Below, in pieces: positions 1 through 64,000 of a stretch of 64,000 bases of DNA; position 1 is the first letter of the stretch, and the number at the start of each line of letters is the position of its first letter. A model generated the notes under the pieces. The model ran no database searches. It had not been told where the DNA came from and saw only the letters and a program-made list of their open reading frames with translations. The DNA lies in contig NZ_CP109592.1 of NCBI RefSeq assembly GCF_036250675.1, forward strand, positions 2,790,001-2,854,000, read 5' to 3'. The translations under genes and the position numbers were made by a program. This stretch comes from Streptomyces sp. NBC_01689 (GTDB lineage Bacteria > Actinomycetota > Actinomycetes > Streptomycetales > Streptomycetaceae).

Positions 1-413
1 CCGTTGGTCCGCACGATCACCCCGCGCTGGCGGAACTCGTCCGCGGATCCGAAGCGGGGTGAGGCGGCGATCACCGCGAGGGAGGCGATCCGCTCCGGGT
101 GGCGCAGGGCCAGTTCGATCCCGAGGGCTCCGCTGAACGCGCATCCCGCGTAGCCGAAGCGCTGCACGCCGAGCGCGTCGAGGGTGACGAGCAGGCGCCC
201 CGCGAGTTCGGTGAACGAACCCGCGGGATAGGCGGGGGCCCCGCCGTGGCCCGGCAGGTCGAAGCGGAAGATCCGCCAGTTCTTCGCCAGTTCCGGTATC
301 TGCCGGTCCCACATGTGCCAGGTCGTGCCGAGCGAGGGGCCGAGGACGAGGACCGGGGCGTCCTCCGGCCCGTCCAAGCGGTATTGCAGGTGTTCAGGTG
401 TCGTCGTGCTCAC
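1..413 (-). CDS. PcaD-like alpha/beta hydrolase (3-oxoadipate enol-lactonase family), C-terminus outside window
   Basis: The reading frame runs leftward from a GTG at 413 and leaves the window after about 137 residues. The product has the N-terminal half of an alpha/beta hydrolase of the PcaD type: a GPSLGTTWHMWD segment, a DLPGHGG oxyanion segment at residues 52-58 and LALRHPERIASLAV after the elbow. PcaD hydrolyses 3-oxoadipate enol-lactone to 3-oxoadipate, which fits the island to the right. The nucleophile elbow reads GCAFS at residues 90-94 where the family has GxSxG, so the expected serine is alanine. It is divergent from the AraC gene. It could instead be a non-catalytic relative or another hydrolase. 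The family call is fairly sure, the activity is not. Confidence 0.72.
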   Translation of the reverse strand, partial: MSTTTPEHLQYRLDGPEDAPVLVLGPSLGTTWHMWDRQIPELAKNWRIFRFDLPGHGGAPAYPAGSFTELAGRLLVTLDALGVQRFGYAGCAFSGALGIELALRHPERIASLAVIAASPRFGSADEFRQRGVIVRTN

Positions 414-574
414 CCGTTCACGTTCCCACATCCCACATTTTCTCACGCCGGGGGATCGGGACGCCCGCCAAACCTCCTCACACCTTCGCGCCCCCTCGCA
501 GGTCCTCCACGTCGGGCCGCGGCCGCCCTCCCCCGGCCCGGAGCGTCCGCGCGGAACGCCGTTACCCTGGTGGG

Positions 575-1516
575 ATGAGCAACGGGATGGGATCCGGCCC
601 TGTTCTGTTCAGCACGGTCGGCCTCCCGGAGGGCCGGCGGGTCGCCCTGTGGGAGGCGCACAACGCGGCAGCCCTCATCGGCGTGCACTGCCGCTCGCTG
701 CGCGACGACGCGCTGGAGGCGACGGAGATCAACCTCCAGTTGCCGCAGGTCCATCTGGCCCGGGTCGCGGGCAGTCCGCATGTCGTGGAACGGACCCGGT
801 CGGTGGTCCGTCACCTGCCGTCCGAGGCGATCGCGTGCTACTTCGCGCTGGCCGGGGACGCCTTCTTCTACCACGACGACGGGGTGCGGGTGCTGCACCC
901 GGGACAGCTGATCGTCTGCGACGCGGACCGGCCCTTCATACGGGGCTTCTCGCAGGGGCTGGAGGAGCTCGCGGTGAAGGTGCCCCGGCCGGTCTGGCGG
1001 GATCTCGGCGGACCGGAACTGTCTCAGCCCCTGGTCTTCGACGTCGCCGAAGGAGCCGCGCAGGCGAGGACCCTGGCCCGGATGGTCGACCGGGCGGTGC
1101 TGCCGGAGTCCTCCGAGGCCGTGGACGAGGACGTCGTGCTGGAGCTGCTCGGCAGCGTGGTGGGGGGCCGCCCGCCGACCACCGCGGCCGTGCACCTCGC
1201 GACGGCCCGCGCGTACATCGACGAGCATCTGACGGAGCAGGGGCTCTGCGCGGCGCACGTCGCCCGGGGGATCGGGATCAGCGAGCGGCATCTGTCACGG
1301 GTGTTCGCCCAGGGCGGCGAGAGCCTTCCGCGGTACCTCCTCGGCCGCCGTCTCGACCGCGCCCGCGCGATGCTCGCCGCGGGGCGGGCCGGTAGCGTGG
1401 CCGAGGCGGGGGCGGCCTGCGGTTTCGCCTCGGCCTCCTACTTCTCGCACCGGTTCAAGGAGCGGCACGGTGTGGGCGCCGCCGACGTCCTGCGGAGCGG
1501 ACGCGTCGAGGGGTGA
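575..1516 (+). CDS. AraC-family transcriptional regulator
   Basis: A 313-residue protein starting at an ATG just after GTTACCCTGGTGGG; a longer frame upstream lacks family similarity. The N-terminal 180 residues look like an AraC-binding-like sensor domain (the segment around LHPGQLIVCDADRPF). The last 100 residues are a clear AraC DNA-binding domain with two helix-turn-helix units, seen in AHVARGIGISERHLSRVF and AGAACGFASASYFSHRFKE. It is convergent with the hydroxyquinol dioxygenase operon and divergent from the PcaD-like gene. The likely role is activation of one or both aromatic catabolic units in response to the substrate, which is inferred from context. No effector can be named from the sequence. 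Confidence 0.9.
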   Translation: MSNGMGSGPVLFSTVGLPEGRRVALWEAHNAAALIGVHCRSLRDDALEATEINLQLPQVHLARVAGSPHVVERTRSVVRHLPSEAIACYFALAGDAFFYHDDGVRVLHPGQLIVCDADRPFIRGFSQGLEELAVKVPRPVWRDLGGPELSQPLVFDVAEGAAQARTLARMVDRAVLPESSEAVDEDVVLELLGSVVGGRPPTTAAVHLATARAYIDEHLTEQGLCAAHVARGIGISERHLSRVFAQGGESLPRYLLGRRLDRARAMLAAGRAGSVAEAGAACGFASASYFSHRFKERHGVGAADVLRSGRVEG

Positions 1517-1522
1517 AGGCGG

Positions 1523-1554
1523 ACCGCCCGCCGGCGGGGTCGCCGGCGGGCGGT
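1523..1554. terminator. Hairpin terminator between convergent AraC and dioxygenase genes
   Basis: A perfect 13-bp inverted repeat (1523-1535 with 1542-1554, 6-nt loop), ten bases after the AraC stop. It has no T-run. It probably serves transcripts from both sides. Confidence 0.7.
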
Positions 1555-1664
1555 GGAAGGCGGTGGAGGGCGCCGCCCGCGGGGACCGCGACGGTGAGTC
1601 CCCGGACGACGGGTCCGGGACGGTGTGGTCCGGGCGGGACCCGGGACGGCGCGGTCCGGGGGCG

Positions 1665-2579
1665 TCAGGTGCCGTCGGGGGCGAGCACGATGTCGAACCG
1701 CACGCGGGACCAGGCACGGTCCGCGAGGTCGCGCCCGTCGGGGGTCGGGCTGCCGGGGGCCTGGGGGCGGAAGTCCTTGACGAGGGAGTCCTTCACGCCG
1801 AACACGGCGTCGCTGTCGAGGAGTTCGTCCCCCCGGACGAAGATGTGGGTGACGAGGGTCCGCAGCGCGGGGGCGCTGACCATGAAGTGCAGGTGCGAGG
1901 CGCGCATGGGTGACCGGCCGGTGGCCGCCAGGAGCTGCCCGACCGGGCCGTCGTGCGGGATGGCGTACGGGGTGGGGGTCAGTCCCCAGAAGCGGTAGCC
2001 GCCGTCCGCGTCGGTGAAGAGGTGGGCCCTCGCGGCGGTGCGCTCGTCGTCGTACTGGGTGTCGTAGAAGCCGTCCTCGTCGGCCTCCCACACCTCGACG
2101 CGCGCGCCGGGAACGGGTTCGCCGGCGGTGTCGGTCACGGTGCCCTCGACCCAGCACGGTTCGCCGCGGGCACCGAAGGCCATGTCGCCGCCCTGCTCGA
2201 TCTCGGGGCTGTCCTCGACGAAGAACGGTCCGAACACGGTGGCTTCGGTGGCCCGGCCGTACGCCTCGTTGTTGACGGCGACGGTCTGCATCGAGACCCC
2301 GAGGACGTCCGACAGGAGGATGAATTCCTGGCGTCGGTCGTCGGTGATGTGGCCGGTGCGGGTGAGGAAGTCGACGCCGAGGTCCCATTCCCTCTCGGTG
2401 AGACGGACCTCCCGGACGAACGCGTGCAGATGACGGACGAGGGACCGCATCACCTCTCGTGTCCGCGGATCGGCGCAGTCGGCGAAGGACCGCAGGACGC
2501 GGTCCGTGACCTCCTCCTCCATCCGTCGCTGCCGGTCGTCGGGCACGTCGTCGGTGGTCGCGGGGGTGTGGGTCGTCAT
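1665..2579 (-). CDS. Hydroxyquinol 1,2-dioxygenase (intradiol ring-cleavage)
   Basis: A 304-residue non-haem Fe(III) intradiol dioxygenase. The N-terminal dimerisation helices cover about residues 20-110 and the catalytic beta-sandwich the rest. Metal ligands are visible: a tyrosine in FYDTQYDD (172/176), Tyr205 in [10 protein letters not shown], and His229 and His231 in ASHLHF. The [11 protein letters not shown] segment and the neighbouring maleylacetate reductase favour hydroxyquinol (1,2,4-trihydroxybenzene) over catechol as substrate, with maleylacetate as product. The ATG at 2579 overlaps the stop of the reductase gene by four bases (ATGA), so this is the last gene of a three-gene operon. 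Catechol or chlorocatechol activity is possible but less likely. Confidence 0.9.
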
Positions 2580-3631
2580 CGGGGTTCGGCTCCTTCCCAG
2601 GCCTCGCCGAGCAGTTCGGTGACCGCGCGCGGGGTGACCGGCCGCGGGTTGCCGGCCGGGGCGGCGGCGACGACGGCCTCGGCCGCCGCGGCGATGCCCT
2701 CGGACGGCATGCCGAGTCCCTGGAGCGAGCGCGGCGCGTCGAGCCGGTCGCGCAGCAGGGCGAGCCCCTCCCCGGCGGTGGGTGTACCGAAGGCCGAGGC
2801 GAGGCGCTGTTCGGCTTCGGGTGCCGCGGCGCCGTTGAAGGCGAGGACGTACGGCAGGACGACCGCGTGGGTGGCGGCGTGCGGGAGGTTGAACATGCCG
2901 CCCAGCACATGGCAGATCTTGTGGTGGAGCCCCGATCCGGCGGACGCGAAGGCCAGGGCGGACAGATAGGCACCGTAGAGCGCCTGTTCGCGGCCGGGCA
3001 GCGCGTCGGGTTCCTTGACGACCAGGGGCAGTCCGGTGCGCAGCGCCCGGACGCCCTCGGCTGCGAGGGCCTGGTTCACCGGATCGGTCCGGGGGGCCCA
3101 CAGGGAGTCGACGCAGTGCGCCACCGCGTTCAGGCCGGAGGCGGCGCTCAGGTCGGCGGGCAGGCCCAGCGTCAGCGCGGCGTCGTAGACGACCGCGCGC
3201 GGCAGGACCCTGGGGTCGGTGCCGGTGGTCTTGGCGGAGCCCTCGGTCAGCCCCCAGACCGGGGTGGCCTCGGAACCGGCGTAGGTGGTGGGGACGGCGA
3301 CGATCGGCAGTCCGGTGGTGAGGGCGACCGCTTTGGCCAGGCCGGTGGTCGAGCCGCCGCCGACGCTGACCAGGACGTCTGCGTCGTGCGCGGCGGCCGC
3401 CGCGCGGGCCCGTTCGGCGACCTCGACGGGGACGTGCATCACGACCTCGTCGTGGAGGTGGACGACCGGCAGGCCGCCCGTGACCCGCTCGGCGAGCGCG
3501 CGCTCCGCCGCGCCGGCGATCACCAGCACGCGTCGCGCGCCCAGCGCGGCGACCTCGTCCCCGAGGCTCTCCGCGGCCTCGCCGGACGCGAAGCGCACCC
3601 GTTGCGGCAGGGTGTCGTGGAGGAAACGCAT
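2576..3631 (-). CDS. Maleylacetate reductase
   Basis: A 351-residue member of the iron-containing alcohol dehydrogenase superfamily, of the short maleylacetate reductase type. It reduces maleylacetate to 3-oxoadipate with NAD(P)H. The nucleotide-binding GGGST is at residues 91-95, followed by [15 protein letters not shown]. The histidine-rich segments [11 protein letters not shown] and [12 protein letters not shown] are typical of the family. Five bases separate it from the upstream monooxygenase gene, and it overlaps the dioxygenase gene by four, so the operon order follows the pathway: hydroxylase, reductase, ring cleavage. Confidence 0.92.
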
Positions 3632-3636
3632 CGTGC

Positions 3637-5430
3637 TCAGTCCCTTCCCAGGATCGAGAGCAGGGCCTGTCGCAGCTGCTCCTCGGGGTTCTCGGGCAGG
3701 GCCGCGGAACGCCAGGCGATGTGCTTGTCGGGACGCACCAGCAGCACTCCGCTCTCCTCGACCTCACGCAGCTTGGCCCAGTCGTAGTACAGGTCGGTGA
3801 CCTCGCGGCCCGGACCGATGACGACCGTCGCGAGCGGGACGCCGAGCTCCTGCGCGATCTTCTCACCGGCCTGGACCCACGCCTCGCCGGCGATGCCGGT
3901 GAGCAGCGTCCACCGGGTGTAGGGCGCCAGGTCCATCAGCGCGAGGCGGCGGCTGCTGTCGCCGACCCAGGCGTGCGGCAGATGGGAGCCGGGAACCGTG
4001 GACATCTCGTAGTAGAGGTCCGTGTCGCGGGTGGGAGCGGGCAGGGCGGACCCGTCGGACAGGACGGCCGAGGAGGCGTAGAACTGGCCGAGTTCGACGC
4101 CGTGCGCGTTGAACTCGTAGTTCTTCAGGTCCATGGCCCGTACCAGCGCGGCGCGTTTGGCGGCGCCCGCGGGGGTGTTGTCCTTGCGCTCCTCGATCGC
4201 GGCGGCCATCTCCGCCTCGGTCCGCGCGTCGAGGACACCGAGGGCCTTGAACATGTCCACGAACTCGCGGCTGGAGCGGTTGGCCCGCTTCACGATGCGT
4301 TCCGCGACGGGGGCGCGTTCGTCGGTGTAGGTGTCCAGCAGCGCCGGAGCGGCCTGGCCCCTGAGCACGGCGGCCAGTTTCCAGGCGAGGTTGTAGGCGT
4401 CCTGGACCGAGGTGTTGGAGCCGAGGCCGTTGCTCGGCGGGTGCCGGTGCACGGCGTCGCCGGCGCAGAACACCCGGCCGTCGTGCAGGCGGGTCGCGTA
4501 CATCTCGTTGTTGCCCCAGAGGCTGGTGCCCGTGATCTCGACGTCCAGGTCCGGCATGCCGAGCAGGTTCCGGACGATCTGGATCGCCGCCGGCTCGTCG
4601 ACGACGGGGGGCTCGTCGGCGATGTCGTAGCCCCACACGATCAGCCACTCGTTCCAGGGGCGGATCATGCGCACCAGGCCCGCGCCGATGCCTCCCACGT
4701 TCGAACCCGGCTGCAGGACCCAGTACAGGACGGAGGGCCGGTGGGAGACGTACCGGGAGATGTCCGCCTTGAAGGTGATGTTCATCGACCCGGCGATGTC
4801 CATCGCGCCCTCGAACGGCAGGCCGATGTCGGCGGCCACCTTCGAGCGGGCGCCGTCGGCGCCGATCAGGTACTTGGCGCGGATGCTGTAGCGCGCTCCG
4901 GTCAGCCGGTCGAGGACCTCGACGGTGACGCCGTCGGCGTCCTGGGTGTGGGAGAGGTACTCGGTGGAGAACCGGGTGTGGGCGCCGCGCCGCGTCGCGT
5001 TCCGTACGAGGATCGGTTCCAGGTAGGTCTGCGGGATGTCCACGGTCAGGCAGGGGGAGGCGAGCCGGTAGTCGCCCTCACGGTCGGGGCGGGTGCCCCA
5101 GGTGTGGATGCGGCCGATCTCCTCGCCGGTGATGCTCGTGCAGAACACGGTGTCCCCGACCAGGCCGTGCTCGGTGGCGTCCGCGAGGACCTGGTCCTCG
5201 ACACCGAGGTCGCGGAAGACCTCCATGGCGCGCTGGTTGGTGATGTGCGCGCGGGGCGTGTTGGCCGTCCACCGGTACTTGGTGATCATGAGGGTGTCGA
5301 TGCCCAGGGTCGACAGCAGCAGTGCGGCGGTGGCGCCGGCGGGCCCGGATCCCACGACGACGACCTCGGTGGTCACGAGGGAGTCGGAGGGCGGTTCGGT
5401 CTCAGGGGTCCCGTCGTTGAATTCCGGCAT
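3637..5430 (-). CDS. FAD-dependent aromatic monooxygenase (resorcinol/phenol hydroxylase type)
   Basis: A 597-residue single-component flavoprotein hydroxylase of the TfdB/phenol 2-monooxygenase family. The Rossmann GSGPAG is at residues 27-32, a DGARS motif follows in the middle, and the flavin motif [29 protein letters not shown] is complete. The C-terminal 150 residues match the thioredoxin-like tail of phenol hydroxylases. I chose the ATG at 5430 because GAAAGG lies 11 bases upstream; an in-frame ATG at 5463 has no ribosome binding site. With hydroxyquinol dioxygenase downstream, the likely reaction is hydroxylation of resorcinol or a related phenol to hydroxyquinol. The exact substrate is inferred. 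Confidence 0.88.
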
Positions 5431-5831
5431 GTTCGTGATGGCCTTTCGTGAATCCGGCGTCATTGCCGGAGACGTCAGTGTGGGACCGGGTGGGCGGCCA
5501 CGGAACGGCCCACGGCGATGTCGGCGGGAACGCCAAGGAGTGGCGGAATCGGGAAGGACGACGGGGGGGTGGGACGGGGCCGGCGGGGTGTCGGCGGGAC
5601 GGGCCCGGTGGGCGGACGGGTGACGGTCCGGTGGCGGACCGACCGGCCGGTGGGCGGGTGGACCGACCGGCCGGTGGGCGCACGGGCTGTGGGACTTCCG
5701 GGTCCTGGCTCCGGAGTTCCCGGCTCCCCGCTCCCGGCGCCCGGAGCCCGGCTCCGGGACTGTGGGCAGCCGGACGGGCGGACGGCCGGGGCGTCTCAAA
5801 GACCTTTCGTCGCACCGATGTTGAGGGGATG
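5431..5831. promoter_or_regulatory. 401-bp intergenic region: leader of the monooxygenase operon, inverted repeat and short tandem repeat
   Basis: Gene-free spacer between the CoA-transferase operon end and the monooxygenase start. It must hold the promoter of the monooxygenase operon, but I find no convincing -35/-10 pair. TCCGGC-N6-GCCGGA (5453-5470) is an operator-like palindrome 23 bases before the ATG. A 21-bp unit beginning GGACCGACCGG occurs twice in tandem (5636-5656 and 5660-5680). Nearer the other end, AAAGACCTTT (5798-5807) is a near-palindrome. The rest is G-rich low-complexity sequence. Confidence 0.5.
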
Positions 5832-6506
5832 TCAGGCCGGAGTGGGCAGGAGCGGCAGGTCGAGGCGGCCCGCGAGGTCGTCGACGGTGACGCCGAAGGT
5901 CTCGCGCACCGTGACGCCCGCCGGGGTGATGTCGAAGACCGCGAGGTCGGTGTAGACGCGGTCGACGCAGTTCAGCCCGGTCAGCGGGTAGGTGCACCGT
6001 GGGACCAGCTTGGGGACGCCGTTCTTGGTGAACAGCGTCATCATGACGAAGACCTGCCGGGCGCCGATCGCGAGGTCCATGGCTCCGCCCACGGCCGGGA
6101 TGGCGTCGGGTTCGCCGGTGTGCCAGTTGGCGAGGTCCCCGGCCGAGGAGACCTGGAAGGCGCCCAGCACGCAGATGTCCAGATGGCCGCCGCGCATCAT
6201 GGCGAACGAGTCGGCGTGGTGGAAGTAGGCCGCCCCGGGCGGTTCGGTGACCGGGACCTTGCCGGCGTTGGTGAGATCGAGGTCGATCTCCTCGCCCTGG
6301 GCGGCGGGGCCCATGTTGAGCATGCCGTTCTCCGTGTGGAGCACCACACCGGAGTCGGCCCGCAGGTGGTCGGCGACCAGGGTCGGCTGCCCGATGCCGA
6401 GGTTGACGTACGCGCCGTACGGAATGTCGCGGGCCACCAGGGCGGCGATACCGGACTTGCCCAGCGGGCCGCGCCCGCTCTCGGCCGTGGGTCGGTTCGG
6501 GGTCAC
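5832..6506 (-). CDS. pcaJ: 3-oxoadipate CoA-transferase subunit B
   Basis: A 224-residue beta subunit of a family I CoA-transferase. It has the GIGQPTLVADHL segment and the catalytic glutamate in HTENGMLNMGP (about residue 59), which carries the covalent CoA thioester. With subunit A it moves CoA from succinyl-CoA to 3-oxoadipate. Its start overlaps the end of subunit A by four bases (GTGA-type overlap). The same fold serves 3-oxoacid and glutarate transferases; the adjacent thiolase and hydroxyquinol genes decide for 3-oxoadipate. Confidence 0.88.
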   Translation of the reverse strand: MTPNRPTAESGRGPLGKSGIAALVARDIPYGAYVNLGIGQPTLVADHLRADSGVVLHTENGMLNMGPAAQGEEIDLDLTNAGKVPVTEPPGAAYFHHADSFAMMRGGHLDICVLGAFQVSSAGDLANWHTGEPDAIPAVGGAMDLAIGARQVFVMMTLFTKNGVPKLVPRCTYPLTGLNCVDRVYTDLAVFDITPAGVTVRETFGVTVDDLAGRLDLPLLPTPA

Positions 6507-7171
6507 GAGGCAGCCTCCTGCACCACGCGGTCGACATAGATGCCCGGCGTCACCACGGCCTCGGGGTCGATCGCCCCGGTGTCCACGATCTCGCGGACCT
6601 GCGCGACCACGGTGGTCGCGGCGGTGGCCATGACGGGCCCGAAGTTGCGGGCGGTCTTGCGGTAGACGAGGTTGCCCATGCGATCGGCCCGGTGGGCGCC
6701 GATCAGCGCGACATCGCCCTTGATCGGGTACTCCAGGACGTGGGTACGGCCGTCGATGACGCGGGTCTCCTTGCCCTCGGCCAGCAGGGTCCCGGCTCCG
6801 GTGGGGCAGAAGAAGGCGCCGATACCGGCGCCCGCGGCCCTGATCCGCTCGGCGAGACTGCCCTGCGGCACCACTTCCAGCTCGATCTCGCCGGCCCGGT
6901 ACAGGCCGTCGAAGACGTACGAGTCGGACTGCCGGGGGAAGGAGCAGACGACCTTGCGGACCCGCCCCTTCGCCAGCAGCGCGGCCAGTCCCGTGTCACC
7001 GTTGCCCGCGTTGTTGGACACGACCGTCAGTTCCTTCGCGCCCTGGCGGATGAGCGCGTCGATCAGCTCGACCGGCATCCCGGCCATCCCGAAACCGCCG
7101 ACGAGCACCGTGGAGCCGTCCTCGATCCCGGCGACCGCCTCGTCGGCGTGGGCACACACGCGCACGCTCAT
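6503..7171 (-). CDS. pcaI: 3-oxoadipate CoA-transferase subunit A
   Basis: A 222-residue alpha subunit of the same CoA-transferase. It starts at the ATG at 7171, which overlaps the thiolase stop by four bases (ATGA). The N-terminal glycine-rich CoA-binding segment VLVGGFGMAGMPVELIDALI and the NNAGNGDTGLAALL motif are typical of PcaI/ScoA proteins. A longer frame from upstream runs through the thiolase gene and is rejected. It forms a heterotetramer with subunit B. Confidence 0.88.
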   Translation of the reverse strand: MSVRVCAHADEAVAGIEDGSTVLVGGFGMAGMPVELIDALIRQGAKELTVVSNNAGNGDTGLAALLAKGRVRKVVCSFPRQSDSYVFDGLYRAGEIELEVVPQGSLAERIRAAGAGIGAFFCPTGAGTLLAEGKETRVIDGRTHVLEYPIKGDVALIGAHRADRMGNLVYRKTARNFGPVMATAATTVVAQVREIVDTGAIDPEAVVTPGIYVDRVVQEAAS

Positions 7172-8400
7172 CGGCCCGCCCCCGTGACGTTCTCCAGGAC
7201 GACGGTGAGTGCCTGGCCCACCCCGATGCAGATCCCCGCGACGCCCCATCGCTCACCGGACTCCTTCAGCCGGTGTGCCAGGGTGCCCAGGAGCCTGCCG
7301 CCGGAGGCGCCCAGCGGGTGACCGAGCGCGATGGCGCCGCCCTTGGCGTTGACGATCGCCGGGTCGATCCCCCACGCGTCCACACAGGCCAGCGCCTGCA
7401 CGGCGAACGCCTCGTTGAGTTCGACCGCGGAGACGTCCGACCAGGTGATGCCGGCGCTCTTCAGGGCCCGGTTCGCGGCCTCCACCGGCGCGAAGCCGAA
7501 CATCTGCGGATCCACCGCGAAGACTCCGCGGCCGGCGACGCGGGCCAGCGGAGCGACTCCGATCCGCTCCGCGGCCTCCCCGGAACCGAGCAGTACGGCC
7601 GAGGCCCCGTCACTCAGCGGCGAGGAGTTGCCCGCCGTGATCACACCGTCGGGGCGGAAGGCAGGCTTGAGCGCGGCGACTTTGTCGATCGTGGACCCGG
7701 ACCTGACGCCCTCGTCACGGTCGAGGGTGCCGCCCTTCCCGTCGGTCGCGACCGGCACCACCAGATCGTCGTAGAAGCCCGCCGCCCAGGCGGCCTCGGC
7801 GAGGTTGTGGGAGCGGACGGCGAACTCGTCCTGCCGCTGCCGCGGGACGGCGAAGCGGTCGGCCAGCTGTTCGTTGGCCTCGCCCAGCGAGACCGTCCAC
7901 TCCTTCGGCATCCGCTCGTTGACCAGCCGCCAGCCCAGAGCGGTCGACACGGCCGTCACGTCACCGACGGGAAAGCCGCGCTGGGGCTTGGGCAGCACCC
8001 AGGGGGCCCGGGTCATCGACTCCACGCCGCCGGTGAGGACGATGTCGGCGTCACCGGTCTCGATCGCGCGGGAGGCCATGATCGCCGCGTCCAGGGAGGA
8101 ACCGCACAGCCGGTTGACGGTCGTGGCGGGGACCGAGGTGGGCAGTCCGGCCAGGAGCACGGCCATCCGCCCGACGTTGCGGTTGTCCTCGCCGGCGCCG
8201 TTGGCGTTCCCCCAGACCACGTCGTCGATGCCGGCCGGATCGAGCTCCGGCACCTTGGCCAGGACCCCGTTCACGGCGAGCGCCGCGAGGTCGTCGGGAC
8301 GTACGCCGGCGAGAGCGCCGGAGAACCGTCCGAAAGGTGTTCTTGCCGCTGCGTACACGTAACTGTCGGTCACGCCTTCACGGTAGGTCGCCCGCTTCAT
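7168..8400 (-). CDS. pcaF: 3-oxoadipyl-CoA thiolase (acetyl-CoA acetyltransferase family)
   Basis: A thiolase of about 400 residues that cleaves 3-oxoadipyl-CoA to succinyl-CoA and acetyl-CoA, the last step of the 3-oxoadipate pathway. The nucleophilic cysteine is in VNRLCGSSLDAA, the histidine in GGAIALGHPLGASGGR and the second cysteine in GICIGVGQAL. The start is uncertain. The ATG at 8400 has a weak GGA signal upstream. The GTG at 8373 gives the usual family N-terminus (VTDSYVYAAARTPFGRF) but its GAAGG lies only one base away. It is the first gene of a three-gene operon with both transferase subunits and is divergent from the LysR gene. Confidence 0.9.
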   Translation of the reverse strand: MKRATYREGVTDSYVYAAARTPFGRFSGALAGVRPDDLAALAVNGVLAKVPELDPAGIDDVVWGNANGAGEDNRNVGRMAVLLAGLPTSVPATTVNRLCGSSLDAAIMASRAIETGDADIVLTGGVESMTRAPWVLPKPQRGFPVGDVTAVSTALGWRLVNERMPKEWTVSLGEANEQLADRFAVPRQRQDEFAVRSHNLAEAAWAAGFYDDLVVPVATDGKGGTLDRDEGVRSGSTIDKVAALKPAFRPDGVITAGNSSPLSDGASAVLLGSGEAAERIGVAPLARVAGRGVFAVDPQMFGFAPVEAANRALKSAGITWSDVSAVELNEAFAVQALACVDAWGIDPAIVNAKGGAIALGHPLGASGGRLLGTLAHRLKESGERWGVAGICIGVGQALTVVLENVTGAGR

Positions 8401-8455
8401 GGCGTCCAAGACATAGTCGGGAGTGATTGATAAAGCTGTCTTATAAGCTGATGTC
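8401..8455. promoter_or_regulatory. Divergent control region of the LysR gene and the thiolase operon
   Basis: A 55-bp spacer, unusually AT-rich for this window. CTTATAAG (8440-8447) is a perfect 8-bp palindrome, and AAGCTG-type half sites recur on either side of it. LysR regulators usually bind such AT-rich dyads between themselves and their target operon. TATAAG at 8442-8447 sits eight bases before the LysR ATG, so that gene may have a leaderless transcript. Confidence 0.55.
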
Positions 8456-9349
8456 ATGGAATTGCGTCAGGCCCGCTCCTTCCTCACGCTCGCGGAGGAG
8501 TGCCACTTCGGGCGCGCGGCGACCCGCCTGCACGTGGCCCAGCCGGCCCTTTCCCAGCAGATCAAGGCGCTGGAACGCGAGCTCGGTGTCGCCCTCTTCC
8601 ACCGCTCGACCCGGCACGTGGAGCTCACCGAGGCGGGCCGCCAGCTCACCCCCTACGCCCGCACGCTGGTCACCGAGGCCGAACGCGCGCGGGTCCACAT
8701 GGCCGAGCTCGCCACCGGCCGCGCCGGCCGGGTCTCCGTCGGCTTCATCGGGACCGCCACCTACGACGTCCTGCCCCGGGTCGCCCGCACGGTCCGGTCC
8801 GAGCTGCCCCACCTCACCCTCGACCTGCGCGGCGAACTGATCACCCCGCGGCTCGTGGACGGCCTGCTCACCGGCGCCTACGACCTCGCCGTGTCGCGGG
8901 CCGGCGCCTCCGGGACCGCGGCCGAGGGGCTGCACATCACGCCGCTGCGCACCGAGCCCCTGATGGCCGTGCTGCCGTCCCACCACCCCCTGGCGTCCGA
9001 CCGTCCGGTCGCGCTGGGCGCGCTGGCCGACGAACCCTTCGTCATCCACCCCTCGCAGCCGCGGTCGGCGATGTACGACCGGGTCCTGTCCGCCTGCGCC
9101 CGCGCCGGTTTCCAGCCCTCGTCGCTCGTCGAGGTCGGCGAGACCGCGACCCTCGTCGTCCTCGTGGCCGCGGGGCACGGCGTGGCCCTCGTGCCGCAGT
9201 CGGTACGGAGTCTGCGGCTCGACGGCGTGACCTACGTCCCGCTCGCCGAGACGGAGACCATCGATCTCACCCTGGCCCGCCGCGCGCGGCGCGACCCGCC
9301 GGCCGTACGGCACGTCGCCTCGATCATCGAAGCGTGCGTGCGCGACTGA
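8456..9349 (+). CDS. LysR-family transcriptional regulator
   Basis: A 297-residue LysR-type regulator. The N-terminal winged helix has the classic pattern RQARSFLTLAEECHFGRAATRLHVAQPALSQQIKALERELG with LFHRSTRHVELTEAG, followed by a linker helix and a periplasmic-binding-like effector domain. It is transcribed away from the thiolase/CoA-transferase operon, the standard arrangement for a LysR activator and its target. The likely inducer is a pathway intermediate such as an oxoadipate or muconate-type dicarboxylate, which is inference. The stop is six bases from the convergent SWIM gene. Confidence 0.92.
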   Translation: MELRQARSFLTLAEECHFGRAATRLHVAQPALSQQIKALERELGVALFHRSTRHVELTEAGRQLTPYARTLVTEAERARVHMAELATGRAGRVSVGFIGTATYDVLPRVARTVRSELPHLTLDLRGELITPRLVDGLLTGAYDLAVSRAGASGTAAEGLHITPLRTEPLMAVLPSHHPLASDRPVALGALADEPFVIHPSQPRSAMYDRVLSACARAGFQPSSLVEVGETATLVVLVAAGHGVALVPQSVRSLRLDGVTYVPLAETETIDLTLARRARRDPPAVRHVASIIEACVRD

Positions 9350-9355
9350 ACGGGG

Positions 9356-11989
9356 TCAGAACTCCTCCGGTGTGCCGAGGCCGGTGAGGGCGCCGACCGG
9401 GTCGAGGTCGGGGGTGCCGCGCGGCCACCAGTCGTTCTGACCGGGTTCCGACTCGTAGGCGTACCAGAGACCGTCGTGGCCCAGGCGCAGTTGGGCGTGG
9501 CCGCGGGGGTGCGTGAGGCGGTTGCGCCAGGGACGGAACGCGGGGAGGTCGGCGGCGAGCAGCAGCGGACGGGCCCGGTCGAAGCGTCCCGCGGGCGGGT
9601 CCCAGGGCTCTTCGAGGACGCTCAGCCCCTCGATGCCGCCCTGCCGCCAGGCGGCGACCGCACGCGCGAGGTCGGCCGTGGTGCGGCCGGTGGCCGAGGC
9701 GAGCGAGGAGTAGAGGGCGCGGGTGGCCGCCGTGAGTCCGGAACCCGGGCGGGCCGCGGCGAGCCGGACCGCGTCCTGCCAGAGCGTCAGGTCCGCGACC
9801 GGGTCGCGGCCCGCGGTCAGCAGCGCGTGCGCGCGGGCCGCCGCGTCCGTGGCCAGCTGGTCCAGCGCGAACGGGTCGGGACCGCCCGGCGCTCCCGGGT
9901 AGGTCGGCGGCTGCTCGGGGTGCGCGGGCGCGGGCAGGGGTACCGGGAGGGGAGGCAGGCTCCGGCGGGCCAGGGCGTCCCGGGCCCGCACTCCGGGAAG
10001 CGGCGCCGGCTCCCGCTCCTGGGCGGCACGCGCGGCCCGGGCCGCGTTGCGCCGGGAGAGCCCGTCGAGCAGTTCCCGCTCGCCCCGGCCACGCAGCAGG
10101 AGCAGGACGAACGGGTCCTCGTCCAGCAGACGTGCCGTCTCGTAACAGAGCGCCGCCGCGTGTTTGCAGGGGTGTCCGTGGTCGGGGCAACTGCAGCGCG
10201 GTACGAGGTCGGCGGGGCCGGGGAGCAGGTCGACCCCGCAGTCGGCGAGCGAGCGGGGCATCTCCTTGTCGAGCAGCGCCGCGATGTGGCCGGGCCGCTC
10301 GGCGGCCGCGTCCAGGAAGCGGTCCCAGTCCTTGTCGTCCAGTGTCCGCAGGGCGACCTGGGCGCGGTAGGGACGCGGACGGCTGCCGTGCACGTACGCC
10401 AGCACCAGGCCCGGTGTGACGGTGACGGCGTCGACCCGCCCCTTGTCCGCGTAGGCCCGGCCCCGCGCCAGCCGCGCCGGGTCGAGCGCGCCCTCCTCCA
10501 GGGCGCTCACCCAGGCGTTCCCCCACCAGGTCCGCGCGAACGCCGCCGTGTCCGGACTCCGTGCCGGGAGCGCGGCGAACGTACGGCGCAGTTCTCCGTC
10601 GCGCGCCGACGACCCCATCGACCGCGGCAGCCGGGCCGCACTCCGCTCCCCCGGTCCGCCCGAGCCGTTCTCGGAGGGCGCCGGCGTCTCGGGGGGCTCC
10701 GTCGCCCCGGGGGCCGGGGTCGGCCCGGAGAGCGCGTGTGGGGTGCCGGTGCCGGCGGAGGGCTCGGTGCCGACGGGGGTGGCGGCGTCGGCGGGGGTGC
10801 GGGCGTCGGCAGGGGAGCCGGTGCCGGTCGGCGTTTCGGTGCTCGCGGGGGTCTCGGTGCCGGTCCCCGGGCGTCGGACGGTCCCCGTTCCCTGGATGGG
10901 TGTCCCGGCCGTCTCCCCCGCCTCGGCGGGCTCGGACCCTGCCGTGGTGGTGCGGGGCTCCTCCGAGGGCGCCGGCCGGTGGTCGCGTGCCGCCGTGCCG
11001 GAGTCGTCCCGGAGGGCGGCGGTACGTTCGCCCGGCGGCGGTGCGGTGCCGGGGCCGGGCCGTCGCGTCGTCCGGGGCCGGGGAGCGGTGTCGTCGGGCA
11101 GCGCGAAGGCTTCGGCGAGGAGATCCCGTACGTCCCGGGTCCGGGTGCCCGGAGCGTGGCCGCGCGGGGTCCGCCGGGCCGGGGAACCGGTCGGCGGTGT
11201 GCGGTCGGCGGAACGGCGCCGTGGCTCGGGCGCTCCGCCCTCGGCGTCCGTCCGGGCCTGCCGGGCTTCACCACGGGCGGCGCGCAGGGCCTTGCGGGCG
11301 ACGTCACCCGGGCGGGTGGCGCCCTGAGCCGTACCGGTACCACCCTGGTCCGCCGGTCCGTTCGCGTCCGCCGGTCCGTTGGCGTCCGCGGGGGTGGATG
11401 GGCGTGCCGCCGAAGCTTCCTCGGGCGTCGCTGACCACGGTGTCGGCCCGGAGGCACGTTCCGCGGCAGGCTTTGCACCGGCCCCGGCACCGGCACCGGG
11501 GCCTGCACCAGCACCAGGGACGCTCCCCCGCGCGGTGGCGCGACGCAGCGCCTGACGGGCCGCGTCGCCGGGCCTGCTGCCCGGAGGGACCGGGGCGACC
11601 GGGGCGACGGGGAGCACCGGAGGTGTCCCGGGCGGCGAGCCCGGCTCCCCCTCGGCCGTCAGGTCTCTCCCCTCGCGCTCCCGCGCGGCCCGCAGGGCAC
11701 GGCGGGCCGCGTCGGCGGGACGCGCGCCGTCGGTCGCGGGGCGGGACGTGCCGTCGGCACCCGCCTCTCCCGGTCCGGGCGACACGTCCGGAGCCGCCGG
11801 AACCTCCGCGCCCGCCGTCACGTCCGCCCCCGCGGGCGCATCCGGGGCCACCGGTGCGCCGGGCCCCGCGGGTACGCCGGGCCGCGCCGGTACGTCCGCC
11901 GCGCCCGGCGCGTCGGGGTTCCCCGTCGACCGGGGCCGTCCGTCCGGGCCGGTGGGCTCCGGCCGTCCCTCGTCCGTGGATGCGCTCAC
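9356..11989 (-). CDS. SWIM zinc-finger protein with long disordered, repeat-bearing N-terminus
   Basis: An 877-residue protein starting at a GTG with AGGAGG four bases upstream; GTGA overlaps the stop of the SNF2 gene. Residues 1-460 are Pro/Ala/Gly/Thr-rich and probably disordered. They carry four copies of a short Arg-rich helical motif close to RPGDAARxALRxA, near residues 90, 139, 226 and 283. From about 465 the sequence is folded. The SWIM finger CxC...CxH is C599, C601, C608, H610 (PRCSCPDHGHPCKHAAAL). SWIM proteins commonly pair with SNF2 ATPases in actinobacteria. DNA or protein binding is likely. The cellular role is not known to me. Confidence 0.85.
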   Translation of the reverse strand: MSASTDEGRPEPTGPDGRPRSTGNPDAPGAADVPARPGVPAGPGAPVAPDAPAGADVTAGAEVPAAPDVSPGPGEAGADGTSRPATDGARPADAARRALRAAREREGRDLTAEGEPGSPPGTPPVLPVAPVAPVPPGSRPGDAARQALRRATARGSVPGAGAGPGAGAGAGAKPAAERASGPTPWSATPEEASAARPSTPADANGPADANGPADQGGTGTAQGATRPGDVARKALRAARGEARQARTDAEGGAPEPRRRSADRTPPTGSPARRTPRGHAPGTRTRDVRDLLAEAFALPDDTAPRPRTTRRPGPGTAPPPGERTAALRDDSGTAARDHRPAPSEEPRTTTAGSEPAEAGETAGTPIQGTGTVRRPGTGTETPASTETPTGTGSPADARTPADAATPVGTEPSAGTGTPHALSGPTPAPGATEPPETPAPSENGSGGPGERSAARLPRSMGSSARDGELRRTFAALPARSPDTAAFARTWWGNAWVSALEEGALDPARLARGRAYADKGRVDAVTVTPGLVLAYVHGSRPRPYRAQVALRTLDDKDWDRFLDAAAERPGHIAALLDKEMPRSLADCGVDLLPGPADLVPRCSCPDHGHPCKHAAALCYETARLLDEDPFVLLLLRGRGERELLDGLSRRNAARAARAAQEREPAPLPGVRARDALARRSLPPLPVPLPAPAHPEQPPTYPGAPGGPDPFALDQLATDAAARAHALLTAGRDPVADLTLWQDAVRLAAARPGSGLTAATRALYSSLASATGRTTADLARAVAAWRQGGIEGLSVLEEPWDPPAGRFDRARPLLLAADLPAFRPWRNRLTHPRGHAQLRLGHDGLWYAYESEPGQNDWWPRGTPDLDPVGALTGLGTPEEF

Positions 11990-14900
11990 CCGGTCCTCCT
12001 GAGTGAGACCAGGTCCGACAGTTCGCGGTCGGTCAGCTCGGTCAGGGAGGCCTCTCCGGAGCCTAGGATCGCGTCGGCCAGCGCCCGCTTCGCTTCGAGC
12101 ATCTCGGCGATGCGGTCCTCCACCGTGCCCTCGGTGATGAGGCGGTGGACCTGGACGGGCTGGGTCTGCCCGATGCGGTAGGCGCGGTCGGTGGCCTGTT
12201 CCTCGACCGCCGGGTTCCACCAGCGGTCGAAGTGGACGACATGACCGGCGCGGGTGAGGTTCAGACCGGTGCCCGCCGCCTTGAGGGAGAGCACCAGGAC
12301 CGGGGTGGCACCGCTCTGGAAGCGGTCCACCATGCGTTCGCGTTCGGCGACCGGGGTGCCCCCGTGCAGCAGCTCCACCGGGACGGCGCGTGCGGCGAGG
12401 TGCGCGGTGATCAGGCGGGCCATCCCCACGTACTGGGTGAAGACCAGCGCCGAGCCGTCCTCCGCGAGCAGGGTGTCCAGCAGTTCGTCGAGCAGGGCCA
12501 GTTTCCCGGAGCGGGTGGCGGGCCCCTGGGCGGCGGTCCGCGCGTCCTCCTTCAGGAACAGCGCCGGGTGGTTGCACACCTGCTTGAGGGAGGTCAGCAG
12601 TTTGAGGACGAGGCCGCGCCGGGCGATGCCCTCGGCGGTCTCGATCGCGAGCATCGACTCACGGACCACCGCCTCGTAGAGGGAAGCCTGTTCCCGCGTC
12701 AGCGGCACCGGGTGGTCCGTCTCCGTCTTGGGCGGGAGCTCGGGGACGATCCCGGGGTCGGACTTCTTGCGGCGCAGCAGGAACGGGCGGATCAGCCGGG
12801 CCAGACGGGCCACCGCCTCCTCGTCCTCGCCGTTCTCCACGGCGCGTGCGTGGCGGGCCCGGAACGACTTCAGGGGGCCGAGCAGGCCGGGGGTCGTCCA
12901 GTCCAGCAGGGCCCACAGTTCGGAGAGGTTGTTCTCCACGGGGGTGCCGGTCAGGGCGACGCGCGCGGGGGACGGGATGGTGCGCAGGGCCTTCGCCGTC
13001 GCCGAGTAGGGGTTCTTGACGTGCTGCGCCTCGTCCGCCACGACCATGCCCCAGGCCTGCTGGGCGAGCCGGGCGGCGGCCGAGCGCATCGTGCCGTAGG
13101 TGGTGAGCACGAAGCCTCCGTCGAGGCCGTCGAGGGTGCGGTCGGGTCCGTGGAAGCGGCGGACGGGGACCCCGGGGGCGAAGCGGGTGATCTCCCGCTG
13201 CCAGTTGCCCAGCAGCGAGGCCGGGCAGACGACCAGGGTCGGTTCGGCGTGGGCCCGGCGCAGGTGCAGGGCGATCACGGTGATGGTCTTGCCCAGGCCC
13301 ATGTCGTCGGCGAGGCAGCCGCCGAGGCCGAGCGAGGTCATGAGGTCCAGCCAGGCGAGGCCCCTGAGCTGGTAGTCCCGCAGGCGGGCCTGGAGGCCCG
13401 GTGGCGGCTCCACGGGGGTGACGCCGGCCGTGAGGCGGTCGCGCAGGGCCGCGAGCGCGCCGACCGGCACGGCCTCGACCGTCTCGCCGTCGACCTCCGC
13501 GGTGCCGGCGAGGGCCACGGCGAGGGCGTCGACCGGATCCAGCAGGCCCAGTTCGCGCTTGCGCGCCTTGCGCACGAGGGCCGGGTCGACCAGCACCCAC
13601 TGGTCACGCAGCCGCACGACCGGGCGGTGGGCCTCGGCGAGCGCGTCCATCTCGGCCTCGGTGAGCGGGTCTCCGCCCAGCGCCAGCTGCCAGCGGAACT
13701 GGAGGAGTTCCTCGCTCTCGAAGAAACCCGTGCCGTCCGTGGCCGACCCGGGCGCGGAGCGCACCACGGCGGTCGCGCCGAGGTCGTGGGCGAGGTCCCT
13801 GGGCCAGTGCACGGCGACGCCGGCGGCGCCGAGGCGGGTCGCCGCGACGCCGAGCAGGTCGGAGAGCTCCTCCTCGAAGAGCGCGAGGACGTCGGGCACG
13901 TCCTGTTCCGAGAGGCGGTCCAGGGGTGGCCAGACGCGGGCGGCGCGGCGTACGGCGAGTGCCGCGTCGACCCGGGCACGGGGACCGAAGGCCGCGTCCG
14001 CCTCACCCGCCCACAGCGCCGCCGCGTCGACGACGAGGGTGGGGTCGGCGAGGCTGTGCACCTGGACGACGGCGGCGCCCGCGCGGCGCGCTCCCTCGCC
14101 GTCGTCGAAGAGCTGGTACGCGGAGAGGTCGAGGCGGAGCGAGATCCGTACGCCCGCGTCCATGCCCGCGGCGACCTCGGCGGCCCAGTCGTTGGCCGCC
14201 GGCAGCCGCTGCGGTGCGCGGGCCGCGAAGGGCTTCCCCGAGGTGTGGGGCGCGGCGGGGGTGCGCGGCAGGGTGTCGGCGACCGCGTCGAGGAAGGCGC
14301 GCATCAGCGCCTCCGGTTCGGGCAGCCGCAGGGGGCCCTTGCCCGGGAGGGGGACGGCGTGCCCCTCGTACGGAAGGGCGGCGGCCACCGCGCGCAGGTG
14401 CGCGACGTCGTCCGGGTCCAGCGGGCCCGCGCGCCACGCGTCGAGGCCCTCGGGGGTCAGGCCGGGCAGCAGACGGCCCCGCGCGACGAGCCGCAGCGCG
14501 TGCAGGGCGGCCGCGCCCCAGCAGGCCGTGGCGGGGTGCGCGGCACGGTCGCGGCGGGCTCCGGCGAGCAGCGGCAGGGCCTCGGCGATCGGCAGGGTGA
14601 GCGCGGGGACGGTGGCCCGGCGGACGCCCGCGCCGTGCGGTCGTACCACGGTGAGCCGGGTCGGTTCGGCGGTCGCCCCGCCCGCGCCGTCGGCCGGGGA
14701 CACGGAGGGCCCGCCGCCCGGGAAGGCCGGTGGTCCCGGGTCCGGGAAGGCCGGCACCCCGGCGTCCAGGGGTTCCGCATCCAGAGGTTCCGCGTCCAGG
14801 GCTTCGGCGTCCCGGAGTCCCGCGGGCGGCGCTCCGGCGTCCGGAGCCGCCGGTCGTCCGCCGTCCGGAAGGGGCACCGGTCCTCCGTCCGGGTCCCAGA

Positions 14901-14997
14901 AGGCGATCCGTCCGTCACGCGGCAGGGGCGCGGGCAGGAACACGGCGGCGAGCCGCACGGGGACGGCCACGCCGGTGCTCGGGGCTGTCTCGCCCAT
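11986..14997 (-). CDS. SNF2-family ATPase (helicase-like)
   Basis: A protein of about 1003 residues. I prefer the ATG at 14997, since GGAGGTGA lies eight bases upstream; a GTG at 15009 is the alternative. The N-terminal half matches the SNF2-associated domain of bacterial homologues. It has a low-complexity insertion containing repeated LDAEP units. The motor follows: Walker A DDMGLGKTIT near residue 567, DEAQH near 654, ALTGTPVENNL, then the second RecA lobe with LLHGGTPVAERERMVDRF, AAGTGLNLTRA and the arginine-finger region DRAYRIGQTQPVQVHRL. It is an ATP-driven DNA translocase related to RapA/Snf2. Its stop overlaps the SWIM gene start, so the two are probably translationally coupled and act together. 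Confidence 0.92.
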   Translation of the reverse strand: MGETAPSTGVAVPVRLAAVFLPAPLPRDGRIAFWDPDGGPVPLPDGGRPAAPDAGAPPAGLRDAEALDAEPLDAEPLDAGVPAFPDPGPPAFPGGGPSVSPADGAGGATAEPTRLTVVRPHGAGVRRATVPALTLPIAEALPLLAGARRDRAAHPATACWGAAALHALRLVARGRLLPGLTPEGLDAWRAGPLDPDDVAHLRAVAAALPYEGHAVPLPGKGPLRLPEPEALMRAFLDAVADTLPRTPAAPHTSGKPFAARAPQRLPAANDWAAEVAAGMDAGVRISLRLDLSAYQLFDDGEGARRAGAAVVQVHSLADPTLVVDAAALWAGEADAAFGPRARVDAALAVRRAARVWPPLDRLSEQDVPDVLALFEEELSDLLGVAATRLGAAGVAVHWPRDLAHDLGATAVVRSAPGSATDGTGFFESEELLQFRWQLALGGDPLTEAEMDALAEAHRPVVRLRDQWVLVDPALVRKARKRELGLLDPVDALAVALAGTAEVDGETVEAVPVGALAALRDRLTAGVTPVEPPPGLQARLRDYQLRGLAWLDLMTSLGLGGCLADDMGLGKTITVIALHLRRAHAEPTLVVCPASLLGNWQREITRFAPGVPVRRFHGPDRTLDGLDGGFVLTTYGTMRSAAARLAQQAWGMVVADEAQHVKNPYSATAKALRTIPSPARVALTGTPVENNLSELWALLDWTTPGLLGPLKSFRARHARAVENGEDEEAVARLARLIRPFLLRRKKSDPGIVPELPPKTETDHPVPLTREQASLYEAVVRESMLAIETAEGIARRGLVLKLLTSLKQVCNHPALFLKEDARTAAQGPATRSGKLALLDELLDTLLAEDGSALVFTQYVGMARLITAHLAARAVPVELLHGGTPVAERERMVDRFQSGATPVLVLSLKAAGTGLNLTRAGHVVHFDRWWNPAVEEQATDRAYRIGQTQPVQVHRLITEGTVEDRIAEMLEAKRALADAILGSGEASLTELTDRELSDLVSLRRTG

Positions 14998-15094
14998 ACG
15001 TCCGGTCACCTCCCGCCCCTCGGTCGAATCGGTTGTCCTCGACTCTACGGGCGGGGTCCGACAACGGGTCCCGGCGACGGCCGCGGACCGCTCG

Positions 15095-15676
15095 TCACGG
15101 GACCGTGCGCGAGACGACGTACACCATGGGGAACGTCGGGTTGTCCAGGTTGACCACGACGTCCTGGGTGGGCGCCGGGTCCTTCTGTTTACGCGTGAAG
15201 CCCCACCACTGGCCCGGGACCGAGAACTTCCACCCGGTGATCTTCTGGTCGCGGGCGCCGATGGTGATGTGGTCCTTCGTCAGCGACTGCCGGTCGGCTC
15301 CGAGACTGGCGAGGAAGGTGTCCAGACCCGCGTTGGTCAGCTGGAACTGCGCGTAGAGGCGGCTGGTCTTCCAGTTGTTCGTCTCGTAGAACGCGACCTT
15401 GGCGGCCGGGTGGGGGATCTCCACCTGGTAGAGGCGGCGCTGCACCTTGGACGGCCAGCCCGCCGTGAGGCCCGTCGCCGAGTACTTCTCCTCCTTCTGC
15501 TTTCCGCTGTCGCGGCTCTGGTTGGCGGAGATCACCAGGTAGCCGGCCGGGACACCGATCAGGAGCACGATGATCAGCAGGGTCAGGGCCCGGCGGCGGA
15601 ACTTGCGGCGCGGGTCCTCCGGCGGCCGTCGCGGCTCGTCCGGCGGCGCCGCCTGGCGCGGCAGCGAGGCGGTCAC
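15095..15676 (-). CDS. Single-pass membrane protein of unknown function
   Basis: A 193-residue protein with a basic, proline-rich cytoplasmic N-terminus (1-28), one transmembrane helix at about residues 29-50 (RALTLLIIVLLIGVPAGYLVI) and an extracellular domain of about 140 residues. The GTG start overlaps the stop of the sugar kinase gene by four bases, so the two are co-transcribed. No family is recognised. The outside domain is rich in aromatic residues (WKTSRLYAQFQL, GWKFSVPGQWWGF) and has no cysteine. Function unknown. Confidence 0.8.
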   Translation of the reverse strand: MTASLPRQAAPPDEPRRPPEDPRRKFRRRALTLLIIVLLIGVPAGYLVISANQSRDSGKQKEEKYSATGLTAGWPSKVQRRLYQVEIPHPAAKVAFYETNNWKTSRLYAQFQLTNAGLDTFLASLGADRQSLTKDHITIGARDQKITGWKFSVPGQWWGFTRKQKDPAPTQDVVVNLDNPTFPMVYVVSRTVP

Positions 15677-16818
15677 GGCGTGCCCTGGGTCGTACGACGG
15701 GACTCGGTGTAGCGCTCGTACCGCTCGTAGCGCTCGACCCGGCGGCGCTTGGCGCGGCGGAAGCGGCGGGCGACGAGGCGCGCGAGGTCGGCGGCCCCGA
15801 CCATGCCGGCCTCGGGGCCGAGCTGGGCGCGGGCGATACGGGCCTCGGGGCGGTAGCCGCGGCCGGTGAGGTGGCGGCGGAAGGCGTCACGGGCCGGGCC
15901 GATGAGAAGGTCGTCGGCCGCGCTGACGCCGCCGCCGATGACGAAGCAGGACGGGTCGAGTGCGGCCGCCAGGTTGGCGATGCCGACGCCGAGCCACTGG
16001 CCGATGTCCTGGAGCAGCTCGATGCACATGGCGTCGCCCTCACGGGCCAGCTCGGTGATCATCGGGCCGGTGATGTCGGCGATGTTGCCCTTGACGTGCT
16101 CGATGATCCCGTACGCGACCGGGGAGTCGGCGGCGGCGAGTTCGCGGGCCTCGCGGACCAGCGCGTTGCCGGAGCTGTACTGCTCCCAGCAGCCGCGGTT
16201 GCCGCACGCGCAGCGGTGGCCGCCGGGAACCACCTGCATGTGACCGAACTCTCCCGCGACGCCGAACCTGCCGCGCCTGACCTGACCGTCCTCCAGGAGC
16301 GCGCCGCCGATGCCGGTACCGAGCGTGATCATGACGAGGTTGTCCTCGCCGCGGCCCGCGCCGAAGCGCCATTCCGCCCAGGCGGCGGTGTTGGCGTCGT
16401 TGTCGACCAGCACCGGCACGGCGAGACGGCCGGCGAGGCGGTCGCGCAGGGGTTCGTTGCGCCAGGAGAGGTGGGGGGCGAAGAGGATGCGGTTGCGCTC
16501 CGCGTCGACCCAGCCCGCCGCGCCGATGCCGACCGCGTGCACGTCGTGCCGGTCGGAGAGGTCCAGGACCAGCTCCATGATGGTGTCCTCGACCACCTTG
16601 GGGCTCTTGGACTTGTCCGGCGTCTCGGCGCGGAGCTTCTCCAGGATGTTGCCGTCGGCGTCCACGACGCCCGCCATCACCTTCGTACCGCCGATGTCGA
16701 TACCGACGGTGGGGACGCGGGGCGCCGTCAGGTGGGAACGGCGCTCGCGCGTCCCGACGGTCCGCAGGACGGTGGCCCGCGCGGAGCCGCGGTGTGCGAG
16801 GTCGCGGTAGGTGCTCAT
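15673..16818 (-). CDS. ROK-family sugar kinase (glucokinase-like)
   Basis: A 381-residue ATP-dependent sugar kinase. It has the phosphate-binding motif VGIDIGGTKVMAGVVD, the catalytic aspartate in VLVDNDANTAAWAEWRFG, the GTGIGGALL ATP motif and the ROK zinc-binding segment GHRCACGNRGCWEQYSSG. It is longer than the usual 310-320 residues. There are about 36 extra residues at the N-terminus and a basic tail at the C-terminus (RRFRRAKRRRVERYERYERY). The housekeeping glucokinase of streptomycetes is shorter, so this is probably a second kinase tied to the sugar transporter to its right. Substrate unproven. Confidence 0.88.
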   Translation of the reverse strand: MSTYRDLAHRGSARATVLRTVGTRERRSHLTAPRVPTVGIDIGGTKVMAGVVDADGNILEKLRAETPDKSKSPKVVEDTIMELVLDLSDRHDVHAVGIGAAGWVDAERNRILFAPHLSWRNEPLRDRLAGRLAVPVLVDNDANTAAWAEWRFGAGRGEDNLVMITLGTGIGGALLEDGQVRRGRFGVAGEFGHMQVVPGGHRCACGNRGCWEQYSSGNALVREARELAAADSPVAYGIIEHVKGNIADITGPMITELAREGDAMCIELLQDIGQWLGVGIANLAAALDPSCFVIGGGVSAADDLLIGPARDAFRRHLTGRGYRPEARIARAQLGPEAGMVGAADLARLVARRFRRAKRRRVERYERYERYTESRRTTQGTP

Positions 16819-17162
16819 CGCGCCGATTCTGCCTCACGCCGCCGGGGTTCGCTTCGCCGGGGAGGTTTGGCGGGAGCGGGGTGGGGGTGACGTGCGGTTA
16901 CTTGTGGTGATGGGGGGTTACGGGGGGTGACGCGTCCGGTGCCGCGGCCCCGGACGGTGGGCCATGTGGAGGCGAGACCCGCCGGGGGTGTCACCGTGCG
17001 GGTCAGCCGTGGCCGGGCGCGCAGTTCCCCGCGCCCCCAGGGGGTGACCTGCGGCCCCGTCACAGAGTCGGGCCCGCGAGCCGTACGTCAGCCGGTCCTC
17101 GGCACCGTGCCACGGCGGACCGGGCCCGCGGCCGGCCCGGTGTCGGGGCCGGCCGGGGTGGG
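16819..17162. other. 344-bp intergenic region with a dispersed-type Streptomyces repeat
   Basis: No gene is seen. G-rich sequence near 16880-16930 repeats GGTTAC and GGGGTGA. The segment at 17017-17038, containing GCGCAGTTCCCCGCGCCCC, matches a phrase I know to recur between genes in many Streptomyces genomes. A weaker relative is at 41233-41258. The region should also contain the end of the transporter operon and the promoter of the kinase gene, but neither is obvious. Confidence 0.45.
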
Positions 17163-17981
17163 CTACGGCGTGCGTTCCAGTTCGTGGCGGAGGTCGTCGA
17201 GTTCGCTGCCGCCCGCCATCTGGCGGGTGAGCTCGTCGAGGGTGATCTCCTCGCGGGTGTGGCTGCCGAACATCGCACCGCGCTTGAGGAGGACGAAGCG
17301 GTCGCCCACCAGGTAGGCGTGGTGCGGGTTGTGGGTGATCAGGACGACACCCAGACCGGCGTCCCGCGCGGCGGCGACGTACTTGAGGACGACGCCGGAC
17401 TGCTTCACACCGAGCGCGGCGGTGGGCTCGTCCAGGACGAGGACCTTCGCACCGAAGTACACGGCGCGGGCGATCGCCACACACTGGCGCTCACCACCGG
17501 ACAGCGTGCCGATGGGCTGGTCCACGTCGCGCAGGTCGATGCCCATGCGCAGCAGTTCCGCGTGGGTGGTCCTGCGCATGAAGTCCACGTCCATGCGCTT
17601 GAAGGGCCCCGTGCCCTTCGACGGCTCGGAGCCGAGGAAGAAGTTCCGCCACACCGGCATCAGCGGGACGACGGCGAGGTCCTGGTAGACCGTGGCGATC
17701 CCGCGGTCGAGCGCCTCGCGCGGGGACGACAGCCGGGTGTCCTCGCCCTCGATGCGCAGCGTGCCCGCGTCGTGCTGGTGCAGCCCGGCGATGATCTTGA
17801 TCAGAGTGGACTTGCCGGCGCCGTTGTCCCCGAGCACGCAGGAGATCTCCCCCGCGTGCACCACCAGCGAGACGCCTTCGAGAGCGCGGATGTTGCCGTA
17901 GTACTTACTGACGTCGTCGAGCTCGACGAGCGGCGTGCCCTCCGTGGGTGCCGCTTCCGTCTTCTCCGTGTCCGTCGTCAT
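17163..17981 (-). CDS. Sugar ABC transporter ATP-binding protein
   Basis: A 272-residue single-domain ATPase of the ribose/xylose/inositol class. Walker [10 protein letters not shown] is at residues 51-59, the signature LSGGE at 160-164 and Walker B is [10 protein letters not shown]. It energises import through the permease whose gene overlaps it by four bases (ATGA at 17978-17981). A second ATPase half, as in RbsA, is absent; one-domain versions such as FrcA are common for fructose and inositol systems. It is the last gene of the operon: binding protein, binding protein, permease, ATPase. Confidence 0.92.
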
Positions 17982-19042
17982 TTGGTCACCTCCGCGCGCT
18001 TGCGGACCCAGTGGTTGAGCAGGGTCGCGAGGAGCAGCATCACTCCGAGGAAGAACTTGAACCAGTCCGGGTTCCATTCGGCGAACACGATGCCCTTGCT
18101 CACCATGCCGAAGATCAGCGCGCCGACCGCCGCGCCGACCGCGGAGCCGTAGCCGCCGGTGATCAGACAGCCGCCGATGACCGCCGCGATGATGTAGATC
18201 AGCTCGTTGCCGACGCCCTCGCCGGACTGCACGACGTCGAACGAGAACAGCAGGTGCTGGCCCGAGATCCAGGCGCCGAAGGCGACGCCCATGTAGAGGC
18301 CGATCTTGGTCTTGTTGACCGGGACGCCGACCGCGCGGGCGGCCATCTCACCGCCGCCGACGGCGTAGATCCAGTTGCCGACACGGGTGCGCAGCAGGAT
18401 CCAGGTGGCCACGACGACCAGGGCGAGCCACCACAGGATGGTGATCTTGAAGTCGACTCCGCCGATCGTGAACGTCGAGGCGAAGACGTCCTTGGCGGAG
18501 GAGAAGCCCTGCATGTCCGCGATCGACTTGGTGGAGACCGTGCCGCTGATCAGCTTGGTGAAGCCGAGGTTCATACCGGTCAGCATCAGGAAGGTGCCGA
18601 GCGTGATGATGAAGCTGGGCGGGTCGGTGCGGGTCAGCATGACGCCGTTGAACACGCCGATCCCGAGCGTGACGACCAGCGAGACGAGGACGCCGACCCA
18701 GACGTTCGCCGTCAGCTGGTAGCTGAGCATCGAGGAGATCAGCGCGGAGCTGGTCACCATGACGCCCGCGGAGAGGTCGAACTCGCCGCCGATCATCAGC
18801 AGCGCGACCGGTACCGCCATGATGCCGATGGTCGAGGAGGCGTACAGGACCGTGCTGAGGCTGGCGGCCCGTACGAAGCTGTCCGCGAAGATCGCGAAGA
18901 AGAGGAAGACCGCGACGGCGCCGACCACGGAGCCCAGTTCCGGGCGGCCCATGAGCTTGCGCAGCGGTGAGGTCTTGACGAGGCGCTCGTCGTCGGCCTT
19001 GGTGCCGGGCGACGGCGCGGGTGCAGGTGCGGTAGCGGTCAT
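17978..19042 (-). CDS. Sugar ABC transporter permease (RbsC-like)
   Basis: A 354-residue membrane protein with a Pro/Ala-rich cytoplasmic N-terminus and about nine or ten hydrophobic segments. Family features are [37 protein letters not shown] and the EAA-like [25 protein letters not shown]. Both ends overlap neighbouring genes by ATGA. It forms the translocation channel for a monosaccharide or cyclitol. Confidence 0.92.
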
Positions 19043-20043
19043 CGGGTCCCCCGCTTCGTGTACTCCTCCAGCGCGGCGGCCTGATCCTTGGTGATGATCT
19101 GCGGTCCGGTGAGCACCGGCTTGCCGCCGCCGAGGACATCGGCGTTGTACTTGTAGAGCCAGAGCAGGTCGACGGCCTCGTACCCCTGGAGGTAGGGCTG
19201 CTGGTCGACGGCGAAGCCGAGCGTGCCGTCCTTGAGCTCAGCGGCGACCTTCGCGTTCAGGTCGAAGGTGTCGACCTCCGCCGTGCTGCCCGCGTCCTTC
19301 CTGGCCTTGACGGCGGTGTCCGCGTAGGGGGCGCCCAGCGTGACGACCGAGTCGATGGACTTGTCCGCCTGCAGCTTGGCACCGATGGAGGACTGCACGT
19401 CCGGCATGCTGGTGCCCTGGACGTAGAGGTTCTGCACGGTGCCGTGGAAGGTCTTCTTCACGCCCGCGCAGCGCTGCTCGTGCCCCACGTTGCCCTGCTC
19501 GTGCAGGATGCACAGGGCCTTCTTGCGGCCCCGCTTGTTCAGCTCGTCGCCGACCGCCTCGCCGGCGATGGTCTCGTCCTGGCCGATGTGGGTGAGCGCG
19601 CCGAACGCCTTGGACTGCTCGGAGCCGGAGTTCACCGTGATCACGGGGATGCCGGCCTTCTCCGCGCGCGCCACGGCCGCCTTCATCGCGTCCGGCTTGG
19701 CCAGCGTGACGATGATGCCGTCGACCCGCTTGTCCACCGCGGCGTCGACCAGCTGCGCCTGCTGCTGCGCCTCGGCGTTGTGCGAGTACAGGAAGTTGAT
19801 GTTGTCCTTGACGGCGGCCTGCTTGGCGCCGCTCTGCACGATGTCCCAGAACGTGTCGCCGTCGCCCGAATGGGTGACCATCGCGAAGGTCCACCTGGGC
19901 GTGTCCACCGCGGCCCTGCCCTGGGCGGACGCCGCCTTGCGGGCGTCCTCGGCCCGCTTCCCGCCGGTGCTGCTGCAGCCCGCGAGGGACGCCCCCAGCG
20001 CCCCTGCGAGCGCGATGCTTACCCAGGTCCGAGTCCGTGCCAC
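19039..20043 (-). CDS. Sugar ABC transporter substrate-binding lipoprotein 1
   Basis: A 334-residue type I periplasmic-binding-fold protein. The GTG at 20043 has AAGGG nine bases upstream; a longer upstream frame lacks a signal peptide and is rejected. The lipobox is LAGC with Cys23. The mature part contains the ribose/inositol-binding pattern MVTHSGDGDTFWDIVQSGAKQAA, VDGIIVTLAKPDAM and VDQQPYLQGYEAVDLLWLY. It is closely similar throughout to the next gene, from which 140 bases separate it. It delivers substrate to the permease. Confidence 0.9.
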   Translation of the reverse strand: MARTRTWVSIALAGALGASLAGCSSTGGKRAEDARKAASAQGRAAVDTPRWTFAMVTHSGDGDTFWDIVQSGAKQAAVKDNINFLYSHNAEAQQQAQLVDAAVDKRVDGIIVTLAKPDAMKAAVARAEKAGIPVITVNSGSEQSKAFGALTHIGQDETIAGEAVGDELNKRGRKKALCILHEQGNVGHEQRCAGVKKTFHGTVQNLYVQGTSMPDVQSSIGAKLQADKSIDSVVTLGAPYADTAVKARKDAGSTAEVDTFDLNAKVAAELKDGTLGFAVDQQPYLQGYEAVDLLWLYKYNADVLGGGKPVLTGPQIITKDQAAALEEYTKRGTR

Positions 20044-20183
20044 GAGGCCGTGCCCTTCTTGCTGTGCTCCTTGGTGCGCCGGGGCCCGCGGAGCGGCCCG
20101 GCGGGCCGTTCCGTAGGCCCCGGGGGCCGGCCTCTCGCCGGCCCCAAACGCCCAAGTATCGAACACGGGGAGCATGCATCCCA

Positions 20184-21176
20184 TCAGCGGGTCCCGCGCG
20201 CGGTGTACTTCTCGAGCTGCGGCGCGTCCTTCTCGGTGACGATGGCCGGGCCGGTGAGGACCGTCTTGCCGCCGCCGAGCACGTCGCCGTTGTTCTTGTA
20301 GAGCCACAGCATGTCGATGGCCTCGTAGCCCTGCAGGTAGGGCTGCTGGTCGACGGCGAAGCCGACCTCCTTGGCCTTGAGCCGCTTGACCACCTCGGCG
20401 TTCAGGTCGAAGGTGTCGATCTCGGCCTTGCTGCCCGCGTCGGCCTTGGCCTTGACCGCGACGGCGGCGATCGGCGCGCCCAGCGTGACGACGGCGTCGA
20501 TGCCCTTGGTCGCCTGCAGCTTCGCCTCGATGGAGGACTGGCTGGCGGGGGCGTTGGTCCCGTCGACGTTGAGGTTCTCGACCGAGCCGCGGAAGGTCTT
20601 CTTCACACCGGCGCAGCGCTGCTCCAGGGAGACGTTGCCCTGTTCGTGGATGACGCAGACGGCCTTCTTGAGACCGCGTTTGTTGAGTTCGTCACCAATG
20701 GCCTCACCGGCGACCGACTCGTCCTGGCCGAAGTGCGCGAGCGCCCCGAACTGCTTCGAGAACTCGGCCCCGGAGTTGATCGTGACGACCGGGATGCCGG
20801 CCGCCTCGGCCTTGGCGAGAACGTCCTTCATCGCCTCCGGCTTGGCGAGGGTGACGACGATGCCGTCGACCTTCTTGTCGATCGCGGCCTGGACGAGCTG
20901 GGCCTGACCGTTGGCCTCCTTGTCGTTCGAGTACAGGAAGTCGACGTTGTCCTTGCCGGCCGCCGCCTTGGCACCGCTCTGGACGATGTCCCAGAAGGTG
21001 TCGCCCTCGCCGGAGTGCGTCACCATCGCGATCTTCAGTCGAGGCGTGCCGGCGGCCTTGCCGCCGCTCCCGCTGCCGCTCGCCTTGTCCTCCGAGTCCT
21101 TGCCGCCGGAGCTGCTGCACCCGGCCGCGAGCGCGATCACAGCTATCACCGCTGCTGCTGTTCGGGCTGTACGCAT
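20184..21176 (-). CDS. Sugar ABC transporter substrate-binding lipoprotein 2 (paralogue)
   Basis: A 330-residue lipoprotein, Cys20 in LAAGC, followed by a Ser/Gly/Lys linker. It shares long identical stretches with its neighbour (THSG-GDTFWDIVQSGAK, CAGVKKTF, AVDQQPYLQGYEA), so the two arose by tandem duplication. It is the first gene of the operon, behind the promoter at 21222-21251. Two binding proteins feeding one permease suggest a broadened or split substrate range. The neighbouring Gfo/Idh dehydrogenase hints at inositol or a related cyclitol, which is inference. Confidence 0.9.
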   Translation of the reverse strand: MRTARTAAAVIAVIALAAGCSSSGGKDSEDKASGSGSGGKAAGTPRLKIAMVTHSGEGDTFWDIVQSGAKAAAGKDNVDFLYSNDKEANGQAQLVQAAIDKKVDGIVVTLAKPEAMKDVLAKAEAAGIPVVTINSGAEFSKQFGALAHFGQDESVAGEAIGDELNKRGLKKAVCVIHEQGNVSLEQRCAGVKKTFRGSVENLNVDGTNAPASQSSIEAKLQATKGIDAVVTLGAPIAAVAVKAKADAGSKAEIDTFDLNAEVVKRLKAKEVGFAVDQQPYLQGYEAIDMLWLYKNNGDVLGGGKTVLTGPAIVTEKDAPQLEKYTARGTR

Positions 21177-21221
21177 GGTGGGACCACCCTCTCTCCCGCC
21201 GCCCCTTTGCGGCTGAGGGGA

Positions 21222-21267
21222 GTTCTAGCTCCGGGTCCGCACACCAGTCAATGGGTTTGTCAGAACA
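21222..21267 (-). promoter_or_regulatory. Promoter and putative GntR operator of the ABC transporter operon
   Basis: On the minus strand TTGACT (21246-21251), an 18-bp spacer and TAGAAC (21222-21227) make a good vegetative promoter 46 bases before the binding-protein gene. Directly upstream, TTTGTCAGAACA (21256-21267) is a near-palindrome. Read on the minus strand, GACAAACCCATTGAC closely matches GACAAACCATTGAC in front of the dehydrogenase gene, so the same regulator probably binds both. Confidence 0.7.
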
Positions 21268-21411
21268 TTCTTACGATTGAGATTCGGCCACGCCCCCGCC
21301 GATTCCCGCGCCCACCAGGAGCTTTCCGATCACCAGCGGAATTCACCGCCCGGCGAAGATCCAAACATTCACAGCGGCGGGAGAATTCACGGCCGCCGGA
21401 CATTCCTCCGC

Positions 21412-21479
21412 CATGCGCGGATTCGTCGTCATACACGGTTTCACCGGCATACGCGCATTCACGGACATACGCGGACCCG
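21412..21479. repeat. Four imperfect 18-bp tandem units
   Basis: Units start at 21412, 21430, 21448 and 21466, each close to CATACGCGGATTCACCGG. Eighteen bases is six codons, but I see no gene using them. They lie in the 365-bp spacer between the GntR gene end and the transporter promoter. Confidence 0.75.
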
Positions 21480-21514
21480 CGGGGACTCGGACGCGAACCG
21501 CGGGCCCACCGGCC

Positions 21515-21567
21515 CACGAGGACTCACAAACGTACGAGGACTCAGGGACGTACGAGGAGCTGGAACT
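21515..21567. repeat. 18-bp repeat duplicating the tail of the GntR gene
   Basis: Three units start at 21515, 21533 and 21551, close to TACGAGGACTCAGGGACG. The unit nearest the gene contains the last codons and the stop of the GntR gene (minus strand). Each further unit repeats the codons Leu-Val-Arg-x-stop in the same frame. Confidence 0.75.
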
Positions 21568-22306
21568 CGAAGGAGTAGCGGGACGCGCGGTAGGTGTGGG
21601 TGCCGAACTCCACGGCCCGCCCGGTGTCGTCGAAGGTGGTGCGCTGCATGGTGAGCAGCGGGGCCCCGGCGGGCTCGCCGAGCCGCTCGCCCTCCTCCGC
21701 GGTGGCCGCACGGGCGCCGACGGACTGCCGGGCACTGTGCAGGGTGATGCCCGCGGCGCGCATCAGCCGGTACAGCCCGGTGGCCTCCATCCGGGCACTG
21801 TCCAGCTCCAGCAGGGCGGGCGGCAGGTAGTTGCAGAGGTACGCCATCGGCTCCCCGTGGGCGAGCCGCAGGCGCTCCACCCGGTGGACGTCACTGCCCT
21901 CCGCCACCCCGAGCGCGGCCGCGACCTCTGCGGACGCCGGCACGACGGTGTTGACGAGCACCCGGGTCGCCGGGCGCTGACCGGCCGCCTCCAGGTCGTC
22001 GTACAGACTGCTGAGCTCCAGTGGACGCTTGACCTGGCTGTGCACGACCTGGGTGCCGACGCCTCTGCGCCTCACCAGCAGTCCCTTGTCGACGAGGGAC
22101 TGGATGGCCTGGCGCACGGTCGGCCGGGACAGACCGAGCCGTCCGGCGAGCTCGATCTCGTTGCCGAGAAGGCTGCCCGGGGTCAGGGTTCCGTGCTCGA
22201 TCGCCGCCTCCAGCTGCTGCGACAGCTGGAAATACAGCGGGACCGGACTGCTGCGGTCGACGCTGAGCTGGAGCGACACGGTCGGGTCCACATCTGGTTT
22301 CGGCAC
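21542..22306 (-). CDS. GntR-family (HutC/UTRA) transcriptional regulator
   Basis: A 254-residue regulator starting at the GTG at 22306 with a distant GGAG; a start at 22378 would add a poorly conserved leader. Residues 20-90 form the GntR winged helix (VPLYFQLSQQLEAAIEHGTLTPGSLLGNEIELAGRLGLSRPTVRQAI). Residues 100-250 match the UTRA small-molecule-binding domain (RVERLRLAHGEPMAYLCNYLP). It is divergent from the Gfo/Idh gene and lies between it and the transporter operon. It probably represses both until the transported sugar or its phosphate is present. Confidence 0.9.
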   Translation of the reverse strand: MPKPDVDPTVSLQLSVDRSSPVPLYFQLSQQLEAAIEHGTLTPGSLLGNEIELAGRLGLSRPTVRQAIQSLVDKGLLVRRRGVGTQVVHSQVKRPLELSSLYDDLEAAGQRPATRVLVNTVVPASAEVAAALGVAEGSDVHRVERLRLAHGEPMAYLCNYLPPALLELDSARMEATGLYRLMRAAGITLHSARQSVGARAATAEEGERLGEPAGAPLLTMQRTTFDDTGRAVEFGTHTYRASRYSFEFQLLVRP

Positions 22307-22355
22307 GCGCCGAGCGTAGCTCCGGGAGATGTTGACGGGAAGTTGTGAAGTTCGA

Positions 22356-22401
22356 TTGTCCGGACAAACCATTGACACGGTGACTGGTGGGCCCTCAGTT
22401 T
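22356..22401 (+). promoter_or_regulatory. Promoter and putative GntR operator of the Gfo/Idh gene
   Basis: TTGTCCGGACAA (22356-22367) is a perfect 12-bp palindrome. TTGACA (22372-22377) follows as -35, with CAGTTT (22396-22401) as a possible -10 after 18 bases. The -10 ends six bases before the ATG at 22408 and no ribosome binding site is visible, which suggests leaderless translation. Confidence 0.65.
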
Positions 22402-22407
22402 GTTCCC

Positions 22408-23418
22408 ATGCGCATCGGACTCATCGGAACGGGTCGTATCGGCACATTTCACGCGACCGCTCTTGATCGCCACCGGGACGTCGGCTCCCTCATCGTCACG
22501 GACGCGGACCCCGCGCGGGCCCATGAACTCGCGGACCGTCTCGGGGCCACCGCGGCACCCTCCGTGGACGAGATCTTCACCTGGGGCGTGGACGCCGTGG
22601 TCATCACCGCGGCCACCTCCGCCCACGCGGAACTGATCGGCCGGGCGGCGCGCTCCGGGCTCCCGGTGTTCTGCGAGAAGCCCATCGCCCTCGACCTGCC
22701 GGGCACGCTCGCCGCGCTCGCCGAGGTCGAGGCGGCCGGGACGGTCCTGCAACTGGGCTTCCAGCGCCGCTTCGACGCGGGGTACACGGCCGCCCGCGAG
22801 GCGGTGCGGTCGGGGCGGCTCGGCCGGCTGCACACCGTCCGCGCGATGACCTCCGACCAGTCGCCGCCGCCGGCCGCCTATCTGCCGCTGTCCGGCGGTC
22901 TCTACCGGGACTGCCTGGTCCACGACTTCGACATGCTGCGCTGGGTGACGGGGCACGAGGTCGTCGAGGTGTACGCGATGGGCTCCGACGCCGGACCCGC
23001 CATGTTCCGCGAGGCGCGGGACATCGACACCGCCGCGGCCGTCCTCACCCTCGACGACGGCACCCTCGCCACGGCGACCTCGACCCGGATGAACGGCGCA
23101 GGCTACGACGTCCGCATGGAACTGGCGGGCGACCTGGACCAGATCGGCGTCGGCCTGGACGACCGTACGCCGATCGCCTCCACCGAACCGGCCGGGCCGC
23201 CGCCCGCCGACAAGCCGTGGACCGGCTTCCTGGAGCGCTTCGGCCCCGCCTACGAAGCCGAACTCGCCGCGTTCGTCGAGGTCGTCCGAGGCGAACGCGC
23301 CAACCCGTGCGACGGCCGCGAGGCCCTGCACGCCCTGCGGATCGCGGAGGCCTGCGAGCTGTCGCGGCTGGAGCGGCGCCCGGTACGACTGGCGGAGATC
23401 CCCGCCGGGCAGGACTGA
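22408..23418 (+). CDS. Gfo/Idh/MocA-family oxidoreductase (inositol 2-dehydrogenase-like)
   Basis: A 336-residue NAD(P)-dependent sugar or cyclitol dehydrogenase. The Rossmann GTGRIG is at the N-terminus (G7, G9, G12), the lysine motif is CEKPIALDL, and RDCLVHDFDMLRWVTG carries the HDxD residues of the active site, as in IolG. I start at the ATG at 22408, which begins the Rossmann strand directly. It probably oxidises myo-inositol or a similar substrate brought in by the adjacent transporter; this is inferred from the motifs and context. It is convergent with the P450 gene. Confidence 0.87.
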   Translation: MRIGLIGTGRIGTFHATALDRHRDVGSLIVTDADPARAHELADRLGATAAPSVDEIFTWGVDAVVITAATSAHAELIGRAARSGLPVFCEKPIALDLPGTLAALAEVEAAGTVLQLGFQRRFDAGYTAAREAVRSGRLGRLHTVRAMTSDQSPPPAAYLPLSGGLYRDCLVHDFDMLRWVTGHEVVEVYAMGSDAGPAMFREARDIDTAAAVLTLDDGTLATATSTRMNGAGYDVRMELAGDLDQIGVGLDDRTPIASTEPAGPPPADKPWTGFLERFGPAYEAELAAFVEVVRGERANPCDGREALHALRIAEACELSRLERRPVRLAEIPAGQD

Positions 23419-23437
23419 GCCCGGACCCGACGGGCCC

Positions 23438-23481
23438 CCGGTGGCGTCGGTGCGGGACCGGGCCCGCACCGACGCCACCGG
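23438..23481. terminator. Bidirectional hairpin terminator
   Basis: A perfect 19-bp inverted repeat (23438-23456 with 23463-23481, 6-nt loop) fills the gap between two convergent genes. No T-run. Confidence 0.85.
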
Positions 23482-23485
23482 CCGC

Positions 23486-24658
23486 TCACCACCGCACCGG
23501 CAGAGCGCGCACACCACGCATGAGCATCCCCGGCAGCGGCTCGCCAGGAGGTCCGTCGAGAGCGAGATCCGGGCAGCGCTCCAGCAGCGAGCCCAGCGCG
23601 ATCTGCGCCTCCAGCCGGGCCAGGGGCGCGCCGAGGCAGTAGTGGACGCCGTGTCCGAAGGCGAGATGGCCGCGCGGGGCCCGGCGGATGTCGAAGGTGT
23701 GCGGGGCGGGGCAGTACGCCGGGTCACGGTCGGCGGCGTCGAGCCCGATCATCACCGGATCGCCCACCGCGATGGCCCGGCCGCCGATCTCCATGGGCTC
23801 CGCCGCGTACCGGTACGTGGCCGTCTCGACCGGTCCCTCGAAGCGCAGCACCTCCTCCACCGCCCCGTCCAGCAGGGTCATGTCGGAGCGCAGCGCGGCG
23901 AGTTGGGCCGGGTGGGTGAGCAGGGTGTGCACCCCGTTGGTGATCAGGTTGACCGTGGTCTCGTGGCCCGCGACCAGCAGGATGAACGCCATCCCGCGCA
24001 GCTCTCCGCGGGAGAGCCGGTCGCCGTCCTCGGCCCTGGTGCGGATGAGGTCGCCGAGCAGATCGCCCGCCGGAGCCGTACAGCGCTTGTCCTCGATCAA
24101 CTCGTCCAGATACGCGGCCAGTTCCTTCACGGCGGCCAGCTCGCCGACGCCGTCCGCCGGTGTCACGATCTCGTTCGACATCCTGCGGAACGCGGCCCGG
24201 TCGATGTCGGGCACCCCGAGCAGTTCGCAGATGACGGTGATCGGCAGCGGATAGGCGAAGGAGTCCACGAGGTCCGCGCGTCCGGCCGGCAGCATCGCGT
24301 CCAGCAGCTCGTCGGTGATCTGCTGGACACGGCGGCGCAGCGCCGCCACCCGGCGCATGGTGAAGGCGCCCGCGACGAGGGAGCGCAGCCGGGTGTGCTC
24401 GGGCGGATCGGTGACGAGCACATGGCGGCCCATCAGCTCGTCCTCCAGCGAGGTCAGCCCCGTCTTGGTGCTGTCCTTGGAGAGTCTCGGGTCGGCGAGG
24501 GCGGCCCGCGCCTCCTCGTACCCCACGACGAGCCAGCATTCGTAGGCGCCCGGCGCCGGCATGCGCACCCAGTGGACGGGACCCCGTTCGCGCAGCCGCG
24601 CGTACACCGGATAGGGGTCCTTCATGAACCGTGCGCCGTACTCACCCAGGTCGATCAT
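23486..24658 (-). CDS. Cytochrome P450
   Basis: A 390-residue soluble P450 of the bacterial CYP105/107-like type. The oxygen-binding I-helix motif is AGHETT, the ExxR is EEVLR, and the haem loop FGHGVHYCLGAPLARLEAQ carries the thiolate cysteine. The start has GGGAGGGCGGAG just upstream. It has no ferredoxin neighbour, so electrons must come from elsewhere. The substrate cannot be told from the sequence. The response regulator gene ends 44 bases upstream of its start. Confidence 0.93.
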   Translation of the reverse strand: MIDLGEYGARFMKDPYPVYARLRERGPVHWVRMPAPGAYECWLVVGYEEARAALADPRLSKDSTKTGLTSLEDELMGRHVLVTDPPEHTRLRSLVAGAFTMRRVAALRRRVQQITDELLDAMLPAGRADLVDSFAYPLPITVICELLGVPDIDRAAFRRMSNEIVTPADGVGELAAVKELAAYLDELIEDKRCTAPAGDLLGDLIRTRAEDGDRLSRGELRGMAFILLVAGHETTVNLITNGVHTLLTHPAQLAALRSDMTLLDGAVEEVLRFEGPVETATYRYAAEPMEIGGRAIAVGDPVMIGLDAADRDPAYCPAPHTFDIRRAPRGHLAFGHGVHYCLGAPLARLEAQIALGSLLERCPDLALDGPPGEPLPGMLMRGVRALPVRW

Positions 24659-24702
24659 GGCTCCGCCCTCCCGTCGTCCTGCACAACGCGCGGGGTCCCC
24701 GC

Positions 24703-25374
24703 TCAGTGCCCGTCCTCCTCCAGCAGTCCGGCGTCGTACGCCAGCAGGGCGATCTGGACACGGTTGTCGAGTCCGAGCTTGGCGAGGATGCGGGAGACGT
24801 GCGTCTTGACGGTGGCGACGCTCATGTACAGCTCGGCGGCGATCGCCGCGTTGGAGGCGCCCCGGCCGACGGTGACGGCGACCTCGCGTTCGCGGTCGTT
24901 GAGGACGGCGATCCGCTCACGGGCCGTGGCGCGGCGGGTGTCGGCGGGGTCGCCGGCCGCCCGCTCCATCAGCCGGCGGGTGACGGTGGGCGACAGCACC
25001 GGATCGCCGGCCGCGACCCGGCGTACCGCGTCGACGATGTCGGCGGGCGGGGTGTCCTTGAGGACGAATCCGGCGGCGCCTGCGCGCAGTGCCCGCAGGA
25101 CCTGTTCGTCGGCGTGGAAGGTGGTGAGGAGCACGACCTGCGGGGCGTCCCGACGGCCGCGCAGCCGCTCGGTCGCCGCGAGGCCGTCGAGGGTCGGCAT
25201 CCGGATGTCCATCAGGACGACGTCCGGGCGGGTGCGGTCGACGAGCGCCTCGACCTCGCTGCCGTCGGCGGCCTCGCCGACGATCTCGATGTCGTCGGCG
25301 CCGCCCATCATGAGGGACAGGCCGGCCCTCACCAGGGGATCGTCGTCGACCAGGAGCAGTCGGATCGCTTTCAT
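24703..25374 (-). CDS. NarL/LuxR-type response regulator
   Basis: A 223-residue two-component response regulator. The receiver domain has the acidic pocket DDD (10-12), phospho-acceptor Asp56 in LMDIRMP and the lysine in FVLKDTPP. The C-terminal LuxR helix-turn-helix is NDREREVAVTVGRGASNAAIAAELYMSVATVKTHVSRILAKL. Its natural partner is the histidine kinase at 26840-28132 on the same strand, separated from it by an oppositely oriented aldo/keto reductase gene. It probably controls its own system through the dyad at 28191-28219. Confidence 0.92.
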   Translation of the reverse strand: MKAIRLLLVDDDPLVRAGLSLMMGGADDIEIVGEAADGSEVEALVDRTRPDVVLMDIRMPTLDGLAATERLRGRRDAPQVVLLTTFHADEQVLRALRAGAAGFVLKDTPPADIVDAVRRVAAGDPVLSPTVTRRLMERAAGDPADTRRATARERIAVLNDREREVAVTVGRGASNAAIAAELYMSVATVKTHVSRILAKLGLDNRVQIALLAYDAGLLEEDGH

Positions 25375-25517
25375 GGTGCCTACCGTAGTGATTCCGTCCG
25401 GCGTGCCGATTCCGTCCCGCGGTCCGGGCGGGGCGGCTACGGTCGGCTGACCGGAGCCGGCGTCCCGTGCCGGCCGCCCGGGTGACAGGTGACAGCCGCT
25501 TCCGGAGGAGTTCCCCC

Positions 25518-26546
25518 TTGCGCTACCGGCTCTTGGGCCGCACCGGCCTCCGTGTCTCCCAACTGTTCCTCGGCGCCATGACGTTCGGGGAACAGGACGG
25601 GGTGGGCGCGCCGAAGGAGGAGTGCGCGCGGATCCTCGACGCCTACGCGGAGGCGGGCGGCAACGTGGTCGACACCGCCGTCAACTACCGGGGCGGGGCC
25701 AGCGAGGAGATCGTGGGCGAGCTGCTGAGGGGGCGGCGCGACCGGTTCGTGCTGTCCACCAAGTACACCGTCTCCCGTGACGGCACCGACCCGAACGCCG
25801 CCGGGAACCACCGCAAGAACCTCGCGCTCTCCCTGGAGACGAGCCTGCGGCGGCTGGAAACCGACTACATCGACATCTACTGGGTGCACATCTGGGACCG
25901 GAACACCCCGGTCGAGGAGACGATGCGCGCGCTCGACGACGCCGTACGGTCCGGAAAGGTCCTGTACGTGGGCATCTCGGACGCCCCCGCCTGGGTGGTG
26001 TCACGGGCCAACACGCTGGCCGAGTGGCGGGGTTGGTCGCCGTTCGCCGCGCTCCAGGTGCCGTACAGCCTGCTGAGCCGGGACGCCGAGCGTGAACTCC
26101 TGCCGATGGCCGAGGCGTTCGGCATGTCGGTCGCGGCGTGGAGTCCGCTCCAGAACGGCGTCCTGTCCGGCAAGTACACCCGGCCGGGCGGTGTCGTCCC
26201 GGGGACGGCGACCCGGCTCTCCCCGGAGGCGATCGGGGAGTTGGAGCGCACCGTGGCGGAGGCCGTCCGGACGGCGGCCGACGAACTCGGCGCCTCCGCA
26301 GCGCAGGTCGCCATCGCCTGGACCATGGCCCGCTCCCCCGCCGTCCACCCCCTCGTGGGCGCCCGCCACGTCGGCCAGCTCGTCGACAACCTCGGCGCGG
26401 CCGAACTGACCCTCCCCGCGGACCTGATGGCCGACCTGGAGGAAGCCACCGGCTTCCGCACCGGCTTCCCCACCGACTTCATCCACGAGACATCCCCATG
26501 GGTCTACGGAACCGCAGGCCACCGAGTGATCCCCCGCCCCCACTGA
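25518..26546 (+). CDS. Aldo/keto reductase
   Basis: A 342-residue NADPH-dependent reductase with a TIM-barrel fold. I chose the TTG at 25518, since GGAGGAG lies seven bases upstream and the family N-terminus (RYRLLGRTGLRVSQLFLGAMTFG) begins there. The catalytic tetrad is visible: Asp and Tyr in NVVDTAVNYRGG, Lys in LSTKYTVS, His in YWVHIWD. It reduces carbonyl compounds; the substrate is unknown. It sits antisense between the two parts of a two-component system, which suggests later insertion. Confidence 0.88.
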   Translation: MRYRLLGRTGLRVSQLFLGAMTFGEQDGVGAPKEECARILDAYAEAGGNVVDTAVNYRGGASEEIVGELLRGRRDRFVLSTKYTVSRDGTDPNAAGNHRKNLALSLETSLRRLETDYIDIYWVHIWDRNTPVEETMRALDDAVRSGKVLYVGISDAPAWVVSRANTLAEWRGWSPFAALQVPYSLLSRDAERELLPMAEAFGMSVAAWSPLQNGVLSGKYTRPGGVVPGTATRLSPEAIGELERTVAEAVRTAADELGASAAQVAIAWTMARSPAVHPLVGARHVGQLVDNLGAAELTLPADLMADLEEATGFRTGFPTDFIHETSPWVYGTAGHRVIPRPH

Positions 26547-26640
26547 CCCCCACACCCGAGCCCTCCCCCCTCGGAAGCCGGCACCCGGCGACACACACAA
26601 GCCACCGGACCCCGGACCCGGCACCCGGCGATGCACCCGA

Positions 26641-26752
26641 GGGGCCGGGCCGGTACGTCGAGCCCGTCGCTTACGCCCGGATCGAGCAGCGGCTCCCCAC
26701 CTGACCCACGCCTGATCCAGCGGCGACGGGCTCGACGTACCGGCCCGGCCCC
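26641..26752. repeat. 112-bp element bounded by a perfect 30-bp inverted repeat
   Basis: Bases 26641-26670 are exactly complementary to 26723-26752. Within the 52-base centre, CGC/GCG and GGATC/GATCC extend the pairing. It lies in the 293-bp gap between the convergent aldo/keto reductase and kinase genes and could form a very long hairpin in either transcript. It may be a terminator, a processed RNA or a remnant of a small mobile element. No flanking target duplication is seen. Confidence 0.85.
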
Positions 26753-26839
26753 GCCCCACCACGCACCACCCGGCACTCCACACCCCGCCGCACCCGCCGC
26801 CCCACCCCGAACGCCCCGCAACCGCCCCGGCAGGGCCCG

Positions 26840-28132
26840 TCACCCACCCCACGGCAACCACGCCCGCACCTCGAACCCCCCGTCCCCCTCCACCCCGTGC
26901 GTCAACCGCCCGCCCGCGAGCGCGGCCCGCTCGGTCAGCCCGATCAGCCCCTGTCCGGACCCCGGCACGTGCGGCACCTCCCCCGACGGCGCCGGATTGC
27001 GCACGGACACGGTCAGACCGTCCCCGGAGCCGCCCGAGACCCAGACGGAGACCTCGGCGCCCGGCGCGTGCTTGCGCGCGTTGGTCAGCCCCTCCTGGGC
27101 GATGCGATAGGCGGTGCGCCCCACCGACGCGGGCACACCCGCCGGGTCGGCGACCACCTGGTCGAGAACCACCTTCATGCCCGCGTCCCGCGACTCCGCG
27201 ACCAGCGCGTCGAGCGCCGCGAGCGTCGGCTGCGGCCGCCCCGCGTCGTCGGCGTCGCCCGCCCGCAGCACGCCGATGATCTCCCGCAGGTCCTGCAACG
27301 CCTCGTGCGCGCTCTCCCGGATCACCCCGGCGGCCCGCGCGACCTCCGCGCGGGGCGCGTCCGGCCGGAACTCCAGCGCCCCCGCGTGCACGCTCAGCAG
27401 CGTCAGCCGGTGGGCCAGTACGTCGTGCATCTCGCGCGCGATGGCCTCCCGGGCCAGCCGCTGCGCCTGCTCGGCCCGCAGCGCGGCCTCCGTCTCGGCC
27501 CGCCGCGCGCGATCCCGCAGGCTCAGCATGAGCTGTCGTTTGGACCGTACGAACATGCCCCAGCCGACCACCGTGGCGGTCAGCAGCGCGGTGACCAGCA
27601 CGGCGGCGAGGTACGGCAGATCCGGGTCGGGGCGCAGCCAGAAATAGGCGGGCAGCAGGGCGAGCTGGCTGCCGGCGACCCAGGCCACGTACGGGAAGGG
27701 CCGGTGCACGGCGAGGGTGAAGAGGGCGACGAGCCCGGCGCCGCCCGCGGTGTTCGAGATCATTCCGACGGGGATCATCGCCACCGCCAGCCCCAGCGGC
27801 CAGCGCCGTCGCAGCCAGACCGCCCCGCAGGCGAGCCCGCCGATCCACTGGTCGGCGACGGCCAGGCCGTGCGGGATGTCCGGGTCGCCCGTCAGCGTGT
27901 CCGCGGCGAGCGCGCCGATGCCGACGGCCAGCAGGAACCATCCGAAGTCGACGATCCAGTCGCGCACGGTGCGCCGGGGCCGCCCGTTCCTCCCGGTCTG
28001 TGCCGGGTCGAGCTCGGCGGCCACGGCCGAGGGCAGCAGCCAGCGCCGTCCGGGCAGGAGCAGCGCGGGGGACGCCGGCAGACCCGGCGCGGACAGGTTC
28101 CCCGGCAGGTGCGGCGGATGGTCGGCAGTCAC
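26840..28132 (-). CDS. Two-component sensor histidine kinase (NarL-partner type)
   Basis: A 430-residue membrane kinase. The first 170 residues carry four or five hydrophobic segments (WFLLAVGIGALAA, PLGLAVAMIPVGMI and others). A coiled linker follows, then the HisKA_3 dimerisation motif with the phospho-histidine in REMHDVLAH, and an HATPase domain (AYRIAQEGLTNARKHAPG, GSGQGLIGLTERAAL). I chose the GTG at 28132: TAGATT lies eight bases upstream and there is no ribosome binding site, as in a leaderless mRNA. The signal is unknown. The partner regulator is at 24703-25374. Confidence 0.9.
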   Translation of the reverse strand: MTADHPPHLPGNLSAPGLPASPALLLPGRRWLLPSAVAAELDPAQTGRNGRPRRTVRDWIVDFGWFLLAVGIGALAADTLTGDPDIPHGLAVADQWIGGLACGAVWLRRRWPLGLAVAMIPVGMISNTAGGAGLVALFTLAVHRPFPYVAWVAGSQLALLPAYFWLRPDPDLPYLAAVLVTALLTATVVGWGMFVRSKRQLMLSLRDRARRAETEAALRAEQAQRLAREAIAREMHDVLAHRLTLLSVHAGALEFRPDAPRAEVARAAGVIRESAHEALQDLREIIGVLRAGDADDAGRPQPTLAALDALVAESRDAGMKVVLDQVVADPAGVPASVGRTAYRIAQEGLTNARKHAPGAEVSVWVSGGSGDGLTVSVRNPAPSGEVPHVPGSGQGLIGLTERAALAGGRLTHGVEGDGGFEVRAWLPWGG

Positions 28133-28140
28133 GGTCGACA

Positions 28141-28219
28141 AATCTACGCAGTCGGGGGCTCCCGCCACCTCCCTCGTCCGGGCATCTGCGACGAAAGTCG
28201 CAGCCGTGGGGACTTTCGT
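28141..28219 (-). promoter_or_regulatory. Kinase promoter with dyad ACGAAAGTC-N11-GACTTTCGT
   Basis: The -10 TAGATT (minus strand, 28141-28146) precedes the GTG by eight bases. Fifty bases further upstream, ACGAAAGTC (28191-28199) and GACTTTCGT (28211-28219) form a perfect 9-bp inverted repeat with half sites 20 bp apart, suited to a dimeric LuxR-type regulator. The overlapping hairpin CTGCGAC-GAAA-GTCGCAG is at 28186-28203. Confidence 0.65.
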
Positions 28220-28413
28220 TCGGGCGTCGCCCCGCGCCCGCCGCGCCCGGGCGGCCCGCGGGTGCGAGGGCCGTGTCACGGGGCGGCCGGTGACACGGCT
28301 CCCGGCACCCCTGGGCGTCGTCGCACCGGCGCGGGACGCTCCCGGCCCGGCGCGCCCGACGACGGGCCGCCCACGAGGGTGGGGCCTCGCGGAGCGGCCC
28401 GGCCGCCTCCGTC

Positions 28414-28806
28414 TCAGCAGTTGAAGTTGATCAGCTTGAACGTGACGTAGTGGTCGGAGGTGTAGTAGTCCTCGCGCGTCTTCCTGCCGGTGACGATGCG
28501 CTTGGCGCCGCGCGTCGGGGAGCCCGGCGTGATGACGGTGTACTCGTGGTAGTAGCCGGTGGACTGGCCGGGCAGGACGCCCTCTCGGTTCTGGAAGACG
28601 ACCCCGTCCTGCGCGTAGGGGAAGGGGCCTCCGGCGGCGATCAGGTCCAGCGTGTCGTGGGCCTGCGCGGGCAGACCGCCGTAGCAGACGCTGCCCACGG
28701 CGGTCGCCGCGGCATCCGCGGGGGCGACCGCGGTCCCGCCGATGAGCAGCGCGGACAGGAGGGCGACGAGGGATCCGGTGCGAGTGATTCGTGGGGGGAA
28801 TCTCAT
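28414..28806 (-). CDS. Secreted guanyl-specific ribonuclease (RNase Sa family)
   Basis: A 130-residue precursor: signal peptide to about residue 34 (cleavage near ADAAA), then a 96-residue mature enzyme, the same length as RNase Sa. Every catalytic and structural residue I know of in RNase Sa is present at a constant offset of 34: Glu88, Arg99, Arg103, His119, and the disulphide pair Cys41-Cys130. It cleaves single-stranded RNA after guanine outside the cell. No barstar-like inhibitor gene is adjacent. Two overlapping TTGACA hexamers (28838-28849, minus strand) may supply the -35. Confidence 0.95.
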   Translation of the reverse strand: MRFPPRITRTGSLVALLSALLIGGTAVAPADAAATAVGSVCYGGLPAQAHDTLDLIAAGGPFPYAQDGVVFQNREGVLPGQSTGYYHEYTVITPGSPTRGAKRIVTGRKTREDYYTSDHYVTFKLINFNC

Positions 28807-28892
28807 GACCCTAGGATGACGCGCGTAGACGCTGTCATGTCAATGTCAAGGTTGCACTTTTCTCCCGCCGAGTCCGATGAGTTCTCCGCGAT

Positions 28893-29798
28893 TTAACCTG
28901 CCGCCCGGCGTCCCCACACGGTCCCCACGACCACGAGCGCGCCGCCCAGCAGCCCCGCCGCGCCCAGCCGTTCGCCGCCGAGCACGATGCCCGTGGCGGC
29001 CGCCCAGAGCGGCTCGGTGCCGAGCAACAGGCCGACCCGGGACGGCGAGCTCCGGCGCACGGCCCACATCTGCACGAAGAAGGCCAAGAGCGTGCAGAAC
29101 ACGGCGAGGAACAGCAGCCCGGCCCACTCCCGTCGCCCGAAGCCCGCGGCCGTGCCCCAGGGCGTGGTGCCGGTTCCGGTCGACAGCAGTGCGAACACGA
29201 CCACCGCGGTGCCCAGTTGCACCGTGGTCAGCGGCAGCGCGCCGGCGCCCCGGACCGCCTTGCCGCGGGACATCACGAGGACGTGGACGGTCCGGGCGAC
29301 GGCGGCGAGCAGCATCAGCAGATCACCCGGCGAGGGACGGGTGAAGCCACCGCTCTGGGTCAGCAGCACCACGCCGAGTACGGAGATCCCCGCCGCGGCG
29401 AGGAAGGAGCGGGCGGGCCGGACCCGGGTCACGGCCGCCTCGGCGAGCGGGGTGAAGATCATGGTGAGGCTGATGACGAGGCCCGCGTTGGTCGCCGAGG
29501 TGTGCACGACGCCGTAGGTCTCCAGGAGGAAGATCCCGCTCAGGATGAGGCCGAGCGTCGCGGCCCCGCGCCACTGGGCCGCGCTCAGCGCGCGCAGGGA
29601 GCGCCGGCCGGCCACCACCAGCACCGGCAGCGCGACCGCGAAGCGCAGCACCAGCACGGCGAGCACGGTCCGCGCGGTGGTGACGTCCTTGGCCGCGAGG
29701 TAGCTGGCTCCCCACACCGCCGCGACGAGCAGCAGCGGCAGGTCGGTGCGCCACGCGCGTCGGGGGGCGAGGGTACCGGGTACGGCGATCGTCGACAT
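28893..29798 (-). CDS. EamA/DMT-family transporter
   Basis: A 301-residue integral membrane protein with about ten hydrophobic helices arranged as two EamA repeats (LLLVAAVWGASYLAAKD and LFLAVFCTLLAFFVQMWAVRRSSPSRVGLLLGTEPLWAA). Such proteins export amino acids or other small metabolites. I chose the ATG at 29798 with GGAG ten bases upstream. The substrate is not predictable from the sequence. Confidence 0.87.
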   Translation of the reverse strand: MSTIAVPGTLAPRRAWRTDLPLLLVAAVWGASYLAAKDVTTARTVLAVLVLRFAVALPVLVVAGRRSLRALSAAQWRGAATLGLILSGIFLLETYGVVHTSATNAGLVISLTMIFTPLAEAAVTRVRPARSFLAAAGISVLGVVLLTQSGGFTRPSPGDLLMLLAAVARTVHVLVMSRGKAVRGAGALPLTTVQLGTAVVVFALLSTGTGTTPWGTAAGFGRREWAGLLFLAVFCTLLAFFVQMWAVRRSSPSRVGLLLGTEPLWAAATGIVLGGERLGAAGLLGGALVVVGTVWGRRAAG

Positions 29799-30039
29799 GG
29801 GAGCGGTCTCCAGCGGGACGGGCGCGGACGTGGAGACGGCACCGGCTCTCACGGGGGAACGATCACCGTACCGGCGGAATCGCGGGAGGGCCACGGATCC
29901 CGTCCGCCGCGCGGGGACACGGCGGTTTCCCGTTCGGCCGTGCGCGGGGACTTCGGCGGTACTGTGCGGTGGACGTCGCAGTGTGCACCTGCGAGGCGTC
30001 CTGCGTCGCGATCGGGCGCGTCATCCACGGTGAGGGACG

Positions 30040-31044
30040 ATGATCGTATCGGTGGTGTCGATGCCGGAGGGTGTCGTCGTGCGCACGGATCTGCGCGGGG
30101 CCCGCGAACGTCTGAGCGCCTCGGGTTTCGTGATCGTGGACATCGACCTGGGCGAGGAGCCCCCGCCCGACGGCGGGCCGCTGTCGCAACGGCTCGGGCT
30201 GGACGACGAGATCTGGGAGTGGCTCGGCCAACGGCGGGAGCACGCCCGCGCCGAGTTCCACGAGGGAGCGGTCGCGGGCATCGTTCCCGTGGTCTGCGGC
30301 GACCGCATCGCCTATGTGCAGATCCACGGGGACGAGGACCACGTCATCACGGTCCACCACGGCTCCATGGAACTGATCGACACGTTCGTCGCACGGCTGC
30401 GGCACGAGCGGCCCGCCGACTCGGTCACCGCGCTCTATCTGATCCTGCAGGGCGTCCTGGAGAGCTTTCGCCGGGCCGTCACGCAGGCCCATCTGGAGGT
30501 CGAGGACCTGGAGGAGGCGATGTTCGAGGAGCGGCAGCCGCGGCAGGCGCAGGCGCTGGCCCGGCTGCGGCGGCGCGCGGCCCGGCTGCATCGCGCGTTC
30601 CTGCCGTACGCGTCGGTGGTCCAGGAGGTCCTGGTGCGCCGGAGGATGACCGCGCACGGCGTTCCGGAGGAGCGACGGGCGATGAACAGCTTGCACGAGC
30701 ACACGGTGCAGCTGGTCCTGCTGGAGATCGAGTCGCTGCGGGACGCGACCCGGCGGGCGGCCGGCAGTTACTCGTCGATCGTCGCCGACCAGCAGAACCT
30801 GGTGATCAACAGGCTCACCATCGTCTCGATGATCTTCTTGCCGCTGTCGTTCCTGACCGGGTTCTTCGGCATGAACTTCACCTTCCTGACCAAGCGCCTC
30901 GACACCGAGGACTCCTTCCTCGCGCTCGGTCTGGGCCTGCAGGCGGTGTCCGTGGTCGCCGCGCTCTACTACGTGCTCTACCGCACGCACTGGCGGCAGC
31001 TGAAGGACAGCCGGCCCCACGACACCGCCGACGACCAGCTCTGA
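30040..31044 (+). CDS. CorA-family divalent metal ion channel
   Basis: A 334-residue CorA-like protein. A cytoplasmic alpha/beta domain and long helices cover residues 1-270, then two transmembrane helices. The selectivity motif GMN is present in LTGFFGMNFTFL after the first helix. The pore loop lacks the usual MPE sequence, so a Zn-type or divergent Mg channel is possible. The ATG follows GAGGGACG. It is convergent with the allantoicase gene. Confidence 0.9.
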   Translation: MIVSVVSMPEGVVVRTDLRGARERLSASGFVIVDIDLGEEPPPDGGPLSQRLGLDDEIWEWLGQRREHARAEFHEGAVAGIVPVVCGDRIAYVQIHGDEDHVITVHHGSMELIDTFVARLRHERPADSVTALYLILQGVLESFRRAVTQAHLEVEDLEEAMFEERQPRQAQALARLRRRAARLHRAFLPYASVVQEVLVRRRMTAHGVPEERRAMNSLHEHTVQLVLLEIESLRDATRRAAGSYSSIVADQQNLVINRLTIVSMIFLPLSFLTGFFGMNFTFLTKRLDTEDSFLALGLGLQAVSVVAALYYVLYRTHWRQLKDSRPHDTADDQL

Positions 31045-31127
31045 CACGCCACGGCCCGGGCCTCGACACCCGGCCCTCAGCGCCCGGCCCCCCACGCCCC
31101 GGCCCCGCACGCCGGGGCGCCCGCACG

Positions 31128-31156
31128 CCGGCCCCGCGGACGGCGCGCGGGGCCGG
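31128..31156. terminator. Hairpin terminator between corA-like and allantoicase genes
   Basis: An 11-bp perfect stem (31128-31138 with 31146-31156, 7-nt loop) between convergent genes. Confidence 0.75.
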
Positions 31157-31177
31157 ACAAGACCGGACCGGACGGAG

Positions 31178-32293
31178 TCAGCCGCCGAGCACCCGGTACC
31201 TGGCCTCCAGGGCCGCCGCTCCGTCCCGCGTCAGCGAGCCGAACAGCCGCAGCCGGGAGATGCCGCCGTCCGGGAAGATGTCCACGCGCGCGTGCGTGCC
31301 CACGGCGGGCTCGGCGAGCGTGAAGCGGTGGTCGGTGTCGGGCTGGAGCCGGGTACGGGGGAGGATCTCCGTCCACGCGCCGTCCTCGCCGTCCCGGACG
31401 GAGACGGAGGCCCAGCCCGCGCTGTTGCCCTTCAGGTAGGCCGTGTCGATCTCCAGGGCGCGGATCTCGGCCCGGGCGGCGAGCCGGTAGCGGATCCAGT
31501 CGTGGCCGGTGTCGCGGCGGCGGCGCGTCTCCCAGCCGTCGTCCATCTTGCGGGAGCGCCCCGGCCGGATGGTGTTGGCGGCGGGCGAGTAGAAGCGGTC
31601 GGAGGCGTCCTCGGCCCGGCCGCCGTTCTCCAGGGCGACGACGTCGAAGGTGCCGAGCGCGGCGAGCCACGCCGGGTCGGGGACGACCTCGCCGTGGACG
31701 CGCAGGCGGGCGATGCCGCCGTCGGGGTGCTGGTTGACCCGCAGGTGCGTGAAGCGCTGTCCGAGGTCGACGGCGAATCCGTTCGCGGCGTGACCGCCGA
31801 CCGCCGTGCGCGGGACCAGGGTCGTCCACTTCACGTCGTCCGCCAGCAGTTCCCGGGGAGACGGGGAGCCGGGCACCGACGCGCCCTCGACCGACACCGC
31901 CTGCGGGTAGTTGCCCCGGAAGTGGGCCGTGTCGACGACGATGCCGCTGATCACGCCGGGCGCGCCGAGGCGGACCAGCGCCCAGTCGTGGTCCTCGGCC
32001 GCGGGCCACGGGTGGTCGCCCGAGGCCCCGCGCCTGCGGCGGGTCTCCCAGCCGTCCATGATCTTGCCCTTGTGCCCGAAGTGCTCCGGGTCGAACTCGG
32101 CGCGCCCGGGCACGAGGAGGTTCTCCCGCTCGGCGAAGAACTCGTCGTTGGCGGCGACGACACCCGCGCCGAGCCGCCGGTCCGCAAGGTCGGCGTCCTG
32201 CGCGAACGGGAACTCGGCGGTGCGGTAGTCGGCGTACGGGTCGCCGCCGCCGTAGGGGTTCGCGTCGCCGGTGAAGCGGGGAATCGCCGTCAC
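31178..32293 (-). CDS. alc: Allantoicase
   Basis: A 371-residue enzyme made of two similar jelly-roll repeats, each with a GKIMDGWETRRRR / RKMDDGWETRRRR signature and a HFRGNYP / AYLKGNSAG segment. It hydrolyses allantoate to ureidoglycolate and urea. I chose the GTG at 32293, which starts the conserved TAIPRFTGDANPYGGGDPY; its ribosome binding site is weak. It lies downstream of allantoinase on the same strand, separated by a 199-bp repeat-bearing spacer. Confidence 0.93.
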   Translation of the reverse strand: MTAIPRFTGDANPYGGGDPYADYRTAEFPFAQDADLADRRLGAGVVAANDEFFAERENLLVPGRAEFDPEHFGHKGKIMDGWETRRRRGASGDHPWPAAEDHDWALVRLGAPGVISGIVVDTAHFRGNYPQAVSVEGASVPGSPSPRELLADDVKWTTLVPRTAVGGHAANGFAVDLGQRFTHLRVNQHPDGGIARLRVHGEVVPDPAWLAALGTFDVVALENGGRAEDASDRFYSPAANTIRPGRSRKMDDGWETRRRRDTGHDWIRYRLAARAEIRALEIDTAYLKGNSAGWASVSVRDGEDGAWTEILPRTRLQPDTDHRFTLAEPAVGTHARVDIFPDGGISRLRLFGSLTRDGAAALEARYRVLGG

Positions 32294-32370
32294 GATGATC
32301 AGGTCTGCCTTTCGGGAGTCGGCCGGTGCGGGACGCACGTGCGGGTGCGGAAGCCGGTACAGCGGATACG

Positions 32371-32414
32371 GGGTACGGATCTACGGGTTACGGATCTACG
32401 GGTTACGGATCTAC
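32371..32414. repeat. 15-bp tandem repeat between allantoinase and allantoicase
   Basis: GGGTTACGGATCTAC occurs exactly at 32385-32399 and 32400-32414, with a 14-base version at 32371-32384. A degenerate fourth copy (GGTACGGATCTGCGGGG) follows near 32432. It is richer in AT than its surroundings and lies inside the presumed allB-alc transcript. Confidence 0.85.
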
Positions 32415-32492
32415 CGGATCCGGACACCGGAGGTACGGATCTGCGGGGTTGCCGGTCGGGGGCGGGCGCGGGTACGGGCCCGCGGACACGAC

Positions 32493-33842
32493 CTAGGCGT
32501 TCCGGGACAGGAGCACACCGGCCGGCTCGGTGAACCGGCCCTCGGACAGCACGCGTTCGCCGCGCAGCCAGGTCGACTTCACCACCCCGCTGAGGGTCTT
32601 GCCCGCGTAGGCCGTGACCCGGTTGCGGTGGTGCAGGGCGGCGGGGTCGACGGTGAACGTCTCGTCGGGCGCGAAGACGGCGAAGTCGGCGTCGAGGCCC
32701 GCCCGGACGGCCCCCTTGCGGTGGTCGAGGCCGACCAGCCCCGCGGTACGGGTGGACATCCAGCGGACGACGTCCTCCAGGCCGTGCCCCCGTCCGCGCG
32801 CCTCGGTCCAGACGGCCGACAGGCTCAGCTGGAGGCCCGAGATGCCGCCCCAGGCGGTCGCGAAGTCGTCCGTCTTCAGGTCGGCCGTCGACGGCGAGTG
32901 GTCGGTGACGACGCAGTCGATCGTGCCGTCGGCCAGCGCCTGCCACAGGAGGTCCTGGTTGGCCGCCTCGCGGATGGGCGGGCAGCACTTGAACTCCGAG
33001 GCGCCGTCCGGGACTTCTTCGGCGGTGAGGGTGAGGTAGTGCGGACAGGTCTCCACGGTGAGCCGGACACCGTCGGCCTTCGCCGCGGCGATCAGCGGCA
33101 GCGCGTCGGACGACGACAGGTGCAGGACGTGCACGCGCGCGTCGAGCCGCCGGGCCTGCGCGATCAGGTTCTCGATGGCGGTGTTCTCGGCGTCCCGCGG
33201 GCGTGAGGCGAGGAAGTCCGCGTACCGCCGGCCGGCCCGGTGAGGGGCGGCGTCCAGGTGGTGCGGGTCCTCCGCGTGCACGATCAGCAGACCACCGAAA
33301 CCGGAGATCTCGGCCAGGGACCGGGCGAGCCTGTCCTGGTCGAGCTCCGGGAACTCGTCCACCCCGGACGGCGACAGGAAGGCCTTGAAGCCGAACACAC
33401 CGGCGTCGTGCAGGGGGCGCAGGTCCTTGACGTTGTCGGGCAGGGCGCCGCCCCAGAAACCGACGTCGACGTGGGCCTTTGCGCGGGCGGCGTCCTGCTT
33501 CGTACGGAGGTGGCCGACCGTCGTCGTCGGCGGGAGGGAGTTGAGCGGCATGTCGACGATCGTGGTGATGCCACCGGCCGCGGCGGCGCGCGTCGCCGTC
33601 CAGAACCCCTCCCACTCCGTACGGCCCGGGTCGTTGACGTGCACGTGCGTGTCGACGAGGCCGGGGAGCAGGACGTCGTCGCCGAAGTCCTCCAGGCGGA
33701 CGCCGGGCGGCACCTCGGCGTCGTGCGGGAGCACGGCCGTGATCCTGCCGCCGGCGACCGCGACCGAGGCGGCGCGTGTCCCCTCGGGAGTGATGACACG
33801 CGTCGAACGCAGCATCAGTTCGACCCATCCGACCTCGGACAC
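32493..33842 (-). CDS. allB: Allantoinase
   Basis: A 449-residue cyclic amidohydrolase. The binuclear metal site is built from [16 protein letters not shown], the carbamylated lysine in [31 protein letters not shown] and VVTDHSPS. It opens the hydantoin ring of allantoin to give allantoate. The GTG at 33842 has GAGAGGGG five bases upstream. It is divergent from the IclR gene and shares the control region 33843-34110 with it. Confidence 0.95.
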
Positions 33843-33902
33843 CCGGACCCCTCTCGCCGCCGCTGTCGCCTTCCGTGCCGCCGTTCACTCCACGCAACGG
33901 AA

Positions 33903-33919
33903 TTCAACGTTCTGTTGAA
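33903..33919. promoter_or_regulatory. TTCAAC-N5-GTTGAA box at allB
   Basis: TTCAACGTTCTGTTGAA is a perfect 6-bp dyad with a 5-bp gap, 61 bases before allB. The same box lies at the uraD operon, katA and aceB promoters. On the minus strand its right arm forms a possible -35 (TTGAAT); no clear -10 follows. Confidence 0.7.
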
Positions 33920-33986
33920 GGAGTCTTCACCCCCGTCCCCCCGCCGTCAAGAGCGCGCCCTTCACCCCGCTCCCGTCGCCCACTCC

Positions 33987-34030
33987 CTGGATGTTTCCAC
34001 AGAATGGAATTATACTTCCACAAAGCAGAA
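33987..34030 (+). promoter_or_regulatory. allR promoter with tandem TTCC-N7-GGAA boxes
   Basis: CTGGAT (33987-33992) and TATACT (34011-34016) are spaced 18 bp apart. Box 1, TTCCACAGAATGGAA (33995-34009), fills the spacer. Box 2, TTCCACAAAGCAGAA (34016-34030), starts at the last base of the -10, exactly 21 bp after box 1. This position fits repression by the IclR protein encoded just downstream. Confidence 0.75.
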
Positions 34031-34110
34031 CGTAGTCATGCGCCAGCGAGGAGTCAACCGACACCCGGGTAGGCTGCATCACTGCCTGTCAGCATCGAAA
34101 GGACCGCGCC

Positions 34111-34926
34111 GTGCCGACGTCCCGCGCCAGCGACGCCCCAGCGCAAAACGCCTCCGCCAAGTCGTCCGCGCCGAGCGGTGGTGTCCAGTCCCTGGAGCGC
34201 GCCTTCGATCTGCTCGAGCGCATGGCCGACGCCGGCGGCGAGGTCGGCCTGAGCGAGCTGTCCGCCAGCAGCGGACTGCCGCTGCCCACCATCCACCGGC
34301 TGATGCGCACCCTGGTGGTCTGCGGTTACGTACGCCAGCAGCCGAACCGCCGGTACGCGCTCGGTCCCCGGCTGATCAGGCTCGGCGAGTCCGCGTCCCG
34401 GCTGCTCGGCACCTGGGCCCGCCCCTATCTCGCGCGCCTGGTCGAGGAGACCGGCGAGACGGCGAACATGGCGCTGCTCGACGGCGACGAGATCGTCTAC
34501 GTGGCGCAGGTGCCCTCCAAGCACTCCATGCGGATGTTCACCGAGGTCGGCCGCCGCGTGCTGCCGCACTCCACGGGCGTGGGCAAGGCGCTGCTCGCGG
34601 ACACTCCGGCGGACGAGGTGCGCGCCCTGCTCGCCCGTACCGGCATGCCCGCGGCGACCGAGAAGACGATCACCACGCCGGACGGCTTCCTCGCGGCGCT
34701 GGAGGAGGTGCGCCGGCTCGGCTACGCGGTCGACGACAACGAGCAGGAGATCGGCGTGCGATGCCTCGCCGTCTCCGTGCCCGGCTCCCCCACCGCCGCC
34801 GCCCTCTCGATCTCCGGCCCCGCGGGCCGGGTCACCGACGCGGCGACGGAGAAGATCGTGCCCGTGCTGCGACAGGTGGCCGTGGAACTGTCGGAGGCCC
34901 TCGCCAGTTCCGGCACGAACGCCTGA
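34111..34926 (+). CDS. allR: IclR-family regulator of allantoin/glyoxylate metabolism (AllR type)
   Basis: A 271-residue IclR protein: a disordered N-terminus, winged helix at about residues 25-85 (QSLERAFDLLERMADAGGEVGLSELSASSGLPLPTIHRLMRTL) and an effector domain from 95 on (GETANMALLDGDEIVYVAQVPS, VLPHSTGVGKALLA, VRCLAVSVPG). The GTG at 34111 follows AAAGGA. It is divergent from allantoinase. In S. coelicolor an IclR protein in this setting, AllR, represses allantoin genes and is released by pathway intermediates; I recall this without details. The tandem boxes at its own promoter suggest autoregulation. Confidence 0.88.
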   Translation: MPTSRASDAPAQNASAKSSAPSGGVQSLERAFDLLERMADAGGEVGLSELSASSGLPLPTIHRLMRTLVVCGYVRQQPNRRYALGPRLIRLGESASRLLGTWARPYLARLVEETGETANMALLDGDEIVYVAQVPSKHSMRMFTEVGRRVLPHSTGVGKALLADTPADEVRALLARTGMPAATEKTITTPDGFLAALEEVRRLGYAVDDNEQEIGVRCLAVSVPGSPTAAALSISGPAGRVTDAATEKIVPVLRQVAVELSEALASSGTNA

Positions 34927-35304
34927 CCCGGACCCGCCGCCCGGACCCCTCCGTGCCGGGTAAGGGCCGTGCGGGGGCCGGGCCCTCGGCGAGCCCTCAC
35001 GACACGCGCCGCGGACGCCGTTCCCGCCGGCCCCCGCACACCCCGAGCAGCCTGCGCGTCCACTCCCGCAGCGGCACGCCCGGCATCCGCTCCTCCGCGC
35101 GCCGCTGCAGCTCACGCTCCCGGCGGTCGGTGAAGCGGTGATCACTTCGGCCGCGCCTTCCACGGAGGCCTCCCGCACCGATCGGCATCGCTCCGCTCCC
35201 CTTCCCGCGCACCTGTCCGGGCGCCCCTCCCCGGGACACCCCCACGCCTCCGGAGTCTGTACGCTGATTGGCCTGCCCCACAGGGCCAATGCGAGGGAGT
35301 TGGC
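34927..35304. other. 378-bp intergenic region with hairpin and a doubtful small ORF
   Basis: A 13-bp perfect inverted repeat (34969-34981 with 35027-35039, 45-base spacer) may end the allR transcript. A minus-strand frame at 34997-35281 could encode 94 basic residues (ending RRERELQRRAEERMPGVPLREWTRRLLG). Part of it looks protein-like but I recognise no family, so I do not list it as a gene. The right end holds the MocR operator. Confidence 0.4.
35267..35290. promoter_or_regulatory. Dyad ATTGGCC-N10-GGCCAAT before the MocR gene
   Basis: A perfect 7-bp inverted repeat ending 14 bases before the MocR ATG, overlapping the expected transcription start. It is probably an autoregulatory site for the regulator encoded downstream. 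Confidence 0.55.
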
Positions 35305-36780
35305 ATGCCGAACGGACCGGTCGTCCACGGAATGGACAGGACCCTCGGAAGCCGGCAGCTCGCCGGGCTGCTGACCGCGTCGCCCCACACCGGCGGGCGC
35401 CCCGGGTACCGCGCCCTCGCCGACGGCGTCCGCACCCTGCTCCTGCACGGCCGGATCGCGCTGCACGTCCGGCTGCCCGCGGAGCGCGAACTCGCCTCGA
35501 CGCTCGGGGTCAGCCGGGCCACGGTGACGGCGGCGTACGACCTGTTGCGGGAGGACGGGTTCGCGCGCAGCAGGCGGGGCGCGGGGACGTGGACGGAACT
35601 GCCCGACGGCCACCGTCCGGCCAATGTGGCCTCCTTCCCCGCCGAGGACGGGGTGATCGACCTGGCCGTCGCGGCGCCCGGCGCGCCCGAGGCAGAGCTC
35701 GCGGAGGCTCTCGCGGAGGCGTCCGGACTGCTGCGCGCGCGTGCTTCCACGCCCGGCTACAACCCTTACGGGACCAGCGAGTTGCGGGCCGCCGTCGCCG
35801 AGCGGTTCACCCGGCGCGGCCTGCCCACGCTGCCGGACCAGATCCTCATCACGAACGGGGCGCAGCAGGCGCTCTCGCTGACGCTGGGGCTGCTCGGCCG
35901 GCCCGGTGACCGGATCCTGGTCGAGAACCCCTCGTATCCGAACGCGCTCGACACGATGCGGCGCATCGGTCTGCGCGCCACCCCCGTCCCGGTCACGGAG
36001 GACGGCTGGGACCCTGGCCTGATCGACGGCGCGCTGCGGCAGGCGGCGCCCCGGCTGGCGTATCTGATCCCCGACTTCCACAATCCGACGGGGTGTCTGA
36101 TGCCGGCCGAACAGCGTCTGGCGGTGCTGGAGTCCGTGCGGGCGACCGGTACCTGGCTGGTCGTCGACGAGACGATGACGGACATCGCGCTGGACGTGCC
36201 GCCGCCGGTGCCGTTCGCGTCGCTCGCCCCGCGCGGGACGGGCGAACAGATCGTCACGGTGGGGTCGTTGAGCAAGACGCACTGGGGCGGGCTGCGGGTC
36301 GGCTGGGTACGGGCGGGGTCGCGGCTGATCACCGAGCTGGCGACGGCGCGGGTACCGGCGGACATGGGCGGCCCGGTCCTGGACCAGTTGGTCGCTCTCG
36401 GCCTGCTGGCGCGGACGGAGCAGGTCCTGGCCGAGCGGCTGCCGCGGCTGCGGGTCCAGCGGGACGCGCTCGCGGAGTCGCTGGGCCGTCATCTCCCCGA
36501 CTGGCGCTGGACGCCGCCGCCGGGCGGCCTGTCCCTCTGGATCGACCTGGGGCGTCCGGTCGCCTCGCCGCTGGCCCGCGCGGCCCTCGGGCGGGGCGTG
36601 CGCATCGAGGGCGGCGCCCGCTTCGGCGCGGACCCGGGCACCCATGAGTCCCGGCTGCGCTTCCCGTACACCCTGGCGCCGGACGTGCTCGACGAGGCGG
36701 TACGCCGGGTCGCGACCGCGCTGGACGGCGGCCTCGACGCGGCCGGCACGGACACCGGACGCCCCCGCTGGGTCGCCTGA
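35305..36780 (+). CDS. MocR/GabR-type regulator (GntR HTH fused to class I aminotransferase fold)
   Basis: A 491-residue fusion. Residues 30-100 are a GntR winged helix (ALADGVRTLLLHGRIALHVRLPAERELASTLGVSRATVTAAYDLL). From about 115 the protein is a fold-type I PLP enzyme, with NGAQQALSLTLGLL, the aspartate region LVVDETMTDIAL and the PLP lysine in SLSKTHWGGLRVGW. MocR proteins use the PLP domain as a sensor. The target is unknown. It may act on a gene outside this region, since its neighbours are not typical vitamin B6 or GABA genes. Confidence 0.9.
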   Translation: MPNGPVVHGMDRTLGSRQLAGLLTASPHTGGRPGYRALADGVRTLLLHGRIALHVRLPAERELASTLGVSRATVTAAYDLLREDGFARSRRGAGTWTELPDGHRPANVASFPAEDGVIDLAVAAPGAPEAELAEALAEASGLLRARASTPGYNPYGTSELRAAVAERFTRRGLPTLPDQILITNGAQQALSLTLGLLGRPGDRILVENPSYPNALDTMRRIGLRATPVPVTEDGWDPGLIDGALRQAAPRLAYLIPDFHNPTGCLMPAEQRLAVLESVRATGTWLVVDETMTDIALDVPPPVPFASLAPRGTGEQIVTVGSLSKTHWGGLRVGWVRAGSRLITELATARVPADMGGPVLDQLVALGLLARTEQVLAERLPRLRVQRDALAESLGRHLPDWRWTPPPGGLSLWIDLGRPVASPLARAALGRGVRIEGGARFGADPGTHESRLRFPYTLAPDVLDEAVRRVATALDGGLDAAGTDTGRPRWVA

Positions 36781-36905
36781 CCGCGCCCGCCCGCCCGTTC
36801 CGCACGGCGCCGTCCGCCCGTACCGGCGGGTCCGGCTCGCACGACGACACCCGCCCGCACCGGCCGGACCGGCCTGCCGGGACCGACCGGGCCGACGCGC
36901 ACGGC

Positions 36906-36947
36906 GACACCGGCACCGCGACACCGGCACCGCGACACCGGCACCGC
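36906..36947. repeat. Three exact 14-bp tandem units
   Basis: GACACCGGCACCGC repeats at 36906, 36920 and 36934, in the gap between the MocR gene and the small convergent gene. Confidence 0.85.
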
Positions 36948-36974
36948 GACGCCCGCGCGAATCCGCCGGTCCGG

Positions 36975-37262
36975 CTACCGCAGCGGCGGGCGTCCGAAGA
37001 GTTCCACCGCGCTGCGCACCTCCGCGAGGCCGGTCGCCAGCGCGCTGACCGAGCCGATCGCGCCCGCGATCAGCAGCAGGGAGCGGCGCAGCCGCGGGAT
37101 CTCGGGGACGCCGCTGAGCGCCATCGCGGCGAGCGCCGCGAGTTCGTCCTCGGCGATGCCCCGGTCGGGGAACTCCACCGGATGCACCGCGAGTTCACGG
37201 CGCAGCCGGGAGACGGCGGTCCGCAGTTCCGCCACTCTCGGGTCCTCGTCGCTGCCGGTCAC
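36975..37262 (-). CDS. Small conserved Streptomyces protein (DUF5955-like)
   Basis: 95 residues, starting at a GTG with AGAGG four bases upstream. An acidic, helical N-terminal half (EDPRVAELRTAVSRLRREL) precedes a more hydrophobic C-terminal half (LLLIAGAIGSVSALATGLAEVRSAVELFG). I recall similar 95-residue proteins annotated as DUF5955 in streptomycetes, with no known function. A longer frame upstream has no family similarity. It is convergent with the MocR gene. Confidence 0.7.
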   Translation of the reverse strand: MTGSDEDPRVAELRTAVSRLRRELAVHPVEFPDRGIAEDELAALAAMALSGVPEIPRLRRSLLLIAGAIGSVSALATGLAEVRSAVELFGRPPLR

Positions 37263-37488
37263 TGACCTCTGCCCCAAGCTCCGCAACACAGCCCTTCTCC
37301 CCCCTCGTACACCCCGGTGCGCGAGTGTCTCGCCCGCACGCCCGCATGTCCCGTGCCCCAGGGCGTCGGTCGGGCACCGAGGGACGCGGGTCAGTAAACG
37401 CCACCCGGTGAGGTGGGCGCCACAGGGCGGACCGAAATTCAGCCCCCCGAAACCGTGCGGTCGACGCCCGGTCAGGTATGCAGGACGT

Positions 37489-38088
37489 ATGACGCACAGG
37501 GAAGACCAGGTGGCCGGGCTGCTTCTCGCGGCGGGCGGGGGACGACGGCTCGGCGGACGGCCCAAGGCGCTGCTCGAACACCGGGGGCGCCCCCTCGTGG
37601 AGCACGCCGTCGGCGTGCTGCGCGCGGCCGGCTGCGCGCGGGTCCACGTGGTGCTGGGCGCGGAGGCCGCCGCCGTACGCGCGCGGGCCCGGCTCGACGG
37701 CTGCGTGCTCGTCGACAACCCGGAGTGGGAGCGCGGGATGGGCTCGTCGCTGCGGGCCGGGCTCGGTTCGCTCGACGGCACGGGTGCGCGGGCGGCGCTG
37801 GTCTCACTGGTCGACCAGCCCGGCATCGGGCCCCTGGCGGTCGCCCGGGTCCTCGCCGCGTACCGGGACGACACCTCCCTGGTCTCGGCGGCCTACGACG
37901 GTACGCGCGGCCATCCCGTCCTCTTCGGCGCCGCGCACTGGACCGGCGTCGCGGCGAGTGCGACCGGTGACCGGGGGGCACGTGCCTATCTCAGGGAGCG
38001 GGAGGCGCGGATCACCCTCGTCGAGTGCGGGGACGTGGCGCGCCCGTACGACATCGACACGGAGGACGATCTGGGACACCTTGAGTGA
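37489..38088 (+). CDS. MobA/MocA-like nucleotidyltransferase
   Basis: A 199-residue nucleotidyltransferase with the NTP-binding GLLLAAGGGRRLGGRPKALL at residues 10-29 and DQPGIGPLAVARVL in the middle. MocA-type enzymes attach CMP to molybdopterin for xanthine dehydrogenase-family enzymes. Given the purine genes around it, maturation of a xanthine dehydrogenase encoded elsewhere is a reasonable inference. The ATG at 37489 follows CAGGACGT. It lies 187 bases before malate synthase, which has its own promoter. Confidence 0.85.
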   Translation: MTHREDQVAGLLLAAGGGRRLGGRPKALLEHRGRPLVEHAVGVLRAAGCARVHVVLGAEAAAVRARARLDGCVLVDNPEWERGMGSSLRAGLGSLDGTGARAALVSLVDQPGIGPLAVARVLAAYRDDTSLVSAAYDGTRGHPVLFGAAHWTGVAASATGDRGARAYLREREARITLVECGDVARPYDIDTEDDLGHLE

Positions 38089-38136
38089 GCGGCGTGGCAC
38101 TGAGCGCCACAGTGCCTCGACCCGGAGAATCTCGAC

Positions 38137-38190
38137 ATCAACAAATCATTGAACTTCCACCATGAGGAAACTACTATCCACTGTTCAGAA
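38137..38190 (+). promoter_or_regulatory. Malate synthase promoter carrying both operator classes
   Basis: -35 TTGAAC (38149-38154), a 17-bp spacer and -10 TACTAT (38172-38177) make a near-consensus promoter. ATCAAC-N5-ATTGAA (38137-38153) overlaps the -35. TTCC-N7-GGAA (38155-38169) lies between -35 and -10. ATCC-N7-AGAA (38176-38190) overlaps the -10 and start site, again 21 bp after the first box. Confidence 0.8.
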
Positions 38191-38275
38191 GCGCCGTGCT
38201 GCTCTCCAGGCGCTCACTGCCCTGCCCGGGTCGCCTGGCACCCGGTGCCACGCTCGCTGAAGGAAGTGACAGCTC

Positions 38276-39901
38276 ATGTCCGCACCAGCGCCGTCCCCGC
38301 TGGCCATCGTCGACGCCGAGCCCCTGCCCCGGCAGGAAGAGGTCCTCACGGACGCGGCCCTCGCCTTCGTGGCCGAGCTGCACCGGCTGTTCACGCCCCG
38401 GCGTGACGAGCTCCTCGCCCGCCGCGCCGAGCGCCGCGCCGAGATCGCCCGCACCTCCACGCTCGACTTCCTCCCGGAGACGGCCGCGATCCGCGCGGAC
38501 GACTCCTGGAAGGTGGCCCCGGCCCCGCCGGCCCTGAACGACCGCCGGGTGGAGATCACCGGCCCCACCGACCGCAAGATGACCGTCAACGCCCTCAACT
38601 CCGGTGCCCGGGTGTGGCTCGCGGACTTCGAGGACGCCTCCGCGCCCACCTGGGAGAACGTGGTCCTCGGCCAGGTCAACCTGATCGACGCCTACACCCG
38701 GAACATCGACTTCACGGACCAGGGGTCCGGCAAGTCGTACGCCCTCAAGGCCGATGAGGAACTCGCGACCGTCGTCGTGCGCCCGCGTGGCTGGCACCTG
38801 GACGAGCGTCACCTCCGCGCCCCCGACGGCACCGCCGTTCCCGGCGCGCTCGTCGACTTCGGCCTCTACTTCTTCCACAACGCCCAGCGGCTGATCGACC
38901 TCGGCAAGGGACCGTATTTCTACCTCCCGAAGACGGAGTCCCACCTGGAGGCGCGCCTCTGGAACGACGTCTTCGTCTTCGCGCAGGACCACCTCGGCAT
39001 CCCCCGGGGCACCGTCCGCGCGACCGTCCTGATCGAGACGATCACGGCCGCGTACGAGATGGACGAGATCCTCTACGAACTCCGGGACCACGCCTCCGGG
39101 TTGAACGCGGGCCGCTGGGACTACCTCTTCTCCATCGTGAAGAACTTCCGTGACGGCGGGCAGAAGTTCGTCCTGCCGGACCGCAACGCGGTCACGATGA
39201 CGGCCCCGTTCATGCGCGCGTACACCGAACTCCTCGTCCGCACCTGCCACCGGCGCGGCGCGCACGCCATCGGCGGGATGGCGGCGTTCATCCCGTCGCG
39301 GCGCGACGAGGAGGTCAACAAGGTCGCCTTCGAGAAGGTCAAGGCCGACAAGGACCGGGAGGCGGGGGACGGGTTCGACGGGTCGTGGGTGGCCCACCCG
39401 GACCTCGTCCCGATCGCGATGGCCTCCTTCGACGCCGTCCTCGGCGACCGGCCGAACCAGAAGGACCGGCTGCGCGAGGACGTGTCGGTCGCGGCCGGCG
39501 ACCTGATCGCCGTCGACTCGCTCGACGCGCGGCCCACGTACGCCGGTCTGGTCAACGCCGTGCAGGTCGGCATCCGTTACATCGAGGCCTGGCTGCGCGG
39601 CCTCGGCGCGGTCGCCATCTTCAACCTGATGGAGGACGCGGCGACGGCCGAGATCTCCCGCTCGCAGATCTGGCAGTGGATCAACGCGGGTGTCGTCTTC
39701 GAGAACGGCGAGAGCGCCACCCCGGAACTCGCCCGCAAGATCGCCGCCGAGGAACTGGCCGCCATCCGTGCCGAGATCGGCGAGGAGGCGTTCGCCGCGG
39801 GCAACTGGCAGCGGGCGCACGACCTGCTGCTGACGGTGGCCCTGGACGAGGACTACGCCGACTTCCTCACCCTGCCCGCCTACGAGCAGCTCGTCGGCTG
39901 A
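38276..39901 (+). CDS. aceB: Malate synthase A
   Basis: A 541-residue malate synthase, condensing glyoxylate with acetyl-CoA to malate. The family signature [16 protein letters not shown], the substrate loop [18 protein letters not shown] and [10 protein letters not shown] are all present. The length is that of isoform A. The ATG at 38276 has AAGGAAG nine bases upstream. No isocitrate lyase is nearby, and the promoter shares boxes with the allantoin regulator and hydroxypyruvate isomerase promoters. It therefore probably serves purine-derived glyoxylate rather than the glyoxylate shunt. Confidence 0.95.
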
Positions 39902-39905
39902 GCCG

Positions 39906-40196
39906 TCATCGCTCCGAGTGGCCCAGGGACCTGCCCGGGGCCACTCGGTCGCGTACCAGCCGCTTGACCGCGGTCGGCTCCGGGAAGCCCTGCTCACGGC
40001 GGTCCCAGACCACCTCGTCGTCGACCCGGACGACGAAGACGCCGCCGGTCCCGGGCTTGAGGGACAGCTCGCCGAGCTCGGTCTCGAACGTGGTGAGCAG
40101 CTCCTGCGCCAGCCAGGCCGCGCGCGGGAGCCAGCGGCACTGGGTGCAGTACTCGATCTGCACGCGGTGCGCGCCGGTAGAGGGTGTCGTGGTCAT
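39906..40196 (-). CDS. SelT/SelW/SelH-family thioredoxin-like protein
   Basis: A 96-residue protein with the redox motif CTQC (residues 17-20, IEYCTQCRWLPRAAWLAQELLTTF) and the family segments PGTGGVFVVRVDDEVVWDRREQGFPEP. Both positions of the motif are cysteine, with no selenocysteine. Its start overlaps the HipA-like gene by ATGA. Its own 3' end contains the hairpin that terminates the convergent malate synthase gene. Confidence 0.88.
   Translation of the reverse strand: MTTTPSTGAHRVQIEYCTQCRWLPRAAWLAQELLTTFETELGELSLKPGTGGVFVVRVDDEVVWDRREQGFPEPTAVKRLVRDRVAPGRSLGHSER
39914..39948. terminator. Terminator hairpin inside the selW 3' end
   Basis: An 11-bp perfect stem (39914-39924 with 39938-39948, 13-nt loop), thirteen bases after the malate synthase stop and within the last codons of the opposite gene. 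Confidence 0.7.
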
Positions 40197-41107
40197 TCGA
40201 GATGCACCGACCAATCCTGTTCCGCCGCCGGTTTTCCGTGCAGGTCCGGCACCCGCTTGAGCCAGTTCGGACGCCCCCGTTCGGTGCGCGCCGCCCGGTC
40301 CGCGTCCTCGGCGGCGAGCTGCTCGCGGGTCGGGAAGTCCGTGGGCAGCCAGGCCGCCGACGCCTTCACCCGGGCGAGGAGATAGCCGACGTACGCGTCC
40401 CGGGCGTCGTCCGGGGTCGCGAACCCGGGCTCGTCCGTGAGCCACGCGTCCGGCACCCGGGCCGTGACCTCCCGCAGCAGCGCCTCCGTGACCTTCGGCG
40501 CGAGTTCGGCGTCCGCCGCCCGGGTGTCGGGGGCGCAGCCGCCCAGCGCGTGGTGCCGGAAGTCGTAGGCCTTCTCCGGTGCGGAGGCGTCCCAGCGGTG
40601 GTGGAAGACGAGGGCCGCGCCGTGGTCGATCAGCCACAGGCGCGGCGGCGCGACACCGAGCGTCGGCCAGATCATCAGGTTCGAGCTGTGCACCGTACGG
40701 TCGACGTTGACCGTCAGGGCGTCCAGCCAGATCACCCGGCCCGCCTCCAGCGGGTCGACGGCGAAGGTCCTGGCGGCCTCCGGCGTGAAGTCCCGCGCGC
40801 CCGGCAGGAAGTCCATCCCCAGGTTCACCCCGGCGCTGGCCCGCAGCAGGTCCTGGACCTCCTGGTGGGGCTCGTCCTCGGCGACCGCGGGATCGAAGTG
40901 CACGAGGACCAGCTCGGGGAAGCGCAGCCCGAGGGCGCGCGCCAGCTCACCGACGACCACTTCGGCGACCAGCGCCTTGCGGCCCTGCGCGGAGCCCGTG
41001 AACTTCACGACGTACGTGCCCAGGTCGTCGGCCTCGACGAGTCCCGGCAGCGAGCCGCCCTCGTGCAGGGGCTCGACGTAGCGGTGCGCGATCACTTCTC
41101 TGAGCAT
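40193..41107 (-). CDS. HipA-like kinase family protein
   Basis: A 304-residue protein resembling the actinobacterial HipA-family proteins. It has LGTYVVKFTGSAQGRKALVAEVVVGELARALGL near the N-terminus (a putative nucleotide-binding lysine), LTVNVDRTVHSSNLMIWPT (catalytic-loop-like DR..NxN) and LWLIDHGAALVFHH (metal-binding D). No HipB-like antitoxin gene is present, so a toxin role is not supported. It is followed directly by the SelW-like gene through an ATGA overlap. Substrate unknown. Confidence 0.75.
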   Translation of the reverse strand: MLREVIAHRYVEPLHEGGSLPGLVEADDLGTYVVKFTGSAQGRKALVAEVVVGELARALGLRFPELVLVHFDPAVAEDEPHQEVQDLLRASAGVNLGMDFLPGARDFTPEAARTFAVDPLEAGRVIWLDALTVNVDRTVHSSNLMIWPTLGVAPPRLWLIDHGAALVFHHRWDASAPEKAYDFRHHALGGCAPDTRAADAELAPKVTEALLREVTARVPDAWLTDEPGFATPDDARDAYVGYLLARVKASAAWLPTDFPTREQLAAEDADRAARTERGRPNWLKRVPDLHGKPAAEQDWSVHLE

Positions 41108-41366
41108 TTTCCCAGGCTATCTGGCGGATGCGCCCCATCCCCCGGCGCGAGGTGAGCATAGTGGTCGGGTGTGATCGTCGAGGGTGAGGGCCCCGGCCGG
41201 CTCGTGGACGCCGCCACCGCCCCGCCGGCTCCGTGCGGCTCCCCGCGCCCCTGCGGGCGTCCGTCGCGGCCACCGGCGGTTCTTCCGCCGACCCGGCGTC
41301 CATGTCCCTGTCACCTCGGGCCCCCTGCCCCGGCACGCACACCGCACCTGGACAGGAGGAACGAAC

Positions 41367-42596
41367 ATGACCACGACCGACCACGACGACTTCACCGTGA
41401 TGGACGCCGCCTTCAAGGCCGACGCGCACGCGCGGTACGCGGAGCTGCGGGCCCGCGGTCCCGTCCACAAGGCGCAGATCCTGCGCGGTCTCGACACCTG
41501 GGTGGTGGTGGACCACGACCTGGCGAAGATCGCGCTGACCCATCCCGCCCTGCTCAAGGACGCGACGCCGGCCGCCGACGCGCTCGAAGCGGTCGGCTTC
41601 ACCGCGCACCGGCCGGAATCCGGCCTGGGTGCCAACATGCTCAACGCCGATCCGCCGGACCACACCCGGCTGCGGGGTCTGGTCGCGGCCGCTTTCACCC
41701 GGCCCCGGATCGAGGCGCTGCGACCGCGTGTCGCCGAGATCGCGGAGGGACTCGCCGACGCGATGGCGCCGCTGGGCGCCGCCGACCTCGTCCGGTCGTT
41801 CACCGGCCCGCTTCCCGTCCAGGTCATCTCCGAACTGCTGGGCGTACCGGAGGAGGGCCGTGCCTCGTTCCGCGCCTGGACGTCCCAGGCGCTCGGCTCG
41901 AAGGCCGAGAAGCAGCGGGAGGCCTTCGTCAGCCTCAACGGCTATCTGGCCGAACTCGTCGCCGAGAAAAAGCGCTCGCCCGGTGACGACCTGCTGTCCG
42001 CGCTCACCGCGGTGCACGACCAGCGGGACGGCCGGCTGTCGATGGCCGAGCTGGTGGGTACCGCGAACCTGCTGGTGGTGGCCGGTCACGACACGACGGT
42101 GAATCTCCTGGGCAACGCCATGGTGGCGCTGTTGCACCGCCCCGGACAGGCCCGGCGGCTGCGCGAGCGGCCGGAGCTGCTGCCCGGCGCCGTCGAGGAG
42201 TTACTGCGGTTCGATCCGCCGGTCGAGTTCACGCCGATGCGGTACGCGGCCGAGGACATCACCCTCGGCGGCGCGCGCATACCGCGCGGCGGCACGGTCG
42301 TGGTGGCCCTGACCTCGGTGGGACGGGCGGACCCGGCCATGGCGGCGGAGCGCGACGTCCTCGACGTGGGCCGGCCCGACGTCCGTCACCTGTCGTTCGG
42401 CCACGGCATCCACCACTGCCTCGGCGCGCCGCTGGCCCGGCTGGAGGCGGAGGTCGGCATCGGAACGCTCCTGCGCCGCTTCCCGGATCTGGCCACGGCG
42501 GTGCGGCCGGACGACGTCCCGTGGATACCCGTCGGTCTGATGCGCGGCCCGGTGAGCCTGCCGGTCACCTTCACCCCCGCTCCCGCCACGGCCTAG
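41367..42596 (+). CDS. Cytochrome P450
   Basis: A 409-residue bacterial P450, with I-helix AGHDTT, ExxR in EELLR and haem loop FGHGIHHCLGAPLARLEAE. The ATG at 41367 has AGGAGGA seven bases upstream, so longer frames are rejected. It resembles the other P450 in this window in the haem region but differs elsewhere. No ferredoxin gene is adjacent. The 259-bp spacer to the HipA-like gene carries a relative of the intergenic repeat seen at 17017. Confidence 0.93.
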   Translation: MTTTDHDDFTVMDAAFKADAHARYAELRARGPVHKAQILRGLDTWVVVDHDLAKIALTHPALLKDATPAADALEAVGFTAHRPESGLGANMLNADPPDHTRLRGLVAAAFTRPRIEALRPRVAEIAEGLADAMAPLGAADLVRSFTGPLPVQVISELLGVPEEGRASFRAWTSQALGSKAEKQREAFVSLNGYLAELVAEKKRSPGDDLLSALTAVHDQRDGRLSMAELVGTANLLVVAGHDTTVNLLGNAMVALLHRPGQARRLRERPELLPGAVEELLRFDPPVEFTPMRYAAEDITLGGARIPRGGTVVVALTSVGRADPAMAAERDVLDVGRPDVRHLSFGHGIHHCLGAPLARLEAEVGIGTLLRRFPDLATAVRPDDVPWIPVGLMRGPVSLPVTFTPAPATA

Positions 42597-42660
42597 GTGT
42601 ATCGACCCGAAGCGTTGTTCACACGGCTGATCGGTGGGTGGTGGGTGGCCGCGCGCCACC

Positions 42661-42731
42661 GGACCCGTTCAGCCCCGCGCGAGCAACCTGTTCAGCGCCG
42701 CGCCGGCGGACCCGCTCAGCCCCGCGCGAGC
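42661..42731. repeat. 24-bp direct repeat duplicating the 3' end of the siderophore synthetase gene
   Basis: 42661-42684 and 42708-42731 are identical except for one base. The copy nearer the gene contains the last codons and stop of the minus-strand synthetase. The outer copy recreates Leu-Ala-Arg-Gly-stop 47 bp away, in a different frame. Confidence 0.85.
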
Positions 42732-44299
42732 GGGTTCGGCAGCGGGTGGTAGCGGGCGTCCGCGCCGTCCGCGCGGGTCCAGCGGAGCAGCAGGTTCGTC
42801 TTGCCGGGGAGGGTGGGGGCGGTGAGCAGGTCCGTGATCGCGTCCGCGATGCCGGGCAGGCCGTGGGCCGCCAGTTCGGCCCGTACGGCGGGCCAGGGGT
42901 CCCAGTCCGGGTGCCGCTCCGCGAGCAGCGCGGCCAGCTCGGTCACGTTGTTGACGATCAGGCAGTAGACCAGCCGCTCCCACCCGGCGGCCCGGTCCAC
43001 GTCCGTCAGGAGCTTCACGCCCTCCGCGTCCCGGAACAGCGCCTGGACCGGTGTCCCCTCCGCGTCCACGGCCACCAGGGTGTTCTGCAGATGTGCCTCC
43101 AGCACCACGCCGTGCCGTGCGAACGCCTCCAGCACGGGCGGTACGACCTGGCGCAGATACGCCGCCCACCACGCGGACGGGTCGGTGAGAGCGTCGAGGG
43201 GGCTGCCCTCGAAGCCCTCCACGAGAGCGGCCGCGAGCAGCGCGGTGGTGCCCGGGGCGAGGTGGCCGCGCAGCCCGTCGCGGACGAGGACGGCGAGCTC
43301 CTCGAAGGCGAAGTCGGCGGTGCGGTACCCCCGGTCGCTCAGCCAGGCGGCGCGGTGGCCGGGGGCACGGCCGACGGAGGGGCGCCCCCCGGGGACGCGG
43401 TCGACGCGGGTGTCCGCCGGTCCGGACACGGCGGTGAAGGCCGCGGCGGTCGCGGCGTCCGTGCGGCGCAGTTTCAGCAGGTCGTGCCGCCACAGCCGGC
43501 GGATGTCGTTGGTGATGCGCACGTCGAGGCTGAACTTGACGAAGAGGTCGTCCTCGGGGGCGTACAGCGTACGGATGGCCGCGGTCGGCCACAGCGGGCG
43601 GGCCGTGCGGCCGAGGCGGACCAGCCTGCCGTCGGCGAAGGCGGCCCTGATCGCCGGCCGGGAGCCGACCAGGCCGAGCTGCCAAGGGTGGGCCGGCAGC
43701 AGCCGGTAGCCGGCCGGTGCCGGTCCGAGGACGTCGAGCGGAGTCGTGTCGCCCTCCTCGGCCACCGCGTCCTCGCGCACGGCGAGCAGTTCCAGCGGGA
43801 AGCGGGCGTACGCCTCGGGCGCGTACGGCAGCCAGTCCGCCGCGGGGCCGCCGCCGCGGGCCTTGGGCGCCGGATGGTACGGATGCCCGGTGATCAGGGA
43901 CTGCTCGGAGCGCAGGTACGGGTCGTCCGGGGGCTTCGCGACGGAGCGCGCGGCGAGCAGCGCGGCCACCGTGTCCCGGCTGTCGGTCATCTCCGCGGGC
44001 AGCTCGGAGTTGGACAGACCGGTGAACAGGCGCAGCTCCTCCGCCGTGAGCGCCACGAGCGCGGCGTGGCCGAGCCGCCGCCAGGCGCCGTCGGTGAACA
44101 CCTCGGGAGCGCGCGGCCGCCGGCTGCCCCGCACCCGCATCAGCCTGCCACTGGCCCGGAGCCGGAAGGTGCCGGGGTCCCCGGCGGGTTCCGCCACCTC
44201 CCGCAGCAGACAATTGAGCAGCGGCGCCGAGGCGTACGCGTCGGCGGTGTCCTCACCATTTCCGTCGCTCCCGGCGGGCGGAGGCAGTCTGGGCGGCAT
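42716..44299 (-). CDS. NRPS-independent siderophore (IucA/IucC-type) synthetase 1
   Basis: A 527-residue NIS synthetase, ATP-dependent, joining a carboxylate such as citrate to an amine or alcohol. Family motifs are ITGHPYHPAPKARGG (ATP binding), LLPAHPWQLGLV, VKFSLDVRITNDIRRL and EAHLQNTLVAVDAEGTP. The start is uncertain. The ATG at 44299 is conservative. A GTG at 44335, with CATAAT eight bases upstream, would give a leaderless product 12 residues longer. It is divergent from a second synthetase. Confidence 0.88.
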   Translation of the reverse strand: MPPRLPPPAGSDGNGEDTADAYASAPLLNCLLREVAEPAGDPGTFRLRASGRLMRVRGSRRPRAPEVFTDGAWRRLGHAALVALTAEELRLFTGLSNSELPAEMTDSRDTVAALLAARSVAKPPDDPYLRSEQSLITGHPYHPAPKARGGGPAADWLPYAPEAYARFPLELLAVREDAVAEEGDTTPLDVLGPAPAGYRLLPAHPWQLGLVGSRPAIRAAFADGRLVRLGRTARPLWPTAAIRTLYAPEDDLFVKFSLDVRITNDIRRLWRHDLLKLRRTDAATAAAFTAVSGPADTRVDRVPGGRPSVGRAPGHRAAWLSDRGYRTADFAFEELAVLVRDGLRGHLAPGTTALLAAALVEGFEGSPLDALTDPSAWWAAYLRQVVPPVLEAFARHGVVLEAHLQNTLVAVDAEGTPVQALFRDAEGVKLLTDVDRAAGWERLVYCLIVNNVTELAALLAERHPDWDPWPAVRAELAAHGLPGIADAITDLLTAPTLPGKTNLLLRWTRADGADARYHPLPNPLARG

Positions 44300-44401
44300 G
44301 GAGTCCACACGATCCGTTCGTTCCCTACGGTGCACCGGTGATCATTATGTCTGTCGGCGCGGGCGACCGCGCCGCGGTCCCCACATCCGAGGAGCCCGAC
44401 C

Positions 44402-45904
44402 GTGCACCGTCTTCCCCTGCCCGAGGCCGAGGCCGCGCTCGGCGACGAACTGAGCACCGTGCGCCCGGACCTGTCGGCGGCGTACGCGGCCGGCCTTCCC
44501 GGCGCCCGGGCCGCCGTGCTGACCCGGCTGTGGCGGGCGCTCGCCCATGAGCCGATGCCGTGGATCGCGCGCCGCGAGCGGGGCCGCGAGGGTCTCACGC
44601 TGCACCTCGTCGACGGGCGGCGGCTGCACGGCCCGCCTGCCGACCCGTACGCCACCTCCGCGTACGTCACCGGACTACGGCTCGACGAGCGGCCGTACGA
44701 CCGGCCGGACCGGCTGGTGACGGCCCTGGCCGTCCCGCACGCCTCCGTCTTCGCCACCGAACTCGGCCACAGTGTCGCCTCGTTGGCCCTGTCCCGCGCT
44801 CAGTCCGGCCGGTCCGGCGGGGAACCCGCGGTGAGCTGGGAGTGGGAGCAGCGGGTGGTCGACGGGCACCCCTACCATCCCAACTGCCGTTCCCGGCCGG
44901 GGTTCTCGGTGGCCGAGCAGCTGGCCTACGGACCGGAGCACCGGCCGGTGGTGGAGCTGGGCCTGGTGCCCGTGGACGACTGCCTGGTGCGCGGCGAGTG
45001 GCCCAAGTGGCTGCGGGACGAGGACCGGGTGCTGATCCCGGTGCATCCCTGGCAGGCGGCGCACGTGCTCGACCGGGGTCACCAGGAGGGGTTCTCCGCT
45101 CATCCGCTGATGTCGCTGCGGACGCTGGCGCTGCCGGACGGGCCGCACGTCAAGACGGCGCTGAGCGCCCGGCTCACCTCCTCCGTCCGGGACATCTCGG
45201 TCTACTCGATCGAGACGTCGGCGACGGTCTCGGCGTTCGCGGAGGACATCGCGGCCCGCACGGACGGCCTGCTGCACGTGACCCGCACCCTGGGTGCCGT
45301 CTCGGCCCACTCCCCCGCTCTGGCGGCGGTGCTGCGCGAGGCGCCGGACCTGTACGCCCGCACCGGTGAGCGCGTCGTCCCGGTCGCCGCCCTCGCGGCC
45401 ACCGGGCTGCCCCGGTCGCCGGGCTGGACGGCACGGTTCGCCCGTCTCGCGCTCACCGTCGGGCTGCGCCTCCTCGACCTGGGGGTGGCCCTGGAGGCAC
45501 ACGGGCAGAACCTCCTCGTCGTGCTGTCCGCCGAGGGTGAGCCGCTGCGGCTCGTCTACCGCGATCTGGCGGACATCCGCGTCAGCCCGCTCCGGCTGGC
45601 CCGTCACGGCATCGCCGCCCCCCGGATGTCCGGACGGATCGTCACGGACGACGCGACCACGCTGCGCCGGAAGCTGTTCGGCTCGCTGGTCGCGGGCGCG
45701 CTGGGCGCCACGGCGGGCTCCGCGGCCGCGCTGCGCGAGGATCTGGGGAGCGCGGTGGACGACCTGCCGCGCACCGCGGATCTCGCGGCGCTGCTCGACG
45801 AGCCCCTGCCGACCAAGGCGTTGACCCTGATGAGGCTCGAGCCCGGGACTCCCGGGGACCTCTGGGCGTGCCTTCCCAACCCGTTCACCGGCCGCGCCTC
45901 CTGA
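44402..45904 (+). CDS. NRPS-independent siderophore (IucA/IucC-type) synthetase 2
   Basis: A 500-residue NIS synthetase beginning at a GTG with GAGGAG seven bases upstream. Motifs are VDGHPYHPNCRSRPGFS, LIPVHPWQAAHV, KTALSARLTSSVRDISVYS, EAHGQNLLVVLSAEGEP and a C-terminal FhuF-like part. It is divergent from synthetase 1 with only about 100 bases between. No monooxygenase, acyltransferase, decarboxylase or siderophore exporter gene lies nearby. I see no TTAGGTTAGGCTAACC-type iron box in the shared spacer. Confidence 0.9.
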   Translation: MHRLPLPEAEAALGDELSTVRPDLSAAYAAGLPGARAAVLTRLWRALAHEPMPWIARRERGREGLTLHLVDGRRLHGPPADPYATSAYVTGLRLDERPYDRPDRLVTALAVPHASVFATELGHSVASLALSRAQSGRSGGEPAVSWEWEQRVVDGHPYHPNCRSRPGFSVAEQLAYGPEHRPVVELGLVPVDDCLVRGEWPKWLRDEDRVLIPVHPWQAAHVLDRGHQEGFSAHPLMSLRTLALPDGPHVKTALSARLTSSVRDISVYSIETSATVSAFAEDIAARTDGLLHVTRTLGAVSAHSPALAAVLREAPDLYARTGERVVPVAALAATGLPRSPGWTARFARLALTVGLRLLDLGVALEAHGQNLLVVLSAEGEPLRLVYRDLADIRVSPLRLARHGIAAPRMSGRIVTDDATTLRRKLFGSLVAGALGATAGSAAALREDLGSAVDDLPRTADLAALLDEPLPTKALTLMRLEPGTPGDLWACLPNPFTGRAS

Positions 45905-45912
45905 AGATCGTT

Positions 45913-45942
45913 TTGAAGCCCGGCACCTTTGATCAATAGGAT
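45913..45942 (+). promoter_or_regulatory. Promoter of the VWA gene, probably leaderless
   Basis: TTGAAG (45913-45918), an 18-bp spacer and TAGGAT (45937-45942), six bases before the ATG at 45949. No ribosome binding site is visible. Confidence 0.75.
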
Positions 45943-45948
45943 CCGGCG

Positions 45949-47214
45949 ATGATCACAAGACAACGGCTGGCGGCGGGAGTCTGCGCCCTGCTCGCCGCTC
46001 TGACGGCCGGGATCGCCTTCCCGGCCGGAGCGGTCGCCGACGAAACGGCGGCGCAGGCCGCCCCCAAGGTCGAACTCGTGCTGGACGTCAGCGGTTCGAT
46101 GCGGGCGAACGACATCGACGGCGGATCACGGATGGCCGCCGCGAAGCAGGCGTTCAACGAGGTGCTCGACGCGACACCCGAGGAGGTCCAGCTCGGCATA
46201 CGCACCCTCGGCGCCAACTACCGCGGGAACGACCGCAAGACGGGCTGCAAGGACACCGCCCAGCTGTACCCGGTGGGAACACTGGACCGCACGGAGGCAA
46301 AGACCGCCGTCGCGACCCTGACGCCCACCGGCTGGACCCCGATCGGTCCCGCACTGCTCAAGGCCGCCGCCGACCTGGACGGCGGCGACGGCACCCGGCG
46401 CATCGTCCTCATCAGCGACGGCGAGGACACCTGTCAGCCGCTCGACCCCTGCGAGGTGGCGCGGGAGATCGCCGCCAAGGGAGTCGGTCTCACCATCGAC
46501 ACGCTCGGGCTGGTGCCCGACGCGAAGACCCGCGACCAGCTCAGCTGTATCGCGGACGCGACCGGGGGCACCTACACCTCGGTCCAGCACAAGGAAGAAC
46601 TCACCGACCGTGTCGGTCAGTTGGTGGACCGGGCGGCCGACCCGGTGGCGACGCCGATCGCCGTCGAGGGTTCCGGCGCCTGCACCGGGGCACCGGCCCT
46701 GAAGTCCGGGCTGTACACCGACCGCGAGGAGTTCGCCCAGCACCGCTGGTACCGGGTGGACGTCGCGCCGGGCAAGGAACTGCGCGCCTCGGTGAGCGTC
46801 GCGGCCGACCGTGCCGTCAACCCCGACTACGGAGTGCTGCTGCGCGCCGTCACGGTGCACGGACGGGAGATCGTCCGGGGCGAGGCGGCCGGCAACGGCC
46901 GGACCGACGTCATCTCGACCGGTCTGCGCTATCCGAAGGCGGAGAGCGACGACGAGGACGCCCCGGCCGAGACCGTGTGTCTGCAGGTGTCCAACTCCTT
47001 CTCGGCGGCGAGCGGCGTGAAGACCACGCCGGGCATGCCGCTCGAATTGACGGTCGACGTCGTCGACGGGCCGGACCAGGCGAGCGACGTGGCCTCCTTC
47101 GGCCTCGGGCGCGGCTGGTGGCTGCTCGGCGCCCTGGTGGTCGTCGGCTTCCTCGCGGGTGTGCTGTGGGGCTGGATCTCCCGCCTGCGGATCGCGGTCT
47201 GGAGGACCAACTGA
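45949..47214 (+). CDS. Secreted, membrane-anchored von Willebrand factor A domain protein
   Basis: A 421-residue protein: signal peptide (1-30), VWA domain at about 40-235 with an intact metal site DxSxS (D46, S48, S50) and LISDGEDTCQPLDPCEVA, a beta-rich region, then one transmembrane helix near the C-terminus (WWLLGALVVVGFLAGVLWGW) and a short basic tail. Several paired cysteines suggest extracellular disulphides. Its stop overlaps the next ATG (TGATG), so the two proteins are coupled. It probably acts as a cell-surface binding protein; the ligand is unknown. Confidence 0.88.
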   Translation: MITRQRLAAGVCALLAALTAGIAFPAGAVADETAAQAAPKVELVLDVSGSMRANDIDGGSRMAAAKQAFNEVLDATPEEVQLGIRTLGANYRGNDRKTGCKDTAQLYPVGTLDRTEAKTAVATLTPTGWTPIGPALLKAAADLDGGDGTRRIVLISDGEDTCQPLDPCEVAREIAAKGVGLTIDTLGLVPDAKTRDQLSCIADATGGTYTSVQHKEELTDRVGQLVDRAADPVATPIAVEGSGACTGAPALKSGLYTDREEFAQHRWYRVDVAPGKELRASVSVAADRAVNPDYGVLLRAVTVHGREIVRGEAAGNGRTDVISTGLRYPKAESDDEDAPAETVCLQVSNSFSAASGVKTTPGMPLELTVDVVDGPDQASDVASFGLGRGWWLLGALVVVGFLAGVLWGWISRLRIAVWRTN

Positions 47215-48029
47215 TGCGTTTCCCACGAGTCCTGACCACGGCTCTGCTGCTGCTCGGGGTCGCCGCGGCGCCCGCCGTCGCCGACTCCTCGCCCACCCCG
47301 AGTCCGTCGGGTGACGACAGCGCGCCCACCCGGGCCGGCACGTCGTTCCGTACGGCGACCGAGATCGAGCAGGGCACGCAGGCCACCGCCAGCGGGTCCG
47401 CGGGCGACTACCTGTACTGGTCGTTCCCCGCGGACGCCGGTCAACGGCCCACCGTGAAGGCGACGGTGAAGCTCCCGGAGGCGTCCACGCGCGGGGCCGC
47501 CGAGACCTGGCAGGTGGACGTGTACGACGGGCTGCGGCGGCGCCAGGCGTGCCAGTACGGCGCGCAGACGCGTACGGCCGCGCAGGACACGGCCACCGTG
47601 CGGCTGTCCTGCACCCTGCGCACCGTGCGCGCCTGGTCGGAGACCTGGGCCGACGACCCGCTGCCGGGCACCTACTACGTCCGGCTGACGGCCACCGGCC
47701 TTCCGGCGTCCGAACTGGGCCTGCCGGTGGGCGCGGAGGTCCGGGTCGACTCCAAGGACATCGGCGGCTCGGCCGCGGTGGACGGTTCACTGGGCAAGCC
47801 GCTGGTGCCCGGGATCGCGACGAGCGCCGAGGAGTCCGGTTCCGGTTCCGGCTCGAAGAAGACCGCGCTGTCGTCGATCGAACCCGACGACGGGTGGACG
47901 TCCGGCTGGTGGTCCGACCGCTGGGTGTGGACCGCGATCGGCGGCGTCCTCGCGGCGCTCGCGGGAATCGGCGGTTACGCGCTGACCCGCGGGTCGGGGC
48001 GGCCCTCCCGGGTGCCCCCGGGCGTCTAG
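47214..48029 (+). CDS. Secreted membrane-anchored protein coupled to the VWA protein
   Basis: A 271-residue protein with signal peptide (1-24), an extracellular beta-rich domain (AGDYLYWSFPADAGQRPTVKATVKLPEA, LPGTYYVRLTATGL), a Ser/Gly linker and a C-terminal transmembrane helix (WVWTAIGGVLAALAGIGGYALT). GGAGG lies ten bases before the ATG. The topology mirrors the VWA protein, so the two probably form a surface complex. I recognise no family name. Confidence 0.82.
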   Translation: MRFPRVLTTALLLLGVAAAPAVADSSPTPSPSGDDSAPTRAGTSFRTATEIEQGTQATASGSAGDYLYWSFPADAGQRPTVKATVKLPEASTRGAAETWQVDVYDGLRRRQACQYGAQTRTAAQDTATVRLSCTLRTVRAWSETWADDPLPGTYYVRLTATGLPASELGLPVGAEVRVDSKDIGGSAAVDGSLGKPLVPGIATSAEESGSGSGSKKTALSSIEPDDGWTSGWWSDRWVWTAIGGVLAALAGIGGYALTRGSGRPSRVPPGV

Positions 48030-48412
48030 CGCCCCGGTACGGCGCGAACGCCCTTACGGCGGACCGGTTTTCGGAAGACGGCGCGGGCCCGCCCGTACGA
48101 CCGCACAGGCGTCCGCGGGACGGCGAGGGCCCACCGTGCTCCCCCCAGGGCACGGCGGGCCCCGTCCCGTCGGCCCGTCCCCCGTCCGGGCCCCGGTCCG
48201 GCGCGCGGCGCGCGGGACGCCCCGCGCCCGTGCGGCCCACCGCCGTGACGACCGGCGGGCCACCCGCGGTTGCCACCCTGCGGCCGCCGCCCGGCCGCCC
48301 GCAAGGGTTTCGAACGCGCTGGAAGTGTCCGGCCGGCGCGGCGCGCCCCCGTCACCGCGCGGGCACCCGGGCCCGCGGGTACTCGCCGGACCGCCGTGCC
48401 GCGCGCCGGTGT
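48030..48412. other. 383-bp intergenic region between convergent genes
   Basis: GC-rich, with no gene seen on either strand. The only clear structure is the hairpin at 48127-48162. Many short GGGCCC and GGCGCG palindromes occur, as expected from the base composition. Confidence 0.5.
48127..48162. terminator. Probable terminator of the VWA operon
   Basis: A 13-bp stem with one mismatch (48127-48139 with 48150-48162, 10-nt loop), about 100 bases after the last stop. Confidence 0.55.
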
Positions 48413-49045
48413 TCAGTCCCCGCGCAGCACCTTGGCGAGCGTGCTCTCCCCCGTCACCCCGATGCGTCCGGTACGCACCGCCTCCCGCACGGTCGAGGTT
48501 CCGCGGCTCACCGCCGTACAGGTCTCGGTGTCCAGCGACAGCCGGACGTCCGGCTCCTCCGGGGCGGGCCCGTCGCCGTAGACCGGAGCGTCCGCCGCGC
48601 CCAGCCGCACGTGGAACTCGCCCTCGTCCAGCCGGACTTCGACCAGCCCCTCACCCTCCCCCGCCAGGCCCCGCAGCAGCGGCAGCGCGAACCAGTGCGC
48701 CCGCACGGCGTCGGTGGCCCCGCGCTCGCCGAGAGCGGGCGCGCCCCATTCCCCGAGCGCCTGCAGAACCGGAAGCAACTCCGTTCCCCGTCCGGTGAGT
48801 TCATAGACGTAGGCGGCTCCCGGCGGCGGCAGCCTGCGCCGCGTGGTCAGCCCGTCGCGCTCCATGTCCCTCAGCCGGGAGGCGAGGACGTCCGTGCTCA
48901 CGCCGGGCAGATCCGCGTGCAGATCGGTGTAGCGGCGCGGGCCGCCGAGCAGTTCGCGGACGATCAGGAGGGTCCAGCGGTCACCGACGGCATCGAGCGC
49001 GCGGGCCGCGGAACAGTACTGGTCGTAGCTTCGGCGAGGTGACAT
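48413..49045 (-). CDS. HxlR-family regulator with C-terminal sterol-carrier-like domain
   Basis: A 210-residue protein. The first 105 residues are an HxlR winged helix (YCSAARALDAVGDRWTLLIVRELLGGPRRYTDLHADLPGVSTDVLASRLRDMERDGL). The rest resembles the SCP2-like domain often fused to these regulators. I chose the ATG at 49045: TAGACT (49053-49058, minus strand) ends seven bases upstream, as in a leaderless transcript. It is divergent from an aminotransferase and probably controls it through the paired dyads between them. Confidence 0.87.
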   Translation of the reverse strand: MSPRRSYDQYCSAARALDAVGDRWTLLIVRELLGGPRRYTDLHADLPGVSTDVLASRLRDMERDGLTTRRRLPPPGAAYVYELTGRGTELLPVLQALGEWGAPALGERGATDAVRAHWFALPLLRGLAGEGEGLVEVRLDEGEFHVRLGAADAPVYGDGPAPEEPDVRLSLDTETCTAVSRGTSTVREAVRTGRIGVTGESTLAKVLRGD

Positions 49046-49067
49046 GCGACGCAGTCTAGACATGTTG

Positions 49068-49102
49068 TTGGACTTTCCAAGCGTCCACTTGGTAAAACCA
49101 AG
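49068..49102. promoter_or_regulatory. Tandem TTGG/CCAA dyads between HxlR and aminotransferase genes
   Basis: TTGG-ACTTT-CCAA (49068-49080) and CTTGG-TAAAA-CCAAG (49088-49102) are perfect inverted repeats with centres 21 bp apart. The first overlaps the -35 of the HxlR gene (TTGGAA, 16-bp spacer, TAGACT). This is the expected layout of an HxlR operator. Confidence 0.7.
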
Positions 49103-49130
49103 CATCACCACGAACCGGAGGGCGCAGCGC

Positions 49131-50339
49131 ATGGAGTTCCGGCAGTCCAGCAAGCTCAGCGAGGTCTGTTACGAGATCCGCGGCCCGGTGATCGAGCACG
49201 CCGACGCACTGGAGGCGGCAGGCCACAGCGTGCTGCGCCTCAACACCGGCAACCCCGCGCTCTTCGGTTTCGAGGCGCCGGAGGAGATCCTCCAGGACAT
49301 GATCCGGATGCTGCCCCAGGCGCACGGGTACACCGATTCGCGCGGTGTCCTCTCCGCCCGCAGGGCCGTCGCCCAGCGCTACCAGGAGCGCGGTCTGGAG
49401 GTGGGCGTCGACGACGTCCTCCTCGGCAACGGCGTCTCCGAACTCGTCTCCATGGCGGTGCAGGCCCTGGTGGAGGACGGGGACGAAGTCCTCATCCCCG
49501 CACCGGACTTCCCGCTCTGGACGGCCGTCACCACGCTCGCGGGCGGCAAGGCGGTGCACTACCTCTGCGACGAACAGTCGGACTGGTACCCGGACCTGGC
49601 CGACATGGCGTCGAAGATCACCGACCGGACCCGCGCGGTGGTCATCATCAACCCGAACAACCCCACCGGCGCGGTCTATCCGAAGGAGATCATCGAGGGC
49701 ATCCTCGACCTCGCCCGCCGGCACGGCCTGATGGTCTTCGCCGACGAGATCTACGACCAGATCCTCTACGACGACGCGGTCCACCACTCGGCCGCCGCGC
49801 TCGCCCCCGATCTGGTGGTCCTGACCTTCTGCGGGCTGTCCAAGACCTACCGGGTGGCGGGATTCCGTTCGGGCTGGCTGGTGGTGACGGGCCCCAAGCA
49901 GCACGCCCGGAACTATCTGGAGGGCCTGACGATGCTCGCCTCCATGCGGCTGTGCGCCAACGCGCCCGCCCAGTACGCCATCCAGGCCGCGCTCGGCGGC
50001 CGCCAGTCCATCCACGAACTGACCGCGCCGGGCGGCAGGCTGCGCGAACAGCGCGACCGGGCCTGGGAGAAGCTCAACGAGATCCCGGGTGTCTCCTGCG
50101 TCAAGCCGAAGGGCGCGCTGTACGCCTTCCCGCGCATCGACCCCGAGGTGCACCCGATCCACGACGACGAGCGGTTCGTGCTGGACCTGCTGCTCCGCGA
50201 GAAGATCCAGGTCGTCCAGGGCACCGGCTTCAACTGGCCGCGCCCCGACCACTTCCGCATCCTCACCCTCCCGCACGCCGACGACCTGGACGCGGCGATC
50301 AGCCGGATCGGGCGTTTCCTGAGCGGGTACCGCCAGTAG
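49131..50339 (+). CDS. Class I/II aminotransferase (alanine aminotransferase-like)
   Basis: A 402-residue PLP enzyme of the AlaA type. Motifs are NTGNPALFGFEAP, HGYTDSRGVLSARRAV, IINPNNPTGAVYP and the PLP lysine in GLSKTYRVAGFRSGWLVVTG. The ATG at 49131 has GGAGG nine bases upstream. It probably transfers amino groups between glutamate/2-oxoglutarate and alanine/pyruvate or a similar pair. Divergence from an HxlR regulator is unusual for a housekeeping aminotransferase and suggests conditional expression. Confidence 0.9.
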   Translation: MEFRQSSKLSEVCYEIRGPVIEHADALEAAGHSVLRLNTGNPALFGFEAPEEILQDMIRMLPQAHGYTDSRGVLSARRAVAQRYQERGLEVGVDDVLLGNGVSELVSMAVQALVEDGDEVLIPAPDFPLWTAVTTLAGGKAVHYLCDEQSDWYPDLADMASKITDRTRAVVIINPNNPTGAVYPKEIIEGILDLARRHGLMVFADEIYDQILYDDAVHHSAAALAPDLVVLTFCGLSKTYRVAGFRSGWLVVTGPKQHARNYLEGLTMLASMRLCANAPAQYAIQAALGGRQSIHELTAPGGRLREQRDRAWEKLNEIPGVSCVKPKGALYAFPRIDPEVHPIHDDERFVLDLLLREKIQVVQGTGFNWPRPDHFRILTLPHADDLDAAISRIGRFLSGYRQ

Positions 50340-50602
50340 CGGCGGGTGCCGGCCGCCCGGCCCGGCCCCGGGGACCGGCCTTCGCGCGCCCCCGCCTCGC
50401 CCCGGACCGCCCGCCCGCGTCCGTCCGTGCCGCGGAAGCCCCCGGAGCTCCTGACGGCCACGCCCCACCCGTGCGCGTCCACGGAGTCGGAGGTCCGGGC
50501 TCGTAGCCTGGGAACGGGCCGGGGTCCCGGCCCGCCGGGCGGCCCCGGAGCGTCGGGCCGTTCGGCCCGCGTGAACCTTCCGCGAGCAGAGGAACCACAA
50601 GC

Positions 50603-51202
50603 ATGGGCGACCTCCTTCTCGTGCGGCACGGCGAGACCGAGTGGTCCTTGTCCGGGCGGCACACCGGATCGACCGACATCCCGTTGACCGAGAACGGCCG
50701 CGAGCAGGCGCGGCGGCTGGCCCCGCTGATCGCCTCGTACCACATCTCCACGGCGTTCGTCAGTCCGATGCAGCGGGCGCGGGAGACGGCGCGGCTGGCC
50801 GGGGTCGAGGGGGCGAGGATCGACGCGGACCTGTGCGAGTGGGACTACGGCGGGTACGAGGGGGTGACGACCGTGGAGATCCACCGGGCCAGGCCCGACT
50901 GGTTCCTCTTCGACGACGGGGTCGCGCCCGGACCTCCGGAGCATCCCGGCGAGAGCCCCGCGCAGGTCGGGGCGCGCGCGGAACGGATGCTGGCCAAGAT
51001 CGACGCGGCGCTCGCCGAGGTGCAGGGCAGTGTCGCCGTCTTCTCCCACGGCCACTTCCTGCGGGTGCTGACGGCACGGCGGCTGGGACTGCCCGCCGAG
51101 GCCGGCGCGCTGTTCCAGCTCGCCACCGGGACCGTGAGCCGGCTGAGCACCGAGCACCGCCGCCACGTGGTCGCCGGCTGGAATGTCAGACCCTCCTCGT
51201 AG
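50603..51202 (+). CDS. Histidine phosphatase (phosphoglycerate mutase-like)
   Basis: A 199-residue histidine acid phosphatase. The phospho-histidine motif is LLVRHGETEWSLSGRHTGSTDIPLTENG and the second catalytic histidine is in VFSHGHFLRVL. The ATG follows AGAGGAA. Its size and missing insertion argue against a true phosphoglycerate mutase. It is probably a small-molecule phosphatase of unknown substrate. The next gene, 48 bases on, may be co-transcribed. Confidence 0.9.
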   Translation: MGDLLLVRHGETEWSLSGRHTGSTDIPLTENGREQARRLAPLIASYHISTAFVSPMQRARETARLAGVEGARIDADLCEWDYGGYEGVTTVEIHRARPDWFLFDDGVAPGPPEHPGESPAQVGARAERMLAKIDAALAEVQGSVAVFSHGHFLRVLTARRLGLPAEAGALFQLATGTVSRLSTEHRRHVVAGWNVRPSS

Positions 51203-51250
51203 TCTTCGGGGGGGACGGGCACCGGCCGGGCCCGGGGGAAGGAGCGCGCC

Positions 51251-51904
51251 ATGACACGACCGCCGACCGCCGCGCAGCGGCGTGTGATCGACGCCGCCGA
51301 CCCCGTCAGCGGCCGGCTGAAGGGCACGGAGGGGCAGCTCGCGGCGCTGGTGCGGCGCGGGCTCGCCTTCCGCCATCCGCGTCCCCCGCACGACCACTTC
51401 CTGACACCCGCCGGACATCGCGTCCGGGAGATCCCCGAGTCGCTCCCGGGCTCCCTCGGGACGCCCCCGGAAAGCCCGGCACCGCCGGCCGCCGACGCCG
51501 GGGTGTTCGCCGCGCGGATCGGCGGCGAGGACGCCCCGGCGCCCGGCCCCGCCCGTCTGCGAGAGGTGCGCGGAGCCTGGCAGGGGCTCCTGGAGCTGCG
51601 CCGGATGACCCATCCGGACGGTGCCGTGGACCGGCCGTGCGGGTGGGAGCGCACGCATCTGGTGCAGGCCGCCGCGCTCGCCCTGGAGGCCGCCGGGCAC
51701 CGCCCGGCGGGCGCCGACGCCGGGGACGGCGGCTACCGGGTACGGGCGACCCCGCAGCCGGAGGCGGTCGCCGTCCACGAACCCGGTCCCGACGCGCTGC
51801 GGGCCTGCGCGGCCACCCTGGAGAAGGCGGGCTGGCAGACCGGCGAGTACACGGAGCCGCGTACCGGCGTGCGGTACGTGTTGGCGTCCCCCCGGCGCGT
51901 CTGA
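51251..51904 (+). CDS. Hypothetical Streptomyces protein
   Basis: A 217-residue protein with GAAGGAG before the ATG. Residues 1-60 resemble a degenerate winged helix (AAQRRVIDAADPVSGRLKGTEGQLAALVRRGLAFRHPRPPHDHFLTPAGHRVREI). The remainder has GWERTHLVQAAALALEAAGHRPAG and a C-terminal alpha/beta part. I recognise no named family. The codon use is normal for the window, so it is a real gene. Confidence 0.75.
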   Translation: MTRPPTAAQRRVIDAADPVSGRLKGTEGQLAALVRRGLAFRHPRPPHDHFLTPAGHRVREIPESLPGSLGTPPESPAPPAADAGVFAARIGGEDAPAPGPARLREVRGAWQGLLELRRMTHPDGAVDRPCGWERTHLVQAAALALEAAGHRPAGADAGDGGYRVRATPQPEAVAVHEPGPDALRACAATLEKAGWQTGEYTEPRTGVRYVLASPRRV

Positions 51905-52292
51905 GGGCACACCGGCCACCCGGGCGATGCGACGGGCGCCGATCCGGCCCCCGGGGTCCGAGCGCCGCGAGTGGACCACACGCCGGACGGCTCCCGCCGG
52001 TACCGGACGCCGTGGACCGCGCGGGACGCGGCGACCGGGATCGCGTTCCTGCCGGGGCCGGTCGCGGTCCGGGCGTCCCTGCTTCACGCCCTCACCGGAC
52101 GCCCGGCCCGGCCGCGCCGCGCACCCCTCACGCGGTGATCGACCGAATGCCCAAACTGCCTGCTTTTAGGGGGCGTTGGCCGAGAGGTATCGCCAACTCC
52201 TCTCCTCCTGACGGGTATCGGCCGCGCTCAATCTCTGGTAGGAAACCTTCCTAACAGTAAGTGGACGCCTCACTCCCCTCATCGGAGGTACC
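51905..52292. promoter_or_regulatory. 388-bp intergenic region with chitosanase operator
   Basis: The left two thirds are GC-rich and featureless. Near the right end GTTGGC-N11-GCCAAC (52175-52197) is a short dyad, and TAGGAA-ACC-TTCCTA (52239-52253) is a strong palindrome 40 bases before the chitosanase GTG. I recall similar TTAGGAAAGTTTCCTAA-type sites upstream of secreted glycosidases in streptomycetes, bound by ROK-family repressors such as CsnR. Confidence 0.6.
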
Positions 52293-53111
52293 GTGCGCAC
52301 CCCCCACACCCACACGTCACGACGCACCCTGCTCGCTCTCCTCGGAGCGTCCCTGGTGGCGGTTCCGGTCCTCGCGGCGCAGTCCGCGAGCGGTGCCGCG
52401 GCCGTCGGCCTGGACGACCCGGCGAAGAAGGAGATCGCCATGAAGCTCGTCTCCAGCGCGGAGAACTCCTCGCTGGACTGGAAGGCGCAGTACAAGTACA
52501 TCGAGGACATCGGCGACGGGCGCGGCTACACGGCCGGGATCATCGGCTTCTGCTCGGGCACCGGCGACATGCTCGACCTCGTCGAGCTGTACACCCAGCG
52601 CAAGCCGGGCAACGTCCTCGCCAAGTACCTGCCCGCGCTGCGCAACGTGGACGGCAGCGACTCGCACCAGGGGCTGGACCCCGGGTTCCCCGCGGACTGG
52701 CGCAAGGCCGCCCAGGACACGGCGTTCCAGCAGGCCCAGAACGACGAGCGGGACCGGGTCTACTTCAACCCCGCCGTCCAGCAGGGCAAGGCCGACGGCA
52801 TCGGCGTGCTCGGGCAGTTCACCTACTACGACGCCATCGTCATGCACGGCGACGGCTCGGACAGCACCAGCTTCAGCAGCATCCGCAAGCGGGCGCTGGC
52901 CAAGGCGAAAACCCCGGCCCAGGGCGGCGACGAGGTGACCTACCTCAACGCCTTCCTCGACGCCCGGGTCTGGGCGATGAAGCAGGAGGAGGCGCACTCC
53001 GACACCACCCGGGTCGACACCGAGCAGCGGGTGTTCGTCAAGAACCGGAACCTCAACCTGAACACACCGCTGGACTGGAAGGTGTACGGCGACAGTTACC
53101 ACATCGGCTGA
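52293..53111 (+). CDS. csnA: Chitosanase, glycoside hydrolase family 46
   Basis: A 272-residue secreted endo-chitosanase. The signal peptide carries a twin-arginine motif (SRRTLLALLGASL), so export is probably by Tat. The mature enzyme starts near residue 37. The catalytic pair is Glu57 (SSAENSSLDWKAQY) and Asp75 (EDIGDGRGYTAG), 18 residues apart as in the family reference enzyme. It hydrolyses beta-1,4 bonds in chitosan. The GTG at 52293 has GGAGG upstream. Confidence 0.95.
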   Translation: MRTPHTHTSRRTLLALLGASLVAVPVLAAQSASGAAAVGLDDPAKKEIAMKLVSSAENSSLDWKAQYKYIEDIGDGRGYTAGIIGFCSGTGDMLDLVELYTQRKPGNVLAKYLPALRNVDGSDSHQGLDPGFPADWRKAAQDTAFQQAQNDERDRVYFNPAVQQGKADGIGVLGQFTYYDAIVMHGDGSDSTSFSSIRKRALAKAKTPAQGGDEVTYLNAFLDARVWAMKQEEAHSDTTRVDTEQRVFVKNRNLNLNTPLDWKVYGDSYHIG

Positions 53112-53128
53112 CGGTCCCGGACCCGACG

Positions 53129-53165
53129 GCGCGGGGCGCGGCACTCGTGGTGCCGCGCCCCGCGC
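53129..53165. terminator. Strong hairpin terminator after chitosanase
   Basis: A perfect 16-bp stem (53129-53144 with 53150-53165, 5-nt loop) between the convergent chitosanase and permease genes. Confidence 0.85.
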
Positions 53166-53209
53166 GCGCTGCCGGGCCGCCCGTCGGACCCGTGGTGGTG
53201 TCCGCGGGG

Positions 53210-54628
53210 TCAGTGCGCCGGAGCGGTCTTCAGGTCCTCGCCGACCTCCATCGGGTGGGTGACCTCGTCCGCGTCACGCCGCCTGCCCCAGTGGTTGAAG
53301 ACCAGGTTGAGGACGACGGCGGTCACGCAACCCGTCGAGATCCCCGAGTCCAGGACGATCCGCGCGGTCTGCGGGAAGGCGTGGTAGAAGCCGGGCGCGG
53401 TGATCGGGATGATGCCGACGGCCAGCGACACGGCGACGATCAGGACGTTGTCGTCCTTGTCCAGACCGGCCCGTACGAGGGTCTGGATGCCGCTGGCGGC
53501 GACCGAGCCGAAGAGGACCACACCCGCGCCGCCGAGCACCGGACGGGGTACGACCGCGATCAGTGAGGCCGCCGCCGGGCACAGGCCCATCAGGACCAGG
53601 AAGCCGCCGCCGGTGGCGACCACGTACCGGCTGCGGATGCGGGTCATCGCGACGAGGCCGATGTTCTGGGCGAAGGCGCTGCACATGAACCCGTTGAAGA
53701 GCGGGCTGAGCGCGGAGCCGAGCGTGTCGGCCCGCAGACCCGCCGCGATGGTCCGCTCGTCGGCCGGACGGTCGACGATCTCGCCCAACGCCAGCATGTC
53801 CGCGGTCGATTCGGTCATCGAGACCACCATGACCACGCACATCGAGAGGATCGCGGCGAGCTGGAACTGCGGGGCGCCGAAGTGGAAGGGGGTCGGGAAG
53901 CCCACCAGGTCGGCGTCGGCGACCGGGGTGAAGTCCGTGACGCCGAGCGGGATCGCGACGAGGGTGCCGGCGACCAGACCGAGGAGCACGGCGACCTGTT
54001 TGACGAAACCGCGGGTGAAGCGGCGCAGCAGCAGCACGATCACGAGGGTCGTGGCGGCGAGGCCCAGCGAGGTCGGCGAACCGTAGTCGCGCGCCGCCGG
54101 GTCGGGGCCCTGCGCCCAGCCGAAGGCGACCGGCAGCAGGGAGACACCGATGAGGGTGATGACCGATCCGGTGACGACGGGCGGGAAGAAGCGGACCGCC
54201 CTGCTGAAGAAGGGGGCGGCGACGAAGCCGAGGACGCCCGCGACGACGACCGCGCCGAAGACGATCGGCAGGGCGTCGCTCCTGTCGTCGGTGGAGGCGA
54301 CGATCGCGGTCATCGGGGCGACACCGGCGAAGGTGACCCCGTTGACGAACGGCAGCCGGGCGCCGATCTTCCAGAAGCCGAGCGTCTGGAGGAAGGTGGC
54401 GAGGCCCGCGGTGAACAGACACGCGCCGGTGAGGAAGGTCAGTTCGCCGCCGGAGAGCCCCGCGGCGGCGCCGACGATCAGGGGCGGGGCGACGACTCCC
54501 GCGTACATGGCGGCGACGTGCTGGAGGCCGCTCGCCGCCATTCTGAGCGGCGGGAGCTTCTCGTCGACCGGGTGCTTCGACCCGTTGTGCGGTAGTGCCT
54601 CGTTGCTGGGCGTCGATGGGGCGGCCAC
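53210..54628 (-). CDS. NCS2-family purine permease (urate/xanthine type)
   Basis: A 472-residue membrane protein with about 12-14 helices, of the nucleobase-ascorbate transporter family. The family signature QNxGxxxxTR is present as QNIGLVAMTRI, with the substrate-binding glutamate region MTESTADMLALGE. It resembles urate/xanthine carriers (PucJ/PucK, UacT). The GTG at 54628 has GGAGGA six bases upstream. It follows the urate-degradation operon on the same strand but lies behind a strong terminator, so it probably has its own promoter. Confidence 0.9.
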   Translation of the reverse strand: MAAPSTPSNEALPHNGSKHPVDEKLPPLRMAASGLQHVAAMYAGVVAPPLIVGAAAGLSGGELTFLTGACLFTAGLATFLQTLGFWKIGARLPFVNGVTFAGVAPMTAIVASTDDRSDALPIVFGAVVVAGVLGFVAAPFFSRAVRFFPPVVTGSVITLIGVSLLPVAFGWAQGPDPAARDYGSPTSLGLAATTLVIVLLLRRFTRGFVKQVAVLLGLVAGTLVAIPLGVTDFTPVADADLVGFPTPFHFGAPQFQLAAILSMCVVMVVSMTESTADMLALGEIVDRPADERTIAAGLRADTLGSALSPLFNGFMCSAFAQNIGLVAMTRIRSRYVVATGGGFLVLMGLCPAAASLIAVVPRPVLGGAGVVLFGSVAASGIQTLVRAGLDKDDNVLIVAVSLAVGIIPITAPGFYHAFPQTARIVLDSGISTGCVTAVVLNLVFNHWGRRRDADEVTHPMEVGEDLKTAPAH

Positions 54629-54780
54629 GGCGGCTCCTCCGGTCGGTTGCGCGTCGGCTCCGACGCGGGTGTCAGGGAGGTGGTGCGCGGTCGTGCGGGA
54701 CCGGGACGAGGGCCGCCACCCGTCGCGCCCGCGGCGGACGGCGGAGGCCGTCCGAGCCGGGGTGTGCGGGTGACGGTGGG

Positions 54781-54824
54781 CGTCTCCGGCGGGCGCGCAC
54801 GTCCGTGCGCGCCCGCCGGAGACG
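54781..54824. terminator. Strong hairpin terminator of the urate operon
   Basis: A perfect 20-bp stem (54781-54800 with 54805-54824, 4-nt loop), about 75 bases beyond the last gene of the operon. A smaller hairpin lies at 54733-54752. Confidence 0.85.
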
Positions 54825-54898
54825 GCCGCCCCGGACCCCGCTCGGGCCCGGGGCCTCCGGCCGAGGGCCGTCCCCCTCGGCCGGAGATCTTCGACGGC

Positions 54899-56278
54899 TC
54901 AGGCCCGCGCGGCGATCCGCGCGAGGCGCTGGGCCTCCGCCCGCGTGGAGCGGGCGACGGCGTCCTCGTCGACGTTCAGCAGCCGGCCGTTCTCGACGAC
55001 CGGGAGACCGTTGACGAGGGAGAGGGTGACCGGCGCCGCCGCACCGAGGACCAGCGCGGCGACCGGGTCGGCGATCGACGCGTGGGCCAGGGTGTCCAGC
55101 CGCCACAGCACCAGGTCGGCGAGCTTGCCCGGCTCCAGGGAGCCGATCTCGGCCGCCCTGCCGAGGACCTGCGCGCCGCCGAAGGTGCCCAGGCGCAGGG
55201 CCTGCCGGGCGTTCAGGGCGGTTTCCCGGTGGGCGCCGAGACGGTTGACGAGGAGGGCGTTGCGCAGCTCGGTGTGGAGTTCGCCGGACTCGTTGGACGC
55301 GGTTCCGTCGACGCCGAGGCCGACCGGGACGCCGGCCGCGAGCAGGTCGGGGACGCGCGCGATCCCGGCCCCCAGGCGGGCGTTGGAGGAGGGGCAGTGG
55401 GCGACGCCCGTCCGCGTCCGGGCGAAGGCGGCGATGTCGGAGTCGTTCATGTGGACGCAGTGGGCCATCCACACGTCCTCGCCGAGCCAGCCGGTGGACT
55501 CGAAGTAGTCGGTGGGGCCTCGGCCGAACAGCTCCTTGCAGAACTGCTCCTCCTCGACGGTCTCCGACCCGTGGGTGTGCAGCCTCACGCCCTTGCGCCG
55601 CGCCAACTCCGCTCCCTGTGTGAGGAGTTCGGTGGAGACGGAGAATGGCGAGCAGGGGGCGACGGCGATCTGCGTCATGGCGCCGAAGGAGGCGTCGTGG
55701 TACTCGTCGACGGTCGCCTCGGTGGCGGCGAGGGCGCCGTCGAGGGTCTCGACGGCGAAGTCGGGCGGCAGGCCGCCGTCCTTCTCGCTGCGGTCCATGG
55801 AGCCGCGGGCCAGGGTGAAGCGGACACCCGCCTCGCGGGCGGCCCTGATGATGACGCCCGACAGGTCTCCGGAGCCCTTCGGGAAGACGTAGTGGTGGTC
55901 CATGGCGGTCGTGACGCCGCCACGGGCCATCATCGCGAGGGAGCCCTGGGCGGCCGCGTACACCATCTGCTCGTCGATGCGCGCCCAGGTGGGGTACAGC
56001 GCCACGAGCCAGTCGAAGAGGTTGTGGTCGGTGGCCAGTCCGCGGGTGATCCACTGGTAGAAGTGGTGGTGGGTGTTGACCAGGCCGGGGGTGGCCAGAT
56101 GGCCGGTGCCGTCGACACGGCGGACCACGTTCTCCAGCCCGTCGGGTGCGCTGCCCGCGCCGAGGGACTCGATGCGGTCACCGGCGACGACGATGTGCCC
56201 GGTGGCGTACTCGGTGTCGTCGGCGTCGACGGTCGCGATCGAACAGTTCTCGATGACGATGCGCCGGGCTGCTGCCAT
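54899..56278 (-). CDS. 8-oxoguanine deaminase (amidohydrolase family)
   Basis: A 459-residue zinc-dependent deaminase. The metal ligands are in TPGLVNTHHHFYQW, the later histidine in VRLHTHGSETVEEEQF and the aspartate in LGVDGTASNESGEL; AHCVHMNDSDI and HCPSSNARLGAGIA are also typical. It converts 8-oxoguanine to urate and ammonia, which fits a position directly downstream of urate oxidase. A general hydroxydechloroatrazine-type or guanine deaminase is the alternative. The gap to urate oxidase is 125 bases. Confidence 0.88.
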   Translation of the reverse strand: MAAARRIVIENCSIATVDADDTEYATGHIVVAGDRIESLGAGSAPDGLENVVRRVDGTGHLATPGLVNTHHHFYQWITRGLATDHNLFDWLVALYPTWARIDEQMVYAAAQGSLAMMARGGVTTAMDHHYVFPKGSGDLSGVIIRAAREAGVRFTLARGSMDRSEKDGGLPPDFAVETLDGALAATEATVDEYHDASFGAMTQIAVAPCSPFSVSTELLTQGAELARRKGVRLHTHGSETVEEEQFCKELFGRGPTDYFESTGWLGEDVWMAHCVHMNDSDIAAFARTRTGVAHCPSSNARLGAGIARVPDLLAAGVPVGLGVDGTASNESGELHTELRNALLVNRLGAHRETALNARQALRLGTFGGAQVLGRAAEIGSLEPGKLADLVLWRLDTLAHASIADPVAALVLGAAAPVTLSLVNGLPVVENGRLLNVDEDAVARSTRAEAQRLARIAARA

Positions 56279-56403
56279 GATGCGTCCTTTTCGCTCTGTG
56301 GAGAGGGCACGGCAGGACCCAGGAGGTTTGAGTGCCGCGGCCGCCTGCGCCGCGGGTGCCGAGGGAGAAGGGGTGCCCCCGGGCGGCGGGGCACCGGTGG
56401 AGG

Positions 56404-57351
56404 TCAGAGGTTGGTGAGGTCGACCGGGATGCGCGGTTCGCAGCCGTCCCGCAGGACCGTCGCCTCGATCAGCCCGTAGGGCCGGTCGGCGGCGTAGTAG
56501 ACCTCGTTGTCGTTCTCCAGCCCGAACGGCGAGAGGTCCACGAGGAAGTGGTGCTTGTTCGGGAGGGAGAAGCGGACCTCGTCGATCTCGCTCCGGTTGT
56601 TGATGATGCGCGCGCCCATCTGGTACAGGGTCTGCTGCAGCGACAGGGAGTACGTCTCCGCGAAGGCCTGGAGCATGTGCTTCCTGACCTGGTCGTAGGA
56701 CTTCTCCCAGGTGGGCATCTTCTGCTCGTCGCCGCTCCAGTTGAAGCGCCAGCGGGCGGAGACCTGGGTGGCCAGGATGCGGTCGTGCGCCTCGGGCAGC
56801 GTCGTGTACCTGTCCTTGACGAAGCCCCAGAACTCGGAGTTCGTCGAGTTCATCACGACGAGGTCCTTCAGTCCCGAGACCACCTCCCAGGTCCGTCCGT
56901 CGAAGGTGACCTGGGTGACCCGGGTCTCCTGGCCCTTGCGCACGAAGGAGTGCTTGACCTCGTCGGCGCCGATGAACCGGGAGTTGGCGTCCGAGGTCTC
57001 GATGCGCTCCCAGGCGTACTCCTCGATCCGGATGCGTGCCGTGCCGATCGGTTCCTGGCTGGTCACGAAGTGCCGGGCGAGGTGGATGCCGAACTGCTCG
57101 GCGGACTCGATGCCGTACTCCTTGGCGAAGGCGTACACCGTGTTCTTGGTGGTGTCCGTCGGCAGGACGTTGGCGTTCGATCCGGAGTAGTGGACCTCTT
57201 CCATGTCGCCGCTGAGCGCCACGGACACGTTGAGGTCCTTGATGTGATGGGTGGCGCCGTCGCGGGTGATCCTGACGACCCGGTTCTCGGCCTTGCCGTA
57301 CTGGTTCTGTCCCAGGACCACAGGGCGCGCGGGTCGGGGGGTGTCCGTCAT
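56404..57351 (-). CDS. Urate oxidase (factor-independent uricase)
   Basis: A 315-residue cofactor-free uricase made of two T-fold domains. The catalytic residues are visible: Lys20 (GQNQYGKAENRV), Thr65-Asp66 (VLPTDTTKNTVYAFAKE) and the histidine in LPNKHHFLVDLSPFG. It oxidises urate with O2 to 5-hydroxyisourate and H2O2. The peroxide explains the catalase gene in the same regulon. Seven bases separate it from the HIU hydrolase gene upstream. Confidence 0.96.
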   Translation of the reverse strand: MTDTPRPARPVVLGQNQYGKAENRVVRITRDGATHHIKDLNVSVALSGDMEEVHYSGSNANVLPTDTTKNTVYAFAKEYGIESAEQFGIHLARHFVTSQEPIGTARIRIEEYAWERIETSDANSRFIGADEVKHSFVRKGQETRVTQVTFDGRTWEVVSGLKDLVVMNSTNSEFWGFVKDRYTTLPEAHDRILATQVSARWRFNWSGDEQKMPTWEKSYDQVRKHMLQAFAETYSLSLQQTLYQMGARIINNRSEIDEVRFSLPNKHHFLVDLSPFGLENDNEVYYAADRPYGLIEATVLRDGCEPRIPVDLTNL

Positions 57352-57358
57352 GTGTCTG

Positions 57359-57757
57359 CTAGCTCCCTCGGTAAACGGAGTAGCCGAACGGGTTGAGCAG
57401 CAGCGGTACGTGGTAGTGCTCGCCCGGTGTCACGGCGAAGGTGATCGCCACCTCGGGGAAGAACACTCCGCCCGTAGCGCTGTCCCGGTTCGCGGGGGCG
57501 TCCTGCCGCGCCTCGGCTTGCTTCTTCTCGAAGTACGCCTCGACCTCGAAGTCGAGCCGTACGTGGGTCGTCCCCTCCGGCAGTGCCGGCAGGTCCTTGC
57601 ACCGCCCGTCCGCGTCGGTCGCGGAGCCGCCGAGCGGGTGCCAGCCGGCGTCGCGGCCGGAGCGGGCCGCGAGCCGCACGGCGACCTCGGCGGCGGGGCG
57701 GCCGGCGCTGGTGTCCAGGATGTGCGTGGACACGGAAGCCGTGGTGTCGGTGCTCAT
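57359..57757 (-). CDS. 5-Hydroxyisourate hydrolase
   Basis: A 132-residue transthyretin-like protein. The family N-terminus VSTHILDTSAGRPA has catalytic His12, HVRLDF lies in the middle, and the C-terminal tetrapeptide is YRGS, which distinguishes the hydrolase from transthyretin. It converts 5-hydroxyisourate to OHCU. The ATG overlaps the decarboxylase stop by four bases. Confidence 0.95.
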   Translation of the reverse strand: MSTDTTASVSTHILDTSAGRPAAEVAVRLAARSGRDAGWHPLGGSATDADGRCKDLPALPEGTTHVRLDFEVEAYFEKKQAEARQDAPANRDSATGGVFFPEVAITFAVTPGEHYHVPLLLNPFGYSVYRGS

Positions 57758-58269
57758 ACCTCTTCTTCCTCCAGGAGTCGGCCGAGGCGGATGCGGTTGA
57801 TCGCCGTCAGCTCGACGCGGACGATCTCGTACTCCCGCCCGGGTGCGTTGCCGAGGCGTTCCGCGAGCGCGTCGCGCATCTGCTCGGCGGTGCGGCCGGT
57901 GGCGCAGATCAGGAAGACATGTCCGAACCTCTCCTGGTAGGCCAGGTTCAGTTCGAGCATCTCCGCCCTGAGTTCCGCGGAGGCGCCGGCCATGCCGCGC
58001 TGCTCCCGGGAGGAGGTCGGGTCGCCGGGTCTCGGCCGCCCGATCGGCGGGTGTCCGGCCATCGCCTCCGCCAGGTCCGCCGTGGACAGCGCGGCCGTGG
58101 CGGCGTCGCTCGCGGCGAACAGGGCGTCGGGGGTGGGGTACGGGCGCCGGGCGAGCAGTCCGCGTGCCCAGGCCTCCGAGGCGCAGACCTCGAGGAGTGC
58201 GGCGTGGGCCGCCGGCTCCTCCAGGGCGTTGAACCGGGCGAGACCACCGGGTGTCGTAGTCGACGTCAC
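57754..58269 (-). CDS. uraD: OHCU decarboxylase
   Basis: A 171-residue 2-oxo-4-hydroxy-4-carboxy-5-ureidoimidazoline decarboxylase giving S-allantoin. The catalytic histidine is His73 in AGHPPIGRP, and LAYQERFGHVFLICATGRTAEQM is the conserved helix. The GTG at 58269 has GGAGG six bases upstream; an upstream in-frame start would run over the promoter. It is the first gene of the urate operon, with the start site expected near 58302. Confidence 0.94.
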   Translation of the reverse strand: MTSTTTPGGLARFNALEEPAAHAALLEVCASEAWARGLLARRPYPTPDALFAASDAATAALSTADLAEAMAGHPPIGRPRPGDPTSSREQRGMAGASAELRAEMLELNLAYQERFGHVFLICATGRTAEQMRDALAERLGNAPGREYEIVRVELTAINRIRLGRLLEEEEV

Positions 58270-58308
58270 GGGATGCCTCCGTGGCCTTGTGCTGGACGGG
58301 CTGCGGAC

Positions 58309-58349
58309 AGCTAACGCCCTCGAAAACACCGCGTCAACACTTTGTTGAA
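58309..58349 (-). promoter_or_regulatory. uraD operon promoter overlapped by a TTCAAC-N5-GTTGAC box
   Basis: On the minus strand -35 TTGACG (58332-58337), a 17-bp spacer and -10 TTAGCT (58309-58314). The dyad at 58333-58349 (one mismatch) shares its right arm with the -35, so binding would block polymerase. Confidence 0.8.
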
Positions 58350-58361
58350 AAATCCGGGTAA

Positions 58362-58394
58362 CAAAAACCGCCGTCCGGGTGATCCGGACGGCGG
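58362..58394 (-). terminator. Intrinsic terminator of the HTH gene
   Basis: An 11-bp perfect stem (58368-58378 with 58384-58394, 5-nt loop), followed on the minus strand by TTTTTG. It is the only classical T-run terminator I see here, and it insulates the uraD promoter just beyond it. Confidence 0.85.
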
Positions 58395-58673
58395 CGGGCC
58401 CACGGGGGGCCGCCGGCCCGGGGAGAGGGGTCCGGCGCGCCCTGGGCCTGCGGGTCTTCGCCGGCCGGGGCGTCCGCCGCCCCCGCAGACACTCCCGCGC
58501 CTCCGGACCGCCCGCCCACTCGGGCCACCGGCGTCCGCTTCGGCCGCCCGCCCACTTCGGGCCACCGGCCTCCGTCCTGGCCGCCCGCCCAGTTCAGGCC
58601 ACCGGCCTCCCATGCCCTGCGGACCGGCCGGCTCCTTCGAATCGGCCGCCCCCTCGGGCACACCGGGCCTCCC
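58395..58673. repeat. Downstream region of the HTH gene with three 36-37-bp repeats
   Basis: Units start at 58508, 58544 and 58581. Each contains CCGCCCGCCCA, then GGCCACCGGC. They lie in the 280 bases between the HTH stop and its terminator, so they would be in the 3' untranslated part of that mRNA. No gene is seen. Confidence 0.7.
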
Positions 58674-59291
58674 TCAGGCCTGCTTCTCCCGGTTCAGATA
58701 GTTGTAGACGGTGAAGCGGCTCACCCCGAGCGCGCCCGCCACGGTCTCCACGCCGTGCCGCACGGAGAAGGCTCCGCGCGCCTCCAGCACCCGTACGACC
58801 TCCTGCTTGGTCCTGCGGTCGAGCTCGGCCAGGGGTTTGCCGTGCTTGCGCTCCAGGGCGGCCAGGATGTGATCGAGCGAGTCGGCGAGCTGCGGCAGAC
58901 GCACGGCGACCACCTCGGCACCCTCCCAGGAGAGCACGACGTCGTCGGGCCCGGCCTCACCGGGCGCCAGCATCTCGCCCCCCATGGCGTCGACCAGCGG
59001 CTTGACCGCGGCGACGAAGGGCTCGTCCCCGGCGCCGGTCACCTGTCGCCCCCCCCCGACCACGTTCACCTGCAGCGAGACGCGCGTGGCACCGGCGGCC
59101 AGGGCCTTGCGCAGCAGCGCGTCGACCGCGTCGAGCACGGCCTCCGACCCGCCCTCCGCGGTGTTGCCGAACGGGCCGACGTCCACGGCGTCCAGCGCGG
59201 CCGCCTCGATGACCTCACGGGCGACCAGCGCGTGCGGCGGCGCCTCGTCGAGATCGAAGGGCTCGGTCGTGAACTCCACTCTCAATCGCAC
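58674..59291 (-). CDS. Putative regulator: MTH1187-like domain fused to C-terminal helix-turn-helix
   Basis: A 205-residue protein, starting at a GTG at 59291 with AGG or a TAGGTT -10 close upstream. Residues 1-80 resemble the small MTH1187/thiamine-binding-like domain (ALVAREVIEAAALDAVDVGPFGNTAEGGSEAVLDAVDALLRKALAAGATRVSLQVNV). The middle is alpha/beta. Residues 160-205 form a Fis-like helix-turn-helix (TKQEVVRVLEARGAFSVRHGVETVAGALGVSRFTVYNYLNRE). Its position between the urate operon and hyi suggests it regulates one or both. The domain assignment is by eye and should be treated as moderate. Confidence 0.7.
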   Translation of the reverse strand: MRLRVEFTTEPFDLDEAPPHALVAREVIEAAALDAVDVGPFGNTAEGGSEAVLDAVDALLRKALAAGATRVSLQVNVVGGGRQVTGAGDEPFVAAVKPLVDAMGGEMLAPGEAGPDDVVLSWEGAEVVAVRLPQLADSLDHILAALERKHGKPLAELDRRTKQEVVRVLEARGAFSVRHGVETVAGALGVSRFTVYNYLNREKQA

Positions 59292-59335
59292 CCGCTCAAC
59301 CTACTGCTCGGCGTCGATTCTCCGGCAGCCCCCTC

Positions 59336-59400
59336 TTGACAAGCCCGGAGACCCGACGGCAATCTTCCATTAAGCAGAAGAGAACTTCCACAATACGGAA
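59336..59400 (+). promoter_or_regulatory. hyi-glxR promoter with tandem TTCC-N7-GGAA boxes
   Basis: TTGACA (59336-59341), an 18-bp spacer and CAATCT (59360-59365). Boxes TTCC-ATTAAGC-AGAA (59365-59379) and TTCC-ACAATAC-GGAA (59386-59400) lie 21 bp apart, over and just after the start site. Confidence 0.75.
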
Positions 59401-59459
59401 TCCACTGGCCGGAGTGAACGCCGGCCGAACCTGTCGACACGGAAGGGGGCGCCGAGTCC

Positions 59460-60320
59460 ATGACCGGTTTCGCATCGAGCACGGCCGCAGAGCAGCGCTT
59501 CAACGTCAACCTGTCGATCCTCTTCACGGAACTCCCGCTCCTGGAACGCCCCGCGGCCGCCGCGGCGGCCGGTTTCACCGCGGTCGAACTGTGGTGGCCC
59601 TGGATCGACTCCCCCACCCCGCCGCCGGCCGAACTGGACGCCCTCAAGCGGGCGATCGAGGACGCGGGCGTCCGGCTGACGGGCCTCAACTTCTACGCCG
59701 GGCGGCTCCCCGGCCCCGACCGGGGAGCGCTGTCGATCCCCGGCGAGGAGTCGGAGCGGTTCCGCGCCAACATCGACGTGGCGGCGGACTTCGCGCGGTC
59801 ACTGGGCTGCGGGGCGCTCAACGCCCTGTACGGCAATCGCGTCGCGGGCGTGGACCCGGCCGAACAGGACGCGCTCGCGCTGGAGAACCTCGTCCTCGCG
59901 GCGCGGGCGGCCGACCGGATCGGCGCGGTCCTGCTGATCGAGACGCTCAACCGGCCGGAGTCCCCGGACTATCCCCTGGTGAGCGCCGCGGCCGGGGTCG
60001 CCGTCGTCGACCGGGTGAACGAGGCGACCGGCCTCGGCAACGCCAGATTCCTCATGGACCTGTACCACCTGTCCATGAACGGCGAGGACCTGCCGCGGGC
60101 GATCTCCGCGTACGCCGGGAGGACCGGCCATGTGCAGATCGCCGACAACCCCGGCCGCGGCGCGCCGGGCACCGGCACGCTCCCGCTGGACGACCTGCTC
60201 GGACAGCTGCGCGACGCCGGTTACCAGGGCTGGGTCGGCCTGGAGTACAAGCCGGGCGACCGCCCGAGCGCCGAGGCCTTCGACTGGCTGCCCGTCGAGG
60301 CCCGGGCCGCCGCCCGCTGA
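59460..60320 (+). CDS. hyi: Hydroxypyruvate isomerase
   Basis: A 286-residue TIM-barrel isomerase of the AP-endonuclease-2 superfamily. It starts FNVNLSILFTELPLLERPAAAAAAGFTAVELWWPW, with the metal/acid residues in LLIETLNRPESPDYPL and VGLEYKPG and the histidines in GHVQIADNPGRG. It interconverts hydroxypyruvate and tartronate semialdehyde. GGAAGGGGG lies ten bases before the ATG. It is the first gene of an operon with tartronate semialdehyde reductase, 106 bases downstream. Confidence 0.92.
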   Translation: MTGFASSTAAEQRFNVNLSILFTELPLLERPAAAAAAGFTAVELWWPWIDSPTPPPAELDALKRAIEDAGVRLTGLNFYAGRLPGPDRGALSIPGEESERFRANIDVAADFARSLGCGALNALYGNRVAGVDPAEQDALALENLVLAARAADRIGAVLLIETLNRPESPDYPLVSAAAGVAVVDRVNEATGLGNARFLMDLYHLSMNGEDLPRAISAYAGRTGHVQIADNPGRGAPGTGTLPLDDLLGQLRDAGYQGWVGLEYKPGDRPSAEAFDWLPVEARAAAR

Positions 60321-60426
60321 ACGGCACCCCACCCGTACGGGGCCGCCCGGCCGTCCCGTCCGCCCCGCGGGGACACCACGGGAACGTCCGGGAAGGCCCC
60401 GGCAGAGAAGTCAGAAAGGCACCCTC

Positions 60427-61317
60427 ATGAGCACACTCCCGAAGGTCGCGTGGATCGGGCTCGGTATCATGGGCTCCCCGATGTCGGAGAACCTGATCAA
60501 GGCCGGGTACGACGTCACCGGGTTCACCCTGGAGCAGGACAAGCTGGACCGGCTGGCCGCGGCCGGCGGCACGGCGGCGGGATCGATCGCCGAGGCCGTC
60601 CGCGACGCCGACGTGGTGATCACGATGGTGCCCGCCTCCCCCCAGGTCGAGGCCATCGCCTACGGACCCGACGGCATCCTGGAGAACGTGCGGCGCGGCG
60701 CGCTGCTCGTCGACATGTCGTCGATCACCCCGCGGACCTCCGTGGACCTCGCGCGGGCCGCCGCGGACAGGGGCGTCCGCGTCCTCGACGCGCCGGTGTC
60801 CGGAGGTGAGGCCGGAGCCGTCGAGGCGGTGCTGTCCATCATGGTCGGCGGCGAGCAGGCCGACTTCGACGCGGCCGAACCGATCTTCGAGGCGCTCGGC
60901 CGGACCATCGTGCTCTGCGGTCCGCACGGCTCGGGCCAGACCGTGAAGGCCGCCAACCAGCTGATCGTCGCCGTGAACATCCAGGCGTGCGCCGAGGCCG
61001 TGGTGTTCCTGGAGAAGTCGGGCGTGGACCTGCGGGCGGCGCTCGACGTGCTGAACGGCGGCCTGGCCGGCTCGACCGTGCTGACGCGCAAGAAGGACAA
61101 CTTCCTCGGCCGCGACTTCAAGCCGGGCTTCCGTGTCGACCTGCACCACAAGGACATGGGCATCGTCACGGACGCGGCCCGCGCCGTGGGCGCCGCGCTG
61201 CCGGTCGGCACCGCGGTGGCCCAGCTGGTGGCCTCGCTGCGCGCACAGGGCGACGGCGGCCTGGACCACTCGGCCCTGCTGCGGGCCGTCGAGCGCCTCT
61301 CCGGCGCGCAGCTCTGA
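60427..61317 (+). CDS. glxR: 2-Hydroxy-3-oxopropionate (tartronate semialdehyde) reductase
   Basis: A 296-residue member of the beta-hydroxyacid dehydrogenase family. The cofactor motif is GLGIMGSPMS (11-20), the substrate motif DAPVSGGEAGA (121-131), and the catalytic Lys174 is in KAANQLIVA. It reduces tartronate semialdehyde to D-glycerate. The ATG at 60427 follows AGAAAGG. The partner glyoxylate carboligase is not in the window. Confidence 0.93.
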   Translation: MSTLPKVAWIGLGIMGSPMSENLIKAGYDVTGFTLEQDKLDRLAAAGGTAAGSIAEAVRDADVVITMVPASPQVEAIAYGPDGILENVRRGALLVDMSSITPRTSVDLARAAADRGVRVLDAPVSGGEAGAVEAVLSIMVGGEQADFDAAEPIFEALGRTIVLCGPHGSGQTVKAANQLIVAVNIQACAEAVVFLEKSGVDLRAALDVLNGGLAGSTVLTRKKDNFLGRDFKPGFRVDLHHKDMGIVTDAARAVGAALPVGTAVAQLVASLRAQGDGGLDHSALLRAVERLSGAQL

Positions 61318-61387
61318 GACTTCCGGGCGGTGCCGCCGCCGACACCTGTCCTGTCGCGCCCAGGCGGCGGCATCGCCCGGAATCGAC

Positions 61388-61428
61388 TTCAACAAACTGT
61401 TGACGTCCATGGACCCCAAATCCAGGCT
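61388..61428 (+). promoter_or_regulatory. katA promoter overlapped by a TTCAAC-N5-GTTGAC box
   Basis: TTCAAC-AAACT-GTTGAC (61388-61404) shares its right arm with -35 TTGACG (61400-61405). CAGGCT (61423-61428) follows after 17 bp. The arrangement is the same as at the uraD promoter. Confidence 0.75.
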
Positions 61429-61502
61429 CCACGAAGCGGTCGGTCCACATGGCGGAAGAAGGTTTCCGCCGGCCCCGCTGCCCTCTCGTACGGAAGGTCA
61501 CG

Positions 61503-62960
61503 ATGTCGAAGCGCGTGCTGACGACCGAGTCCGGCGCCCCGGTCGCCGACAACCAGAACTCCGCCACCGCAGGCGTCGGCGGCCCGCTGCTCCTCCAGGA
61601 CCAGCACCTGCTGGAGAAGCTCGCCCGGTTCAACCGTGAGCGCATCCCGGAGCGTGTGGTGCACGCCCGCGGCTCGGGCGCGTACGGCCATTTCGAGGTG
61701 ACCGACGACGTCACGGACTTCACCTGCGCCGACTTCCTCGGCACGGCAGGCGCCCGCACCGAGCTGTTCGTACGCTTCTCGACCGTGGCCGACAGCCTCG
61801 GCGGCGCGGACGCGGTCCGGGACCCGCGCGGCTTCGCGGTGAAGTTCTACACCGCGGAGGGCAATTACGACCTGGTCGGGAACAACACACCCGTCTTCTT
61901 CGTGCAGGACCCGGTCAAGTTCCCCGACTTCATCCACTCCCAGAAGCGCGACCCGTTCACCGGCAGGCAGGAACCCGACAACGTCTGGGACTTCTGGGCG
62001 CACTCCCCGGAGGCCACGCACCAGGTGACCTGGCTGATGGGCGACCGCGGCATCCCGGCCTCGTACCGTCACATGAACGGCTACGGCTCGCACACCTACC
62101 AGTGGACGAACGCCGCCGGGGAGGCCTTCTTCGTCAAGTACCACTTCAAGACGAACCAGGGAGTGCGCTCGCTGTCGAGCGAGCAGGCGCGGGAGCTCGC
62201 CGGCAGGGACACCGCCTCCCACCAGACGGACCTGCTGCAGGCCATCGAACGGGGTGTGCACCCGTCCTGGACGCTGTATGTGCAGATCATGCCCGCGGCG
62301 GAGGCGGCCGACTACCGCTTCAACCCCTTCGACGTCACCAAGGTGTGGCCGCACCGGGACCACCCGCTGCGCCGCGTGGGACGACTCGTCCTGGACCGCA
62401 ACCCCGACGACGTCTTCGCCGAGGTCGAACAGGCCGCGTTCTCCCCGAACAACTTCGTCCCGGGCATCGGCCCCTCTCCCGACAAGATGCTCCAGGGCCG
62501 CCTGTTCGCGTACGCGGACGCCCAGCGCCACCGGCTGGGCGTGAACCACACACTGCTCGCGGTGAACGCGCCGAGGGCGACGTCCGCGCGGAACTACGGC
62601 CGCGACGGCCTCATGGCACCGGGCGGCCGGGGCCGTGCGGCGAAGAACTACGAACCCAACTCCTACGACGGCCCGGTCGAGACCGGCCGCCCGCTGTCGG
62701 CCCCGCTCGCGGTGCACGGTCACACGGGCACCCACGAGGCCCCGCTCCACACCAAGGACGACCACTTCTTCCAGGCCGGCGAGTTGTACCGGCTGATGTC
62801 GCGGGACGAGCGGTCCCGTCTCGTGGCGAACATCGCCGACGGCCTCGCGCAGGTCTCCCGGGACGACGTCGTCGAGAAGAACCTCGCCCACTTCCACGCG
62901 GCCGACCCGTCCTACGGCGACCGAGTGGCGGAGGCGGTCCGCGCCCTGCGCGAGGACTGA
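61503..62960 (+). CDS. katA: Monofunctional haem catalase
   Basis: A 485-residue clade 3-type small-subunit catalase. Catalytic His54 is in [15 protein letters not shown], Asn127 in [10 protein letters not shown] and the haem-ligand Tyr337 in [14 protein letters not shown]. The ATG at 61503 has GGAAGG six bases upstream; an earlier frame start at 61449 is rejected. It decomposes H2O2. Its promoter shares a box with the urate operon, which suggests it is made to remove peroxide from urate oxidase. Confidence 0.95.
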
Positions 62961-63396
62961 GCCTCCACTCCAGCCGCCCGCGGCGGCGCCGGACCCGGAT
63001 GAGGGGTGGTACGGCGCCGTCCGGGCAGGACCGGGACCGCGGCGGCATGCGAGCCAGTGCGGTGGTCAGGGTCCCGGAGCTCCTTCTCGACCTGAGGGAA
63101 GGAAGCCCCGGGCCCGTCGCATCCGCCGCGGTCCCCGCCCCACCTCGCCCCGCCTCACGGGTGCGTGCGCCCTCCCACGGCCCCAGGACAACGGTGGGCC
63201 CGAGCCCCGTCCGGCGGCGCGACCGCGCTGTCACGCCCAGCCTCGCGCCGTCGGACGGACACCAGAACGCCCCCGCCGCCACCCACGCACCTCACCGGCA
63301 CCGAAGCGCCGGACACGGACCCGTCGTCCGTGTCCGGCGCTCCCTGCTCGGCCGTGCCGGCGTGCGCGTCCGCCCCGCCGGCAGCAGCCTGGTGGC
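62961..63396. other. 436-bp intergenic region after katA
   Basis: No gene is supported. GGCGCCG (62985-62991) pairs with CGGCGCC (63012-63018) soon after the catalase stop, a weak terminator. A far stronger hairpin lies at 63305-63341. The promoter of the small gene at 63397 is not recognisable. Confidence 0.5.
63305..63341. terminator. Strong hairpin terminator
   Basis: A perfect 16-bp stem (63305-63320 with 63326-63341, 5-nt loop), 345 bases after katA and 55 before the next gene. Confidence 0.75.
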
Positions 63397-63621
63397 ATGG
63401 ACTATCCCAGTATCGTCGTGCACGCCCCAGGGCTGGACGGGTCGCGGCGGGTCACCGCCGGGGACGAGACGCTCGGTATCGCCTATCACCTCGACGACGT
63501 CGTCGAGATCCTGCGGCAGGCGGACCTGGACGAGATCGAGGTCGAGGAGACCGACATCATCGACTGGCAGGGCGGGGGCCCGGACGACTGGCCGGGGCTG
63601 TCGGAGCACCCGCCCGAGTGA
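63397..63621 (+). CDS. Small acidic conserved protein of unknown function
   Basis: 74 residues, strongly acidic, with VVHAPGLDGSRRVTAGDETLGIAYHLDDVVEILRQADLDEIEVEETDIIDWQGGGPDDW. Codon use is typical and the sequence looks like small hypothetical proteins I have seen in streptomycetes. The ribosome binding site is weak (CTGGTGG). No signal peptide, membrane helix or known domain. Confidence 0.65.
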   Translation: MDYPSIVVHAPGLDGSRRVTAGDETLGIAYHLDDVVEILRQADLDEIEVEETDIIDWQGGGPDDWPGLSEHPPE

Positions 63622-63749
63622 CGACCCGCACCGCGCGGCTCCCCGGTACGCCACCGGACGTACGCCGCCTACGGAACCCTCAAATCAAGCTCTGAACAAC
63701 GCTCCGGAGGCTTCACCCACCCCCCGGCGAGGGCACATCCTCGGCACAC

Positions 63750-63780
63750 GGGGCCCGCCGGCACGGGGGCGGCGGGCCCC
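63750..63780. terminator. Hairpin terminator
   Basis: An 11-bp perfect stem (63750-63760 with 63770-63780, 9-nt loop) after the small acidic gene. It ends directly before an ATG at 63781. Confidence 0.7.
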
Positions 63781-63807
63781 ATGACGGACGCGGGACGGGG
63801 GGGCGCC

Positions 63808-64000
63808 ATGGGCGACGGCAGGCCGGAGGAACCGGATCCGTACACCGTCGCCCTGGTGCGGGGCGGGCCCCGCGCCGCCGTCACCGTCGCGGTGCTCGCC
63901 CTGCGGCTGCGGGGCGCCGTCGAGGCGGGCCGGCCGGGCACGATGCGGACCTCGCGGGTGACCCCGTCGAGGGAGCACCCGTCGGCGCGCACGGCGCATC
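63808..64000 (+). CDS. Partial gene, possibly a TIGR04222-type membrane protein (N-terminus only)
   Basis: The frame runs off the right edge after about 64 residues. It begins GDGRPEEPDPYTVALVRGGPRAAVTVAVLALRLRGAVEAG. This pattern (PDxYTxALVRGGPRxAV..A..AL) resembles the start of TIGR04222-domain membrane proteins of streptomycetes. I prefer the ATG at 63808, preceded by a G-rich stretch. The in-frame ATG at 63781 abuts the terminator stem. Confidence 0.45.
   Translation, partial: MGDGRPEEPDPYTVALVRGGPRAAVTVAVLALRLRGAVEAGRPGTMRTSRVTPSREHPSARTAH

Follow-up and report, generated by a model that had tools for sequence, protein, structure and literature searches.

A conserved dyad at purine-oxidation promoters of Streptomyces and its predicted HTH_22/UPF0045-like regulator

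A dyad of the form TTCAAC-N5-GTTGAA stands before purine-catabolism genes in a stretch of the Streptomyces sp. NBC_01689 genome, the whole of which (64,000 nucleotides) was analysed and is called the window here. Sequence comparisons show that this dyad is strongly conserved in a tight form, TTCAACA-N3-TGTTGA(C/A). It is probably the operator of a neighbouring purine-catabolism regulator, a predicted repressor in which an HTH_22 DNA-binding domain is paired with a UPF0045-like domain.

The dyad at the uraD and katA promoters

The four dyads of the window lie before uraD (58333-58349, one mismatch), katA (61388-61404, one mismatch), allB (33903-33919, no mismatch) and aceB (38137-38153, two mismatches), exactly where the original prediction had placed them. 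At uraD-hiuH-uox, on the minus strand, the operator reads TTCAACAAAGTGTTGAC, and its right arm shares the first five bases of a -35 element, TTGACG (58332-58337), which is followed at 17 bp by the -10 element TTAGCT (58309-58314); both elements are assigned by consensus match only. The genes of this minus-strand cluster are uraD (OHCU decarboxylase; 57754-58269, with the GTG start at 58269 a matter of judgement and the mechanical ORF beginning at 58329), hiuH (hydroxyisourate hydrolase; 57359-57757) and uox (urate oxidase; 56404-57351). On the plus strand, the katA operator is TTCAACAAACTGTTGAC and overlaps a consensus-matched -35, TTGACG (61400-61405), whose -10, CAGGCT (61423-61428), lies 17 bp away. 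The catalase gene itself spans 61503-62960, its start again being a judgement (mechanical ORF from 61449). As far as sequence consensus goes, the overlap of right arm and -35 claimed for these two promoters stands, TTGAC being common to operator and -35 at each.

The best 80 matches of a UraD search, which are mutually related Streptomyces loci and not independent events, carry the dyad over the uraD -35 in every case; katA is present in 39 of them, with the dyad over its own -35 in 39 of 39. Counting the window, the uraD site reads TTCAACAAAGTGTTGAC in 62 loci, TTCAACAAACTGTTGAC in 18 and TTCAACAGACTGTTGAC in one. It takes the form TTCAACAAA(G/C)TGTTGAC in 80 of these 81 loci, window included, and no two of the 81 upstream stretches (150 bp) are alike. 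When spacings of 15-20 bp are tried, the best uraD -10 sits at 17 bp in 59 of the 81 loci and at 18 bp in 22, and it is TTAGCT or TTCACT in the 15 rows read. For katA, 26 of 40 loci have their best -10 at 18 bp and 10 have it at 17 bp, TAGGCT being a common form, and the arrangement most often found in relatives is TTGACG-N18-TAGGCT, compared with TTGACG-N17-CAGGCT in the window. Two full operator copies precede katA in seven of the 40 loci (L033, L037, L041, L057, L062, L084 and L090).

An exact match to the tight pattern, TTCAACANNNTGTTGAM, is present in 30 of 31 genus genomes, none of which matches the reversed pattern. In the remaining genome, G010, the HTH gene (see below) is diverged, and a near match, GTCAACAGTTTGTTAAA, lies between it and uraD. 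Across the family, exact tight-form matches occur in 139 of 150 genomes and 16 of 17 genera. There is next to no chance that the dyad is a mere by-product of the -35 consensus and coincidence. Half of its right arm is indeed the -35 (TTGAC), but both arms are invariant or nearly so in the 81 uraD loci, where the flanks average a major-base frequency of 0.59-0.73, the reversed control matches once in the 150 family genomes, and sites occur also with TTGAA as the right arm.

Within the window, the 16 matches found at up to three mismatches exceed the 3.79 ± 2.07 (maximum 11) of 100 shuffles, a weak test since genomes of this kind favour the codon pair TTC-AAC, which encodes Phe-Asn. Phe-Asn codons may inflate the window count, and we therefore take conservation as the main evidence. 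A scan of the whole genome, which the original prediction had named as a check, finds the tight pattern exactly at two places only, uraD and katA. At up to two mismatches there are 248 forward matches and 135 for the reversed control, an excess that may be put down to chance and codon bias. Of the 32 own-genome matches examined (L001-L016 and L127-L142), a simple GC3 rule places 25 inside ORFs; besides uraD, katA and allB, those outside are L013, L015, L134 and L141. Own-genome places within one mismatch of either pattern, allB aside, are all in ORFs except L013.

The HTH_22 gene as candidate regulator

The HTH protein encoded at 58674-59291 had been put forward simply as a candidate for the regulator. 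Co-occurrence, synteny in distant genomes and a paralogue now give it stronger grounds, and from the sequence comparisons its gene is the best candidate. Of the 150 family genomes, 139 have a full HTH_22 orthologue; the exact motif is present in 138 of these 139, and 10 of the 11 genomes without a full copy lack it (Fisher p = 9e-15 if G183 is scored as a carrier of the gene). Six of the 11 have no HTH match at all (G113, G054, G057, G063, G070 and G088), three have paralogue-level matches only (G131, G158 and G098) and G154 has only a fragment of the gene. In G183, which is 71% complete, the dyad is present and the HTH fragment lies on a contig other than that of uraD. One genome, G067, has both the HTH gene and uraD, with no dyad at up to three mismatches in a 14-kb stretch.

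These figures also bear on the possibility that the dyad is bound by some other, unlinked regulator (a MarR, TetR or GntR protein, or one with a global role in nitrogen control) and that the HTH gene is only a neighbour kept or lost with the pathway. We regard this as decidedly unlikely. Since the HTH gene and uraD are linked in most cases, part of the co-occurrence comes from the two being lost together, and six of the ten genomes lacking both gene and motif are also without uox. Against this, uox survives in G113, G054, G070 and, in disrupted form, G154, none of which has a full HTH gene, and no dyad at up to three mismatches lies near uraD in the 15-16 kb inspected. Remnants of the UPF0045 or HTH part remain in G113 and G154, and one deletion may therefore have taken gene and site together. 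In G070 (L241), uraD-hiuH-uox is kept, and upstream of it an IclR-type gene, whose product is 29% identical to that of the window's allR, replaces the HTH gene, possibly a swap of regulators.

Among the 80 named loci, the HTH gene was found in 77. It is missing in L038, where the stretch begins 137 bp before the uraD match, and in L035 and L096, which have the dyad before uraD and no HTH gene in the 10 kb upstream, as an unlinked regulator would allow. In L031, L064 and G093, some 5-13 kb separate the HTH gene from the dyad, and a larger gap is therefore possible in L035 and L096; the latter also has a short match resembling the HTH tail adjoining uraD (near 9831). In L031, the HTH gene and uraD are separated by about 6.5 kb (3330-9870), and a second copy of the HTH 3' tail adjoins uraD. 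This arrangement, to which the short match in L096 may be compared, suggests that an integrative element has entered the HTH gene at its 3' end.

At the level of the class, HTH matches below 1e-12, a threshold of our own choosing, come from five of 354 genomes, in four other families. All five have the HTH gene immediately upstream of uraD or uox and the dyad in between, four times as an exact TTCAACANNNTGTTGAC and in G477 as CTCAACAAACTGTTGAC, with one mismatch. Exact matches occur in four of these five genomes versus 14 of the 349 others (p 2e-5), and the reversed control matches in seven of the 354. Four of the 14, all without a good HTH match, were viewed. The sites in G294 and G390 are inside ORFs, G503 has two intergenic sites with no evident link, and the site in G471 lies beside an HTH_22 paralogue. 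That paralogue, a PAS_6+HTH_22 protein (L284, 4950-5693), is encoded divergently from an amino-acid permease and a D-serine-dehydratase-like gene, and an exact dyad, TTCAACACAATGTTGAA, stands between. Its recognition helix is VTRYTVYNYLN, compared with V/L-T/S-R-F-TVYNYLN in the candidate and its orthologues; HTH_22 proteins with other helices (L290 and L311-L314) have no dyad at up to two mismatches in about 3 kb. Both the retention of gene, site and adjacency in five distant genomes and the dyad beside an unrelated operon of a paralogue with a similar helix argue against an unlinked regulator. Separately, one of the distant HTH genomes, G239, has a second exact dyad (L289, 5849); on one side of it a short ORF leads into a transporter-like gene, and another gene lies on the other side.

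The HTH_22 assignment rests on a profile match (PF13309; 72.3 bits, cut-off 29.6) to the part at 58674-59042, on the minus strand, which is the candidate DNA-binding portion. The helix R-F-T-V-Y-N-Y-L-N-R is invariant in 26 of 26 aligned proteins, hand-picked among the 120 listed and supplemented with P0001 and the query. The other part (59043-59291, minus strand) resembles Thiamine_BP/UPF0045 proteins and is a probable sensor. Against the PF01910 profile the window copy scores 18.2 bits, below the cut-off of 24.9, and a single-chain relative, L252, scores 40.8 bits; an alignment profile matches the solved UPF0045-type proteins 1yqh (8.6e-07) and 1lxn (9.8e-06). In a predicted structural model, confidence is high within the domains (mean pLDDT 89.5), and their arrangement is not confident (pTM 0.51). 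The search yielded 855 related proteins. Those among the 120 listed are named helix-turn-helix domain-containing, DNA-binding protein, YqgV/UPF0045 or thiamine-binding, with one heptad-repeat name.

The reading of 58674-59291 as one HTH gene holds for the window, where a single frame of 205 amino acids joins the sub-threshold Thiamine_BP match to HTH_22; in relatives, the usual form is two overlapping genes. A UPF0045-like gene separate from the HTH_22 gene was found in 101 of 101 Streptomyces sequences, of which 99 are distinct (L018 and L102 are identical, as are L074 and L106; L035, L038 and L096 are not included). The two genes overlap at an NTGA stop/start (GTGA in 86, ATGA in 14, TTGA in one), with a purine-rich stretch upstream in 93. 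This overlap and the purine-rich stretch point to ordinary translational coupling, and a programmed ribosomal frameshift, with the protein split over two frames in relatives, was ruled out by the NTGA overlaps in all 101. In the window, one frame runs across nine G on the minus strand (59049-59057), which join the two reading frames, where many relatives read GGGGAGGG; the single frame could be a real fusion or a sequencing error. Outside the family, L250 (G478, from another family) is split, and L251, L252, L253 and L254 are single chains. Both domains are present in single-chain relatives, and in L252 each scores above its cut-off.

Promoters shared with the TTCC class and further targets

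The allB gene (allantoinase; 32493-33842, minus strand) has the operator TTCAACAGAACGTTGAA on the minus strand. A dyad with up to two mismatches precedes allB in 28 of 30 genus genomes, own genome counted (31 were searched, one of them without an allB match; L380 and L387 lack such a dyad), and among 1500 mononucleotide-shuffled allB upstreams none had a best match under three mismatches. The aceB gene (malate synthase A; 38276-39901, plus strand) has a weaker operator, ATCAACAAATCATTGAA, overlapping the -35 TTGAAC (38149-38154), and in the spacer between -35 and -10 a TTCC-class palindrome, TTCCACCATGAGGAA (38155-38169, plus strand), which is probably an AllR-type site. The aceB dyad, at two to three mismatches, recurs in 17 of 19 relatives with aceB (misses L397 and L401; one further fetched stretch contained no aceB and is not counted), and the TTCC-N7-GGAA palindrome is complete in 14 of those 17 spacers and imperfect in L390, L396 and L405. 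With the dyad over the -35 and the palindrome in the spacer, two operator classes thus occupy one promoter (38149-38177 in the window). Many of the 30 allB upstreams (L358-L387) have either a TTCC-N6/7-GGAA palindrome directly behind the dyad or a GGAA-N6-TTCC or TTCC-N7-GGAA one about 100 bp farther upstream. A HipA-like kinase domain (PF20613) is also encoded near aceB, at 40193-41107 on the minus strand. The dyad had been described as an operator class defining a regulon separate from the TTCC class; the class is distinct, but the new regulon overlaps the TTCC class, since both motifs sit at the allB and aceB promoters.

This overlap raises the question of AllR, for which the window has an IclR-family gene at 34111-34926 (plus strand), allR-like and scoring under the NCBIfam threshold for AllR. 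It is very improbable that the dyad reflects a second binding mode of AllR. allR adjoins allB, the two promoters with both motifs would suit such a mode, and in three genomes of one genus (g10; L328-L330) the dyad lies between allR and aceB. Genomes discordant for AllR and the HTH gene nevertheless led us to reject AllR as the dyad binder. The exact motif is present in none of the six genomes with AllR and without the HTH gene (G113, G131, G098, G054, G057 and G070) and in six of the seven with the HTH gene and without AllR (G055, G056, G062, G163, G117 and G079, with G067 lacking it; p 0.004), absence of AllR meaning no match or only a match of about 1e-41 to 1e-43. G183 was left out of this comparison as incomplete (71%). 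In addition, hyi has a TTCC-type site and no dyad, with no site at up to one mismatch in any of 67 hyi-holding loci, window included. No allR match lies beside the dyad in the five distant HTH-uraD/uox stretches (18-19 kb).

The proposed purine-oxidation regulon holds as to its centre, but in some relatives the dyad also reaches urease, DUF6986, cyclophilin-like, malic enzyme, malate synthase/allR and GH25 genes. Further sites precede urease gamma in three genera (L160, L171, L318, L321, L350 and L354-L356), a cyclophilin-like gene (PF04126) in Streptomyces (L146, L148-L150, L164, L165, L319, L323 and L324), DUF6986 in three genera (L320, L340, L346 and L353), malic enzyme in one genus (L331, L333, L341-L343, L347, L348 and L351, with L349 assigned by a neighbouring gene), a secreted GH25 enzyme in one genus (L332, L334-L336, L338, L339, L345 and L357) and allB in L151. 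Forty distal sites, hand-chosen among the exact matches listed, were fetched. They divide into malic enzyme (nine), GH25 (eight), urease gamma (six), DUF6986 (four), cyclophilin-like (three), aceB/allR (three) and uraD (one), with single cases at L322 and L327, L337 and L344 unsettled, and L326 and L352 in an ORF or unclear. Pfam was run on one member each of the malic enzyme, GH25 (L335), DUF6986 and cyclophilin-like groups, and the others were grouped by BLAST or by the appearance of the protein start. None of these further targets has an exact site in the window's own genome.

The GH25 enzyme and the cyclophilin-like protein are not plainly purine genes, and the former is an unexpected target for a purine regulator, seen in one genus. 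Six of the cyclophilin-like loci (L146, L148-L150, L164 and L165) adjoin a gene that we read from its sequence as a cytochrome bd-type oxidase. In one Streptomyces (L322), the operator stands where a GAF/PucR-type regulator gene begins, which suggests a cascade. At L327, an exact operator stands about 180 bp upstream of a gene named moaA-like by sequence reading; xanthine dehydrogenase requires the molybdenum cofactor.

Proposed mechanism and meaning

The dyad is most likely the operator of a ligand-sensing repressor. The regulator would consist of an HTH_22 domain and a UPF0045/thiamine-binding-like domain, joined in a single chain in several actinobacterial families and encoded in Streptomyces by two translationally coupled genes. 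Most likely, a dimer obstructs RNA polymerase by binding over the -35 of uraD-hiuH-uox and of katA, and also at allB and aceB. The UPF0045-like domain would take up a small molecule, probably an intermediate of purine breakdown, and the regulator would then leave the DNA, so that urate oxidase and the peroxide-removing catalase would be switched on at the same time. Four elements of this scheme are inferred: that the protein contacts the DNA itself, that it represses and does not activate, that it senses a ligand, and that the two split proteins form a complex. The pathway runs from urate to allantoin, from there to urea and glyoxylate, and on through malate to pyruvate, and catalase removes the peroxide that urate oxidase forms.

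The HTH_22 protein might instead bind the dyad as an activator, at a class II-like site centred near -40. The constant overlap of operator and -35 at uraD and katA in aligned relatives would fit activation, which we nonetheless consider unlikely. Repression is favoured because the -35 and -10 elements are near consensus and the promoters look complete and strong unaided, and because other sites vary in their distance from the start codon, the operator of the cyclophilin-like gene lying 8-9 bp before the ATG.

Several known systems resemble this predicted repressor in part. HTH_22/YheO-like regulators (PF13309, often with PAS_6) have the same DNA-binding domain, and a PAS_6+HTH_22 relative has the same dyad adjoining it; the candidate's sensor, however, is UPF0045/thiamine-binding-like rather than PAS_6 and is usually a separate, coupled gene in Streptomyces. 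UPF0045/MTH1187/YqgV thiamine-binding proteins (PF01910; PDB 1yqh, 1lxn, 1vk8 and 2eky) match the N-terminal part of the candidate by profile, but the candidate domain is fused or coupled to an HTH, and the window copy by itself does not reach the Pfam cut-off. AllR of Streptomyces coelicolor, an IclR-family protein, controls the allantoin pathway, and an AllR-like gene is present in the window too, but the dyad does not track AllR across genomes, and the TTCC-class palindromes are the likelier AllR sites. HucR and PecS are urate-responsive MarR regulators of urate oxidation or stress genes; they belong to a different protein family and have different operators, and the candidate is likewise proposed to answer to a purine. 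The consensus of the GlnR box also differs from the dyad.

In the open-access literature searched, we found no report of the dyad motif or of the HTH_22 regulator; the AllR paper lies outside that coverage and is cited in a passage of PMC12772271. Passages of a redox-sensor study describe SCO6209-6211 as down-regulated and predict a different site there, that of SenR (PMC4991794).

More broadly, we lean towards the view that an undescribed family of UPF0045 + HTH_22 factors controls the route from purines through glyoxylate to malate, as well as urea metabolism, in several actinobacterial families by way of the single operator TTCAACA-N3-TGTTGAA, and that in Streptomyces it is split into two coupled genes whose products act as a complex. 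If true, this would give a regulatory role to the widespread orphan family UPF0045/YqgV, and a generically named protein would acquire a motif, a list of targets and a testable function. It would suggest that UPF0045-type domains can act as metabolite sensors, and show a possible coupling of urate oxidase to a dedicated catalase. The dual operators at aceB and allB would make a clean case of dual control, and Streptomyces would have, beside AllR, a second regulator for the use of purine nitrogen.
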